Assembly: GCA_011032825.1 (NCBI GenBank)
Contig: JAADJZ010000019.1
Span: 733,173-797,172 of the forward strand
DNA: 64,000 bases
Direction: 5' to 3'
Origin: Massariosphaeria phaeospora
Taxonomy: Eukaryota; Ascomycota; Dothideomycetes; Pleosporales
Shown: in pieces, positions 1 through 64,000 of the stretch
Layout of the letters: every line of letters starts with the position of its first letter
How positions within the stretch are numbered: position 1 is the stretch's first letter
Position numbers and translations under genes: made by a program
Notes under the pieces: model-generated
Databases searched by the model: none
What the model saw: only the letters and a program-made list of their open reading frames with translations
What the model was told of the DNA's origin: nothing

Positions 1-101
1 ATTGAGCTCATATTGATAGATTTATCGCGTGTTGAAGTCTGGTTGTTGTTTTGGTGGGGTGGCTCGAACGGCCGGGCGGCTCGGACGGCCGGGCAGCAGG
101 G
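1..101 (-). mobile_element. Left-edge fragment: 5' end of a Fot1/pogo-type DNA transposon
   Basis: These 101 bases are the exact reverse complement of 5,053-5,153, the 5' end of the transposon at 5,053-8,009. They include the 45-bp terminal inverted repeat (57-101), the leader and the first codons of the transposase, which reads leftward out of the window. The outer end CAGCAGGG is followed by TA at 102-103, the target dinucleotide of Tc1/mariner/pogo elements. The element continues beyond the window, so its integrity cannot be judged. Perfect identity to the other copy suggests a recent common source. Confidence 0.9.
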
Positions 102-684
102 TAAGGATGATGCAGCCTCGCCGGTTATCCATTCGTCCCCGCATGGATTCGACGACGACGACGACGACTGCACACCTCTCGGATGGGGGGAGTTACCGCG
201 CACCCTAAGCGCAGAATATCGCGCGTCTCAATAAAGCTTTACTCACTCATCAGCTGCCTGCCTTCAACGCCACAAGGACAAGGACATGACCAAGTATTGT
301 ACCTTACAATACACACCTTTGAACCAAGAGAGCACCTTCCAATTTGAAGCTTTCCCTTCAAAAAGACAATGCACCTCGGATAGGTAATGTTTCTATATCT
401 GTAACTTTCCCACTTCAAAAGATGTCTGTGTTGTGGCCTGATCCTTTTGGGATACGCGGTAACAAGCCCCCTTTCGGATGAACTGACTCCGCGACAGGAG
501 CGCCATGGAGCACTATTATTCTAGGCTGCAGATTAATCGACCAGTGCCATGTTGTGCCGTTTTGTCTCCACTGCGGAGAACATAGCGGCGCCCAACGGTC
601 GGCCCATTTCGGAACCTCCCACTCGCGATATAAGACATCACGGCCTCCAGGTACTCATCTATCCTGGCCGGCACAACCACAGCC
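102..684. other. Intergenic region upstream of the GH31 gene
   Basis: No convincing gene. It holds a (GAC)6 microsatellite at 151-168. Short open frames here are not supported: one runs through the transposon end and others overlap the GH31 first exon in other frames. It must contain the promoter of the gene starting at 685; I see no clear TATA box. Confidence 0.6.
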
Positions 685-3195
685 ATGGTCAAATTCTCCC
701 ACGGATGCTGGCATCCAGCCCCAGACACTATCATCGACTGGGCCGTCGAGACGGTCAAAGCGCAGGCACGGGAGGAATCGTTGCACTTCGTTACCGTAAG
801 TCATCGCACAGGGGGCCCCGGTCCGGCATCGCAGGAAGTCTACTCACTCGCATATATAGTCCTCGAAACCAATCACCCACCGCGGTGACACGCTCAACAA
901 TCCCACCTTGACACATCACGTCAGCTCGCCCACTGACAATGTCATCTATCTCTCGTCAACACACTGGAAGCAACAGAAGAGCACAACGCAAGGCCCCGAC
1001 TATGTGCTGTTCCCAAACGGCCAGAAGAAGCACGCTGCAGCCATCAAGACGGGCAAGACGGATGAGAATCTGACCTTTTGCGTTGGAGACCTGACCGCCA
1101 CGGTCAACACGCAGCCGAAAGCATTTGATCTTAGTTTTCGGCACAAGAAACAATTGCTGACTAGGCTCGGATGGCGGTCGGTCGGCTACATTAAAGAGGG
1201 CACAACGGCTCTACACCCCAAGGCGAACTATACGGATCCCAACAAAGGTCAGCGATGGGTGACGTACCAACTGCAGCTCGGCGTCGGAGACAAGGTCTAT
1301 GGCCTTGGTGAGCGCTTTGGCCCTTTCGCGAAGAATGGACAGAGCATTGACATGTGGAACGATGATGGTGGCACCGGCTCAGAACTCACCTACAAGAACA
1401 TACCCTTCTTCATCACCTCTGCCGGGTATGGCGTCTTCATCCCGACATCCGGCTTCATGTCCCTCGAGGTTCAGACTGAGCGCACGACACGCGTCAATAT
1501 TGCTGTCCCTGGCGAATCGCTGTCCGTTTATTTTATTTACGGCTCCACGCCCAAAGACATTCTCGCCACTTATTCGCACATCACTGGCGCGCCTGCTCTG
1601 CCTCCACCATGGACATTTGGTCTCTGGCTCACCACAAGCTTCACCACCAAGTACGACGAGAACACCGTCAGCTCGTTTCTTGACGGCATGAAGGAACGTG
1701 ACATTGCCGTCAGCGTCTTCCACTTTGATTGTTTCTGGATGCCTGGCTTTGAGTGGTGCGACTACGAGTTCGACAAGGACTATTTTCCCGACGCTGCTGG
1801 CCAACTGAGCCGCCTGAAAGAGAAAGGAATCCACATCTGCGTGTGGATCAATCCGTACATTGCGCAAGAGAGCTCCATCTTTGACGAAGGGGCCGATAAG
1901 GGCTACTTTATCAAGCGTGGCGATGGTAGCGTATGGCAGTACGACTTTTGGCAAGCCGGCATGGGCTTCATCGACTTTACAAACCCAGATGCGTGCAAGT
2001 GGTACCAGGACAAATTGCAGAAGCTTGTTGACATGGGCGTTGATTCTTTCAAGACGGACTTTGGAGAGCGGATACCGACCGGCGACGCCGTATACTTTGA
2101 TGGCTCAGATCCATACAAAATGCACAACTACTATCCGTATCTGTACAACAAGGTCACGTTCGAGGTGCTGGAAAAGAATTACGGGAAGAACAAGGCTGCA
2201 GTGTTCGCCAGATCCGCAACTGCAGGGTGTCAGCAGTTCCCCGTGCATTGGGGTGGCGACCCGTCCTCGACATTTGAGGCCATGGCTGAAACGCTGAGGG
2301 GAGGGCTGTCGCTTGCGCTGAGTGGGTTTGGGTATTGGGCGCATGATATTGGCGGGTTCGATGGGAAGCCCGAACCTGCGCTGTTCAAGAGGTGGATCGC
2401 GTTTGGCTTGTTCTCGTCGCATTCGAGATTGCACGGCGCGGCGTCGTTCCGGGTACGTTCGCCATGTGGTAGCTGTTGGAGGCATGGCTTGCTGACCCTC
2501 TATAGGTGCCTTGGCTAATCGATGAGACCGAAGAAGCGTCCAAGGTCCTGAAGCATTTCGTTGGCCTGAAGCACCAGCTCATGCCCTACCTTTACGCGCA
2601 AGCCATATCCACCCACCTGACCGGCGTTCCCATGCTGCGCGCCATGTTCCTCGAGTACCCTTCCGATCCAGCTATCTGGCAACTCGATCAGCAATACATG
2701 CTCGGCGACAGCCTCCTGGTAGCGCCGATATTCAGCGATGACAACAAGGTCACTTACTACTTGCCCAAGGGCGAATGGTACGGCATCCTCGATCAGAAGA
2801 TACGCCACGGTCCGGGTTATTTGACGGAAGAATTCGACTTCTTCGGGTTGCCGGTTCTGCTGAAGCCTGGGGGTGCTATCGTCATGGGCAAAGGTGGCGA
2901 AAAGGTGGTGTACGACTGGACGCATGGCTTCAAGCTATTGGTAAATGTGGAAGAGAGCATGGTCGTGACACTCAATGTGCCCTCTCACGAGGAGGCGGGG
3001 GATAACGTCTTTGCGCTGGAGATCACAGCGAGCGGGTCTGAATTGTCTGTCGCGGTTGTCAATGGTCAATGCAACAGCGCTTGGGAACTGGTTGTTGCAA
3101 ACAAGAGGGTTAGGAGCGCAGATGGCGGCGAAATCTCCAGCCAAGGGGTAGTTTCGGTCGCGCCTGGGGCTGCGAAGGTTGTAACGAAGTTGTAA
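685..3195 (+). CDS. Alpha-xylosidase, glycoside hydrolase family 31 (3 exons)
   Basis: Predicted to release xylose from alpha-xylosides such as xyloglucan oligosaccharides. Exons are 685-795, 860-2452 and 2506-3195 (797 aa), with introns GTAAGT..TATATAG (64 bp) and GTACGT..TATAG (53 bp). The frame is continuous across both junctions. The start at 685 begins MVKFSHGCWHPAPDT, typical of fungal members. The catalytic nucleophile is the Asp in KTDFGERIPTG (about 2,051-2,083). The acid/base Asp lies in HWGGDPSSTFEAM (about 2,247-2,285). FHFDCFWMPGFEW is the family's substrate-pocket segment. There is no signal peptide, so it is probably intracellular, as in YicI-type enzymes. It converges with the kinase gene at 3,664-4,791. 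Length and motifs look intact and there is no RIP decay. Alpha-glucosidase activity cannot be excluded by sequence alone. Confidence 0.9.
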
Positions 3196-3663
3196 ACAGA
3201 AGATAGAGGCTTATAGCGTAACTGCTTAGACACTATCTAGTATGAGGTGATTCATCTGATCAATAGCGAGTAGTCTCAGCCTGATCTAGACTCACTGTGG
3301 GATAACACTATAAAGAAACAGATAGCTGCCTTTACCCCAAAGGGCTTACATTACACTTGAACAAGAATGAAATGGAAACTGTAAACCGGAGCGCTCACCC
3401 GAAGGGAGCTGCGGAGCGATCACGACACTATCTAGTAGTAAGCATTAAAAGAAAGAGAAGAAAGAGAAAGTAGAAACTTAGGTATTCTATGGCCTAACGC
3501 TACGAAAAAAACTTCGAATGAGAATAGGCTAACCTCGCCCACGTCGAAGATTCCACAGCTCCTAGCCGACCCGATGCATCGACATCTGTACCGACACTTC
3601 TACTGAATACAAATGAGGCTCCCCTTGAGCATTCGCGCAAACTTTTATCCCCACGTCCATGTC
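3196..3663. other. Intergenic region between convergent genes
   Basis: Shared 3' flank of the GH31 and kinase genes. I see AT-rich and purine-rich stretches, such as an AAAGAAAGAGAAG-like run near 3,449-3,470, but no gene, no RNA and no recognisable terminator. Confidence 0.6.
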
Positions 3664-4791
3664 TTACGCTCTGTCAAACAGCTCCGGCCACACACCGCCC
3701 ACACCTCTGAACAGTTCAGAATTCCGCAACAGCTGCCAATCCTCCTCAACCGCCGCTCTAAGAACCCCAACACCAAGCTCCACCAGTCCCCGCGTGCCCT
3801 CCCGATCCGTCCACACGACACTAGTCGGCCAAAACGCAACATGCACCCCCCAATGCACCGCAACCCGCTTCACCCAGCCTCGTCCCAGCACAACGTCACC
3901 GTCTTCTTCGTCTCCCCGTCGCGCGCAAGCATACGAATTGAGGAACGCAGCGCGCAGGCCGCGCCCCCCGTGGAACGTGTCGAGCAGGAAGGCTTCGGCG
4001 GCGAACTGCGCTACGTCCGTGGCGCTTGTGCCGCGCCGCACCATCTCCCAGTCCACGATGGTGAGCTTGAGCCCAACGGCAACGGCCGTGTCTTCGTCTT
4101 GCGTGTGTGCGCCCGGGGATCGTACGAGCACGTTGCCGGGCCAGAAGTCGCCGTGGCAGATGCACTCGTTGTCGGAAGCTAGCAGACTGCCGAACGTCTC
4201 GTTGATTTGAGCGCCGAAGGCTGCGGAGTGGCTGAACTGGGCGAGCACGCTTTGCAGACCGTCGTAACTGTAGCGGTAGGCACCGACAGCGATGGGGTTG
4301 TTCGCTTCTAAGCTGATTTCATCGGACAGTGAGAGCGGCGTTTGAGTGGTACATGTATGCAGTGCAGCGAGCCAATTTCCCAAGTCTTCGCCTGTGGATG
4401 GGATATCAAGCTTCGGATCCGTATAGGCAGACTTTAGGTTGCGGCTGCCACCGTCCTCGATGCATAGCAGCTTTTCCTTTTCGTTGTAGCTACACCACGC
4501 TGCTGGGCGGACGTTCGTCTGAGACATATGTTTCGACAGGACGAGAGGCAGCATTTGCAAAGCTTGACTTTCATAGTCCATGCGCGAGGGGTCCAAATTG
4601 AAACTGGGGTCAAAATGTAGCCAAGGTGCTGCGTGTTTGTAGATGACTGTCTTCTCGTCTTCCAGGGTGACTCGGTAAAGGAAATTGGCGTTACCGCCTG
4701 TGAGCGATGTGACATTGGAATAGTCGACGGATAGTGAGGTAAGGTGTGCCCGAAGACCTTCCTCAGTAGTCAGGTTGGCCGTGAATGGCAT
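3664..4791 (-). CDS. Aminoglycoside-phosphotransferase-fold kinase
   Basis: Single-exon ORF of 375 aa. It has a protein-kinase-like APH fold: GGNANFLYRV near residues 32-41 is the nucleotide-binding glycine-rich part, and VIYKH near 49-53 carries the ATP-anchoring Lys. CHGDFWPGN near 205-215 is the Brenner-type catalytic loop (HGDxxxxN), and LTIVDWEMV near 238 carries the metal-binding Asp. Fungal genomes hold many such kinases that act on small metabolites (choline, methylthioribose, homoserine); the substrate cannot be told here. The upstream 261 bp end at the transposon starting at 5,053, so its promoter region is very short or shared with transposon sequence. The family assignment is solid; the function is open. 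Confidence 0.82.
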   Translation of the reverse strand: MPFTANLTTEEGLRAHLTSLSVDYSNVTSLTGGNANFLYRVTLEDEKTVIYKHAAPWLHFDPSFNLDPSRMDYESQALQMLPLVLSKHMSQTNVRPAAWCSYNEKEKLLCIEDGGSRNLKSAYTDPKLDIPSTGEDLGNWLAALHTCTTQTPLSLSDEISLEANNPIAVGAYRYSYDGLQSVLAQFSHSAAFGAQINETFGSLLASDNECICHGDFWPGNVLVRSPGAHTQDEDTAVAVGLKLTIVDWEMVRRGTSATDVAQFAAEAFLLDTFHGGRGLRAAFLNSYACARRGDEEDGDVVLGRGWVKRVAVHWGVHVAFWPTSVVWTDREGTRGLVELGVGVLRAAVEEDWQLLRNSELFRGVGGVWPELFDRA

Positions 4792-5052
4792 CTTCAGTGC
4801 CGGGTCCGTAGTCGCGTATTTCTCAGGGTGGGGCGTGGCGAGACAGCCTGAAAGAAAGGGCGGTTTCCAAATGAAGTTGCGGCTGCACTTTGCTATTTAG
4901 TGAAGTTGTCAACTGGTTTATATTAAATCTCATTGTGCAGCCTACGGCGGGGATACCTGAACTCTCAGTCACTCGTGCCTGAAGGTTGATTGTGGTAGAG
5001 GACGATTCGAGATGAGTCATTCGCTAAGAGGACTTGGCGGCCTGTTCCGATA

Positions 5053-5097
5053 CCCTGCTGCCCGGCCGTCCGAGCCGCCCGGCCGTTCGAGCCACCC
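5053..5097 (+). repeat. Left terminal inverted repeat of the Fot1/pogo transposon
   Basis: Forty-five bases, exact reverse complement of 7,965-8,009. It is GC-rich with an internal repeated CCGGCCG motif and is not RIP-mutated, unlike the middle of the element. Confidence 0.92.
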
Positions 5098-6121
5098 CAC
5101 CAAAACAACAACCAGACTTCAACACGCGATAAATCTATCAATATGAGCTCAATTGAGGCAGCGATTGCAGCGATCGAATCGCTAGAACCAGGAGAACAGT
5201 TTAGCTATCGTCAAGTTGCAGCAGAGTATTACTGTAACTGTACAACGCTCGCGCGGAGGCATCAAGGCATTGCAGGCTCACGCAGTACTATAGCAAAAAA
5301 CTAGCAAGCGCTCTACTCTTAGCAAGAGCAGGAGCTTTTACGCTATATTGAGCGCTTTACAAGGCAAAGCTTGCCTCTCTTACAGCCTATAATACGACGC
5401 TTTGCTTCGGAGATCGCGAAAAAAGAGCTTGGAAAAGGCTAGGTTGATTGATATATCTAGCGCCACGACGTCCATCTTATCTCACGCTGGACCACCGGCA
5501 TCGATCGCTCGCGCTACTAGGCTGACTCTCTATCAAAGTATAGTCTCTACTTCGAGCTTCTGCGCAGCAAGCTCAGCTAATACAATATCAAGCCTTGTAA
5601 TATGTACAATATGGATGAGAAGAGCTGCATGCTAGAAATACTTACTCGCTTAAAGCAGGTGTTTAGCAGGAAGCTATATAAGGAGGGGAAGATCAAGGCT
5701 CACATCCAGAATAGCAATCGAGAGTGGATAACGCTGCTGGCCTGCATATGCGCTAATAGATCAGCCCTCGCGCTTGCGCTGATATATCAATTAGCCTTAG
5801 GCTCGATACAGGACACTTGGCTGCAAGCTCTAAGGCCTAAGAATCGAGTATATATATCCTCTTTACTTTCTAGCTAAACAAACAACGATATAAGACTATT
5901 CTAGCTCAAACAAGTATTTAATTAATCTACAAAAAAGAAGGCAGGGCGGAGCTATCGATTACTAATTCTTAATAGCTATAGATCTTATCTTACGATGGAT
6001 TTTATTAAGTACTGCGATTAGAATAGAATTCTCTTTGCAGTATACCTCTTTTATTCAACTTACACTCTCTAGCTACTTAACGTCGTTATATTTAAGCTAT
6101 TTTTAACAGCTTACTTAAACT

Positions 6122-6512
6122 TACGCTGGCGAATGGGTAGGAGGTACCCATCGATGGGTATAGGTTGGGTTATAAGTCGCACAGACCTTGGGTTAAAGTT
6201 GGGTTAGAGTTAACCTAGCGTGGGTAGGAGTTGGGTTAGGGTGGTCAAAGCTCTGGGTTGGGGGTTAGGTTAGGGTTACCTAAATAGTTAAGAAACTGTG
6301 ATAAGTAAATGTGATAAATATACATAGAAAACTTAATATTAATATAGGTTGTAAATATTATGTAAGACCCAACTACAACCCTAAGCTTTGACCACTCTAA
6401 CCCAACCTCTACCCAAGCTGCTTAGTAACTAGCGCGGGTTAAGGCTAGGGTTGGGTTGAGGTCTAACGTAAGCTAACCCAACCCTAACTCAACCTCTACC
6501 CATTTACCAGCC
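6122..6512. mobile_element. Fold-back miniature element (copy 1), ~391 bp
   Basis: The two halves are imperfect inverted repeats: the left half is rich in GGGTTAG-like runs and the right half in CTAACCC. The ends read CGCTGGCGAATGGG and, inverted, GGCTGGTAAATGGG. It is flanked by the direct repeat TACTTAAACT (6,112-6,121 and 6,513-6,522), and removing it restores the transposase frame. A 9-11 bp target duplication with inverted repeats points to a Mutator-like non-autonomous element. A second copy lies at 37,679-38,066. Confidence 0.82.
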
Positions 6513-6713
6513 TACTTAAACTAGGTAGCTGCTTTTATAAAGAAGTGCTAAAGGCTTACTTTTATAAGTAAAAGAAACTTTTATTCTATGTTTATAGCTG
6601 CCTAGGAGGCTTCGTTTAAAAAAGAAACTATACTTAAGGCTTTTAAAGCAACTAGCTTCTTACCTCTTAACCCAAAGGTAATACTCAAACGATTTAATTA
6701 GCTAGCTTAATTA

Positions 6714-7146
6714 ACGTACCTTATAGGTTCGCCGGACACACAGGTTCGCTAGACACTTGTTTTTACTAAAGAAAATTAATAATCTAAGGCTTAATAACTC
6801 TAGATTTACTTTATAGAATTCTTTAAAAATTTCACTACTAAGCTGCATCTATATAAACTTTAAAATTCTAAGGTTACTAAGCTCTAGCCTTAGTATTTAA
6901 AAAGCTATTAAAGAAAGCCTAAATTACAGGAATTATTTTAGCGTATTTTTTGTATCTCTAGAATTAGACTAGGTAGAGCTTAGTAATACTAGAATTGAAA
7001 AGTTAATGTATACAGAAATAACATATTAAATTTTTAGAAAATTCTATTATGTAGATCTAGAGTTATTAAGCCTTAGATTATTAATTTTTCTTAGTAAAAA
7101 CAAGTGTTCGGTGAACCTGTGTGTCCGGCGAACTCATAAAGTACGT
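6714..7146. mobile_element. Miniature element with pogo-type ends (433 bp)
   Basis: Inverted repeats of roughly 90-100 bp begin ACGTACCTTATAGG and end, inverted, ACGTACTTTATGAG; both carry GGTTCGCC/GGACACAC-like blocks. TA lies outside each end. The ends match those of the 1.86-kb transposon at 21,467-23,329, while the AT-rich interior has no coding potential. It looks like a non-autonomous derivative mobilised by that transposase. It is inserted in the 3' part of the transposase gene at 5,143-7,856. Confidence 0.8.
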
Positions 7147-7964
7147 TAGGCTAATTAAGTAATAGCAACTTCTTAGCCTTAAGCGCTTCTAACTAGCGAA
7201 AAACTAAGCGCTTTCTACGCTAGGTAGTGCACGATAAAAGTAATCTACAAGCTCAAAAGCTTAGCCGAGCCTTCTATTCTATTTTAGTTTAAAAAAGCCT
7301 TTTTACAAACGAGGCTCAAAGCTTTATGCAAGCTCTTATTAATAAAAAGCAGCGTAAAAAGCAAAGCAAGGCTTTGCTTTTAGAAGCAAAAAAAAAGTAT
7401 TACAGTAGAGCTAAATTCTAGTTCTTAAAAAAAGTAAAAGAAGCACGTGATTGCTAGGTTTAACAAAGGCTTAAAAAAAAGCAACTACAACACTAGAGAG
7501 CTAAGGCAGCTTGCGTACGTAAAGTGAAAAAGTAAAAAAAGCTTTAAGCAGCTTAACAAAAGCGTGCAGCAAAGGCAGCAGCTTAAATAATAAAGCAAAA
7601 AGAAAAAGCTCGTAAAGCTGCTAATTAAGCTTTACAACAAGCAGCTTGTAGAACTTAACAACAACTCTAGCAAGCTTAGAAAACTGCTTAAAGAAGCAAA
7701 AAAAGAGACCTTAAGGCAGCTACTAAGGCAGGCTCAAAAAAGAGAGCAGCTGCGCAGCCTCAGAGTGGTGATAATGCCTCAGGTGCTGCAGCAGGCCTAC
7801 CACCATCTCAATCACGACACGGCCGAGCAATCAAGCTCCCAGCTAAATATAGATAGCTATATATATCAATTAATACCTATAGAACTCAACTCTAGAATAT
7901 ATCGCGATAATAGCTATTGTTCGTGGCTCTACAGCCTCAAGTTAAGCTGCTGTTTTGGTGTTCA

Positions 7965-8009
7965 GGGTGGCTCGAACGGCCGGGCGGCTCGGACGGCCGG
8001 GCAGCAGGG
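7965..8009 (-). repeat. Right terminal inverted repeat of the Fot1/pogo transposon
   Basis: Exact reverse complement of 5,053-5,097, followed by TA at 8,010-8,011. Confidence 0.92.
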
Positions 8010-8173
8010 TACCACTTTCGCTAATCTTTGCTAAGATAACCTGAAGAAACCCCTGCCCTAAAACATGCGTAAATTTCCATTCCAACTACATACGTGTCGC
8101 AACCTTATACGTGCCATGACTATTGAATTGCCTTGATGTATAGCACAGGCCATCTCCGTATCCCGTGCCGGAC

Positions 8174-10477
8174 TCAGACCAACTCCATCTGCTTCGCACT
8201 CTTGGCATCCCGAACCTTGACTCTCTCCAGGCCCTCAGATTGCCGCGAGGATTCCTCCTTCGCAATCATCTCATACGCATGCGCTGTGTTACCCCCGGCG
8301 CCCCTTCTTAAAGACTCGCTCGTAAGGTTGAACACGGAGCCTTGCTTGGAAAGCCTAGGAACATCATCCTCTTTGCCCGTCCAGGGACCAATTCCACGCC
8401 CCTCCGCGGCCATGCGCTGCAACTGAAAGGCATGGCTCTCCGCCCAATCTAAGCGCTTATACGCACCCTGCCCCGCGCGCTGTTGCCAAAAAGCCACTAC
8501 GATGGGAACGAAGCCGTTGGCGGCCATGATGAGCAGCCCGAAACTGAAGGTGAGGAAGACGGCGAGCACGGAGAAGGAGGTGAAGGCGGCTGAACGCATC
8601 TTGACTCGGTGACAGAGCAGCTGCATAGTGGGGTCTGTGGGTTCCGAAATGTACTTTAGGGACGAAACGTCAGGCCCCGTGTTGAACTCGGCGGGGCGGG
8701 CAAAGGACGTTGCCGCGCGCTGCATGACTGCCAGCGAGGTGTTCATCCAGTTTGCGACCTCGTGGTGCCAGTGCTCCGGTGGTAGGTTTGCAGAAAGACC
8801 TAGAGAGAAGCTGCTGTCCCAGAGGTACTCGTTTGCAACTAAATTCTCCCGTCCAATCAACCCAATCTGCAGATTGAGCTGCGCGTTCCAAATCGTCTTC
8901 CACAGCACCCGATACAACGCTTCTTGCGTAGGGTTCAGCCCCTCCAGCCCCTCCTGCAGGGCGTAGAAGCCAGTAGTCGCAGTGCACGTTTTCATGTCGG
9001 CAGTGCAAATCTGGACGCGCTCCTGGCAGCCCATGAAGGAGAAGGCGTTGTTCGATTTGCAGACAACGGTGCCGTTGATAGTGTCGGTGGATGTGGCATT
9101 CGCGCAGTTTTGCGCAGTAAACCAAGGATCGAGTACTGGGACGCGGAAGGAGACGCGGTTGGTGAGGGAGACGAGACTCAAGTCGGCGTCTGTGCTTTGG
9201 AGTTCTCGGATCGGATTGAAGAGAGCTGCCTGGTCGCCCGAGTAGTTCTGAAAGGCAGACTGGGACCCAAGACTGTACGGAAGCCCGCCAGTCTGCAGCG
9301 AAAGCTCAGCCAGCACGAAGGTGTACTGGTCTGCATCAATTGTCCCGACATTTTCGATCCTGTCTCCGAATTTGTAGCCCTTAACCCTGATTCCTGCGGG
9401 AATGAGGGAGCTGTTTACCGTCATCCACCCGTCAGTGTATTCCTCGCCAGCGAGCGGCACACAGGTCAGGGCCTTGCGTAGCAACATGGCGTCTTCGGGA
9501 CGCGTGTTGATGCCCAGATGCTCGTCTGATCGCAGGAAACCCGTGTCCAGGACTGCGGCGGTGGCATCGCAAATCTTGGCGTCGAAGGGACAGGGCGCGT
9601 CGAAGGTGGTGTTGTACGGAAGCGATGGTCGGACATAGGTCTTGCAAGCCGCCGTGTCGCCTTCTGCGCCGGCGTAGCAGGATCGAGAATACGTGGCGCT
9701 CCGCCGGTACCCGTTGCGAGTCGAGACGACGAGCGCGTTTGCGGCGTCGAATATGCCATCGTCAGTGAGATCGGTCAACGGGACCTCTTTGATCCAGCCG
9801 CACTTGCCAGGGATGAGCTGGACCTCGTTGGACGCAACGATGAATCTCGAGCTCAAACCACCCGCCAGCGAAAAACCGAGGCCATGCAGAGCAGCGAGCG
9901 CAAACAACCACCCAGCACGTTGGTACGTCTTGAAGCGCGCGCCTCTGTGTGCGAGGGCGACTTTGTGTAGGTTCCATATGAAGCTCGATTCGTGCTCGGT
10001 GTTGCGGAAGATGACCTGGAACTGGTAGACTGGGCAAAGTCAGCGGTGCTCACGCGGTGGGACAGCTACAAGAGGAGACATACACACGTCATCTCGCAGC
10101 CTGGACGAAGAGCTGCTCTGGTGGAGGGCGAAGCAGAGCATCTGCCAGAGGTATCCGCCGGCCAGCTTGATAAAGAGGGCAACGAAGGCAGTGAAGATCA
10201 GAGCCCATTGGCTGGGGAGCGTCAATGTCGAGCCATAGATGGCGCCTCCCTCTGTCGACGTCAGTGTCAGGTCCGAGGCAGCAGCGAAGAGCGCGGGCGG
10301 CAGGACCGACCGAAGTTCACCCAGAAGCCACAGCGAACCTCATCGCAACCATCCCACCATCGCATGTCGTCGGCGGCGGGAGGAAACCGGCACGTCGCAG
10401 GCCGGAGCGTGGATAACACTCGAGCGACAATTGCGAGAGGCCGGCCGCAGAATGGAAAGCGCAACGGTGCCGTCCAT
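8174..10477 (-). pseudogene. Large fungal membrane protein of unknown function, with an in-frame TGA
   Basis: Reading right to left, exon 1 is 10,477-10,088 and exon 2 is 10,021-8,174, joined through a 66-bp intron (GTGTGT..CTACCAG); total 745 aa. Visible parts are a membrane segment WALIFTAFVALFIKLAGG, a second segment around ALAALHGLGFSLAGG, a ~450-residue Cys- and N-glycosylation-rich lumenal or extracellular domain, a third hydrophobic segment SVLAVFLTFSFGLLIM, and a charged tail. This matches an architecture common in Pleosporales hypothetical proteins; I know no biochemical role. A TGA at 10,342-10,340 (codon 46) interrupts exon 1, between ..MVGWLR and GSLWLLGEL... CGA-to-TGA would explain it and is a RIP-type change. 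If translation started later, the first membrane segment would be lost. A sequencing error or an unrecognised upstream exon would keep the gene alive. Confidence 0.7.
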
Positions 10478-11458
10478 GTCGAAAACCACGGAGCTTGGAA
10501 AAGAGCAGTTCCAAGCTTACCACTTACACCAGGCTGACCCGAGTTAGCGGGGCGCCCGTGCTCCCGAGGCAATGACGTACTGGCTGTTGGTGTTGGTGCA
10601 TGGATTCGCCTTGAACACCATCACACAGTCAGCGGACTCATACACAGCCAGGGAGCCTCAATTCTAACCCGCACGCGTCGCAATACAAGGTCTGCGGGAT
10701 TCAGCTAGGCAAGAACACCATCGTGAGATGCGATGAGCTAACGGACTCGTAGGCATTCGGACCTCCACTTTCTTGCTATGGTTGGGGCTTGGCTTCTTAA
10801 CCAAGCTTAAAAGTAGATAGGTGATCGCGAACTGCCGTGGACCTCGGGCTGGTCCGTCCTTCCTGGCTTCATGATTTGGCACAGATTTCTGCATCCCCTG
10901 AGTTACAACTCTCTCTGCCGCGACTCACCGGAGCTATTATTGACGCCCAGTCAAATCAGCCTGGTAGCCCCGCCGAACTCTGTCCGAACTGAACTCCACT
11001 GGAGATACCATGTCTAGTCGCTTGTTCCTGCGTTAATCGCCGTGTTAGCTGCCGCACCATCGTGAGCCCGGGACCGTGGCCTTCAGTCTCGATGTTCCAA
11101 ATTCGTAATTGATCCCTCGCATCATCAGCACAGCGGCCGTTTGTCGATTTAGATAATGTGCCGTTACATGCATCCAACGCCACAGCAGCTATCGATGGTG
11201 CTTGTCCTCCGAGATCTGCTTAGGTGGTACAGTGACCCACCGGCTACCTACCCTGGCCGTTGCAGATTGCCTACTACGGCTCGAGCCCGAGCCCGTGGGC
11301 GATGGGATCCAGACCACGACATTGTGGCATGCCGGATTAGGTGTCAACTCCGTATAAATTGTTGCGAAGATCATCAGACTTTGATATCATCTGCATTCAT
11401 TTGCTTCCGTTCTCTCCCCTTTGCTATTCGTTCTGTCTTGAACTGATCGTCACTCGCT
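10478..11458. other. Intergenic region, likely bidirectional promoter
   Basis: Lies between two divergently transcribed genes. The only element I can point to is a TATAAA at 11,353-11,358, about 100 bp before the ATG at 11,459, followed by a pyrimidine-rich leader. No additional gene is supported. Confidence 0.6.
11353..11358 (+). promoter_or_regulatory. Probable TATA box of the pectin methylesterase gene
   Basis: TATAAA about 100 bp upstream of the ATG at 11,459, followed by a CT-rich stretch usual before fungal start codons. Assigned by position only. Confidence 0.45.
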
Positions 11459-14400
11459 ATGCGTTCATTCGTTCTTACTGCTCTTCTTGGGCTTGCGGCT
11501 GCTCAGAGTAGTGCCTCCAATGCTGCCGAGTGCCAATCTAACGAGCTCTGTATCTGCAGCTACTCCTACCATTGTAGTCTCCAAGGACCCTGGATCTTGC
11601 GAGTATTCGAATGTGACCGCTGCTATCAATGCACTCCCTAACGACAGCAAGGCATACACCATCCAGATCGGTCCCGGTACCTACGTCGAGCAACTCTCTC
11701 TCACTCGCAAAGGCAAGGTCACCCTGATTGGTGCGACCAACTTCACGAGTGACTACACTCAAAACCGGGTTAGAATTGAGTTCTCAAAGGGTGCTTTGAC
11801 CAGCCTCGGCCAGAACGAACAGACGCCCGTCATCAATTCCAAAAAGACGAATGACAACTCAGGTCTAGCCATGTACAATATCGATTTCGTCAACACGTAC
11901 CCACAAACGACCAACACTGCCGCCCTGGCTGCTGACTTTTATGGCGCCAATATTGCCGCATATGGATGCTCGTTCATCGGGTTTCAAGATACTCTGCTTG
12001 CCAACAAGGGCACGCAGGTGTTCAGCAACTGCTACGTTGAGGGTAGTGTAGACTTCATTTGGGGTTTCTCCACGGCATACTTTCATCAATGTATGATTGT
12101 CAGCAACACGCCTGGCGCATGCATTGCCGCACAGTCCCGTGCCACTGCCGACGCCGTCGGTGGTTATGTGTTTGACTCGTGCCGTGTTACCACGTCTTCT
12201 ACATATGGAGGGTCCTCGGGCACCACCTACCTTGGACGCCCGTATTCCCAGTACTCGATTGCAATCTACATGAATTCTTACCTTGACAAGCACATTGCGG
12301 CCGACGGTTGGCAGGTGTGGCAAACCAACAATCCACAGACTTCCGGTGTTCTCTTTGGAGAATTCAACAACTCCGGGCCTGGTTCTTGGCAGACCAATAC
12401 CCGGCGTGTCTCCTTTGCGACCAACCTAACGGCTGCCGCGGTTAGTAAGTACCAGCTTGCTACATGGATTGGCGACACTACATGGCTGGACATGGACGCG
12501 TACAACTCTGTTCCATCTTACAGTCTTGGCGGGCCTAGTAGCACTTTGCCGTCCAATCCCACGACAACCGGATCGACTTCCACTACCACTGCCACAGTAA
12601 ACGCTCATCCAGACAGCGGCAATGTTCCTCCAGCTGGCGCTGTTGTCGTCTCGATCGATGGCAGCAACAACGCCTCGTTCACCAACATTACTGCCGCGCT
12701 TGCTTCTTTACCCCAAGACAAAACGAACCAGACGATCTTTGTGTACCCAGGAACATACAATGAGCAGGTCCCTTCGATCAACCGTCCCGGTGCGGTTAGG
12801 ATCATAGGCTACACGACCGGTAACCCCGGCCAGAGCTACAAGTCAAACCAGGTCACCCTCTCCTTCTCGCGTGGTTTATCGGTCTCTCCTCTGCCCGTCG
12901 GTCACTCGGATGCGGAAACTGCTGTTGTTGCAACAGCCTCGAACAGGATCAGCTTCTACAACATCAACATGATCAACACTGACAACCTGGATGGTTCTGA
13001 ACCGTCTTACGTCACCCTCGCGGCGTCTATCTATAGCAACGATATTGCTTTCTACGGCTGCTCCTTTGACGGCTGGCAAGACACACTGCTGACTGGAGCC
13101 ACTACTGGTTACCAGTACTACGAGTCTTGTTATATTGGCGGGGCGATCGACTTCATCTGGGGGTATTCCAAGGCGTACTTTAAAGGATGCACAGTAGGAG
13201 CGAAGAGGAAGTCTTCTGCCATCACAGCGCACAGCAGGTCGTCAACTTCGGCTGTTGGTGGCTATATCTTTGACCAGTGTTTGTTCACGACTGCGCCAGG
13301 AGCCACTGATGACCTGACTAACAAGGTGTATCTGGGGCGTCCGTACAGCCAGTACGCACTGGTCGTTGTCAAGAACTCTTAGCTCGATTCCATCATTATT
13401 CCTGCTGCATGGAAGATTTGGAGTGCTACTGACCCCAGAACTGGTGCCATTAAGTTTGGCGAGTATAACAATTCGGGACCTTCCAACTGGGAAAACAACG
13501 TCGCCGCCCGAGAGTCTTTCGGGTATGCCACGCTTCTTACGTCCGATACCTACCCGCTGTCCTCCGTAATGGATTCGACTGAGTGGATCGACATGACTTA
13601 CTGGAACTCTATCGCCGCCCCTCAGCCGTCAGTGGTTGTTCGTACTCCAGGCAACATCACCGTTGGTGGAAACTCCACCTTTGATGGAACGAATCCTCCG
13701 GCCGGTGCGCTCATCGTCTCCAAGACCCCGATCGGTGGCATTACCACCTACGATACCATTCAGGCTGCATTGAACGTTGCACCAACCTCTAGCAAGACGA
13801 ATGCTACCATATTCATCTACCCCCGGTGTCTATGAGGAGCAGCTGATCGTGACCAAGCCTGGCCACATCATCTTCCGCGGTTACTCATCGGCAACGGCCG
13901 ACTACTCTCAGAACCAAGTTACCATCCAGTTCAGCCACGGCGTCTCCACCCAAGCCGCTACGGGTAGAAACACTGATGGCGCGACTGTTTACACCATGGG
14001 TAACTACTTCCATGGCTTCAACAATAACTTCCGCAACAACAACGGAACGCAGCAGGACATTGCCTCGCTTAGTTTCGCTGTCCAGAGCAGCAAGTTTGCT
14101 TCCCTCTACGGGTGCCAGATCTACGGTAACCAGGACACCCTTGCTGTTTCGGGTAACTTGTTCACGTTCAAGACCTACATTGAGGGCAACGTCGACTTCA
14201 TCTATGGTTCCGGATCTGCGTACTTTTTGAATTCGACCATTTCCCCCAATGAGGACTGTATCAGTATCACGGCTCATAAGCGCACCACCAACGCTACCAA
14301 CGCCGCGTTTGTGTTCGATGCGTGTACGCTGAAGCCTGCTTCCGGAACCGGTCCCTTCACCAACGTTGGTCTTGGCCGTCCATGGAACAGCTTCGCGCGT

Positions 14401-16062
14401 GTCGCGTTCATTGATTGCACTTTTGACTCTATGATTGAGCCGGCAGAATGGAATTATTGGTCGAAAAGCAACCCTCAAACGGCTGGTGTCACGTTTGGAG
14501 AGTACCATAATTCCGGCCCTGGCGCTGGTATTTGCAACCGTGCCAGCTTCTCAGAGCAGCTTCCGGATGCCGACGTCGCTCAGTTCCAGCCTGGCTTACT
14601 CTTTGCCTCCCCCACGTTCATTGACTTTGATTATGTTGACACTCAGCCTTTCGCTGTCGGTGTTGGTTCCGCGCAAAGTTGCAGCACCGCATCGGCCTCT
14701 TCCGCGGTCGCCTCGTCCTCGGTGGTCGCATCGGCCTCGTCCATCTTCATATCCTCCACAGGATCATCAAGTGCGTCCATATCCACCATCAATCCAACCT
14801 CCTCGAGCTCGCTTCCTGTTGTGACCATCTACACAACGAAGACCTTCACTGCCAAGCTCACGGCAAGTACGCTCATCATCCAACCGCAGGCCACCTCCAC
14901 CGCTGTTCTGAAGTCTACAGCGACAATTTCAATCACCGGGGCTGATGTTATCGCGACGAGCACACTCAAGGCCACTGCTACCGTTTCCACCACGTTCCCG
15001 GATGTTACGTCCACTTCGACTTTGGTAATTACCGAGGACGACGGCCGCACAATAACACCAGAGCCTGTCACTTTGAACAGCGTCGTCAAGGCTACTATTA
15101 CTGAGGGCGGAGTCCCCACAAAGGCTGCAACCACATCTACGATTCAGGGTACCACGACCCTTATTGTCCTGCTCACCTCGTCGCCCAAGCCGACCTCAAT
15201 CACCGTCAGTCAAGGATCCACAGTCGTCTTTACCAGTTCTATCACGCCAAAGGGCGCATTAACCACCGCGAAGACGATGATCTCGATCGAGCCATCCAGT
15301 ACCCGGATGACAACTGTGGTTCCAAAGAGCTCAGTCACTGTCAGCAGCGTTTCGTTCAACACTGTCACCAAGAAGTCCACGACCACGCTGTCTTGCATCC
15401 CTACCGCCGACCCCAAGCGCACGGTTCGCCGTGAAGCAGTCATCCCTCGCGCCGTTGCTAGCACTACGACTATTGTTCTCAGCACAACTGTTTCCAGCTA
15501 CGTAGCAACCGCCACTGCCACCCAAGCTGGCTCAATCGCTTATGTCACGGAGTCTTCCATCGTTACCAAGACGACCTCGCCAAAGGCCAGCACCAGTACA
15601 CTTACTCTCACTTCATTTGTAAAGACCTCGACTATTGCTCAAGCCGGTTCAACGAATTACATCACGGTTACTTCCACGTCCAAGATTGGAAAATTTACGA
15701 CTCTAAAGGCCTTTACCACAACGCTCTACTCCACCAGCCGCTTCACCCAGACCATCTTATCTACTGTCACCGCCCCCGCCGTTACAATCAGCTCCTTCAA
15801 GACCGTTTCCAAGACGTCCACCGCTTTGGCTGACCAACAAACTGTCTACATCACTCAAGCCTCCGACGTGACTTCAACTATCAAGACCACGCTTCCGGCT
15901 TCCACGAGCACCGTGTACCAGACTGTCACGTTGGGTGCGGGTGTAGCGATAGAGACTGTTACCGGAGCGGCGAATACGAAGACGGTGGTTGTCAAATCAA
16001 CGAGAACGGTTGTGCAGTGGGCTACGAAGACGGCGAAGGGCGCTGCGAAGTGCACTGCTTAG
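11459..16062 (+). pseudogene. Secreted triple-domain pectin methylesterase (CE8) with mucin-like tail, damaged
   Basis: Would de-esterify plant pectin outside the cell. It starts with a signal peptide (MRSFVLTALLGLAAAQ), then three tandem CE8 domains at about 11.6-12.5, 12.6-13.6 and 13.7-14.65 kb. Each carries the two catalytic Asp motifs: FQDTLL with VDFIWG, WQDTLL with IDFIWG, and NQDTLA with VDFIYG. LGRPY/LGRPW follows in each. After that comes a ~450-residue Ser/Thr-rich tail to 16,062 (probably O-glycosylated), with no obvious GPI signal. Three lesions break it: a one-base frame change between the signal peptide and domain 1 (about 11,500-11,560), a TAG at 13,381-13,383 after VVVKNS, and an extra C in the run at about 13,820-13,825 that shifts the frame (YPGVYEEQ is in the new frame). 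None is a typical RIP change. Assembly errors are possible; otherwise it is a recent pseudogene. Confidence 0.82.
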
Positions 16063-16563
16063 AGTAGCGGAACGATGTGTGGTAGTTGAGTGAAGATTCC
16101 CGCGCAAGGAAGCGCATCTTCTTGCATGTATGTATTGTCTAATGCATAATAACACAATAACAAGCACATGTTAGTAATTTGAACTCGGCAACTCTTGAGC
16201 ATTGGGTAGTCAGCATATTCCGCAAGGACTGAACGACTCAAATTGATCAAATGAATTGCAGGTCTCTGTAGGGAGACCGCCAACCCGCGCTAGAGAAAAC
16301 AAAACAAAAACCCTGCGAGGTTCAAAACCCTCCGCGGCACTTGAACCGTGCCACCATAATTGAAAGACGAAATTCGGCCTCATAAAGTACAATTCGCCGC
16401 ACAGTGTTGCAGGTGCGAATAGTTCCAAAAATTCCGTTGACCTTTTGCAAAGACAGCCTGCCGTTTGCGCCTCATTCTACTTTTACCCTCGCTTTGGCTC
16501 CGCAACCTGCCTATCTTTTCACAACTATAGCAGCACTTACTACTACCAATCTTGTCGTGCACG
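16063..16563. other. Intergenic region with three small hairpins
   Basis: No gene seen. Three short perfect or near-perfect inverted repeats occur within 92 bases: 16,261-16,278 (GGTCTC/GAGACC), 16,315-16,335 (GCGAGG/CCTCCGC, loop TTCAAAA) and 16,336-16,352 (GGCAC/GTGCC, loop TTGAACC). The loops resemble tRNA T-loops, but no full tRNA cloverleaf forms. Confidence 0.5.
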
Positions 16564-18380
16564 ATGACAGAACAGTACGCGACCGCTTCGACTCTGGATT
16601 CCGTCGATGCCCAGGATGCGACCATGGAACAGAAGTCACCAAAGTTTCAGAAGGGGCCGAGGTTCTGGGCCATTATCGTTGTCATCTCTCTCGTCAGTCT
16701 CCTCACGTCTCTGGAAGCCACAGTCACCTCGACGGTCATGCCATCGCTGGTTGCCGATTTGGGTGGGGGCGAAAACTACATCTGGGTGTCCAACGCATAC
16801 TTTTTGACCATGTAATCCTACCCGCCCCATTTGGCAACTTGTGTATCTAACCGAGTAGGACTTCTCTTATGCCCATGTTTGGCCAGCTTGCAAACGTGTT
16901 TGGCCGCCGATGGCCTCTGATCATATCCGGGGTCATCTTCATGGTTGGGAGCGGTGTTTGTGGCGGGTGAGTTGCTACTTTCCCAGTACCTGGCCGAGGG
17001 GGCATCTCGTGCCATGGGGCTCAGAGTCTTTGCTGACGAGAAATGCACAGAGCCAGCAATATGGCCGCGATGATCGCCGGTCGAGCGATACAGGGGATCG
17101 GAGGCGCGGGCATCGGCGTCCTCTGCGAAATCGTCATCTGCGACCTGGTACCGCTCCGCGAGAGAGGCACCTACATGGGCGCCGTGTTTGGCATGGTCGG
17201 CATCGGAGCCGCCCTTGGCCCTCTCTTTGGCGGACTGCTCGTCAGCTACAGCACCTGGCGCTGGGCCTTTTACATGACTCTGCCTATTGGCGGTGTTGCG
17301 GTTGTGATGCTGTTTCTCTTCTTGCAAGTCAAGTACGATAAATCCCAGACGTGGGCTAACAAACTTTCGAGCCTCGACTGGCTGGGGAACATGGTCTTTG
17401 TTGCCGGCACTGTCCCGGTGCTGATTGCCCTTGGCTGGGCAGGAGGGCAACACCCGTGGTCATCTTATCAAGTCCTCGTGCCGCTCTTTGTCGGCCTGGC
17501 CACGATGGGAGCCTTTATTGTGCTCGAAGGAAATACCCACCTTGCGCCAAATCCCATCATGCCCCTCCACCTATTCGGCAATTCCATTAGCTCCATCGTC
17601 TTCCTCCTCACCTTTCTCCACGGCCAAGTCACCATGTGGGCACTCTACTTCATCCCAGTCTACTTCCAAGGAGTTCTCGCGGTAGATGCATACAACGCCG
17701 GCCTCCGTCTTCTCCCCACCATCCTCGCACTCCTTCCGGGAGCTATCCTCGGCGGGTTGCTACTCAGCAAGTTCGGCCTCTACAAGCCCATTCTCGTCGT
17801 TTGCTTTGCCTTGGTCGTCGTCGGCTTTGGCTTGTTCACGCTGCTGGACGAGAAGTCGAGCGCGGGCGCCTGGATAGGCTTCCAAGTGCTCGAGTCCTTT
17901 GGCGCGGGCTTTGGCATGGGGGCGCTGCTCCCGGCGCTGCTCGCCCCGCTGACAGACAAGGACACGGCGCTGGCGACGGCCACATTCGCTTTCATGCGTA
18001 GCTTCGGCGTCATGTGGGGCGTCGCCGTCGCCGGGGCCGTCTACACCAGCCGGGCCGCGCAGCTGGCCGGCTTGGGCGCCATCAGCGACACAGCCGTGGC
18101 CGCCCAGTTCATGGCGGGCGGGGCGTACGGGGCCGCCGAAGTCGGCTTTTTGGACTCGCTACCGGCACAGACGCGTGCGCAGGTCATCTCTGTGCAGAGT
18201 AACGCGCTCCAGCGGTCCTGGCAGGTCGCCATTGCATTTGGCGCCGTGGGGCTCATCGCTGCTGCTGTAATAAAGCAGATACCGCTCCGAAAGGAGAACA
18301 GCACCGACTTTGGCATGGTGGAGATCAAGGACAAACCTACCGAGGAGGAGGCAAAACAACCGAATGAGAGTCCGCTATGA
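16564..18380 (+). CDS. MFS exporter, DHA2-type drug/metabolite:H+ antiporter (3 exons)
   Basis: Exons are 16,564-16,811, 16,859-16,966 and 17,051-18,380, giving 561 aa. The splice phases close correctly (ATG Met rebuilt across intron 1, GGA Gly across intron 2). About 14 hydrophobic segments begin with FWAIIVVISLVSLLTSLEA. SLMPMFGQLANVFGRRWPL carries motif A of the major facilitator superfamily. RAIQGIGGAGI and GPLFGGLL are typical of the 14-helix DHA2 branch. It would export small hydrophobic compounds across the plasma membrane in exchange for protons. The regulator gene follows in the same direction 445 bp downstream. No RIP or truncation. Confidence 0.9.
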
Positions 18381-18825
18381 GGCCGCGAAGGATATCGCTG
18401 GTATGTAGAGTTTCTCTTACCCCCTGAGGGCCTGAGTCACTTGGATAGCTTGTCAATAAAGTACTAATATAATTGCCTTGACGACACCCATACTACAAAG
18501 GGCAAGTTCAAATGGGTACTCTGTGTATCACGTGCCGCCAGGGGGTAGGAATATCGAGCATTTTTACCAAGGAGATATTGAAAGAATCATGTTTGCTGAT
18601 TGGCTGGCTACGAACCCTCCGAGGAGGGTTTCTTCTTCTTACTAATCCGCACCGGCAGCCACAACACATCACAACCTCACCACTCACCCCAGCGCAACCA
18701 CATCCCATCACAACCAACATGGACATTCATAGCCAGTCCATCTTTGCCAACCATACCAACATCCTCGCCTTAGCTCGGTCGCTTCGCAATCGCTTTTTCG
18801 TGTCTCTCTAAGCACAATACCAACG
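18381..18825. other. Intergenic region between exporter and regulator
   Basis: Contains the 3' flank of the exporter and the 5' region of the Zn2Cys6 gene, with a CA/AC-rich stretch around 18,655-18,720. No CGG..CCG palindrome of the usual Zn2Cys6 type stands out by eye. Confidence 0.5.
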
Positions 18826-20133
18826 ATGCTCAAGCCCGGGGCCGCAGTCAAGCGCTCCGCCTGCGACCAGTGCAAAGCAAAGCGAGTTCGATGTCTTCGC
18901 GCCCAAGATAGCATGGCGTCGTGCGCCCGCTGTTGCCACATAGGCGCGCGATGCGTGACAGGCGCCGCCGGCCAACCCGGAAGACCGCCCAAGCAGCGTC
19001 TCGCCGTCTCCTCGCCTCGTTCCCACCCCACGCCGACGTTGCGAGACATGCATCACGTCGAGGGTGATGCACCTGCCATGGCAGTGGTGCACGCGTCTGC
19101 AAGAGCGCTCAAGTCCGCCGTGCATCTGCATCCGCATTCGCCAAGAGACCCTGTGGCTCCTGAGCCACAGCCAGATTTCTGGATAGCGCCTGGCGACATG
19201 TCCGATTTCTTCGACTCCCCCTTCCTTTGTATGGATCAAAGTCCTGGGCCAGGCCACAATGTACTCTCCCTAGCGCATCCGCTGAGCAGTCCGACACAGC
19301 TTCAGGCGCTTCTCAGTGCAGACGATGAACTCAACGCGATGCTTCACATGGGCGGGGACTCTAGCACTGCCCTCGATATGGATTTTGGTCCGGCCCTTGA
19401 CCACGGGGAGGGTCTTCTGCCCCTGACTCCCCTGTCACAATGCTTCAGCGCGGCAAGCTCTCTGGTGAGGTTCCGAGAGGAGATTGACCAGCGCATTGCG
19501 ACAGTTGACGCATACTACTCCGAGCCCGACAAAGTTCTGCAGCAATGCAAAGATGGGGGCGGGGGCCGAGATGTCGAAAATCCGGCAGCGCTACTTCTCA
19601 CATGTAGCAAAGAATTCACCGACATCGTCCAGAGTTTGACGCCGGCGGCTCAGTTGCATGCGCAGACTGAGGATGCGCTCAGCACTGAGATCGTGCTCCT
19701 AGCTCTGTCCGGCTACCTTGCGTTGATGCGGCTTTTCGATTACATATTCCACCGCATGTACAAATACGTCTGCCAGATGGCGCCCGTGTCGTGCGGATCC
19801 ATCAAGGTCAAATCGGTACTGCGCATCGGCGGCGTCTCGTTGCTTCAGGACATGCCGCTCAAGGTGTATGCCTTGGGCATTCTCGATGCCATCAAGGGCC
19901 AGATGCAAACCCTCGAGCGTTGTATGGGGATTCCGGCCGAATACTGCCTGTCAGGCGAGGCGGCTGCCGCACCCACCGCAGCCGTCCTGGGTATATTCTC
20001 TCGTGCGCATCGAGCGCCGTTATTTTGGGCTGTTATGGCCCAAGAGGATGTGAAGTCGCTGCATAGTAGAAAGTCGTACGTAGAGTCAATTCGAGCTAGC
20101 ATCAAGAAGTCAATAACATTTCTTAATAACTAG
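18826..20133 (+). CDS. Zn2Cys6 transcription factor, AflR-like
   Basis: Single-exon ORF of 435 aa. Residues 12-45 form a binuclear zinc cluster (CDQCKAKRVRC then CARCCHIGARC), followed by the short basic linker RPPKQR. The C-terminal half has the helical pattern seen in AflR-type pathway regulators: LSGYLALMRLFDYIF, a downstream LLQDMPLKVYALGILDAIKGQM and the ending IRASIKKSITFLNN. Zn2Cys6 proteins of this type usually control genes beside them, so the MFS exporter at 16,564 is the obvious candidate target. The gene is the last intact one before the repeat block; its stop is only about 20-30 bp from sequence that looks repeat-derived. Confidence 0.85.
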   Translation: MLKPGAAVKRSACDQCKAKRVRCLRAQDSMASCARCCHIGARCVTGAAGQPGRPPKQRLAVSSPRSHPTPTLRDMHHVEGDAPAMAVVHASARALKSAVHLHPHSPRDPVAPEPQPDFWIAPGDMSDFFDSPFLCMDQSPGPGHNVLSLAHPLSSPTQLQALLSADDELNAMLHMGGDSSTALDMDFGPALDHGEGLLPLTPLSQCFSAASSLVRFREEIDQRIATVDAYYSEPDKVLQQCKDGGGGRDVENPAALLLTCSKEFTDIVQSLTPAAQLHAQTEDALSTEIVLLALSGYLALMRLFDYIFHRMYKYVCQMAPVSCGSIKVKSVLRIGGVSLLQDMPLKVYALGILDAIKGQMQTLERCMGIPAEYCLSGEAAAAPTAAVLGIFSRAHRAPLFWAVMAQEDVKSLHSRKSYVESIRASIKKSITFLNN

Positions 20134-20888
20134 GTAAGAGTTATTCATAAAGAAGCAACCTGTTTGTACCCTCTTACTTCTGCAAGCCTTATACCCCCTT
20201 GCTTCTGCACAGCTGGGTGCTGTGTAACGTACACACGGCGCAGGCATGCAGCTTTCCTTACCGCTACTTCGTGTAGTAGCAAACACAGGGCAAGCTCAGA
20301 GGGGGTATATAGAACTATCTCGTCCTATCGTAGATAGGACACACACGAACCAATATACAGAGATTAGTTACTTGTGCACTTGTTTTTCCCTTTCACACCT
20401 GTGAACCGACACTAATCAGTAGTTAACCTCACAGTATAGCGATGCTATGAGATAACTACAGACAGCAAGGAGAATTAGAAGAGCTACGACTAGAGGTACA
20501 TTGATATCACAGACCGTAGCTAAAAGACACGACTAGGGGTGCATTGATACTACAGACTGTGTGCTAATGAGACCCGCGTTTACCTAGCTCTCCGCGTCTA
20601 TCAGTGTTCTCAATGGATGGATTCCACGTCCATGGACTCAAATCCATAGATATCCATTACTCCATGGATTTTGAGACGCCTTACCTTACCAGGAAGGGCG
20701 TAGTCCTTATTAGGAAAGGTGTATTCCTAGAAAGTGAATGTTCCCGATATTTCTGTGTGCCGAAGCCACAACCATGGTACAGTCAATAGCAACGAAAATT
20801 CTCCGCGCAACGTCGTCTCTGTATAATATGAAGCTGCTGTCCCTATTATTACTCCCGTAGACGTGAAGCTCTATTTCCTCTGTTCAAA
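20134..20888. other. Non-coding transition into the repeat block
   Basis: No gene. It contains a two-copy ~43-bp tandem repeat (20,486-20,528 and 20,529-20,571; ACGACTAGAGGTACATTGAT and a variant). There is an inverted pair CTCAAATCCAT / ATGGATTTTGAG around 20,637-20,675. A stretch from about 20,161 with a TATATAG box resembles an LTR but lacks a partner, so I leave it unassigned. Confidence 0.45.
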
Positions 20889-21465
20889 ATGGTCACCACA
20901 CGTCAGTCTCAGGTGCAGTCAGCTAATCGACTTTACAAAACCCGCATTGCTCTTAGTAGCCTTCCTAATGCCCCCCCCCTTACAGCACCCCCCCAAGACG
21001 CTCTCCTCAGTCAGATTTCGACGGCGCAGAAGCGTAAGCTGCCTCTCTCCTTCCAGCAACAACAATCAACGTCGTCGTCGTTCTCATCCGTAGTAGTGCC
21101 AGCCACCTAGTTCGCGCAAGCTAGCCAGAGCCGTTATTACCTAAGAGAATCCTTTGCTGCCGACGACGAGAAGGACGGCAATATCACTAAGCACTCCGAC
21201 GTCGAAGCCCCTACCAAACTCCAGCGTACGCACAATAGCTTTCGAAGCTCAGAGAAGGGTCGCAATAGTAAGGGAGCAATAGAAACCCAGGCGTTCGACT
21301 ATCAGTAGGTGATATAGGAGAGGCTACATGGTTTTGTACGCCCTATCCTAGGGCGCCAACAGCACTCAGCCCTAGGTGGAGTTTTTCTAGGAACTAGATA
21401 TACGCGTAGCCCTCGGTATATCTCGTCACGCTCTCTCTACGTAGAGTACTTTTTAAAGTATTAGT
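20889..21465 (+). pseudogene. RIP-decayed ORF of unknown function
   Basis: The reading frame starts MVTTRQSQVQSANRLYKTR and continues for about 190 codons, interrupted only by TAG codons where Gln or Trp is likely, ending at the transposon inserted at 21,467. The later part includes FDYQ-stop-VI-stop-ERLHGF, RPILGRQQHSALGG and LGTRYTRSPRY. The last part recurs at 36,945-37,022 upstream of the telomere-linked helicase promoter, so it belongs to a duplicated subtelomeric segment. I do not recognise a domain. It has a Ser/Gln-rich low-complexity N-terminal third. Confidence 0.55.
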
Positions 21466-21466
21466 A

Positions 21467-23329
21467 ACGTACCTCACGGGTTGGTGGATCACACGGGTTC
21501 GTGGATCACTTTTGCCAAGCCCCTACCAACTCTACCTATGCACGCGATGCCTCAACAACAACACTAGGTAGAGCCTTCTACAGAACGTCAGATGCAGACT
21601 GCCCTTCAGGCTCTTAAACAAGACGCAACACTCTCTTAGCAACGCGCTGCAGCTATCTACAACGTCGCTCAATTATTACTAAGCCGCCGACGCGCAGGAC
21701 AGACTCCACAAGCAGATTGCTAGCCTAAATCAAAGAATCTAACAAAGACTAAAGAGGGCGTAGTTATTGAGCATATACTTGAGCTTATTACGCGCGGATT
21801 TCCCTCTAGGCTCGCAGCTGTAGCTGATATAGCCAATTCCTTGCGCGCAGAGCGCAATCTAGGCCAAGTTAGCTTAAACTAGCCCAGTACGTGGGTTAAG
21901 AGCCGCCCTAAGTTTACAATAAAGTTCAATCGCAAGTACAATTACAAAAGAGCGCTCTGCGAAGATCTGAAAGTTATCCAGAGCTAGTTTAGCCTAGTAG
22001 CTAACATCAAAGCTAAGTACGGCATCTAGAAGAAGACACGTACAACTTTGACAAGACAGGCTTCATAATAGGCTAGATATTATCTAGAGCAGTTGTTACA
22101 GCTTTAGAGAAACAAGAACGGCTAAAGGCAATACAGCAAGGCAATAGAGAGTAGACAACAGTCATCCAAGGCATCAACGCAACAAAGTAGGCCATTCTAC
22201 TTTTTATTATCTTTAAGAGCTGCTATTACTTCTCTGCCTAGTACAAAGAAAAGGATCTGCTTTAAGACTAGGTTATTGCAGTCTCTAAGAACGGCTAGAC
22301 AACAAATAAGCTTAGCCTGCAGTAGTTAAAGCACTTTAATGAGCATACAAAGAAGAGAGTAGTTAGTGCCTACTAACTGCTCGCAATTGACGGCTATAAG
22401 AGCTATAACTCGCTCGCATTCCAGCAATACTGCAAAGAGAACAAGATTATTACTATCTGTATGCTTCTGCACTCATCGCACCTCCTGCAGCTTCTTAATG
22501 TAAGTTGTTTTGCCTCTCTGAAGAAGGCGTACGGGCGCCAAGCCGAAAATCTCATGCGCAACTAGATCACTCACATTACGAAACTTGAGTTTCTACTATG
22601 CTTTATACGCGCCTATAATGCAGCAATTACTTCTAGTAATATCCAAGAAGGGTTTCGAGGCGCTGGATTGGTTCCATTTAACCCAGAACGGGTCATAACA
22701 GCTCTTGACGTCCGGTTGCGTACTCTATTACTACTACTGTCTATCAACAACGAGCCCTAGCAGTCGCAAACCCTAAGCAATACCTTTAAACTAGGGTCGC
22801 AATCGACGCTTGTGAAAGCAAGAATTTAGAGGCATATAGATAGCTCACTGACGTCTATAGTAGAAGCCTTTAAGAAGGTCTCAAAGGGAGCAGCTATTAT
22901 CGCGCACAAGCTAGTGTTAGCGCAAAAAGAAATCGCAGAGCTTCGAGCAGCAAATAAGGCTGCTACGCGACGTAGATCGCATAAAAGAAAGCGGGTTCAG
23001 GCAGAAAGGACCTTGATAGTTGAGAATAGAGCTCGTCTAACTGCTCTAAAGGAGTTTGGAGCGCGTAGTAATAAGAAGAAGCCAAAAACGCAGGTGCGCG
23101 CTAAAGCAGGTGAACTATCTCAAAGGCGGTGTAAACAGTGCAGTTAGACCGGGCATAACGCACGTACGTGTAAGCAAGTAGCAAAAGTAAACTCTAAATA
23201 ATATCTTAGGTTAGATTGCTCTATATAGAGCTAAAGTAAGCTGTTTTGCGCTAGAATGGGGTGGTTTTGGTGGGGGCTTGGCAAAAGTGTTCGGCGAACC
23301 CGTGTGTTCGGCGAGCCCGTAAGGTACGT
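21467..23329 (+). mobile_element. Pogo-type DNA transposon, 1,863 bp
   Basis: Imperfect inverted repeats of ~65 bp (left ACGTACCTCACGGG; right inverted ACGTACCTTACGGG), each running into CACTTTTGCCAAGCCCC, with TA at both borders (21,465-21,466 and 23,330-23,331). One transposase gene spans most of the length. Size and layout match Fot1-class elements of ascomycetes. RIP damage is moderate. A truncated second copy follows immediately to the right. Confidence 0.9.
21547..23201 (+). pseudogene. Pogo-type transposase, RIP- and indel-damaged
   Basis: N-terminal psq/HTH region with AAAIYNVAQ..LSRRRAGQTP, then a CENP-B-like segment (ITRGFPSRLAAVADIANSL). The catalytic core includes YNFDKTGF (first Asp), NREWTTVIQGINA, LLAIDGYKSYNS (second Asp) and SSHLLQLL. 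The C-terminal zinc-knuckle-like motif RRCKQC..TGHNARTCKQ (about 23,128-23,180) is a hallmark of this branch. TAG codons stand where Trp is expected, and start and end are in different phases, so at least one indel is present. Confidence 0.85.
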
Positions 23330-23655
23330 TATTACCTACATTACGAAACTTAAGTTCTTACTATGCTTTATACGCGCCTATAATGCAGCAATTACTCTTA
23401 GTAATATCCAAAAAAAGTTTCGAGGCGCTGGATTGGTCCTATTTGACCTAGAACGGGTTATAATAGCCCTTGACGTTTAGTTGCGTACTTTATTACTACT
23501 ACTGCCTATTAATAACGAGCCCTAGCAGTCGCAAACCCTAAGCAATACTTTTGAATTTAGGTCGCAATCGACGCTTGTAAAGGCAAGAATTTAGAAGCAT
23601 GTAGATAGCTTACCGACGTCTATAGTAGAGGCCTTTAAGAAGGTTTCAAAAGAAG

Positions 23656-23876
23656 TGTAAGACTGCGTCTAATCGTAGGTTTGATAACACTTGAGATAGA
23701 TCAATAGTATGGTGATGAAGATAGTATATTCGTGTAAGAGAGACGAATCGCTGTCTTGGCAGCGATTCGGTGCGGGGTACCTTTAAAGGCCCCGCAAGGG
23801 ACTAGTCTAGCCCGTTATGGCCCGCAGTGGCCATCAATCGGAAGGAAACAAACACGTAAGGCTACCCGGCCTTACA
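23656..23876 (-). repeat. 3' LTR (left), not RIP-mutated
   Basis: 221 bp, same length as the right LTR. It contains a strong hairpin (CGAATCGCTG..CAGCGATTCG) and a GGCC-type palindrome at 23,819-23,832. Confidence 0.93.
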
Positions 23877-23894
23877 TTATCCCCCTCCTAAGGG
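23877..23894 (-). other. Polypurine tract of the gypsy element
   Basis: On the coding strand a purine run AGGAGGGGGATAA directly precedes the 3' LTR, the expected primer site for plus-strand DNA synthesis. Confidence 0.75.
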
Positions 23895-24350
23895 CTCGAA
23901 CGTCCCGTGAGCTAACCTCGTCCGAAATTCCCTAATAGAGGCCCATATGGGCCATTGTGAAGCAGAATAGCCCCCTAGGGCTCCATACCAATGCCTCGAA
24001 CCGGTGCGAACTCAGGTAAAGTTGAAGTGAAAAAGCGGTGAGGTTTTTCTCGGTGAGGCTGGCGGTGAGGTGTACTGCCGGCAGAATCCGGCGGATCTTC
24101 GGCCCAGCGGCGGGTGCCGCCTATGGTCCTCTTATGGCCCGTACTGGCCCTTTTTAACTCTCATTCTTACATCAACCTCGCCAAATCCCCGGATTTGAAG
24201 ATTGGTTGACGTTAGGATAGGTAAGTCGATCTGGGTCATAATAGGCCATTGTGGGGTGTTTGGTGGCTAACGATGTGACTATCAGTCCTTCTTCCGCATA
24301 TCAGCCCGCGTCAGCTTTTCCTCGGCCGCTTCGATTCTTCACTAGCCAAC

Positions 24351-25394
24351 ATGAACATCACCAGGGTCGGCAATGACATTCTGGACAATGGCGACTTCAC
24401 GGTGCACCCCTGCGCGCGTTGCGTTGCGTTCTGGGGCGATGGGGAGTACCGTTACCTAGGCCAGGTGGGATGCCGCATGCCTGTCGTCGACGACCTCAAC
24501 GAGCGTCTGTACCGGGAGTGGATCGTTAAGGACGACAAGGGCGGAGAGCATGGGTATCTGAAATGCTTCCGGTGTTTCAATACGAACCAAGACTGCTGTT
24601 CGGTGCGTATCTGGACTAGTTGGGGGCGTTATGAGCCATTCTAATCCTATATAAGGTACCAGAAGAGCTTCGGGATGAGTTGGAAGAAGTCGTGCTCGCT
24701 CTGAAGAGAGTTCGCGACAAGGGCCATTTCGTGGTCGTCCCCAACCCCGCTTACAGGCCTCTGTCCCCTGGCGCGCCTGAAACTGAGGAGGAGGTCCCTA
24801 AAACCCTTCGCCAGTTCAAAACGTACACCGACGATGAGGTAGAGCTTGCCATGATGAAGATGAGCAGGACCTGCAAGGACATCTCCAAAACGCTCAACAG
24901 GTATGTGTTCTGACTCCTTGGGGTGTGGCAAAGCGCTAATTTGGTGCCTAGTCGCCAATATGCCCCCCACAGCGCGCACCTCTACCTTCACAATGGATCC
25001 ACCAACCTTGATGAGGATCCCAATGCTGAGGTCAAGCCGAATGGTCGCGTCCGTACCGTCAAGGCCGCCGCCTCCCGGCAGGAGTATCTTAAGCGGTCGT
25101 TCGACCAGTCGGTGGCGGCGAGGCTCCAAGAGGACGTCGAGCAGGCCGATACTCCGCGTAAGAAGGTATGTTGGCCTATTATAGGCCACTATAACCCGTG
25201 TTGACATATCCTAGTCCAAGAAGGCCCGCGTTGTCATCGATCCGGCAGCTGAGAGGGATCGCGAGCGCGCCCGGCTCTCTGCGGACCTTGCCGACGCAAC
25301 TGCAAAGCGTGCGGTTGAGAAGGACAAGGTGCAGAAAGGTGTGCTCACGAAGAGGGTCAAGTCGCTTACGGCAAAGCTCATGAACTTCGGCTGA
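24351..25394 (+). CDS. Intact spliced gene carried antisense inside the gypsy element (296 aa, unknown function)
   Basis: Four exons (24,351-24,602; 24,656-24,900; 24,952-25,165; 25,215-25,394) join in frame through three short GT-AG introns (53, 51 and 49 bp). The N terminus has a Cys-rich patch, PCARCVAFWG, then a lone Cys, then LKCFRCFNTNQDCC (about residues 20-83), suggesting a zinc-binding module. The middle is acidic and the C-terminal third is a charged Lys/Glu/Arg segment (DRERARLSADLADATAKRA) likely to form a coiled coil. No known enzyme domain is seen. It lies on the strand opposite gag-pol, between integrase and the 3' LTR. It has no nonsense codon although pol carries many. Host-derived cargo or an accessory retroelement protein are both possible. 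Confidence 0.72.
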
Positions 25395-25738
25395 GGGGTT
25401 GTGGGTGGCTTGGTGGTTCCTAGCGTTGGATTGCGGCCTTTTGGGCCATTGTGGCGTCAAAGGCGGTCCTTTTGCTTGAATTGGTTTTCGAGCACGGCGT
25501 TGGCGTCTTAGGACTTCATTTCGGCGTAACGGGGGCTGATACCCGGTAGTCGGTGTGAGAGCGGTTCGCTCGGGGTAGCATAGTTATGCATACATCTCTA
25601 AAACCTACTTTGTTTTTCTTTGCCGTGAAGTGTGCCACACTGGCCTATAATAGTACAAAGTAGCTCTCTTGACGCCATGCCTCGCGACAGTGAAATGATA
25701 TATTATCTCTTTCGAAAAGGTTCGTGACTTAGAAAATC

Positions 25739-25784
<46 letters not shown>

Positions 25785-25833
25785 AAGATCTTGATGCCGA
25801 CTATGCGTTAAGTGGCAGAGTGAAACGTGTCAA
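25395..25833. other. Spacer between the antisense gene and the end of pol, with a poly(T) run
   Basis: Convergent 3' ends of the antisense gene and pol. It holds an uninterrupted run of 41 T at 25,743-25,783, which reads as poly(A) on the strand of the retrotransposon RNA. No coding potential seen. Confidence 0.7.
25743..25783 (-). repeat. 41-base poly(T) / poly(A) homopolymer
   Basis: An uninterrupted T run on the plus strand, about 50 bp beyond the stop of the chromodomain on the coding strand. The true length may differ because homopolymers are error-prone. Confidence 0.9.
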
Positions 25834-28800
25834 CTATCCCCCTTCTAAAGGCACATCGCCTGGGGTGCGTCTCTTATTTCTTTTGCCACGGATATTCTTT
25901 CTTTTCCAGAAATCGTTGAGTGCATTTGCACTTATATTCGGTCCGGGTTCCTAAGAGTTCTCATTGTCCGGGTATCCTTTTCATTTGACGAGGTACTCCT
26001 AGGTGCCGACCGAAGATTTCTTTCTATCAAGCACTTTCTCAACGTAGTACACGTCGTCCCTAAAGGTGCGCAAGGTATCTACCAAGGGCCCGCTTTGGGA
26101 GGGTATCGACCCTTTCTGGTTGTAAGGTTCCAACAGGGATACGTGAAAGACTGGATGGACACCTTTTAGTTTAGGAAGGTCCACTCGGTACGCGTTGGTG
26201 CCAATTTGGTCCACAATGGTGCCTGGCCCCACGTACTTCCAGTCAAGCTTCTTCTTTGGCCTAGTGGATTTCATGTGGCGGTTTGAAATTAGCACCTGGT
26301 TACCTTGCTTTAGCAAGATGTGCTTCCTACGCTTGTTAGAATACTTCTTCTGATAGGCGTTTGCGGCTTCAATCTTGCGCTGGCATTCGGCTTGGAGGGC
26401 AATCATGTAGGCTGCCATGCCTGTCCCCATGGACGACTGTCCGTCACCAAGGGGCATTCCGGGCCAATCTGGGGCCCTTGGAGACGCTCCGTGGTACGCT
26501 ACGAAAGGAGTGATTTTTGTAGTCGCGTGTTGGCTATCGTTGTACGCGAACTCCGCTACTAGCAGCCACACAGTCCAATCGTCCTGTTCGAGGCAACAGT
26601 AACATCGAAGGTACTGTTCTAGCGTTTGATTCTGTCTTTCGGTCTGACCATTCGTTTGAGGGTGATAAGCAGAAGAGAGAACGCTCATCGAGCTGAGATA
26701 GTGGCAGAAGCTGTCCTAGAACTTTGAGTTCATGATAGGACCTCGGTCTGAGATGACGTTCTTCGGGACGCCGTGAAGTCTTACGATTTCTCTTATCTAG
26801 ACCGTTGCAAGGTCCTTCGCCGTCCAGTCGGCGCGAGCTGGGATATAGTGGGCCATTTTAGTCAAGCGGTTCACTACAACGAGAATGGAGTCGTATACCT
26901 GCCCTATATACTTCGATGGTGGGAGTTCCGTGATGAAGTCCATCGTGACATCACACCACGGGCCATTAGGCGCCGGCAAAGGTATGAGGAGTCCGTAGGA
27001 ACTGTGTCTAGCCGCTACTGATCTGCGACACTTCAGACAGTCGTTGCAGTACTCCTCGACGTCTTTCTTCATCCCTTTCCACTCGTATCGGCGTCTAACC
27101 TTCTCTAAGGTTTTCTTGACGCCGAAGTGGCCAGCCATCGGGCTGTCATGACATTTCCAGAAGGCCTTTGCCTTCTCTTCCGTTGTATCGAGGTGGATCT
27201 TATCCGACTGCCTCGTCATAGCCGGTTCTGGTCCATTCTGGGCCACTGTGGGCCCTACTGGTCCAGACTCGTCTTCTGAGTCGAAGTCTGAGTCTGAGTT
27301 TGAGGAGTCCGCGGGATCGCCTGCTGGATTACCCGAGAGGACTTCATCCTCCGAGAGCCTGAGCTGGGGTGCTTGGGTTGGTTCTTCCCCAATGTGCATC
27401 TCCGGGTCCGAGGCTTTTATCTTCTTTAGAAGAGTTGGCAGGCTTGGTTCTTTTGCAGGTCGGCTGGCTGATCTTGTGATTGCCGCCACTAGGGCGGGCT
27501 TACTGTGGACACTACGGGTTATTAAAGCCCGTAATGGATCTACGTAGATTTCATTGCCTTTCTGCGCAGGAGCATGGGCTTCCTTCATGTAGTCTGGTCG
27601 TCGGGAGGGGCCATCGGCTGGATTTGTCTTTCCAGGTTGATGAATTATGACGAAGTTGTACTCTGTTAACCTTTCGTAAGCGCGAACTTGACGATAATTC
27701 AGAGTTTTCGTCTCTATAAACTATCGTAGGTTATTGTGGTCCGTATAGAGATTAAACGGGATATCCAGGAGAAAATGGCGGAAGTGTGACAGACTTTTGT
27801 CAATTGCTAACAGCTCTTTATTATGAGTATCGTAATTGTACTCCGCCTTGTCCATTTTCTGCGAGAAGAAACCGATTGGGCGCCAATGCGCACCTTTTTC
27901 GCCGTCTTCACCGTTAGGGACCTTTTGGCTTAGAATTCCACTAATAGCGTCTTTAGAGGCGTTAGTTTCGAGCTTTGTAAGCCGTCCTGCCTCATAATGG
28001 GCCAGAATAGGGACATCGAGAAAAGCACTCTTGAGTTTCCTGAACGCTTTCTCAGCTTTAGTCCTAAGGTTGATTCGCTAGCTTTTTTTTCTCCTTTGGG
28101 CGTGCCCGCTTCGGGCCGCTTCTGGCTTCTTCTAGGTTAGTTTGGTCAATGGTAGGGCAAGCTTGGAGAACCTAGCGATAAAGCGCCGATAATAGTTCAT
28201 AAAGCCTATAAATACTCGAATATCCCGAACTGTGTTCGGCATTGGCCACTCCTGGATCGTTCTGATCCGTTCTGGGTCTATCTTGACTCTTTCTGGGCAT
28301 ACAATGTAACCTAGGTACTCTGTCTGCCGTGTGTGCCACTCGCACTTACTAAGCTTCAAGTATAGCTTTGCTTTACGCAAACGTTGGAGGACTTCCTTGA
28401 CCTGGCCCACATGGGCCTCTTCTGTGTTAGAAAACACTAGAATGTCGTCAAGGTACACAATGCAGGTTACGTCAACTAACCCAGCGAGGGCTTGGTTAAT
28501 GTAGGCCTAGAATGCTGCAGGAGCATTCGTAAGACCGAATGGCATGACAAGGTACTCGAAATGACCATATCGAGTCCTAAAAGCTGTCTTCCATTCGTCT
28601 CCCTCCTTAATCCGGATCCTGTGATAGGCCTTACGGATGTCAAGCTTAGTGTAGACCTTCGCCTTAGCTAGCCTCTCCAAGGACTCTGCAATAAAGGGCA
28701 GAGGATGACGATTCTTAATCGTAATTTTGTTAAGGCCTCGATAGTCAACGCAAAGCCTTAAGGTGCCGTTTTTCTTCTTCGCGAAGAGAATTGGCGCACT

Positions 28801-29598
28801 AGCTGAGGACCTTGAGCGCCTTATCCATCTCCTATTGAGGTACTCGTCCACGTATTTGCGGAGATGCTTCAATTCCGCTGTCGACATGTTGTACAGAGGT
28901 TGATGCGAAAGAGTTGTACTAGGCTGGAGTTCGATCGCGAGATTCTGCTCCCCATGAGACGCTATCACTGACGAGCTATCAAAGCTCGCTACGTTTTGGT
29001 ACTCCTGATATTCAGGTCGCAAACTAGAGCCTTGCTCCTCTTGGTCGCCCGCCTTGGGGAGTGCACTGATCGAACAGACATAAAGCTCTGCATTAGGACT
29101 ATTCAAAGTCTGGGCAAACTCCGCCGCGTCTTCCATAGCTACTTTGGCATAGTTTGGTCTATTCAGGTCTTTTATGCCCCTAAAGAGCATGCGGCGACGC
29201 GGATAGTTTAACTTCGGCTGAAACTGATCTATCCAAGGGAGTCCGAGATACATCGGAGGCCCCTTGAGATCAGCTACTACGAAGGGGATCCTATGGGTCT
29301 GTACCTTGCTTCTAGAGTCTGTGATGCGGACTTCCGCTACAGTACAACCATAGACAGTGTAACCCGATCCACTTGGCGATATAGGGAGGATATTAGGGAT
29401 TGGTTCGAGTACCAGATCCTGTTCTTTCGCCACGACGGCCGAAAGAACATTAAGATGAGCTCCACCATCCACGATCGCTTTCAAGTCTCTCGAACTCTCA
29501 ATCTCCGCTGACGCGGTGAGGGACGTTGGGTTCTTGCTCGTCAGCATCTTACGAAGAGTGCCTACCTCCTTTGACTGTAACAAGTCGATATGGGCCAC
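25834..29598 (-). pseudogene. pol: gypsy pol: protease, reverse transcriptase, RNase H, integrase, chromodomain
   Basis: From the right, the protease region has [11 protein letters not shown], where the usual Asp-Ser/Thr-Gly reads Asp-Gly-Gly. The reverse transcriptase has [44 protein letters not shown] and the active site YLDDILVFS (near 28,430-28,458). RNase H follows (ETNASKDAISGILSQ, YNYDTHNKELLAI). The integrase has the zinc-binding HDSP..GHFG and C..C segment, then MDFI, SDRGP and GQTERQNQTLEQY with the three acidic residues. The end is a chromodomain (YVEKVLDRKK..EYLVK-stop-KGYP). Stops stand where Gln or Trp is expected, for example at 28,506 and within DLATV-stop-IREIV. The frame is open upstream of 29,598 and overlaps the end of gag in another phase, suggesting frameshifting or a fused polyprotein. 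Confidence 0.92.
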
Positions 29599-29609
29599 AA
29601 GGTAAGAGG

Positions 29610-30875
29610 CTAATTCCTTGAGCCCTTGCCTTTTCCCTTTCTCTTCTCAAAGTAGGCGTCCTTCTTTGCCTTGTCAGGGCAAGCAGGGACGAAATAGCCT
29701 GGTTTGTTACATGCGTAGCAAACCGGCTCGTTAGAGCCCTTGTCCTTCTTGTCATCGCTTCTCCTAGGTTTAAAGCGGCCGTTGCGTCCCTTTTTGTGCC
29801 GTTTGGCATCAGAATGAGTCGATCCATGTCCTGTTGGCGACGCGGCCCGCTTCTTGTCTTTCTCAGTCTTCCCTTGGATCTTACTATCCTGTTGGAGGTC
29901 ACGATAGATCCGATTAGCTTCTTGCTCCACTTGGTGGAGGGTAGTGCGACTCTGCAGCGGAAGGTAACGTAGTTGCTTCTTTACTTCTTCGAGAAGTGCC
30001 GCGGTGAAGTCCGCCGCCATGCTGAATAGGCTTGTTTGGTCGATCTCGGTCCAAAGAGGTTGAAGAAGTAGGAGTAGGTCGGAAGGAGTTTGAGATGGCT
30101 TCTGACGTAAAGCCTTGATAGAATCGTATGCCTGCTGCTTACGTTCCTCGGGAGTGCCTAGGGCACCCAACATTTGTTCTTTAAGCGATGCCCAAGTGGG
30201 GGACCATAGAGGGGATCGTATTCTCTTATGGATCTCATAGGTTTCCCAGAGCGTACGGAGGTTTTCGGTAACGTACGTTAACCCAAAAGAAACCTTTTGA
30301 GGTTCGCTGAAGAAGTCGGGGCTCTTTGTGTGGTAGCCTTCGCAATCGCGGACCCATCGGTTGTAGTCTGCGCGATCCTTCTTCGAATAGCGGTGCGGTG
30401 GCTCAGGGCGAGGCAAATTAACCCGGTCGGAGACGGTCCGGGCAGGTGCTGGCACGACTAGTTGCCCAATGGCCTTAGCAAGCGCCGTTTTGTCTCCGTC
30501 CTGGTATAGAGCCTTCAACGCCTTAAGGCGAATGAGTTCTGTACGGTCCTGCTCATTCTGCCACCAAGTCTTCAGCTTGTCGAGAGCCCGCTTCATAGGG
30601 GGGTTCGATGGTGCGTCGTTATCCTCATCGTTTGAGAGTGGGGTGTTGGGATCCCCTTCGGGGCGAACTAGGTCATTCTGGCCCAGTTCGGCGCTAGAAG
30701 CGCGACCACGCCCTGGAACGTCAGCACCATTACCAATCTGGACTTCTTCATTGGCATCCTCATCCTGTTCGGTCTCATCCACGACTGGAAGTCGGGGAGT
30801 GCCTGGCCGCACAATAGAACCCCTATCTAGGTGTCCTAGAGGCAACGTGGCTTGATTGTTAGATAGACCGGACAT
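29610..30875 (-). CDS. gag: gypsy gag polyprotein
   Basis: Open frame of 421 aa, the structural nucleocapsid/capsid protein of the retrotransposon. Residues ~160-330 match the gag capsid pattern ([45 protein letters not shown]). The C terminus is Lys/Arg-rich. The zinc knuckle reads [14 protein letters not shown], in which the His of C-x2-C-x4-H-x4-C is Tyr, a change a single C-to-T would cause. So gag is open but probably defective in RNA binding. It lies 51 bp inside the 5' LTR end and is followed by pol in a different phase. Confidence 0.88.
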
Positions 30876-30915
30876 TGTAGACGAGGTAATCGATCTATCG
30901 AAAGTATTTTAATAG

Positions 30916-30926
30916 AGCGATTCGAA
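30916..30926 (-). promoter_or_regulatory. Primer-binding site of the gypsy element, candidate self-priming type
   Basis: Directly next to the 5' LTR the RNA-sense sequence is TTCGAATCGCT, not a tRNA 3'-end complement. Nine bases (CGAATCGCT) are complementary to AGCGATTCG inside the LTR (31,015-31,023 on this LTR), about 35 nt after a TTTAAA box where transcription could begin. This is the arrangement known for Tf1/sushi-group chromoviruses. Confidence 0.55.
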
Positions 30927-31147
30927 TGTAAGACTGCGTCTAATCGTAGGTTTAATAACACTTGAAATAGATCAATAGTATAGTAATGAAGATAGTATAT
31001 TCGTGTAAAAGAAACGAATCGCTGTTTTAGCAGCGATTCGGTGCGAGGTACCTTTAAAAGCCTCGCAAGAAACTAGTCTAGCCCGTTATAGCCCGCAGTA
31101 GCTATTAATCGAAAGAAAACAAATACGTAAAGCTACTTGGTTTTACA
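30927..31147 (-). repeat. 5' LTR (right), RIP-mutated
   Basis: Same 221-bp length as the left LTR. By my hand alignment the two differ at about 25 positions, all of which are G-to-A or C-to-T in this copy. Confidence 0.93.
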
Positions 31148-31593
31148 AGAAGCAGCTATTATTGCGCACAAGCTAGTGTTAGCGCAAAAGAAAATCGCAA
31201 AGCTTTGAGCAGCAAATAAAGCTGCTACGCAACGTAGATCGCATAAAAGAAAGCAGATTTAGGTAGAAAAGACTTTAATAGTTGAGAATAAAGCTCGTCT
31301 AACTGCTCTAAAGGAGTTTAGAGCGCGTAGTAATAAAAAGAAGTTAAAAACGCAAGTGCGCGCTAAAGTAGGTAAACTATCTTAAAAGCAGTGTAAATAG
31401 TGCAATTAAACTAGGCATAATGCGCGTACGTGTAAGCAAGTAGTAAAAGTAAACTCTAAATAATATCGCGTATTGTATTGCTCTATACAGGGCCAAAGTA
31501 AGCTGTTTTGCGCTAGAATAGAGTAGTTTTGGTAGGAGCTTAGCAAAAGTAATCTACGAACTCGTGTAATTTACTAACTCGTAAAGTACGTTA

Positions 31594-31975
31594 GCGTAAA
31601 GTTCTTAACGTTAGATTAAGCTGTAATTTAGACTAGTTACTTAGTGCGCTGCTTTGCACTGTTGCTAGAATTTGCATTAAAATCGTGCACGTAGTTGTAG
31701 TGCTTAAAGTTAGAGTTACGCAGCTTAGTAAAGCAACGCAGTAAAAAAAAATGCAAGTATAATGTTACGCAACTGTAATACAAACAATAAACGTAGTTCG
31801 CGTAAGCAGCGCGTTTGCACTGTAAAAACAAAAAATAGATAAATTTGTAGCAAGTAGATAATATACGTAGTATTTACACAACTTGCAACTTGCACTTGCA
31901 CTTGCACTTGCACTAACGCTATAGCAAAAACAAACGTTAAGCTATAGTATTTTAAGTATTTTGCAGCGTACTTTA
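31594..31975 (+). repeat. Orphan copy of the telomere-linked helicase 5' region
   Basis: About 380 bp matching 37,047-37,430, the sequence in front of the helicase pseudogene, including the TTGCAC-type microsatellite (31,884-31,912) and the first decayed codons. It breaks off at about 31,975 against an unrelated transposase fragment. RIP-mutated throughout. Confidence 0.75.
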
Positions 31976-33327
31976 TACCGTGCTTGTGCGCGTAGCGCTC
32001 GAAGTTGCGCAGCGCCTAAGAAACACTATGCTTACTACTTTAAAAATAAAGTTATTGCAGCAGCTACAATAGTTATTATTATAATATTGTTTAGTAAAGC
32101 AACTGTATACATGCTTGCAATTAACTTATACTAATTATATTTATGTAAAAGCTTAATAGCGCGGCTGTAAAAGTTAACTTTAAGTAGAGCTTTTAGTGCA
32201 GCTTCTAAAGGCTTCGCAATAGCTGCAAAGCTGCTACTGCGTTTCTGTCGCTTAAGCTTTAGTAAAAAAAAACCTAAAGCTTTGCGCTTGCTTTTTTAGG
32301 TAGTTTAAAATGCTTTTTTAGTATTTTGAGCTGCGATTTAAGTAGCGCGCGTAGCTTCTTTCTTAGCCTACTTTCTAGCACGCACTACTTTAGCTTTTTC
32401 TTTTGCTACACGCTTTTTCTTTGCTTGCTGCTTTTAAAGTAGCTTAGCAGCAGCTAAAAGCTCTTTTCTGTTTGCCTTTGCAAGCTGCTTTTTATACTTT
32501 TTTTATTATTTTACTGCTTTTTATGCACGTGCTTCTTTAATTTTTTGCAAAAACTAGAAAATAGCACTACTATAGTACTTCTTGCGCTGCTGTAGGTTAA
32601 GAAGCTTGCTGCGCTTTTTTTGCTTTTTCTTAATAGTAAGCGCTTTTCTTAGCCTATTGATTTTATAGTGTAGTAGCTCGTTTTGCACTTAGAGTTAGTA
32701 GAGCGTTTAAAAAAGCAACTTTGCTTTTCCTGTAGCGTTATTCTTTACTGCAAAGCGTAGAAAACGCTTTATTTTACGCTAGTTACTATCTTTAAGTGCT
32801 AAAGACTGTAATTTACTATTTCTCTACTTTTTATTCTTTTTTTTTTAAAACTAATTAAGTATAACCTCTAGCTCTATAGGCTATATACTAGTAGCTTTAA
32901 AAAACTTAAAAATAATTTCTGTTGTAAAAAAGAACTTCTACGCTTTCTAGAATAGTAAAAAAAAGTTTTTCTTCTTAACTACAAAGAGCTTTTGTATTTT
33001 TTAAAAGTAATTAGTAAGCTCCTTAGAGTAGGCGCTAAAAAGAAGTTTAAAGTAAACAACGTTAAGTAGCTAAAGTGTATAAGTACTATAAAACAAAAAT
33101 ATAGCAAAAAGTATACGATAGAAGTTGCAGTAGTTGATAAAATTCTATGTAAAGTAACTACTATAGCTATTAAGTATAAAAAAACGCTAGTTTTTTTCTT
33201 TGCGCGCTTTTTCTTTTGTGCAGCAGTTAAAAACCTGCTTAAGCTATGCTAATTCAACGTTATTGTTCGTCTAGCCAAACGAGAATAAAGTAATAAAAAC
33301 GTTGTGCTTTTTTGCTTTAACGTTAGC
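31976..33327 (-). pseudogene. Fragment of a Fot1/pogo-type transposase
   Basis: Read on the minus strand, the 33.3-kb end gives a WTNNNV..LKQVF-like segment and then ILNSYSSYFT, the decayed equivalent of the ILDSHSSHFT catalytic segment. NFINYCNFYRILFA (third acidic site) and FFSAYSKELTNYF follow. Toward 32.1 kb it becomes the Lys/Ala-rich C terminus (KKYKKQLAKANRKELLAAAK) typical of the same family as the transposase at 5,143. The N-terminal half is missing, cut off by the inverted repeat at 33,330. Many TAA/TAG codons. Confidence 0.75.
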
Positions 33328-33329
33328 TA

Positions 33330-33782
33330 ACGTACTTTACGAGTAGTTAAGCTACACAAGTTCGCGAAACACTTTTGCCAAGCAAATTATCTAATATTAT
33401 AACCTTAATACCTTTTTTAATAGTAAGCTTATTAGAATAATTTATACACTATTTTAAAGCTCTAAGCTAGAACTTTAAAATCTACTAAAAATTACCTAAA
33501 TAGGCTAAGTACTACTAGAGTTTTTTAAGTTTAAAAATAAAAAGCTTGCTTAAGCTCTATACCTAGTATCTAGTAGAATTCTACTATAATAAACTTTTAT
33601 ATTTTAAAATATTTTTATTTATACTGTAAGTTAGAGTTTTAGAAAGTTAAATAGTATATAGCTTAAAATCAAAGCTATTAAATAGAATTAGAGCTTATAT
33701 ATAAAACTTACTAAGTATAAAGTATTAGTACTATTATAACTCTAAATAATACTACGTTTTTAAAGCTTATATAGTTGTAATT
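33330..33782. mobile_element. Remnant beginning with a pogo-type inverted repeat
   Basis: Starts ACGTACTTTACGAG and continues to CACTTTTGCCAAGC, a clear match to the inverted repeat of the transposon at 21,467, with TA before it. The remaining ~400 bp are extremely AT-rich and non-coding. No right-hand inverted repeat is present before the telomere-like tract at 33,783, so the element was truncated there. Confidence 0.65.
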
Positions 33783-33832
33783 AGAGTTAGAGTTTAGAGT
33801 TTAGAGTTAGAGTTAGAGTTAAAGTTAAAGTT
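33783..33832 (+). repeat. Interstitial degenerate telomere tract
   Basis: About eight TTAGAG/TTAAAG/TTTAGAG units directly before the 3' end of a telomeric retroelement copy. Probably an old chromosome-end junction. Confidence 0.85.
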
Positions 33833-36800
33833 GTATGTAAAGTAAAATAATTCAATTGAATTTTAGTTTTTCTGCAAAGAAGAGTTGAAATGCTTTGGTT
33901 TGCAAGGCACTTTTCGTTTCTTGTTGTATCTACAAAAAGAAACTTATTAGAAATAAAAAAAAAGCAGTTTATATACATTAGAGTTGAAGAAAAGTTTTTT
34001 CGAGTTGTTTACTTGCTGCGCTGCTAGAAGCTTAGGTTTCTAGCTGCTGCCTAGCTTTTGCAAAAGCTAAGTGCAAGTAGAAAAGCTAAGACAATGCAAA
34101 ACGTTGTGCTGTAGAATAAGCAGCTCTAAAAGTTTGTTAGTAATAAGTAGGTATTAGAATTAGTTAGAGTTAGAGTTAGAGTTAGCGCTTTAGCGCTAGG
34201 TTTATACTCAACTTTTCTATTTCTAGAAACCGCAATAGTTGACCTAGATCGAAACAATACTTTTATATTACTAACAGACTTTTCCTACAAGCTAGCAGCT
34301 TTCTTTTGAAACAAGTTGTTTTTACGCGTAGTTGTTCGCTGCGCAAGTGTTTCTTTAGATTTCCAAGCGTTCGCGCCGTTGCTAGCACTTTTATTCGTTT
34401 ATTTAAGTACTACACAAGCGCAGTAGTCGTTCTACTGCTTCTTAGAGTTTTTGAATTGCAAAAGCAACACTGCTTTGCGACGCTTTTTTTCTAAGAAAAG
34501 TATAACGCCTAAAAAAGTATGCAAAGTAGTAAAACTAGCAAAAGCAGCAATAGGTTTTATAGGTTTTACACTTTAAACCTAACTCAACTTTTGCAACGTA
34601 CTTTTTTTAGAAGAAGCGCATGTAGAGGATAAGAAAGAAATAGAAATGCTATGCGCTAAAGTCGTAGCTGCTAAAAGAAAACAAGTACAGCTTAAAGCAA
34701 AGAGTAGAATAATCTAGTATCTAGAAAAAACACATGTACTAACAACTTCTTAATGTTAGTTTCTTTAATTTTTTTGTTAAAAATGTTTTGATTTACTGCT
34801 CGAACGAGATTCTACATAGATCTAGTTCGTTTTTTGGCAACGATACAATAAAGTAGGTACAGCAAGTTCAAAAGTTTACTTTAAATCTATTTCAATCTCA
34901 TGTCGTTCTAGATAGCGAAGGAAGAAACTTAGTTTTATATAGAGTTATATTTAGAAACGGCAATAATTGCATTACGCGCAACTCTAGTTTCTAGCTCAAA
35001 ACTTAGAAAGTACAATTGCTATTGAACTTGCTGTTTCTAGGAGTGTAACACTTGTTTTAGCTAGCTGCGCGCTTAGAGCTTTGACATAAATATTGCTTTT
35101 TATGTTAAAAAGTATATTTTCTTATAGCATATTGCGCGGATTCGGCAGAGCTCGCTTTTAACTAGCTTTTTTTTAACTAAAGAAAAGTACAAGCTTGCTT
35201 ATAGAAAGTATTAATAGTAGTTTAGCGCTTTGTTAAAAGGCGCGAAATACATTGCTGCTAATTTAAAGTGCGTATAAAAGTGTACGTTGAGAAACGTTTG
35301 TTTGTAAACAAAGTGCGTTTACAGAATTTGCAAACCTAAAACGCAAATAGCTTCGAAAGCCTCGTTAGATAGGTTAAGAACGAGAATATTATTAATATAC
35401 TAGCAATAAAACCGAAGCGTATGTTAATAAAAGTATAGCTATTTGTAATAGGCTATGAAAAGATTTGCGAAGACAAAAGCGCAATGTAACTCTATTAGAA
35501 CCTCGTTAACTTAGCAAACTAATTTAGACTCAATTTAAAATAGCGCTTTGTGCTAAATAAAATCGAAAGCTTTAAAAATCTAGTTTCTAGTTTGCTTATT
35601 ATACTAGTTCTTGTTTTTAAGAATAAATCGAAAAGCATGCACAAAATCTCTTTAGCAGATATTCGTATACATGCTTGCAACGTTGCTAGTGTACAGTCGC
35701 ACAAAAGTTGTGTTGCTATTATTAAAAACTGCAACTTTTAAACACAAATTTCGGCTGCTTTTGCATATCTACGAGAAAAAGCGTTGCACTAGTAGTAGCA
35801 TAGCGTGTAGTATTCTGCTCAAAAGTTCCAACACATATAAATGCATTAGTACGATAAGCTTAATTTTCTATAAGCTTTTGTAAATCTTAGAGATGCTATA
35901 GAGAATCAAAATGTTTTTATTTAAATAAGCTAAACGCTAAAAACGTAGTACTTGCTTTGTATCTAGATGCGAGTAGTATAAGCTGTTTTAACGCACGCAA
36001 AGAAGTTGTTGCTCAAAGTGTTAAACAGCACTTTAATAAAAGTCAACGAACTTTGCTTTTCTTTAGTGCTAAATTTAAATTTGTAGTATGTAAAAAAAAG
36101 CATTTACTTGTATCTCGTACTACTTACGAGTAACAACTAAAACTCTAAAGTTTTTGTTAGTAATTAGTGCTAGAAGCTAAGCTTTTAATAGCTAATCTCG
36201 CAGGTTTTTTGAAGAAACTACGACTCGAAAGAGAGCGTTGTTTTTAAAGTTAAGTTAAAGTATAAGTTGCCTATAAAGCGCACAGCGCAAGGCTTTTCTC
36301 TTAACTCAAATACTATTTGCAAACTAATTGTCGTTAATGCTTGTATTCTAGCTAGTTAATAGATATAAAATAGATTTGTGCTAGCTAAGCAGTACGTTTG
36401 TACCGTTGTTTTAAAAATGCGTTATAAAACGACACTTTCAACTTAGTTGTTTAAACTAGTCTAGCGCTACTTGTTGATTAAGCAGCTTAGAAAATAAAAA
36501 CTTTAGATTTACGCTAAGCGTGTACTTAATGTCTATAAAAAGTTTAATACTATTAAGCTTATGTACACCTAAGCGCTAGTTTATAAGCGTTTTAAACTAG
36601 TGCGCAAGCTAAGTACGCTAGATGTACATTATTTAAAATAAAAAGTTTTAAAGTTAGAAGAACTTTAGAGGTAGCGCGCTGTTTGCATGTAGCAATAGTG
36701 CATTTAGCGTTTTTTCTACTACTTTTTAAAGAAAGTGCCGCGTTTTTTGTTGCTTTCTTAGCAGCGCTTTGACACTTTGGCGGTGTTTTTCGTCTAGTTT

Positions 36801-36898
36801 TTAGTCTTCGAGAAACTAGCTTCTTTTTAACTTTTTCTCGATTTCGGCTTAGTGCGTTTATTCTGCGTAGATTAGCGCTAACGTTTGCTAATTTCTAT
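33833..36898 (-). mobile_element. Telomeric retroelement, innermost copy (5'-truncated)
   Basis: The 3' end (TGTATGTAAAGTAAAATAAT, left) matches the other copies exactly in position. The right end stops at 36,898 inside ORF1. It lies about 12 kb from the main array, separated by the helicase gene. Confidence 0.85.
34263..36629 (-). pseudogene. Telomeric retroelement ORF2 (reverse transcriptase), innermost copy
   Basis: Same ORF2 as in the copy at 51,942-54,302, and start and stop are still in phase (2,367 nt). RIP changed the catalytic Asp residues: motif A reads SNVASMYTNI (near 35,660-35,690) and the YxDD box reads YINN (near 35,385-35,400). Only the C-terminal part of ORF1 (36,704-36,898) remains upstream. 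Confidence 0.8.
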
Positions 36899-37046
36899 TC
36901 TAAAGCGCGACCTCGACTTAGCTCTAAGTTGAAGCTAGCTAGGAACTAGATCTACGCGTATCCGCGTGTATACTTTATTACACTTTTCTTAAGTTAATTA
37001 AACTTTAGAGTATTAGTTAAGGTACGTTTCTACGCTTGTATTAAGC
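36899..37046 (+). pseudogene. Fragment of the unknown decayed ORF, next to a pogo end remnant
   Basis: 36,945-37,022 aligns with 21,390-21,464 (the end of the unknown ORF), reading GTRSTRIRVYF versus GTRYTRSPRYI. Just after it, AAGGTACGTT (37,025-37,034) looks like the last bases of a pogo-type inverted repeat. The helicase 5' region follows. Confidence 0.55.
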
Positions 37047-37411
37047 TGTAATTTAAACTCGTTACTTATAGCAATGCCTTGCACTGTTGCTAAAATTTGC
37101 ATTAAAATTGTATACGTAGTTGTAGTGCTTAGAGTTAGAGTTACAAAGCTTAGTAAAGCAACGTAGTAGAGAGAAACGCAAGTATAACGTTACGCAACTG
37201 TAACACAAATAACAAACGCAGCAAAAAAAACTTATGCAAGCAGCACGTTTGTATAGCAAAAGCATAGTAAATAGATTTGTAGCTAGTAGATAATATAAGC
37301 AGCATTTACACGACGCGCAACTTGCAACGCGCAACTTGCACTCGTTGCGAGATTTATTAACCTATGTTTGTTAAGGCCTATCCACGCTATAGCAGAAACA
37401 AATATTAAGTT
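37047..37411 (+). promoter_or_regulatory. 5' region of the telomere-linked helicase gene
   Basis: Non-coding ~365 bp duplicated at 31,594-31,975, which marks it as the ancestral upstream region of this gene family. It contains repeated TTGCAC/GCGCAACTTGCA blocks near 37,315-37,345. RIP has removed any recognisable promoter motif. Confidence 0.5.
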
Positions 37412-40400
37412 CTAGCATTTTGAGTATCTAGCAGAGTACTACATAGCTGTATGCAAAGAATGCAAGCATAGCGTGCTACCTAGCTATATTAAAAGTTACT
37501 TGCAACGCGCGCACAAGGTTAAGCAAAAGTAAGCTAAAGAAATAGCAAAGCGAGTGCGCAGCTAGCTAAGGCTAATAGAGTACGCTAGCAAGATTTAGGT
37601 GCTAATCTAGGTCGTTGCGCTAATTAGCTAGTTGCTAGTATACTTAAACGGGCTGTTATGCTAGCTAGACGCAGCTAGGCTGGTAAATAGGTAGAGGTTG
37701 GGTTAGAGTTAGGTTAGCTTACGTCAGACCTCAACTCAACTCTAGCCTTAACTCGCGCTAGTTACTAAGCAGCTTGGGTAGAGGTTGGGTTAGAGTGGTT
37801 AAAGCTTAGGGTTGTGGTTGGGTTTTACATAATATTTACAACCTATATTAATATTAAGTTTTCTATGTATATTTATCACATTTACTTATCACAGTTTCTT
37901 AACTATTTAGGTAACCCTAACCTAACCCCCAACCTAGAGCTTTGACTACCCTAACCCAACTCCTACCCACGCTAGGTTAACTCTAACCCAACTTTAACCT
38001 AAGGTCTGTGCGACCCATAACCCAACCTATACCTATCGATGGGTACTTTCTACTTATTCGCCAGCGTAGACGCAGCTAGCTGTAGCAAAGTATTTCAAAG
38101 CTAAAACGTTATAAAGAAGCATTAGCGACAGCTACACGATTAGTTAGTAAAAAGCAAAAGCAGCTATTTTAGTTTAGCAGCGCAGAAAGAAATCTAGCTG
38201 CGCGTTAACGAGAGCTGCAAGCGCGTACACTGCTAGCAGCTATTAATTCAAAGCCTAAAATCGTAGTATTTCGAGGTTTAGCTGCTCGAAGACGACTTAG
38301 GAGTAGTACCTATTAACGGCGAAGTAGCATAAACGCGTGTAAGCGAGGCAATAGCTAAAGCATAAAAAAAAATTAAAAAGCGAGCAATTAGCACTATCTA
38401 GGCGAGCGAGCGCAACGAGGTTAACTCGTAAGTAAATTAAACGCAGTAGCTGCTGTACCTAGTAAGCATAAAGCAAGCGAATCTGCTAGCGTGTATTAAA
38501 AAGCTAGTAGCTAAGCTAGATTAAAAAAGCAACAACGAGGTCGAGCTAGTAGAAGCAGCAATTTAGAAAGCTATAAATAAGCTTACGCAGTTTAGCTAAG
38601 CGTTAGTAATTAAGCGCGTTAGCGTGTTCGTGCGGCTAGAAGCAATTCGTACTAAAAAGCACTAAACGCAGTACTAGCCGCTGCAGCTATATATAAACAA
38701 GAAAGCAATTGTTAAGCACACGCAGCTATAGTAGCAAGTGTTAATGTTTTTCGCGCGCACACAAAAAAAGCACGCGTGGAAAAGCTCGCAATACTAGTTT
38801 AGGCAACAGCAGCGCGAGGCATGAAAAGCGTTAGTTTACAAAGCAACAAGAACAGCAGCAGCAAAAGCCGCAAAGACAAACGAGAAAAGAGAAAAAAAAA
38901 TAGACAATAAAATAGAGACGGATTAGGCAATAGAAGCAGCACCTAATTAGAGCACCGCAAGCGCTAGGCTAAAGAGATTGAATAGGCTTTAGAAAGCGTG
39001 CTTAGAGTTTTGTATCGCGTTGCTTAACTACTGCATTACTTGCTAAAAGTACAACAGCTCGTTGGTGTGCGCGCTAGCAGTGCTAGGCGTTAAAAAAAAG
39101 AGCTAGAAAAAGCTAGAGCAGTATTCGCTAATATTGTTAGCTGTTATCAAAACTGCACGGTTTATAGTAGTGCAGCAGAAGCTAGAGCTATTAGGTGCAA
39201 ACCTAGCAGATTTGCAAAGTAATAGTAACAAAGTAATAAACAACTTCGACAACAGCGCGTACAACAGTAGAGCTAGCTTACGCTGCTGCTTAAAGAAATG
39301 TTTGCAGCTAGTGCAGCACATAATAGACTAGTTTATAGTGCGCAGCAGCTACGGGCTAATATAGTAGATGCTAGATTTGCAAACGTATAGGCTTAAGATT
39401 TATTACAACACTACGTTGCGCAGGCATGTAGAGTAAACTAGCAATAAGCTGCTGTACAAAGAGCTGCACTTTAGCATAGCGCAGTTTCGCAGCATAGTTT
39501 ACGAGCTAGCGAGCGAGAGCTAGCAGCTGTTAATAAAAAAGCTGTTGTTTAGCAAGGCTACGCTTGTACCTGCTGTGCTATAGCAAAGCATGCGCAATAA
39601 CTCAACTAACGAGCAGCTAGAATAGAATTTTTTAAGAAACTAGCGCACGCAGATGCCTGTTAACGGCGAGAAGTAGCTATTTAACTAAGTAAAGCAAAAA
39701 GCTAGCATCCGTAGCTAGTTTATAAAGCCTAGAAGCTAGTTAGAAGTAAACTAGCAGGCAGTAAAGTAGTACATAAATTAAGTAGTTGAGTTTTGCAAGA
39801 AGCTAGCGGTATTAATGCATATTAGCAGTAGCTAGCTAGCGCAAAAGCTAGAGATATTAAGCGTGCGGCATAGCAACACGGTGCAAAATAGCTACTGCAA
39901 TGTATTTATTAAAAACAGCATAGTAGTGTTCGTAACGCGGTACTACAAGAGCTACAACGTTAGCAGCAACGTTAAAATTATCTACTAGTATTTGCTGCGC
40001 AAAGTAAGCGAGCTGGTAGTGTAGTACATGTAGTTAGTGCTGCTATTCTAGCAGCAACTTAAAGCATTAGTGTAAGAGAAAAAAGCAGTGTTGTTTTACA
40101 TGTAGCTAGCTAATTCTAGCAGCCGCAAGTAAACAACAAATTAACTTCGCAAAGCGTTAAAGCGCGAGAGCTAGATTGCTATAAGCTAGAAATAAACGTT
40201 TGCTAGGTACCGCGAGATAGCGATTAGCATTAGCTAGCGATATTTGCGTAGATCTACTACGTTCTACGCTAAGAAAAGAAAAAAAAAAGAGAGAAACAAA
40301 GATATAGCAGAAGCGTTTATTGCTAACGAGCAAGCGGGCTATACGTTGCACGTTGCTAGGCTAGTGTACGCGCAAGAAATTATAAAGCAAGCTAGCGTCG

Positions 40401-42440
40401 TAGCTAACAAGCAGCAGCAATTCTAGGCATCTAGCACTAATTAGCATCGATTTTTAGGCTTCTAGCTAGACGTTAACTAGAGCAAAAAGAGTAGAAAGCG
40501 AAAGCGAGCGCCGTTTGAGAGCGAGGTAGACAAGGCAAGAATCAATTAATAGCAGCAGCTAAAGAAAATAAACAGCAGCAAGCAGCTTAAGTAGATAATA
40601 AGCAACAAAGCCAAGTTTCGTAGCGTGTAGAAAAAGGCTATTAACGCTATTATAGCAGGCGAGAGCTTTGTCGTAGCCGTAATGCTTACTAGCGAAAGCA
40701 AAAGCTTGTTGTTTATGTTGCTAGCGTTTGCAGAGTAAAGCAGCACTACTGTTGTTGTCGTGCTATTAATCGCGTTACGCAGCGATATAAAGTAGCGATG
40801 CTAGAAGCTAGAAATATTGTGTGTAGAGTAGAAAAGCTGCTACTTGCTTAACGCTACTGCCGTAGTGTTAGTAACGCCTAAGTTAGCAGTAAAAAAAGCG
40901 TTTACTACGTTTTTAAACCGGCTTTAAGCAACGCGGCAGCTAAATTAAATTGTTATCGACAAGTGCTATATCGTGTTGAACTAGTAGTACACGTTTTGCA
41001 AGTAGATGTAGCAGCTTAGCAAGCTAGTAGCCGCAGAAACGTAGATAGTTATGTTAACAGCTACGTTGCTGCTAAGCAAAAAAAGCGAGCTATTCTACTG
41101 CATGCATTTTAATCTAGAGTAGGTTAAAATGTTTAGAGCGTTTACAGCGCGAACTAACGTAGCGTATTACGTAGTTAAAATAAGCTAGAAAGCGCAGAAG
41201 CAGAAAGTAAAAGCAACCGTGTTAGCTATAGTACAGCGAAAGCTAAGAAAGTACAAAACTAGCAAGATTATTATATACAGCAACTTAGTAGCCAAAGTTA
41301 AAGCGTTAGCAAAGAAGCTTAGATGCTAGGCGTATTACTACTACGCAGTTAGCAAAGCAAGCATGTTAGAGAAGTTTATAGCTAGCTAACAGCAGATTAT
41401 TGTTGCTACTAGCGCATTAGGCACAGGCGTTAACGTGCCTAACATTTAGTGCATTGTTTACATTAACTAGCCGTTTAGCGTGTTAAATTACGCGCAGAAA
41501 AGCGGTAGAGCTAAGCGAAACAAACTACTAAGCAAAGCAATTACAATTGTATAAAAAAGCAATTAACGAGCAGCTACTAACGCGCAAAGCGAGGCAAAGC
41601 AAGCGTTAGTACAATCGTACGTAAAAAAAAGCAGCGGCGTATAGTGCCAAAAAGTAGTGTTAAACGAATATCTAAACTAGCGAGAAATAGAGTAGGTAAA
41701 ATGCAAAGAAAAAAAAGAAAAGTGTAACGTTTGTTAAAGAAAAGAAGCAAAGAAGCAAACAAATAAAAGCAGAAAAAAGAACAGCGAGAATTCTAGCGAG
41801 GTTGAAGAAATAGAAGCGAGAAAAAGCGTAGGCAAAAGCGAAAGAGAAAACGAAAGAAAAAAAAAGCGTAGAACGTTTAAGCAGCAGCAGCGAAAGCAAC
41901 AAAACCTACACTAAACGTTAATCTAGCAGCAATAGCACAAGTTTAGAAACGTTAAGTAGCTGCGCAGGCAGTTAGCGCAGTAGGCGAGCTAGTGCGAGAT
42001 ATGCAAAGCAGCAAGTAACAAGTATAGCAACTACAACGTGCAGCAATGTAAGCAAGCAGAAAGTACACAAGTTAACAAAAGTATTACAGCAATAAAGAAA
42101 AAGATTAAGTTTGAGAATTATTCTAGGTGTTTTTAGTGCGGGGTGCCGTAGAAAATATGCTATTAGTAAAAGAGCAACAGCCGCAAGAAGTACAAGCGCA
42201 ACAAAGAAAGCAATTGCTAGTACAAAAGCGTGTTAATAGGTAGCTTAATAGGCATAGCGTTAGAGTATTGCGAGATTAAGTTGCAGTAGCATGCGCAATT
42301 AGAGGCAATAGGCGTTAACAGCGCAGAACCAAAAAAAAGCATTGTTAAGTATCTAAAGAAAAAGCGCGCACTTAAGACAGTAGAAAGTAATTAGTTAGTA
42401 AAAAAGTTTTGTTAGGTAACGCAGTTGTTAGCTAAGTAGG
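37412..42440 (+). pseudogene. Telomere-linked RecQ-type helicase (TLH), RIP-inactivated
   Basis: One frame can be followed for ~4.6 kb of coding sequence with stops almost only at Gln/Trp positions. The N terminus is a C2H2-like finger (VCKECKHSVLPSY..RAHKV), as in fungal subtelomeric RecQ proteins. The middle has characteristic segments such as TYRLKIYYNTT, RTQMPVNGEK and LSVRHSNTV. The helicase part is decayed motif I (SESKSLLFML for GGGKS, ~40,685), DKCY for DECH (~40,957-40,970), IVATSALGTGVNVPN (motif V, ~41,398-41,445) and QKSGRAKRN (motif VI, ~41,494). A Cys-rich C terminus follows (CEICKAA..CF-stop-CGVPQ). A fold-back miniature element interrupts it at 37,679-38,066. Such helicases are chromosome-end genes in many ascomycetes, and the motif I and II changes make this copy inactive. 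Confidence 0.88.
37679..38066. mobile_element. Fold-back miniature element (copy 2), ~388 bp
   Basis: Reverse orientation relative to the copy at 6,122-6,512. The direct repeat TAGACGCAGCTAG occurs at 37,666-37,678 and 38,067-38,079, and removing one copy plus the insert restores the helicase reading frame (LDAAS). The internal halves fold on each other. It carries several TAACCC/GGGTTAG-like runs. Confidence 0.85.
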
Positions 42441-42593
42441 TAAAGCAATCTAGCGCACTGCAGGCATAGTAAGCGTAGTAATAAACAAGTAACGCTTGTA
42501 TTTTATAAAGAGAAAAACGCTTAGCACTCGCAAGTAAAGAGCTTTAGAAGCTAAAGAGCTTACTTTAGCGAGTATAGAAAATCCAACAAAAGC

Positions 42594-43315
42594 AACAACG
42601 GCGTTAAAAAGCGTAGGCAGTATTATATTACGTTACAAAACCTTAGGCAGTTAGCACTACCAAAACAGCTTCAAACAAGCTAAAGCAGTTGCTATCTATT
42701 ATCTAACGTATTTTCTTTTATAAGTAAAATCTAATAAATCTAACGACAGCGTTAGAAAGCGCAGGCACTGTTCTCTTACGTTACCAAACCTTAGGCAGTT
42801 AGCACTACCAAAACAGCTTTAAACAAGCTAAAGCAGTTGCTATCTATTATCTAACGTAGGTTCTTTTATAAGCGAGATCTAATAGAAGCAACAACAGCGT
42901 TAAAAAGCGCAAGTAGTGTTTTCTTACGTTACTAAACCTTAGATAGTTAGCACTACTAGAACAGCTTTAAACAAGCTAAAGCAGTTGCTATTAATTATCT
43001 AACGTAGGTTTTCTTATAAGTAAAATCCAACGGAAGCAACGACAGCGTTAGAAAGCGCAGGTAGTGTTCTTTTACGTTACAAAACCTTAGACAGTTGGCA
43101 CTACCAAAACAGCTTCAAACAAGCTAAAGTAGTTGCTATTAATTATTTAACGTAGGTTCTTTTATAAGTAAAATACAATAAAGCAACGACAGCGTTAAAA
43201 TGCGTAGGTAGTGTTTTTTTAATTTACAAAACGTTGCATAGCTAGCGAGCAGTGTTCTGTTAATTTACATTACGTTGCATAGCTAGCACTACTAGAACAG
43301 CTTCAAACAAGTTAA
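42594..43315. repeat. 148-bp minisatellite downstream of the helicase
   Basis: About 4.5 tandem copies with a period of 147-148 bp, aligned on GCGTTA at 42,601, 42,749, 42,897, 43,045 and 43,192. Each holds CTTAGGCAGTTAGCACTACC and a C/T-rich block. The last copy is partial and rearranged. No ORF. Confidence 0.85.
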
Positions 43316-44401
43316 ACTATAGTTTTTTTAACGTTTTACAACAAACGTCTTTAGGGCGTTTGTGCAAGAAGCGTAGTCGTTAGAGCAAACGCAATAATAA
43401 TCAAAGATATTTACTACGACAAACGCAATGCGCTTTTTACTTGCGCTCTTTACTTCTTTACTTTGTGCGTAAAAGATTCTAGTACGGCAGTAAGCTGTAT
43501 ATATTCTGTAGCTTCTATCTTTCGTAACCTACAGTATACACTAGTTTTTTCTACAACACGATTCTCTAGTTACTGTCTATACCTACTACACTTTTTTTCT
43601 TTTTGTTGTTAATTCTCTACTAATTAGCTTTAGCATAAGCTACTACAACTCGTTTACTCAAAATAGCTATACTAGCTTAGCTTTAGCTTTTGCCGCAGCT
43701 TCTTTGCTGCTGCTGCTGCCTTAGGCTTTTAGAGCTGCTTACAACTAACTGCTTTCAACTACTTTTTAATTTAATTCTAAAACTAGATTTACGGCTATGT
43801 TAAACTATATAGTTGCTACGTCTTAGAATTAGCTAACTACCTAGCTTTCGCGCGTGAATTTTTTTATTGCAACCTACAAAAATAGCGTAAGCAAGGCTAG
43901 CTAGTCTAGCATAAAAAAACTTTTACAAGAAACCAAAGACAACTATAACCGCAGTGCAACTATCTTAGGCGCAACAAAGAAATAGCGAGCTGCAAAGTTT
44001 GTTAGCGTTGTAACTTTAAGCATGTTAAGCGTAGCAAAGTAGTTGTAGAATAATAACAGCTAGCATGCTGTAGCGATAGCGCGGCAAGAAAGTAAAGTGT
44101 AAGTTTACAATCTAGCGTACAATTTAGCTGCGTATGCTAAAAACATTAAGCGAGTAGATAGCGTAAGCGGCACTAGCAACGTGCACTACTTAGTGCAGCA
44201 GTAGCTAAACGTACAAAAAGTATACTTCTAAAGCCCGCTAAGCGAATATACGCGAAAGCTAAAATAGATAAAGTGCATAAGCTAAAGTGCATAGTAAGTA
44301 GATGCAACTGCGAATAAAACGCTTTCTTAGCTGCTAGACGCTAATACTTTAGAAAAGCTGTAGACGTTTTATTACTAGAACTAAAGTAGAAGCTATAGTT
44401 T
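43316..44401. other. Decayed sequence of unclear origin
   Basis: No recognised gene. Between about 43,900 and 44,400 one plus-strand frame gives long protein-like stretches with stops mostly TAG/TAA (for example SVYNLAYNLAAYAKNIKRVD), so a RIP-decayed coding sequence is likely. I cannot name it. It ends at the small miniature element at 44,402. Confidence 0.4.
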
Positions 44402-44535
44402 GTTTGAGATTACAAGACCTCTAGTACTGTTAAAATGTAACTATATAATGTAAAAGCAAAGTAATTAATTAAGTAACAAATAAGCAGCAACTAGAGAAGC
44501 TATATATATACTAGTAAAATTATGTAATCTCAAAC
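44402..44535. mobile_element. 134-bp miniature inverted-repeat element
   Basis: Perfect 13-bp terminal inverted repeats GTTTGAGATTACA / TGTAATCTCAAAC enclose an AT-rich, non-coding core. No convincing target duplication, so the transposon family is open. Confidence 0.65.
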
Positions 44536-45607
44536 ACACGCTGCCGTTAGCAAAGCGAGCATGCTAAAAGCGTTTATAGCTAGCTAGCAGCGCATTATTG
44601 TTGCTACTAGCGCGTTGAGCATAGGCGTTAACGTGCTTAACATCTAGTGCATTATCTACATTAACTAGCTGTTTAGCGTGTTAAATTACGCGTAAAAGAG
44701 TAGCAAAGCTAAGCGAAATAAATTGCTAAGCAAAGCAATTATAATAGTGCAGAACAGCAATTAGCAAGCAGTTAAAAATAGTTAGAATAAAGCAAAGCAA
44801 GCGTTGGTACGATAGTACGTTAGAGAAAGCAGCGCAGCACAATGCAAGCAAGTTGTGTTAAACGAATATTTAAACAAGCAAGAAGCAGAGCAGGCTAGAT
44901 GCAAAGAGAAAAAAGAAAAGTGTAACATTTATTAAAGAAAGAAAGTAGAAAAGAACGATAGCAACTAACCTAGCGATAGCAAAAAGATAGTAAAGAAAAT
45001 TAATAAAGAGAGCGAAAGAAAAAAGACGCAAAGAACGTTTAAGCAGCAGCAGCGAGAACGATAAAGCCTACGCTAAACGTTAATCTAGCAGCAGCAGCAC
45101 AAGTTTGCAAACGTTAAGTAGCTACGTAGGTAGTTAGCGTAGTAAGCAAACTAGTGTGTAATATGCGAAGTAGTAAGCGAAAGCTAAAGCAATTACGATA
45201 TACAGCGATGTTAGCGTGTAAAGAGCACAAAAGTTAAAAAAAAAATTAAAGCAATAGAGAAGTAGATTAAGTTTAAAAATTAGTTTAGCTGTTTTTGGTG
45301 CGAGGTGCTGTAGGAGATATACTATTAATAAAAAAGCAATAGCAGCGGATAGTACTAGCGCAGCAAGAACAGCAATTGCTAGTACAAAAGCGTGTTAGTA
45401 AGTAGCTTAATAAGCATAGCGTTGAAATACAACGAGATTAGATCGCAGTAGTATAAGCAATTAAAAGCTATAAGCGTTAACAACGCAAGGCTAAAACAAA
45501 CTATTATTAAGTATTTAGAAAAGAAGCGTAGACTAGAAATAGTAAAAAGCAACTAGTTAGCTAAAGAGTTTTGTTAGATAACGCGGTTATTAGTAGAGTA
45601 AGTAGAG
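44536..45607 (+). pseudogene. 3' fragment of a second telomere-linked helicase
   Basis: Matches 41,340-42,440 of the longer pseudogene, from just before motif V (IVATSALSIGVNVLN) through motif VI and the Cys-rich C-terminal region. The N-terminal four fifths are absent. It ends only a few bases before a (TTAGAG)n tract, placing the helicase gene end next to a former telomere, as is usual for this family. Confidence 0.82.
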
Positions 45608-45710
45608 AATAGCAGAAGTTAGAGTTAGAGTTAGAAGTTAGAGTTAGAGTTAGAGTTAGAGTTAGAGTTAGAGTTAGAGTTAGAGTTAGAGTTAGAGTTA
45701 GAGTTAGAGT
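45608..45710 (+). repeat. Interstitial (TTAGAG)n tract
   Basis: About 16 units, nearly all TTAGAG rather than TTAGGG, between the helicase fragment and the first full retroelement copy. Confidence 0.93.
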
Positions 45711-46143
45711 TGTATGTAAAGTAAAATAATTCAATTAAATTTAGTCTTTCTGCAAAGAAGAGTTGTTGAAATGTCTTGGTTTGCAAGACACTTTTTGTTT
45801 CTTGTTGTATCTACAAAAAGAAACTTATTAAAAGTAAAAAGAAAGCTGTTTATATACATTGAAATCGAGAGAAAGTTTTTTTAAGTTGTTTACTTGCTGC
45901 GCTGCTAGAAGCTTAAGCTTCTAGCTGCTGCCTAGCCTTTGCAAAAGCTAAGTGCGAGTAAAGAAGCTAAGACAATGCAAAACGTTGTGCTATAAAACAA
46001 GCAGCTCTAAAAGTTTGTTAGTAATTAGTAAGTACTAGAGTTACTTAGAGTTCGAGTTAGAGTTAGCGCCTTGGCGCTAAGCTTTTACTCAAATCTTCTA
46101 TTTCCAGAAACTACAATAGTTAACTTAGATCGAAACAATACTT

Positions 46144-48502
46144 TTATATTACTAACAGACTTTTTCTACAAGCTAGCAGCTTTTTTTTAAAACAAGTTGT
46201 TTTTACGCGTAGTTATTTGCTGCGCAAGTGTTTTTCTAGATTTTCAAGCGTCCGCGCCGTTGCTAGCACTTTTATTCGTTTATTTAAGTACTTTACAAGC
46301 GCAGTAGTTGTTTTGCTGCTTTTTAGAGTTTTTAAATTGCAAAGGCAACGCTACTTCGCGACGCTCTCTTCTAGAGAGAGTATAACACTCAAAGAAGCAT
46401 GCAAAGTAGTAAAACTAGCAAAGGCAGCAACAGGTTTTATAAGTTTTACATTTTAAACTTAACTTAACTTTTGCAACGCACTTTCTCTAGAAGAAGCGCA
46501 TGCAAAGAAAAAAAAAAAAGCGAAAAATGTTATGCGCTAAAGCTGCAACCTAGATAACTAAACAAGCTTAAAGCGAAAAGTAGAATAATCTAGTATCTAG
46601 AAAAAACACATTTACTAACAGCTTTTTAATGTTAGTTTTTTCGATTTCCTTGTAAAGAATGCTTTGATTTACTGCCCAAACGAGATTCTACATAAATCTA
46701 GTCCGTTTTTTGGCAACGATACACTGCGGTAGGTACAGTAGGTTTAAAAGTTTAGCTTAAACTTATTTCAATCGCATGTTGTTTTAGATAGCGAAGGAAG
46801 AAACTTAGTTTTACACAAGGTTATATTTAGAAACAGCAATAATTGCATTACGTGCAACTCTAGTTTCTAGCTCAAAACTAGAAAAGTACAATTGCTATTA
46901 GACTTGTTGTCTTTAAGAGTGTAACACTTGTTTTAGCTAGCTGCGCGCTTAGAGCTTTGACATAAATATTGCTTTTTATGTTAAAAAGTATATTTTTTTG
47001 TAACATATTGCGCGGATTCGGCAGAGCTCGCTTTTAACTAGCTTTTTCTTAACTAAGAAAAAGTAAAAGCTTGCCTATAAGAGGTATTGATAGTAGTTTA
47101 GCACTTTGTTGAAAAGTGCGAAACATACTGCTGCTAACTCGAAGTGCGTGTAGAAGTGTACGTTAAAGAACAAAAGTTTGTAAGCAAAGTACGTTTATAG
47201 AATTTGCAAGTCTAAAACGCGAATAGCTTTAAAAGCCTCGTTAGATAGGTTAAGAACGAGAATATTATTAATATACTAGCAATAAAACTAAGGCGTACGT
47301 TAATAGAAGTATAGCTATTTGTAGTAAGCTATAAAGAAATTTGCAAAAACAAAAGCGCAATGTAACTCTATTAGAACCTCGTTAACTTAGCAAACTAATT
47401 TAAGCTCAATCTAAAATAGCGCTCTGTGCTAAATAAAATTAAAAGCTTTAAAAATCTAGTTTCTAGTTTGCTTATTATACTAGTTGCTATTTTTAAGAAT
47501 AAACTAAAGAGCATGCACAAATTTTTTTTAACAGATGTTTGTATACATGCTTGCAACGTTGCTAGTGTATAGTCGCATAGAAGTTGTATTGCTATAGTTA
47601 AATTCTGCAACTTCTAAAATAGATTTTAGCTACTTTCGCATATTTATAGAAAAGAGCGTTAAACTAGTAGTAGCATAGCGTGTAGTATTCTGCCTAGAAG
47701 TTCTAGCACATAAAAATGCATTAGTACAATAAGCTTAATTTTCTATAAACTTTTGTAGATCTTAGAAATGCTATAGAGAATTGAGATTACTTTATTTGCA
47801 TAAGCTAAACGCTAAAAACGTAATACTCGCTTCGTGTCTAGATGCGAGTAATATAAGCCGTTTTAATGCACACAAAAAAGTTAATGCTTAAAGTATTAAA
47901 CAGTACTTTAATAGAAGTTATTAAACTTTGCTTTTCTTTAGTGCTGAATTTGAATTTGTAGTATGTAGAAAAAAGCTTTTACTTGTGTCTTGTACTACTT
48001 ACGAGTAACAACTAAAACTTAAAGTTTTTGTTAGTAATTAGTGCTAGAAGCTAAGCTCTTGATAGCTAATCGCGCAGATTTTTCAAAGAAACTACGACTT
48101 GAAATAGAGCGTTGTTTTTAGAGTTAGGTTAGAGTATAAGTCACTCGTAAAGCGCACAGCGCAAGGTTTTTCTTTAACTTAAATACTATTTGCAAACTAA
48201 TCGTCGTTAATGCCTGTGTCTTAGCTAGTTAACAGATACAAAATAAATTTGTGCTAGCTAAGCAGTACGTTTGTACCGTTGCTCTAAAAATGCGTTATAA
48301 AACAACACTTTTAACTTAGTTGCTCGAACTAGTCTAGCGCTACTTGTTAATTAAGCAGCTTAAAGAACAAAAACTTTAAATTTACGCTAAGCGTGTACTT
48401 AATGTCTATAGAAAGTTTAACACTATCGAGTTTGTGTACACCTAAGCGCTAGTTTATAAGCGTTTCAAACTAATGCGCAAGCTAAGTGCGCTAGATGTAC
48501 AT
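46144..48502 (-). pseudogene. Retroelement ORF2 (reverse transcriptase), copy 1
   Basis: Same protein as the copy at 51,942-54,302. Start and stop are out of phase by one base, so it has an indel as well as RIP stops. Motif A reads SNVASMYTNI around 47,530-47,560; the catalytic Asp is lost. Confidence 0.75.
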
Positions 48503-48576
48503 TATTTAAAATAAAAAGTTTTAAAGTTAAAAGAACTCTAGAGGCAGCGCGCTGTTTGCATAGAGTAATAGTGCAT

Positions 48577-49489
48577 TTAGCGCTTTTTCTACTGCTTTTA
48601 GAAAAAGTGCCGCGTTTTTTGTTGCTTTTTTAGCAGCGCTTCGACACCTTAGCGGTGTTTTCGTTTAGTTTTTGGTTTTCAAGAAACTAGCTTCTTTTTA
48701 ACTTTTTCTCAATTTCGGTTTAGCCTGCTTATTCTTTCTAGATTGTTGCTAGCGTTTGCTAATTTCTTTAATAAACTCGGCTAAAGCTTTTTTTTGCTAG
48801 GCAAGGCGCTAGTAGCTTCGACCTAAGCTTTTTTCTGCGTTGCTAATTGTTTTTTCTTAGTTTCAATTTGTCGGTAGGCAGCGTTGGCTCTAATTGAAAT
48901 AGTTGTTTTAACTAATAATTCTTTGCACGGTTGGTTTATTAGAAGCGTAAAAGCTTGAAGCTAATGTAGTTGTTATCTGCTGCTAATTTCTAGCCGTTAA
49001 AAAAGCTTTAGTCTGCGCGTCTAATCGCACAATTGTTCAAGAATTTCGATTTTAGCTTTTTTGATTTCAATTATGCGTTCTAGCGCTGCTTTTTTTGATG
49101 CTTTAAGAGCTAAGAAGAAGTCTTTAAAAGCGAGTTGCCTATGTTCGGTAGCTAGTTTCAAACTTAAACAAAGAAAGCTCGAAGGGATTTTAGTTTAGAA
49201 AGATTAAAGTTTGTTTTTGCTAAAGAGTTAGCAATAGACTTCGCAAAAGAGTTTTCTTATTCTTTTAAAACAACAATAGCGTTAGCTATTTTAAAGTGCG
49301 CTTAAACAATTTGTTTAAGTAACGTTTTCGTTTGTTTCTAAACAAAAGCGAGAACAAGCGCTACGAGTTAAGCAGTAGATTTAGCGTTAACAATTCGTTT
49401 AACAAAGCTGCTAATAAGCTTATTAGCAGTTTTTAGATTAAACTTAGCCGTTTAGTGTTGATAGTAGAAGAAGCTTTAACACTAGACAT
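48577..49489 (-). pseudogene. Retroelement ORF1, copy 1
   Basis: Corresponds to ORF1 of the 51.5-55.3-kb copy. The ATG is at 49,489. RIP stops and at least one indel are present. Confidence 0.68.
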
Positions 49490-49593
49490 TTTATCTATTA
49501 GCTTATTCTAAGTTAAACGGCTAGAGTAGAACTAAATCGTAGTGCTTGTAAATAGTAGAGTACTAAAGAAATCAAAGTAAATAGAGTTAGAGT

Positions 49594-49917
49594 TGTATGT
49601 AAAGTAAAATAATTTGATTAAATTTAGTCTTTTTGTAAAGAAGAGTTGTCGAAATGCTTAGTTCGCAAGACACTTTTCGTTTCTTGTTGTATTACAAAAA
49701 GAAACTTATTAAAAGTAAAAAAAAAGCTGTTTATATACATTAAAATTGAGAGGAAGTTTTTTCAAGTTGTTTACTTGCTGCGCTGCTAGAAGCTTAGGCT
49801 TCTAGCTGCTGCCTAGCTTTTGCAAAGCTAAATGCGAGTAGAGAAGCTAAAACAATGCAAAACGTTGTGCTGTAGAACGAGCAGCTCTAAAAGTCTATTA
49901 GTAATTAGTAGGTACTA
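49594..49917 (-). mobile_element. Telomeric retroelement copy 2 (3' end only)
   Basis: About 324 bp of 3' sequence, cut at the internal telomere-like motif (after GTAGGTACTAG) and continued by a telomere-like tract. No coding sequence. Confidence 0.85.
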
Positions 49918-50019
49918 GAGTTACTTAGAGTTCGAGTTAGAGTTAGAGTTAGAGTTAAGTTAGAGTTAAGTTAGAGTTAGAGTTAGAGTTAAAGTTAGAG
50001 TTAGAGTTAGAGTTAGAGT
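49918..50019 (+). repeat. Interstitial telomere-like tract
   Basis: About 16 units of TTAGAG with TTAAG and TTAAAG variants between retroelement copies 2 and 3. Confidence 0.9.
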
Positions 50020-51421
50020 TGTATGTAAAGTAAAATAATTAATTGAATTTAGTTTTTCTGCAAAGAAGAGTTGTCGAAATGTCTTAGTTCGCAAGACACT
50101 TTTCGTTTCTTGTTGTATCTACAAAAAGAAACTTATTAAAAGTAAAAAAAAAGCTGTTTATATACATTAGAATTGAAGGAAGTTTTTTTAAGTTGTTTAC
50201 TTGCTGCGCTGCTAAAGCTTAAGCTTCTAGCTGCTGCTTAGCCTTTGCAAAAGCTAAGTGCAAGTAGAAAAGCTAAGACAATGCAAAACGTTGTGCTGTA
50301 AAACAAGCAGCTCTAAAATTTGTTAGTAATTAGTAGGTACTAGAGTTACTTAGAGTTTGAGTTAGAGTTAGCGCTTTAGCGCTAGGCTTTTACCTAAATC
50401 TTCTGTTTCTAGAAACCGCAATAGTTAACCTAGATAAAACAATACTTTTATATTACTAACAGACTTTTTCTACAAGCTAGCAGCTTTTTTTTGAAACAAG
50501 TTGTTTTTACGCGTAGTTGTTCGCTGCGCAAGTGTTTTCCTAGATTTTCAAGCGTCCGCGCCGTTGCTAGCACTTTTATTTGTCTATTTAAGTACTTTAC
50601 AAGCGCAGTAGTCGTTTTGCTGCTTTTTAAAGTTTTTGAATTGCAAAGGCAACGCTACTTTGCAACGCTTTTCTCTAGAGAGAGTATAACACTCGAAAAA
50701 GCATGCAAAGTAGTAAAACTAGCAAAGGCAGCAACAGGTTTTACAGGTCTTACATTTTAAACCTAACTCAACTTTTGCAACGTACTTTCTCTAGAGAAAG
50801 CGCATGCAGAAAAGGAAAAAGAAACGAAAAAATGCAATGCGCTAAAGCTGCAACTGCTTGTTACTACAGCTTAAAGCAAAAAGTAGAATAATTTAGTATC
50901 TAAAGAAAACACATTTACTAACAGCTTTTTAATGTTAGTTTTTTCGATTTCTTTGTAAAAAATGCTTTGATTTACTGCCTAAACGAGATTTTACATGAAT
51001 CTAGTTCGTTTTTTGGCAACAATACACTGCGGTGAGTACGATAGGTTTAAGAGTTTAGCTCAAACTTATTTCAATCGCATGTCGTTTTAGATAGCGGAGA
51101 AAGAAATCTAGTTCTACACAAGGTTATATTTAGAAACGGCAATAATTGCATTACGTGCGACTTTAGTTTCTAGCTTAAAACTAAAAAAGTACGATTGCTA
51201 TTAAACCTGTTGTTTCTAGAAGTGTAATACTTGTTTTAGCTAGCCGCGCGCTTAAAGCTTCGACATAAATGTTGCTTTTTATGTTAGAAAGTATATTTTC
51301 TTGTAGCATATTGCGCGGATTCGGCAAAGCTCGCTTTTAACTAGCTTTTTCTTAACCGAGAAAAAGTAGAAGCTTGCTTATAAAAGGTATTAATAGTAGT
51401 TTAGCACCTTGTTGAAAAGTG
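50020..51421 (-). mobile_element. Telomeric retroelement copy 3 (5'-truncated, 1.4 kb)
   Basis: Normal 3' end. It stops at about 51,421 inside ORF2 and joins straight to TTAGAG repeats. It keeps the C-terminal third of ORF2 (stop at 50,448-50,450). Confidence 0.85.
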
Positions 51422-51510
51422 TTTAGAGTTAGAGTTAAAGTTAGAGTTTTAGAGTTAGAGTTTAGAGTTAGAGTTAGAGTTAGAGTTAGAGTTAGAGTTA
51501 GAGTTAGAGT
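51422..51510 (+). repeat. Interstitial telomere-like tract
   Basis: About 14 units, mostly TTAGAG, between copies 3 and 4. Confidence 0.9.
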
Positions 51511-51941
51511 TGTATGTAAAGTAAAAATAATTCGATTGAATTTAGTTTTCTGCAAAGAAGAGTCGTCGAAATGCCTTAGTTCGCAAGACACTTTTCGTTT
51601 TTTGTTGTATCTACAAAAAGAAACTTATTAGAAGTAAAAAAAAAGCTGTTTATATACATTAAAATTGAGAGAAAGTTTTTTAAGTTGTTTACTTGCTGCG
51701 CTGCTAGAAGCTTAAGCTTCTAGCTGCTGCCTAGCTTTTGCAAAAGCTAAGTGCAAGTAAAGAGCTAAAATAATGCAAAACGTTGTGCTGTAAAACAAGC
51801 AGCTCTAAAAGTTTGTTAGTAATTAGTAGGTACTAGAGTTACTTAGAGTTTGAGTTAAAGTTAGCGCCTTGGCGCTAGGCCTTTACCTAAATCTTCTATT
51901 TCCAGAAACCGCAATAGTTAACCTAGATCAAAACAATACTT

Positions 51942-54302
51942 TTATATTACTAACAGACTTTTTCTACAAGCTAGCAGCTTTCTTTTGAAACAAGTTGTTT
52001 TTACGCGTAGTTGTTCGCTGCGCGAGTGTTTTCTTAGATTTTCAAGCGTCCGCGCCGTTGCTAGCACTTTTATTTGTCTATTTAAGTACTTTACAAGCGC
52101 AGTAGTTGTTTTGCTGCTTTCTAAAGTTTTTGAATTGCAAAAGCAACGCTACTCTGCGACGCTTTTCTCTAAGAAAAGTATAACACCCGAAAAAGCATGC
52201 AAAGTAGTAAAACTAGCAAAAGCAGCAACAGGTTTTACAGGTTTTACATTTTAAACCTAACTCAACTTTCGCAACGCACTTTCTCTAGGGGAAGCGCATG
52301 CAGAAAAGAAAAAAAAAACGAAAAAATGCTATGCGCTGAAGCTGCAACTGCTTGTTACTACAGCTTAAAGCAAAGAGTAAAATAATTTAGTATCTAAAGA
52401 AAACACATTTACTGACAGCTTTTTAATGTCGGTTTCTTCGATTTCCTTGTAAAGAATGCTTTGATTTACTGCCTAAACGAGATCCTACATGAATCTAGTT
52501 CGTTTTTTGGCAATAATACACTGCGGTAGGTACAGTAGGTTTAAGAGTTTAGCTCAAACCTATTTCAATCGCATGTCGTTCTAGATAGCGGAGGAAAAGA
52601 TCTAGTTTCACACAAGGTTATATTTAAAAACGGCAATAATTGCATTACGTGCAACTCTAGTTTTTAGCTTAAAACTAGAAAAGTACAATCGCTATTGGAC
52701 CTGTTGTTTTTAAAAGTGTAACACTTGTTTTAGCTAGCCGCGCGCTTAGAGCTTTAACATAAATGTCGCTTTTTATGTTAAAAAGTATATTTTCTTGTAG
52801 CATATTGCGCGGATCCGGCAGAGCTCGCTTTTAACTAGCTTTTTTTTAACTAAAAAAAAGTAAAAGCTTGCTTATAAAAGGTATTAATAGTAGTTTAGCA
52901 CTTTGTTAAAAAGTGCGAAATACACTGCTGCTAACTTAAAGTGCGTGTAAAAGTGTACGTTAAGAAACGAAAGTTTGTAAGCAAAGTGCGTTTACAGAAT
53001 TTGCAAGCCTAAAACGCAAATAGCTTTAAAAGCTTCGTTAGATAGGTTAAAGACAAGAATATTATCAATATACTAGCGATAAAACTAAAGCGTACGTTAA
53101 TAGAAGTATAGCTATTTGTAGTAAGCTATAAAGAAATTTGCAAAGATAAAAGCGCAATGTAACTTTATTAGGACCTCGTTAACTTAGCAAACTAATTTAA
53201 GCTCAATCTAAAATAGCGCTTCGTGCTAAATAAAATTAAAAGCTTTGAGAATCTAGTTTCTAGTTTGCTTATTATACTAGTTGCTATTTTTAAGAATAAA
53301 CTAAAGAGCATGCACGAAATTCTTTTAACAGATGTTTGTATACATGCTTGCAACGTCGCTAGTGTGTAGTCGCATAGAAGTTGTGTTGCTATAGTTAAAT
53401 TTTACAACTTTTAAACACAGATTCTAGCTGCTTTCGCATATCTACGAGAAAAAGCGTTGAACTAGTAGTAGCATAGCGTGCAGTATTCTGCCTAGAGGTC
53501 TTAGCACATAGAAATGCATTGGTACAATAAGCTTAATTTTCTATAAACTTTTGTAGATTTTAGAGATGCTATAGAGAATCAAGATTGCTTTATTTGTATA
53601 AGCTAAACGCTAAAAACGTAATACTTGCTTCGTGTTCAAATGCGAGTAATATAAGCCGTCTTAATGCACACAAAAAAGTTAATACTCAAAGTGTTAAACA
53701 GCACTTTAATAAAAGTTATTAAACTTTACTTTTTTTTAGTGCTAAATTTGAATTTGTGGTATGTAGAAAAAAGCTTCTACTTATGTCTCGTACTACTTAC
53801 GAGTAACAACTAAAACCTCAAAGTTTTTGTTAGTAATTAGTGCTAGAAGCTAAGCTCTTAATAGCCAATCGCGCAGATTTTTCAAAGAAACTACGACTCG
53901 AAACAAAGCGTTGTTTTTAGAGTTAAGTTAAAATATAAGTCGCTTGTAAAGCGCACAGCGCAAGGCTTTCCTTCTAACCTAAATGCTGTTTGCAAACTAA
54001 TTATCGTTAATGCCTGTGTTCTAGCTAGTTAACAGATACAAAATAAATCTATGCTAGCTAAGCAGTACGTTTGTACCGTTGCTTTAAAAATGCGTTATAA
54101 AACAACACTTTCAACTTAGTTGCTTAAACTAGTCTAGCGCTACTTGTTAATCAAGCGGCTTAAAAAACAAAAACTTTAGATTTACGCTAAGCGTGTACTT
54201 GATGTCTATAAAAAGTCTAACACTATCGAGTTTGTGTACACCTAAGCGCTAGTTCATAAGCGTTTCAAACTAATGCGCAAGCTAGATGCGCTAGATGTAC
54301 AT
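51942..54302 (-). pseudogene. Retroelement ORF2: reverse transcriptase, Penelope-like
   Basis: The frame from ATG at 54,302 to TAA at 51,944 spans exactly 787 codons with no indel. Internal stops are nearly all TAA/TAG, as RIP produces from Gln and Trp codons. Motifs in order: LVVTRKQYETQV; MHFYVLRPLGRILHAML (fingers); TSDVASMYTNI (motif A, ~53,331-53,362); FANFFIAYY (motif B side); YIDNILVFN (YxDD box with one Asp changed, ~53,055-53,075); KLSFLNVHFY (FLD-type strand); ELCRIRAICY and MLKLQARG (thumb). The LYTNI-like motif A plus FLD and RGY-like segments are what Penelope-like reverse transcriptases show. I see no GIY-YIG endonuclease, but decay limits that statement. It would copy the element RNA onto chromosome ends. 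Confidence 0.78.
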
Positions 54303-54376
54303 TATTTAAAATAAAAAGTTCTAAAGTTAAAAGAACTCTAGAAGCAGCGCGCTATTTGCATGAAGCAATAGTGCAT

Positions 54377-55297
54377 TTAGCGCTTTTTCTACTACTTCTT
54401 AAAAGAAGTGCTGCGTTTTTTGTTGCTTTTTTAGTAGCGCTTCGACACCTTGGCAGTGTTCTTCGTCTAGTTTTTAGTCTTCGAGAAACTAGCTTTTCTT
54501 TGACTTTTTCTCGATTTCGGTTTAGCTTGCTTATTCTTTCTAAATTGTTGCTAGCGTTTGCTAATTTCTTTGATAAACTTAGCCAAAGCTTTCTTGTCGC
54601 TAGGCAAAGCGCTAGTAGCTTTAACCTAAGCTTTTTTCTGCGTTGCTAATTGTTTTTTCTTAGTTTCGATTTGTCGGTAGGCAGCGTTGGCTTCAATTGA
54701 AATAGTTGTTTTAACTAATAATTCTTCGCACGGTTAGTTTATTAGAAGCGTAAAAGCTTTAAGGCTAATGTAGTCGTTATCCGCTGCTAATTTCTAGCCG
54801 TCGAGAAGAGCCTTAGTCTGCGCGTCTAAATCGCACAATTGTTCAAGAATTTCAATCTTAGCTTTTTTAATTTCAATTATGCGTTCTAGCGCTGCTTTCT
54901 TTAATGCCTTAAAAGCTAAGGAGAAGTTTTTAGAAGCAAGTTGCCTATGTTTAGTAGCTAGTCTTAAAACTTAAATAGAAAAAGCTCGAAGAGATTTTAG
55001 TTTAAAAAGATTGAAGTTTGTTTTTGCTAAAGAGTTGGCAATGAACTTCGCAAAGAAGTCTTCTTATTCTTTCAAGACAACAATAGCGTTAGCTATTTTA
55101 AAGTGCGCTTAAACGATTTGTTTAAGTAACGTTTTCGTTTGTTTCTAAACAGAAGCAGGAACAAGCGCTACGAGTTAAGCAGTAGATTTAGCGTTAACAA
55201 TTCGTTTAACAAAGCTGCTAATAAGCTTATTAGCAGTTTTTAGATTAAACTCGGCCGTTTGAGTGTTAATAGTAGAAGAAGCTTTAATACTAGACAT
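54377..55297 (-). pseudogene. Retroelement ORF1: Lys-rich coiled-coil protein
   Basis: From ATG at 55,297 to TAA at 54,379-54,377 the frame stays open for 306 codons without an indel, apart from TAA/TAG codons likely to be former Gln/Trp. Visible segments include MSSIKASSTINTQTAEFNL, NKLISSFVKRIVNAKS, ALERIIEIKKAKIEILEQL (a clear heptad-like helix) and a basic tail KPKSRKSQRKASFSKTKN. This fits a nucleic-acid-binding partner of the reverse transcriptase, as ORF1 proteins of other retroelements. No named domain recognised. The same frame occurs at 48,577-49,489, 58,254-59,157 and 62,520-63,436. Confidence 0.72.
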
Positions 55298-55330
55298 TTT
55301 ATCTATTAGCTTATTCTAAGTTGGACGGCT

Positions 55331-55389
55331 AGGGTTAGAGTTAAAGTTAGAGTTAGAGTTAGAGTTAGAGTTAGAGTTAGAGTTAGAGT
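55331..55389 (+). repeat. Interstitial telomere-like tract
   Basis: About nine units. The first unit after the element end is still TTAGGG-like; the rest are TTAGAG/TTAAAG. Confidence 0.9.
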
Positions 55390-55822
55390 TGTATGTAAAG
55401 TAAAATAATTCAATTAGATTTAGTCTTTCTGCAAAGAAGAGTCGTTGAAATGCTTTAGTTCGCAAAACACTTTTCGTTTCTTGTTGTATCTACAAAAAGA
55501 AACTTATTAGAAATAAAAAAAAAGCTGTTTATATACATTGAAATTAAGGAGAAGTTTTTTCAAGTTGTCTACTTGCTGCGCTGCTGGAAGTTTGAGTTTC
55601 TAGCTGCTGCCTAGCCTTTGCAGGAGCTAAGTGCAAGTAGAGAAGCTAAGACAATGCAAAACGTTGTGCTGTAAAACAAGCAGCTCTAAAAGTTTGTTAG
55701 TAATTGGTAAGTACTAGGGTTACTTAGGGTTCGAGTTAGAGTTAGCGTCTTAGCGCTAGGCCTTTACTCAAATCTTCTATTTCTAGAAACCGCAATAGTT
55801 GACCTAGATCGAAACAATACTT

Positions 55823-58180
55823 TTATATTACTAACAGACTTTTTTTACAAGCTAGCAGCTTTCTTTTAAAACAAGTTGTTTTCACGCGTAGTTGTCTGTT
55901 GCGCGAGTGTTTTCCTAGATTTTCAAGCGTCCGCGCCGTTGCTAGCACTTTTATTCGTTTATCTAAGTACTTTACAAGCGCAGCAGTTGTTCTGCTGTTT
56001 CCTAGAGTTTTTAAATCGCAAAGGCAACGCTACTCTGCGACGCTTTCTCTTTAAGAGAAGTATTATATCTAAAAGAGCATGCGAAGCAGTGAAACTAGCA
56101 AAGGCAGCAACAGGTTTTACAAGTTTTACATTTTAAACTTAACTTAACCTTTGCGACGCACTTTTTTAGAGAAAGCGCATGCAAAAAAGAAGAAAGAAAC
56201 GAGAATGCTATGCGCTAAAGCTGCAACCTAGATAACTAAACAGGCTTAGAGCAAAAAGTAGAATAATTCGGTATCTAGAAAAGACACATTTACTAATAGC
56301 TTCTTAATGTCGGTTTCTTCGATTTCTTTGTAAAAAATGCTTTGATTTACCGCCCGAACGAGATTCTACATGAATTTAGTTCGTTTTTTGGCAACGATAC
56401 ACTGCGGTAGGTACAGTAAGTTTAAAAGTTTAGCTTAAACTTATTTCAATTGCATGTTGTTCTAGATAGCGAAAGAAAAGACCTAGTCCTACACAAGGTT
56501 ATATTTAGAAACAGCAATAATTGCATTACGTGCGACTTTAGTTTCTAGCCTAAAACTAAAAAGTACAATTGCTATTAAACCTGTTGTCTTTAAGAGTGTA
56601 ACACTTGTTTTAGCTAGCTGCGCGCTTAGAGCCTCGACATAAATGTCGCTTTTTATGTTAAAAAGTATGTTTTCTTGTAGCATATTGCGCAGATCTAGCA
56701 AAGCTCGCTTTTAACTAGCCTTTTTTTAACTAAAAAAAAGTAGAAGCTTGCTTATAAAAGTATTGATAGTAGTTTAGTACTTTGTTAAAAAGTGCGAAAC
56801 ACACTGCTGCTAACTTAAAGTGCGTGTAGAAGTGTACGTTGAAAAACGAAAGTTCGTAAGCGAAGTGCGTTTACAAGATTTGCAAGCTTAAAACGCGAAT
56901 AGCTTTAAAAGCCTCGTTAAATAGGTCAAAGACAAGAATATTATTAATATACCAGCAATAAAACTAAAGCGTACGTTAATAGAAGTATAGCTATTTGTAG
57001 TAGGCTATAAAGAGATTTGCAAAGACAAAAGCGCAATGTAACTCTATTAGAACCTCGTTAACTTAGCAAACTAATTTAGGCTTAATCTAAAATAGCGCTT
57101 CGTGCCAAATAAAATTGAAAGCTTTAAAAATCTAGTTCCTAGTTTGCTTATTATACTAGTTGCTGTTTTCAAGAATAAACTAAAAAGCATGCACGAAATT
57201 CTTTTAACAAATGTTTGTATACATGCTTGCAACGTCGCTAGTGTGTAGTCGCATAAAAGTTGTGTTGCTATAGTTGAAATTTGCAACTTTTGAACATAGA
57301 TTTCGGCTGCTTTCGCATATCTACGAGAAAGAGCGTTGAACTAGTAGTAGCATAGCGTGCAGTATTCTGCCTAAAAGTCCTAGCACATAGAAATGCATTA
57401 GTACAATAGGCCTAATTTTTATAAGCTTTTGTAGATCTTAGGAATGCTATAGAGAATTAAGATTGCTTTATTTGCATAAGCTAAACGCTAAAAACGTAAT
57501 ACTCGCTTCGTGTTTAAATGCAAGTAATATAAGCTGTCTTAATGCACACAAAGAAGTTAATGCTCAAAGTGTTAAACAGCACTTTAATAGAAGTTATCAA
57601 ACTCTACTTTTCTTTAGTGCTAAATTTGAATTTGTGGTATGTAAAAAAAAGCTTTTACTTGTGTCTCGTACTACTTACGAGTAACAACTAAAACTTTAAA
57701 GTTTTTGTTAGTAATTAGTGCTAGAAGCTAAGCTCTTAATAGCCAATCGCGCAGATTTTTCAAAGAAACTACGACTCGAAAGAAAGCGTTGTTCTTAGAG
57801 TTAGGTTAGAGTATAGGTCGCTCGTAAAGCGCACAGCGCAAAGCTTTCCTCTTAACCTAAATGCTGTTTGCAAACTAATCGTCGTTAATACCTGTGTCTT
57901 AGCTAGTTAATAGATACAAAATAAATTTGTGCTAGCTAAGCAGTACGTTTGTACCGTTGCTTTAAAAATGCGTTATAAAACAACACTTCTAACTTAGTTG
58001 CTCAAACTAGTTTAGCGCTACTTGTTAATTAAGCGGCTTAGAGAACAAAAACTTTAGATTTACGCTAAGCGTGTACTCGATGTTTATAAGAAGTTTAACA
58101 CTATTAAGTTTGTATACACCTAGGCGCTAGTCTATAAGCGTTTTAAACTAATGCGCAAGCTAAGTGCGCTAGATGTACAT
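55823..58180 (-). pseudogene. Retroelement ORF2 (reverse transcriptase), copy 5
   Basis: Start and stop are still in phase (2,358 nt, one codon shorter than copy 4). A Trp before the YxDD box is preserved (WYINN, ~56,935-56,955), which supports the view that the stops elsewhere are RIP products of Trp codons. The active-site Asp residues are changed to Asn. Confidence 0.77.
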
Positions 58181-58253
58181 TATTTAAAATAAAAAGTTTT
58201 AAAGTTAAAAGAACTTAGAGGCAGCGCGCTGTTTGCATAGAGCAATAGTGCAT

Positions 58254-59157
58254 TTAGCGCTTTTTCTACTGCTTTTAAAAAAGTGCTGCGTTTTTTGTTG
58301 CTTCTTTAGCAGCGCTTGACACCTTAGCGATGTTCTTCGTCTAGTTTTTAGTCTTCGAGAGACTAGCTTCTCTTTGACTTTTTCTCAATTTTAGTTTAGC
58401 CTGCTTATTCTTCTAGATTGTTGCTAGCGTTTGCCGATTTCTTTGATAAACTTAGCTAAAGCTTTTTGTCGCTAGGCAAGGCGCTAGTAGCTTTAACCTA
58501 AGCTTTTTTCTGCGTTGCAATTGTTTTTTCTTAGTTTTAATTTGTGGTAGGCAGCGTTGGCTCTAATTGAAATAGTTGTTTTAACTAATAATTTTCGCAC
58601 GGTTGGTTTATTAGAAGCGTAAAAGCTTAAGCTGATGTAGTTGTCATTCGCTGCTAATTTTCAGCCGTCGAAGAGAGCCTTGGTCTGCGCGTCTAGATCG
58701 CACAATTGTTTAAAATTTCGATTTAGCTTTTTTGATTTCAATTATGCGTTCTAGCGCTGCTTTTTTTGATGCTTTAAAAGCTAAGAAGAAGTCTTTAAAA
58801 GCGAGTTGCCTATGTTTAGTAGCTAGTCTTAAGACTTAAACAGAAAAGCTCGAAGGATTTTAGTTTAAAAAGATTAAAGTTTGTTTTTGCTAAAGAGTTA
58901 GTAATAGACTTTGCAAAGAAGTTTTTTATTCTTTTAAAACAACAATAGCGTTAGCTATTTTAAAGTGCGCTTAAACAATTTGTTTAAGTAACGTTTTCGT
59001 TCGTTTCTAAACAAAGGCAGGAACAAGCGCTACAAGTTAAGCAGTAATTTAGCGTTAACAATTCGTTTAACAAAGCTGCTAATAAGCTTATTAGCAGTTT
59101 TTAGATTAAACTCGGCCGTCTAAGTGTTAATAGTGAAAAAGCTTTAACACTAAACAT
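58254..59157 (-). pseudogene. Retroelement ORF1, copy 5
   Basis: Same as ORF1 of copy 4, with several one-base deletions in addition to RIP stops. Confidence 0.65.
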
Positions 59158-59263
59158 TTTATCTATTAGCTTATTCTAAGTTGGATAGCTAGGGTAGAAC
59201 TAGAATCGTAGTGCTTGTAACATAGTAGAGTACTAAAAGAATTAAAGTAGATAAAGTTAAAGT

Positions 59264-59589
59264 TGTATGTAAAGTAAAATAATTTAATTAGATTTAGTCT
59301 TTTTGCAAAGAAGAGTTGTTGAAATGCTTTAGTTCGCAAGACACTTTTCGTTTCTTGTTGTATCTACAGAAAGAAACTTATTAAGAATAAAAAAAAAGCT
59401 GTTTATATACATTAAAATCGAGGGAAAGTTCTTTCAAGTTGTTTACTTGCTACGCTGCTAGAAGTTTAAGCTTCTAGCTGCTGCCTAGCTTTTGCAAAGC
59501 CAAGTGCGAGTAGAAAAGCTAAGACAATGCAAAACGTTGTGCTGTAAAACGGGCAGCTCTAAAAGTCTGTTAGTAATTGGTAGGTACTA
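59264..59589 (-). mobile_element. Telomeric retroelement copy 6 (3' end only)
   Basis: About 326 bp, truncated at the same internal telomere-like motif as copies 2 and 8, then continued by telomere-like repeats. Confidence 0.85.
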
Positions 59590-59676
59590 GAGTTACTTAG
59601 AGTTCGAGTTAGAGTTAGGTTTTAGAGTTAGAGTTAGAGTTAGAGTTAGAGTTAAAGTTAAGGTTAGAGTTAGAGT
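59590..59676 (+). repeat. Interstitial telomere-like tract
   Basis: About 14 units of TTAGAG with scattered variants, including TTAAGG and TTAGGTT. Confidence 0.88.
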
Positions 59677-60104
59677 TGTATGTAAAGTAAAATAATTCAA
59701 TTGAATTTAGTTTTTCTGCAAAGAAGAGTTGTCGAAATGCCTTGGTTCGCAAGACACTTTTCGTTTCTTGTTGTATCTACAGAAAGAAACTTATTAAGAA
59801 TAAAAAAAAGCTGTTTATATACATTAAAATTAGAGGGAAGTTCTTTTAAGTTGTTTACTTGCTGCGCTGTTGAAGTTTGAGCTTCTAGCTGCTGCCTAGC
59901 CTTTGCAAAAGCCAAGTGCGAGTAGAGAAGCTAAAAAATGCAAAACGTTGTGCTGTAAAACGAGCAGCTCTAAAAGTCTGTTAGTAATTGGTAGGTACTA
60001 AAGTTACTTAGAGTTTAAGTTAGAGTTAGCGCTTGGCGCTAGGCTTTACCTAAATCTTTTATTTCTAGAAACCGCAATAGTTGACCTAGATCGAAACAAT
60101 ACTT

Positions 60105-62445
60105 TTATATTACTAACAGACTTTTTCTACAAGCTAGCAGCTTTCTTTTAAAACAAGTTGTTTTTACGCGTAGTTGTCCGCTGCGCGAGTGTTTTCCTAG
60201 ATTTTCAAGCGTCCGCGCTGTTGCTAGCACTTTTATTTGTTTATCAAGTACTTTACAAGCGCAGTAGTCGTTTTGCTGCTTCCTAGAGTTCTTGAATCGC
60301 AAAGGCAACGCTACTTCGCGACGCTCTCTCCTTAGAAAAGTATTATACCGAAAAAGTATGCAAAGTAGTAAACTAGCAAGAGCAGCAACAGGTTTTACAA
60401 GTCTTACATTTTAAACCTAACTCAACTTTGCAACGCACTTTTCTAGAGAAAGCGCATGCAAAGAAGGAGAAAGAAACGAGAATGCTATGCGCTAAAGCTG
60501 CAACCTAGATAACTAAACAAGCTTAGAGCAAAAAGTAGAATAATCTAGTATCTAAGAAAACACATTTACTAACAGCTTTTAATGTTGGTTTCTTCGATTT
60601 CTTTGTAAAAAATGCTTTGATTTACCGCCTAAACGAGATTCTACATGAATCTAGTTCGTTTTTTGCAACATACACTGCGGTAGGTACAGTAGGTTTAAAA
60701 GTCTAGCTTAAACTTATTTCAATCGCATGTTGTTCTAGATAGCGAAGGAAAAGACCTAGTCCTACACAAGTTATATTTAGAAACGGCAATAATTGCATTA
60801 CGTACAACTCTAGTTTCTAGCTTAAAACTAAAAAAGTACGATTGCTATTAACCTGTTGTTTTAAAGTGTAACACTTGTTTTAGCTAGCGCGCGCTTAGAG
60901 CCTCAACATAAATGTCGCTTTTATGTTAAAAAGTATGTTTTTTTGTAGCATATTGCGCGGATCTGGCAGAGCTCGCTTTAACTAGCTTTTTTTAACTAAG
61001 AAAAAGTAGAAGCTTGCTTATAAAAGTATTAATAGTAGTTTAGCACTTTGTTAAAGAGTGCGAAACACACTGCTGCTAACTGAATGCGTGTAAAAGCGTA
61101 CGTCGAAAAACAAAAGTTCGTAAGCAAAGTGCGTTTACAAAATTTGCAAGCTTAAAACGCGAATAGCTTCAAAAGCCTCGTTAGATAGGTCAAAGACAAG
61201 AATATTATTAATATACTAGCAATAAAACTAAAGCGTACGTTGATAGAAGTATAGCTATTTGTAGTAAGCTATAAAAAGATTTGCAAAAACAAAAGCGCAA
61301 TGTAACTCTATTAGGACCTCGTTGACTTAGCAAACTAATTTAGGCTTAATCTAAAATAGCGCTCTGTGCCAAATAAAATTAGAAGCTTCGAGAATCTAGT
61401 TTCTAGTTTGCTTATTATACTAGTTGCTGTTTTTAAGAATAAACCAAAGAGCATGCACGAAATTTTTTTAACAGATGTTTGTATACATGCTTGCAACGTT
61501 GCTAGTGTGTAGTCGCATAAAAGTTGTGTTGCTACAGTTAAAATCTGCAACTTTTAAACACAGATTTCGGCTGCTCTCGCATATCTACGAGAAAAAGCGT
61601 TGAACTAGTAGTAGCATAGCGTGTAGTATTCTGCCTAGAGGTTCTAGCACATAGAAATGCATTAGTACAATAGGCTTAATTTTCTATAGACTTTTGTAGA
61701 TCTTAGAAATGCTATAGAGAATCGAGATTGCTTTATTTGCATAAGCTAAACGCTAAAAACGTAATACCCGCTTCGTGTTTAAATGTAGGTAATATAAGCC
61801 GTTTTAATGCACACAAAGAAGTTAATGCTTAAAGTGTTAAACAGCACTTTAATAGAAGTCATCAAACTCTGCTTTTTTTTGGTGCTGAATTTGAATTTGT
61901 GGTATGTAGAAAAAAGCTTTCACTTGTGTCTCGTACTACTTACGAGTAACAACTAAAACTTTAAAGTTTTTGTTAGTAATTAGTGCTAGAAGCTGAGCTT
62001 CTAATAGCCAATCGCGCAGATTTTTCAAAAGGACTACGACTCGAAAGAGAGCGTTGTCCTTAGAGTTAGGTTAAGGTATAAGTCGCCCGTAAAGCGCACA
62101 GCGCAAGGCTTTTCTCTTAACTTAAATGCTGTTTGCAAACTAATTGTCGTTAATGCCTGTGTTCTAGCTAGTTAACAGATATAAAATAAATCTGTGCTAG
62201 CTAAGCAGTACGTTTGTACCGTTGCTCTAAAAATGCGTTATAAAACGACACTTTTAACTTAGTTGCTTAAACTAGTCTAGCGCTACTTGTTAATTGAGCG
62301 GCTTAGAGAATAAAAACTTTAAATTTACGCTAAGCGTGTACTTGATGTCTATAAAGAGTCTAACACTATCGAGTTTGTATACACCTAAGCGCTAGTTTAT
62401 AAGCGTCTCAAACTAATGCGCAAGCTAAGTGCGCTAGATGTACAT
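60105..62445 (-). pseudogene. Retroelement ORF2 (reverse transcriptase), copy 7
   Basis: The C-terminal ~65 codons are free of stops here (..LRVKTTCFKRKLLACRKSLLVI), confirming the end of ORF2. Upstream, RIP stops and indels break the frame; YxDD reads YINN near 61,200-61,215. Confidence 0.73.
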
Positions 62446-62519
62446 TATTTAAAATAAAAAGTTTTAAAGTTAAAAGAACTCTAGAGGCAGCGCGCTGTTT
62501 GCATGAAGCAATAGTGCAT

Positions 62520-63436
62520 TTAGCACTTTTTCTACTGCTTTTTAAAGAAAGTGCTGCGTTTTTTGTTGCTTTCTTAGCAGCGCTTCGACACCTTAGCAGT
62601 GTTCTTTGTCTAGTTTTTAGTCTTCAGAGACTAGCTTTTCTTTGACTTTTTCTAATTTCGGTTTAGCTTGCTTATTTTTTCTAGATTGTTGCTAGCGTTT
62701 GCCGATTTCTTTGATAAACTTGGCCAAAGCTTTCTTGTCGCTAGGCAAGGCGCTAGTAGCTTCGACCTAAGCTTTTTTCTACGTTGCCAATTGTTTTTTC
62801 TTAGTTTCAATTTGTCGGTAGGCAGCGTTGGCTCCAATTGAAATAGTTGTTTTAACTAATAATTCTTTGCACGGTTGGTTTATTAGGAGCGTAAAAGCTT
62901 TGAAGCTGATGTAGTTGTTATCTGCTGCTAATTTCTAGCCGTCGAGGAGAGCCTTAGTCTGCGCGTCTAGATCGCACAATTGTTCAAGAATTTCAATCTT
63001 GGCTTTTTTAATTTCAATTATGCGTTCTAGCGCTGCTTTTTTTGATACTTTAAGAGCTAAGGAGAAGTTTTTAAGAGCAAGTTGCTTATGTTTAGTAGCT
63101 AGTCTTAAGACTTAAACAGAAAGAGCTCGAAGGAATTTTAGTTTAGAAAAATTAAAGTTTGTTTTTGCTAAAAAGTTGGCAATGGACTTTGCAAAAGAGT
63201 TTTTTATTCTTTCAAGACAACAATAGCGTTGGCTATTTTAAAGTGCGCTTGAACAATTTGTTTAAGTAACGTTTTCGTTTGTTTCTAAACAGAGGCGAGA
63301 ACAAGCGCTACAAGTTAAGCAGTAGATTTAGCGTTAACAATTCGTTTAACAAAGCTGCTAATAAGCTTATTAGCAGTTTTCAGATTAAACTTGCCGTCTA
63401 AGTGTTAATAGTAGAAGAAGCTTTAACACTAAACAT
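62520..63436 (-). pseudogene. Retroelement ORF1, copy 7
   Basis: ATG at 63,436. Frame-breaking indels and RIP stops. A stop-free stretch near 62,652-62,837 retains the basic Lys-rich part. Confidence 0.65.
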
Positions 63437-63540
63437 TTCTTTATTAGCTTATCCTAAGTTGGACGGCTAGGGTAGAACTAGATCGTAGTGCTTGTAACAT
63501 AGTAGAGTACTAAAGAAATTAAAGTAAATAAAGTTAGAGT

Positions 63541-63866
63541 TGTATGTAAAGTAAAATAATTTGATTGGATTTAGTCTTTCTGCAAAGAAGAGTCGTTGAA
63601 ATGCCTTAGTTTGCAAGACACCTTTCGTTTCTTGTTGTATCTACAGAAAGAAACTTATTAGAATAAAAAAAGAGCTGTTTATATACATTAGAATCGGGGG
63701 AAGTTCCTTCGAGTTGTTTACTTGCTGCGCCGCCGGAAGTTTGGGCTTCCGGCTGCTGCCTAGCCTTTGCAGGAGCCAAGTGCGAGTGGAGGAGCCAAGA
63801 CGATGCAGGACGTTGTGCTGTAGAACGGGCAGCCCTGAAAGTCTGTCAGTAATTGGTAGGTACTAG
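63541..63866 (-). mobile_element. Telomeric retroelement copy 8 (terminal, 3' end only)
   Basis: About 326 bp of 3' sequence capped by the telomere. The first ~160 bp are RIP-mutated like the other copies, but the last ~160 bp are much richer in GC (GCCGCCGGAAG, GGCTTCCGGCTG) and look close to the ancestral sequence. Confidence 0.88.
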
Positions 63867-64000
63867 GGTCACTTAGGGTTAGGGTTAGGGTTAGGGTTAG
63901 GGTTAGGGTTAGGGTTAGGGTTAGGGTTAGGGTTAGGGTTAGGGTTAGGGTTAGGGTTAGGGTTAGGGTTAGGGTTAGGGTTAGGGTTAGGGTTAGGGTT
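63867..64000 (+). repeat. Telomere, (TTAGGG)n
   Basis: From 63,873 to the last base there are 21 perfect TTAGGG units without variants, running outward on the plus strand. This is the chromosome end, or the point where the assembly stops within it. Confidence 0.98.

What the first reader, a model, noticed from the sequence alone, without database searches (positions are those of the whole stretch)
45711..64000. Array of telomere-attached retroelements that look like Penelope-type elements in a RIP-active ascomycete
Seen: eight copies of one element lie in the same orientation. Each starts at the same 3' end directly after telomere-like repeats on the centromere side, coding on the strand that reads away from the chromosome tip. 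5' ends vary (four near full length; 1.4 kb; three of ~325 bp). ORF2 carries reverse-transcriptase motifs (DVASMYTNI, YID[D/N], FLN/FLD strand, ARG segment). Known: an element copied onto the 3' end of the G-rich telomere strand gives exactly this orientation and truncation pattern, as in Athena/Coprina, HeT-A and MoTeR elements. Inference: this is a terminal, probably endonuclease-deficient Penelope-like element. I know of basidiomycete examples (Coprina) but not of one described in a Dothideomycete-type fungus.
Basis: partly seen in the sequence, partly recalled or inferred. Interest (0 to 1): 0.92.

Follow-up and report, generated by a model that had tools for sequence, protein, structure and literature searches.

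The report
Telomere-attached Penelope-like retroelement array
The tip of this fungal chromosome is a stack of copies of a retroelement whose telomerase-like enzyme appears to copy itself straight onto the chromosome end; elements of this kind are already known, but this array keeps an unusually readable record of how they are added and then mutated by the host.

Summary
The window ends in a telomere. Inward of it lie five mutated copies of one element (plus a sixth, unreported, at 33,831), all reading away from the tip, each starting at the same 3' end after a telomere-like tract. The "three ~325 bp copies" are 5' terminal repeats (pLTRs) of full copies, not separate insertions. Host by protein identity: Massariosphaeria phaeospora (Dothideomycetes). 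Less mutated copies sit at other ends of the genome; one keeps an open 718-codon frame. It matches RVT_1 (E 4.9e-6), has no GIY-YIG match, and its predicted fold is closest to telomerase. All 45 scored genome-wide pLTR matches lie within ~30 kb of a contig end, in one orientation. So: a terminal, apparently endonuclease-deficient Penelope-like element. Not the first in a Dothideomycete: Mycosphaerella graminicola has a published telomeric PLE family (PMC4522978). Extra details: a hammerhead-like core in the pLTR, lost in all eight array pLTRs; a telomere-like seam at the pLTR edge where 6 of 14 appended copies stop; and a C-to-T mutator with a strong 5'-pyrimidine (YpC) preference that turns buried TTAGGG into TTAGAG, unlike the CpA signature reported for Leptosphaeria maculans.

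The parts
45617..45711 (+). innermost telomere-like tract of the finding, TTAGAG units
   Evidence: TRF; hexamer tally (14 TTAGAG, 1 TTAGAA)
45710..49590 (-). copy 1: 3' pLTR plus complete body (reference 1-3894), coding strand minus
49593..49946 (-). 5' terminal repeat (pLTR) of copy 1, running into a telomere-like tract
49925..50020 (+). telomere-like tract
50019..51416 (-). copy 2, 5'-truncated at reference 1404
51423..51511 (+). telomere-like tract
51510..55335 (-). copy 3, nearly complete, stops at about reference 3829 (end merges with the tract)
52374..54257 (-). ORF2 (reverse transcriptase) remnant of copy 3, 49 in-frame stops
   Evidence: G000:C11:785546-787429
55330..55390 (+). telomere-like tract
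55389..59259 (-). copy 4: 3' pLTR plus complete body
59263..59618 (-). 5' pLTR of copy 4
59597..59677 (+). telomere-like tract
59676..63537 (-). copy 5: 3' pLTR plus complete body; least mutated of the six window copies by whole-copy count
60575..62394 (-). ORF2 remnant of copy 5 (three overlapping protein matches)
63540..63894 (-). 5' pLTR of copy 5, running into the telomere
63598..63661 (-). remnant of the hammerhead-like stretch in the tip pLTR; core CTGATGAG now CTAATAAG
   Evidence: core altered in 8 of 8 array pLTRs
63873..64000 (+). telomere, 21 TTAGGG
33831..36888 (-). sixth copy, outside the finding, reference 1-3055, most mutated of the six by whole-copy count

Best explanation
This is a family of terminal Penelope-like retroelements of about 3.9 kb with two ORFs: ORF1 without a known family, and ORF2 a telomerase-like reverse transcriptase with no recognisable endonuclease. 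The unit is flanked by ~340-bp terminal repeats (pLTRs) bounded by telomere-like sequence. Shown here: a fixed 3' end, mostly after a telomere tract; variable 5' ends, mostly followed by telomere repeat; end-only location; sense strand reading inward; lightly mutated copies outermost on the ends that have one. Inferred: the RNA's 3' end, which would run ...CATACAACCCTAACCC, pairs with the 3' G-strand overhang of a short or uncapped telomere; the overhang primes reverse transcription, so no nick is needed; the cDNA extends the chromosome; telomerase re-caps the new end, helped by the telomere-like seam at the pLTR edge. The buried tract and the copy below it become repeats and are then mutated C to T on both strands by a RIP-like mutator that strongly prefers a 5' pyrimidine.
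Against: No copy examined was seen to have both ORFs open: the C32 copy's ORF1 frame is interrupted. No transcript, protein or new insertion was seen. Pfam may miss a divergent endonuclease; the last ~25 residues of ORF2 are poorly predicted. On YpC sites of one common 1-kb region the C11 gradient is not monotonic (.647 .663 .663 .613 .557 .563), and C24 and C51 show none. Copies were compared over unequal reference ranges. Two neighbouring C18 copies share the same 411-nt end, so some units probably moved by recombination. A few 5' ends are followed by non-telomeric sequence (33831 copy, C21 copy, C31:302390, a 63-nt piece on C46). TERT's place in the tree rests on a very long branch.
Confidence: 0.9

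Rival explanations
1. Passive subtelomeric repeat (Y'-like): the copies spread between ends by break-induced replication and unequal exchange, and the RT is an irrelevant relic.
For: Two C18 units end at the same nucleotide (411) beside a telomere tract; another subtelomeric repeat is shared by many contigs; interstitial tracts break and re-seed MoTeR arrays in M. oryzae (PMC7367193, passages).
Against: One fixed 3' end with many different 5' ends, most capped by telomere repeat; lightly mutated copies on five ends (C8, C18, C26, C31, C32), with a 718-codon frame open on C32; frame conserved against a relative 82% identical to the C32 protein.
Confidence: 0.1
2. A site-specific LINE such as MoTeR/FoTeR or TRAS/SART, which nicks telomere repeats with its own endonuclease.
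For: Same orientation and telomere targeting; a TTCGGG-bearing seam resembles the TTCGGG(TTTGGG)n run of MoTeR1 (PMC7367193, passages).
Against: No endonuclease Pfam match in ORF2; telomerases rank above R2 (15.0) and LINE-1 (14.3) by fold; GIY-YIG-bearing PLE-type protein among the relatives and tandem pLTRs in the element. No named MoTeR or R2 sequence was in the tree.
Confidence: 0.03
3. The element is domesticated and maintains this fungus's telomeres in place of telomerase.
For: Element copies near an end of 16 contigs.
Against: TERT gene present; ends carry canonical TTAGGG, and the last ~9 kb of C3, C5 and C21 had no element match; 20 of the 24 copies compared are heavily mutated.
Confidence: 0.03

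Closest known systems
Telomeric PLE family ('family 4') of Mycosphaerella graminicola, PMC4522978 (sections 9 and 17 read, other passages)
   Same: Dothideomycete; RT gene; subtelomeres only; 1-3 TTAGGG at the 3' end, which points away from the telomere; truncated elements in tandem with full-length ones (13 cases); described as lacking the endonuclease
   Different: 3.4-3.5 kb against 3.9 kb here; no pLTR, ribozyme, seam or mutation-age order in the sections I read; sequences not compared (not in hand)
Athena (bdelloid rotifers) and Coprina (basidiomycetes), Gladyshev and Arkhipova 2007 (paper not held; recalled, and as cited in PMC4522978)
   Same: endonuclease-deficient PLEs attached to telomeres, with telomeric repeat at the 3' end
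   Different: other hosts; no named sequence in hand to test membership of the Coprina clade
Penelope families of Agaricus bisporus, PMC7473861 (passages)
   Same: fungal PLEs linked to chromosome ends
   Different: basidiomycete; that paper finds no RIP-like degeneration
Poseidon of Anolis (PAc), PMC11167929 (passages)
   Same: PLE RT, tandem pLTR organisation, hammerhead motif
   Different: carries GIY-YIG and cleaves AT-rich DNA; reverse transcription starts internally on its RNA
MoTeR (PMC7367193, passages) and FoTeR (PMC12857005, passages)
   Same: fungal telomere-targeted retroelements with the 5' end toward the tip; MoTeR1 carries TTCGGG(TTTGGG)n
   Different: LINE-type RT with a restriction-like endonuclease

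Membership tests
Penelope-like elements (PLE) | Reverse transcriptase related to PLE RTs and to telomerase | tested here: met
   RVT_1; distant hits to proteins I read as PLE-type, one (P0085) with GIY-YIG; telomerases top the fold list; fungal clade 100/100. The relatives carry no PLE label from their sources
Penelope-like elements (PLE) | Terminal pLTRs / head-to-tail partial tandems | tested here: met
   15 of 15 complete bodies followed directly by a pLTR start; pLTR shared between two bodies on C8, C18, C24 and C2
Penelope-like elements (PLE) | Hammerhead ribozyme in the pLTR | tested here: inconclusive
   CUGAUGA - 7-bp stem - GAAA - 9-bp stem - UC in 7 of 8 lightly mutated pLTRs tested (not in the C31 one), nowhere else in the window and the loci then held, 0 of 300 shuffles; 66 nt folded alone form both stems, a longer stretch folds otherwise; Rfam Hammerhead_3 only 13.5 bits, E 6.3, cut-off 48.5, none; stem I is 2 bp
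Terminal endonuclease-deficient PLE (Athena/Coprina type) | No GIY-YIG domain | tested here: met
   no GIY-YIG match at E<=1 in ORF2, P0001, P0030; positive control P0085 1.7e-6. A divergent nuclease is not excluded
Terminal endonuclease-deficient PLE (Athena/Coprina type) | 3' end joined to telomeric repeat, at chromosome ends, one orientation | tested here: met
Coprina clade | Phylogenetic place with named Coprina sequences | not testable with these tools
   no hit named Coprina among the 91
Telomere-primed transposition | Priming on the G-strand overhang | not testable with these tools
   needs biochemistry; only the junctions are seen
MoTeR/FoTeR-type LINE | Restriction-like endonuclease C-terminal to RT | tested here: inconclusive
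   no endonuclease family in the Pfam scan of ORF2; the motif given in PMC12857005 was not searched for by itself
Canonical ascomycete RIP (CpA; definition from PMC4352252 passages) | C-to-T mutation mainly at CpA | tested here: not met
   CpA holds 33% of changes (3530 of 10838 in 24 copies) against 90% of sites stated for L. maculans TEs; the 5' base matters more: CCN/TCN 39-84%, ACN/GCN 2-9% in 20 copies
RIP-like repeat mutation | C-to-T on both strands of duplicated DNA | tested here: met
   C>T and G>A similar in heavily mutated copies, few transversions; C/T variation also in another subtelomeric repeat. Timing in the sexual cycle not tested

The most novel reading that the evidence does not exclude
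Two linked readings are not excluded. (1) This fungus has a repeat mutator aimed at YpC rather than CpA. It rewrites each buried telomere in a stereotyped way (TTAGGG to TTAGAG) once a retroelement has been added outside it, so that array order and mutation load record the history of terminal transposition. (2) A hammerhead cut 58 nt inside the pLTR would leave the RNA with the same 58 nt at both ends, letting the telomere-primed cDNA jump to another RNA and build head-to-tail units that share a pLTR, until the telomere-like seam hands the end to telomerase.
Probability: 0.35. Interest if true: 0.7.

Novelty: new member of a known kind. Interest (0 to 1): 0.5.

Why it matters
Terminal PLEs bear on how telomerase relates to retroelements. 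In this genome heavily and lightly mutated copies sit at many ends, so the 3' and 5' junctions, the terminal repeats and, roughly, the order of insertion can be read. The YpC preference is a separate lead: it predicts a RIP-type enzyme or pathway with a site preference other than the CpA one, and explains why interstitial telomere tracts here read TTAGAG.

Tried and rejected
Rfam on window 33000-64000 and on L009, L010, L013, L014 at E<=5 gave two matches each, all far under their cut-offs. A hammerhead family appeared only in a 369-base search, also far under threshold. The PDB sequence search with the C8 ORF2 frame gave nothing better than E 0.029. Pfam found nothing convincing in ORF1; its protein search found 4 relatives. 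A LINE and a Y'-type repeat were considered and set aside (see rivals).

The idea that complete RNA copies end at the predicted hammerhead cut (58 nt) was rejected as stated: of 15 appended stretches, ends lie at 24, 40 and 42 nt, six in the seam, two at 411, one each at 534 and 2975, one is complete and one is cut by the contig end; none lies at 58. A separate 63-nt piece on C46 is followed by non-telomeric sequence. The seam test (binomial 3.7e-11) was run with 16 ends; the inventory has 14 with a known end, and shared ends may not be independent. I expected a monotonic mutation gradient and found it only on whole-copy counts of C11. In the second repeat the 5' rule is not absolute: 61 of 144 RpCpA columns vary.

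Literature: the M. graminicola precedent came. Searches aimed at sequence context of RIP (13 and 4 papers listed, two of them opened for passages, PMC6180176 and PMC4352252) showed no YpC preference in an ascomycete. Most subscription papers are not held, so this shows little. One search found no paper with the host's name and 'telomere'; none with 'Coprina'.
Full report
WHAT IS THERE. The window (G000:C11:733173-797172, the last 64 kb of a 797,172-base contig in a 42.08-Mb, 51-contig assembly) ends in a perfect TTAGGG array. The 3' end of one element, TTGTATGTAAAGTA on the + strand, occurs nine times: 33831, 45710, 49593, 50019, 51510, 55389, 59263, 59676, 63540. Six of these (33831, 45710, 50019, 51510, 55389, 59676) follow tracts made mostly of TTAGAG. 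The other three follow the 5' end of a complete body, with only ...AGTTAGAG or ...AGTTAAAG between. These three are ~350-nt repeats of the element's own 3' end and belong to the copy before them. I therefore count five copies in the finding's interval, three with a 5' terminal repeat, one truncated at 1.4 kb and one short of its 5' end by about 65 nt, plus a sixth copy at 33831-36888.

HOST. A host reading frame at 860-2515 is 100% identical over 86% of its length to a Massariosphaeria phaeospora protein on a 797,172-base contig, the length of C11. ORF1 matches, 99% over 35% of the query, a protein of the same species on a 1,104,394-base contig, the length of C8. The species is in Pleosporales, Dothideomycetes.

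OTHER COPIES IN THE SAME GENOME. A 342-base pLTR query found 45 matches on 16 contigs, all within about 30 kb of a contig end (with contig lengths; one of these contigs, C46, is only 10.8 kb). 40 of 44 first-look candidates were scored and the tool calls its counts lower bounds. Protein P0001 found 56 matching stretches, all on the same 16 contigs. On the fetched end stretches I found 50 pLTR matches; the one furthest from the end ahead lies 29,830 bases from it, and all 50 have the sense strand running inward. By my count of that listing, 35 follow a telomere-like tract, 14 follow a body end and one is partial. Those at contig starts (C2, C29, C46, C50) have no assembled terminal CCCTAA array; the 30-base TTAGGG pattern occurs 152 times forward and 0 times reverse in the assembly, so that these are chromosome ends is inferred. 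The last ~9 kb of C3, C5 and C21 had no match; C21 has one further in.

TERMINAL REPEATS AND SEAM. Of 15 complete bodies, 15 are followed at once by a pLTR start, none by a telomere tract. The appended stretch ends after 24, 40 or 42 nt; after 411 (twice), 534 or 2975 nt; runs complete once; is cut by the contig end once; or ends six times at 342-357 nt, in a telomere-like seam (CACTTAGGGTTCGGGTTTAGGGTTAG in the C18 copy). A uniform model makes six such ends very unlikely, but ends inside telomere-like sequence cannot be placed to the base and some copies may be duplicates. The seam, and the 11-nt TAGGGTTAGGG at the other pLTR edge, mean that the RNA would carry telomere complement at both edges of the pLTR.

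HAMMERHEAD-LIKE CORE. On the sense strand of seven of eight lightly mutated pLTRs tested, the stretch CUGAUGA-GUUUCUU...AAGAAAC-GAAA-stem-UC has the order and unpaired core of a type I hammerhead (layout recalled). A descriptor found it there and nowhere else in the window and the loci then held, and in 0 of 300 shuffles of the element. 66 nt folded alone form stems II and III, though the energy is unremarkable (z -1.87) and a longer stretch folds otherwise. Rfam scores it 13.5 bits, E 6.3, well under threshold. Stem I is two pairs. I call it a candidate. All eight array pLTRs have lost the core. A review states that all available PLE sequences hold hammerhead motifs (PMC6155905, passages), so a real one would be expected.

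ORDER IN TIME. Against the C32 copy, the mutated fraction of G+C sites on C11 falls from .387 at 33831 to .369.353.351.337 and .318 at the tip (copies cover unequal parts of the reference). On C18 (.382 .411 .414 .056), C31 (.367 .284 .028) and C26 (.275 .268 .050) the lightly mutated copy is the outermost. C24 and C51 show no gradient. Restricted to YpC sites in one common region, C11 reads .647 .663 .663 .613 .557 .563. This fits addition at the tip, with exceptions.

THE MUTATOR. In 20 heavily mutated copies, C is changed in 39-84% of cases when preceded by C or T and in 2-9% when preceded by A or G; the 3' neighbour matters less (A > C > G > T, 24 copies). In two lightly mutated copies 101 of 1926 YpC and 2 of 1817 RpC sites are changed, CCA most. 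In another subtelomeric repeat, eight copies, 396 of 428 YpC columns and 128 of 667 RpC columns vary between C and T; 61 of the latter are among 144 RpCpA columns, so the rule is not absolute there. In mutated tracts of the window and fetched loci the hexamers are 300 TTAGAG, 24 TTAGGG, 16 TTAAAG, 3 TTAAGG and 3 others, of 346. The element's own rates predict this: ACC 2%, ACCCT 81%, CCTA/TCTA 25-33%, although the third C is changed less often (20 of 346) than predicted. PMC4352252 (passages) reports CpA, CpT or CpG signatures in ascomycetes, 90% CpA for L. maculans, and a TpCpG preference in Microbotryum. The genome has four PF00145 matches at three loci; I did not establish which, if any, is RID.

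HOW IT WORKS. Best reading: RNA with CCCTAA complement at its 3' end is primed by the G-strand overhang, the cDNA becomes the new chromosome tip, and telomerase re-caps it. Location, junctions, orientation, RT and rough order are shown; priming, processing, template jumping and re-capping are inferred. The M. graminicola paper gives the same priming model for its elements, citing Gladyshev and Arkhipova 2007.

NOVELTY. A family of a known kind in a host where I found no report of it (searched the host name with 'telomere' only). The YpC mutator and the seam are the parts a specialist would not expect.

Noticed in passing
array copies throughout; another subtelomeric repeat at window 38500-40500: C-to-T mutation strongly prefers a 5' pyrimidine (YpC), in two repeat families; differs from the CpA signature reported for L. 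maculans
   Followed up: yes
45617-45711, 49925-50020, 51423-51511, 55330-55390, 59597-59677: Buried telomere tracts read almost uniformly TTAGAG, as the element's own mutation spectrum predicts; the third C is changed less than predicted
   Followed up: partly
L024 2211-3998 and flanks (G000:C2:12111-13898): A second PLE-like element (about 31% identical to the first, RVT_1 3.6e-8) with telomere-like tracts on both sides, 6 TAG in frame, no second copy found, next to the first family on the same contig end
   Followed up: partly
33831-36888: Sixth copy of the element inside the AT-rich zone, outside the finding
   Followed up: yes
38500-40500: Repeat with 18 matches on 17 contigs, many near a contig end; nature not determined
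   Followed up: partly
L026 (C46) 24-365 and 425-766: Two near-solo pLTRs on a 10.8-kb contig, each starting after a telomere-like tract
   Followed up: no
G000, all contigs: The 30-base TTAGGG pattern occurs only in forward orientation (152 forward, 0 reverse); contig starts lack CCCTAA, probably an assembly or read artefact
   Followed up: no
25999-30908: A Ty3/gypsy-like LTR element on the minus strand in long open frames at ~50% GC, so apparently recent and little mutated; named by reading the frames, not by a family scan
   Followed up: no
42578-43232: 148-bp tandem repeat, 4.4 copies, in the AT-rich zone
   Followed up: no
G000:C1:409870-411015, C50:406180-407152, C23:1290093-1290560: Three loci matching C5 DNA methyltransferase (PF00145), candidates for the RIP-like mutator
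   Followed up: no
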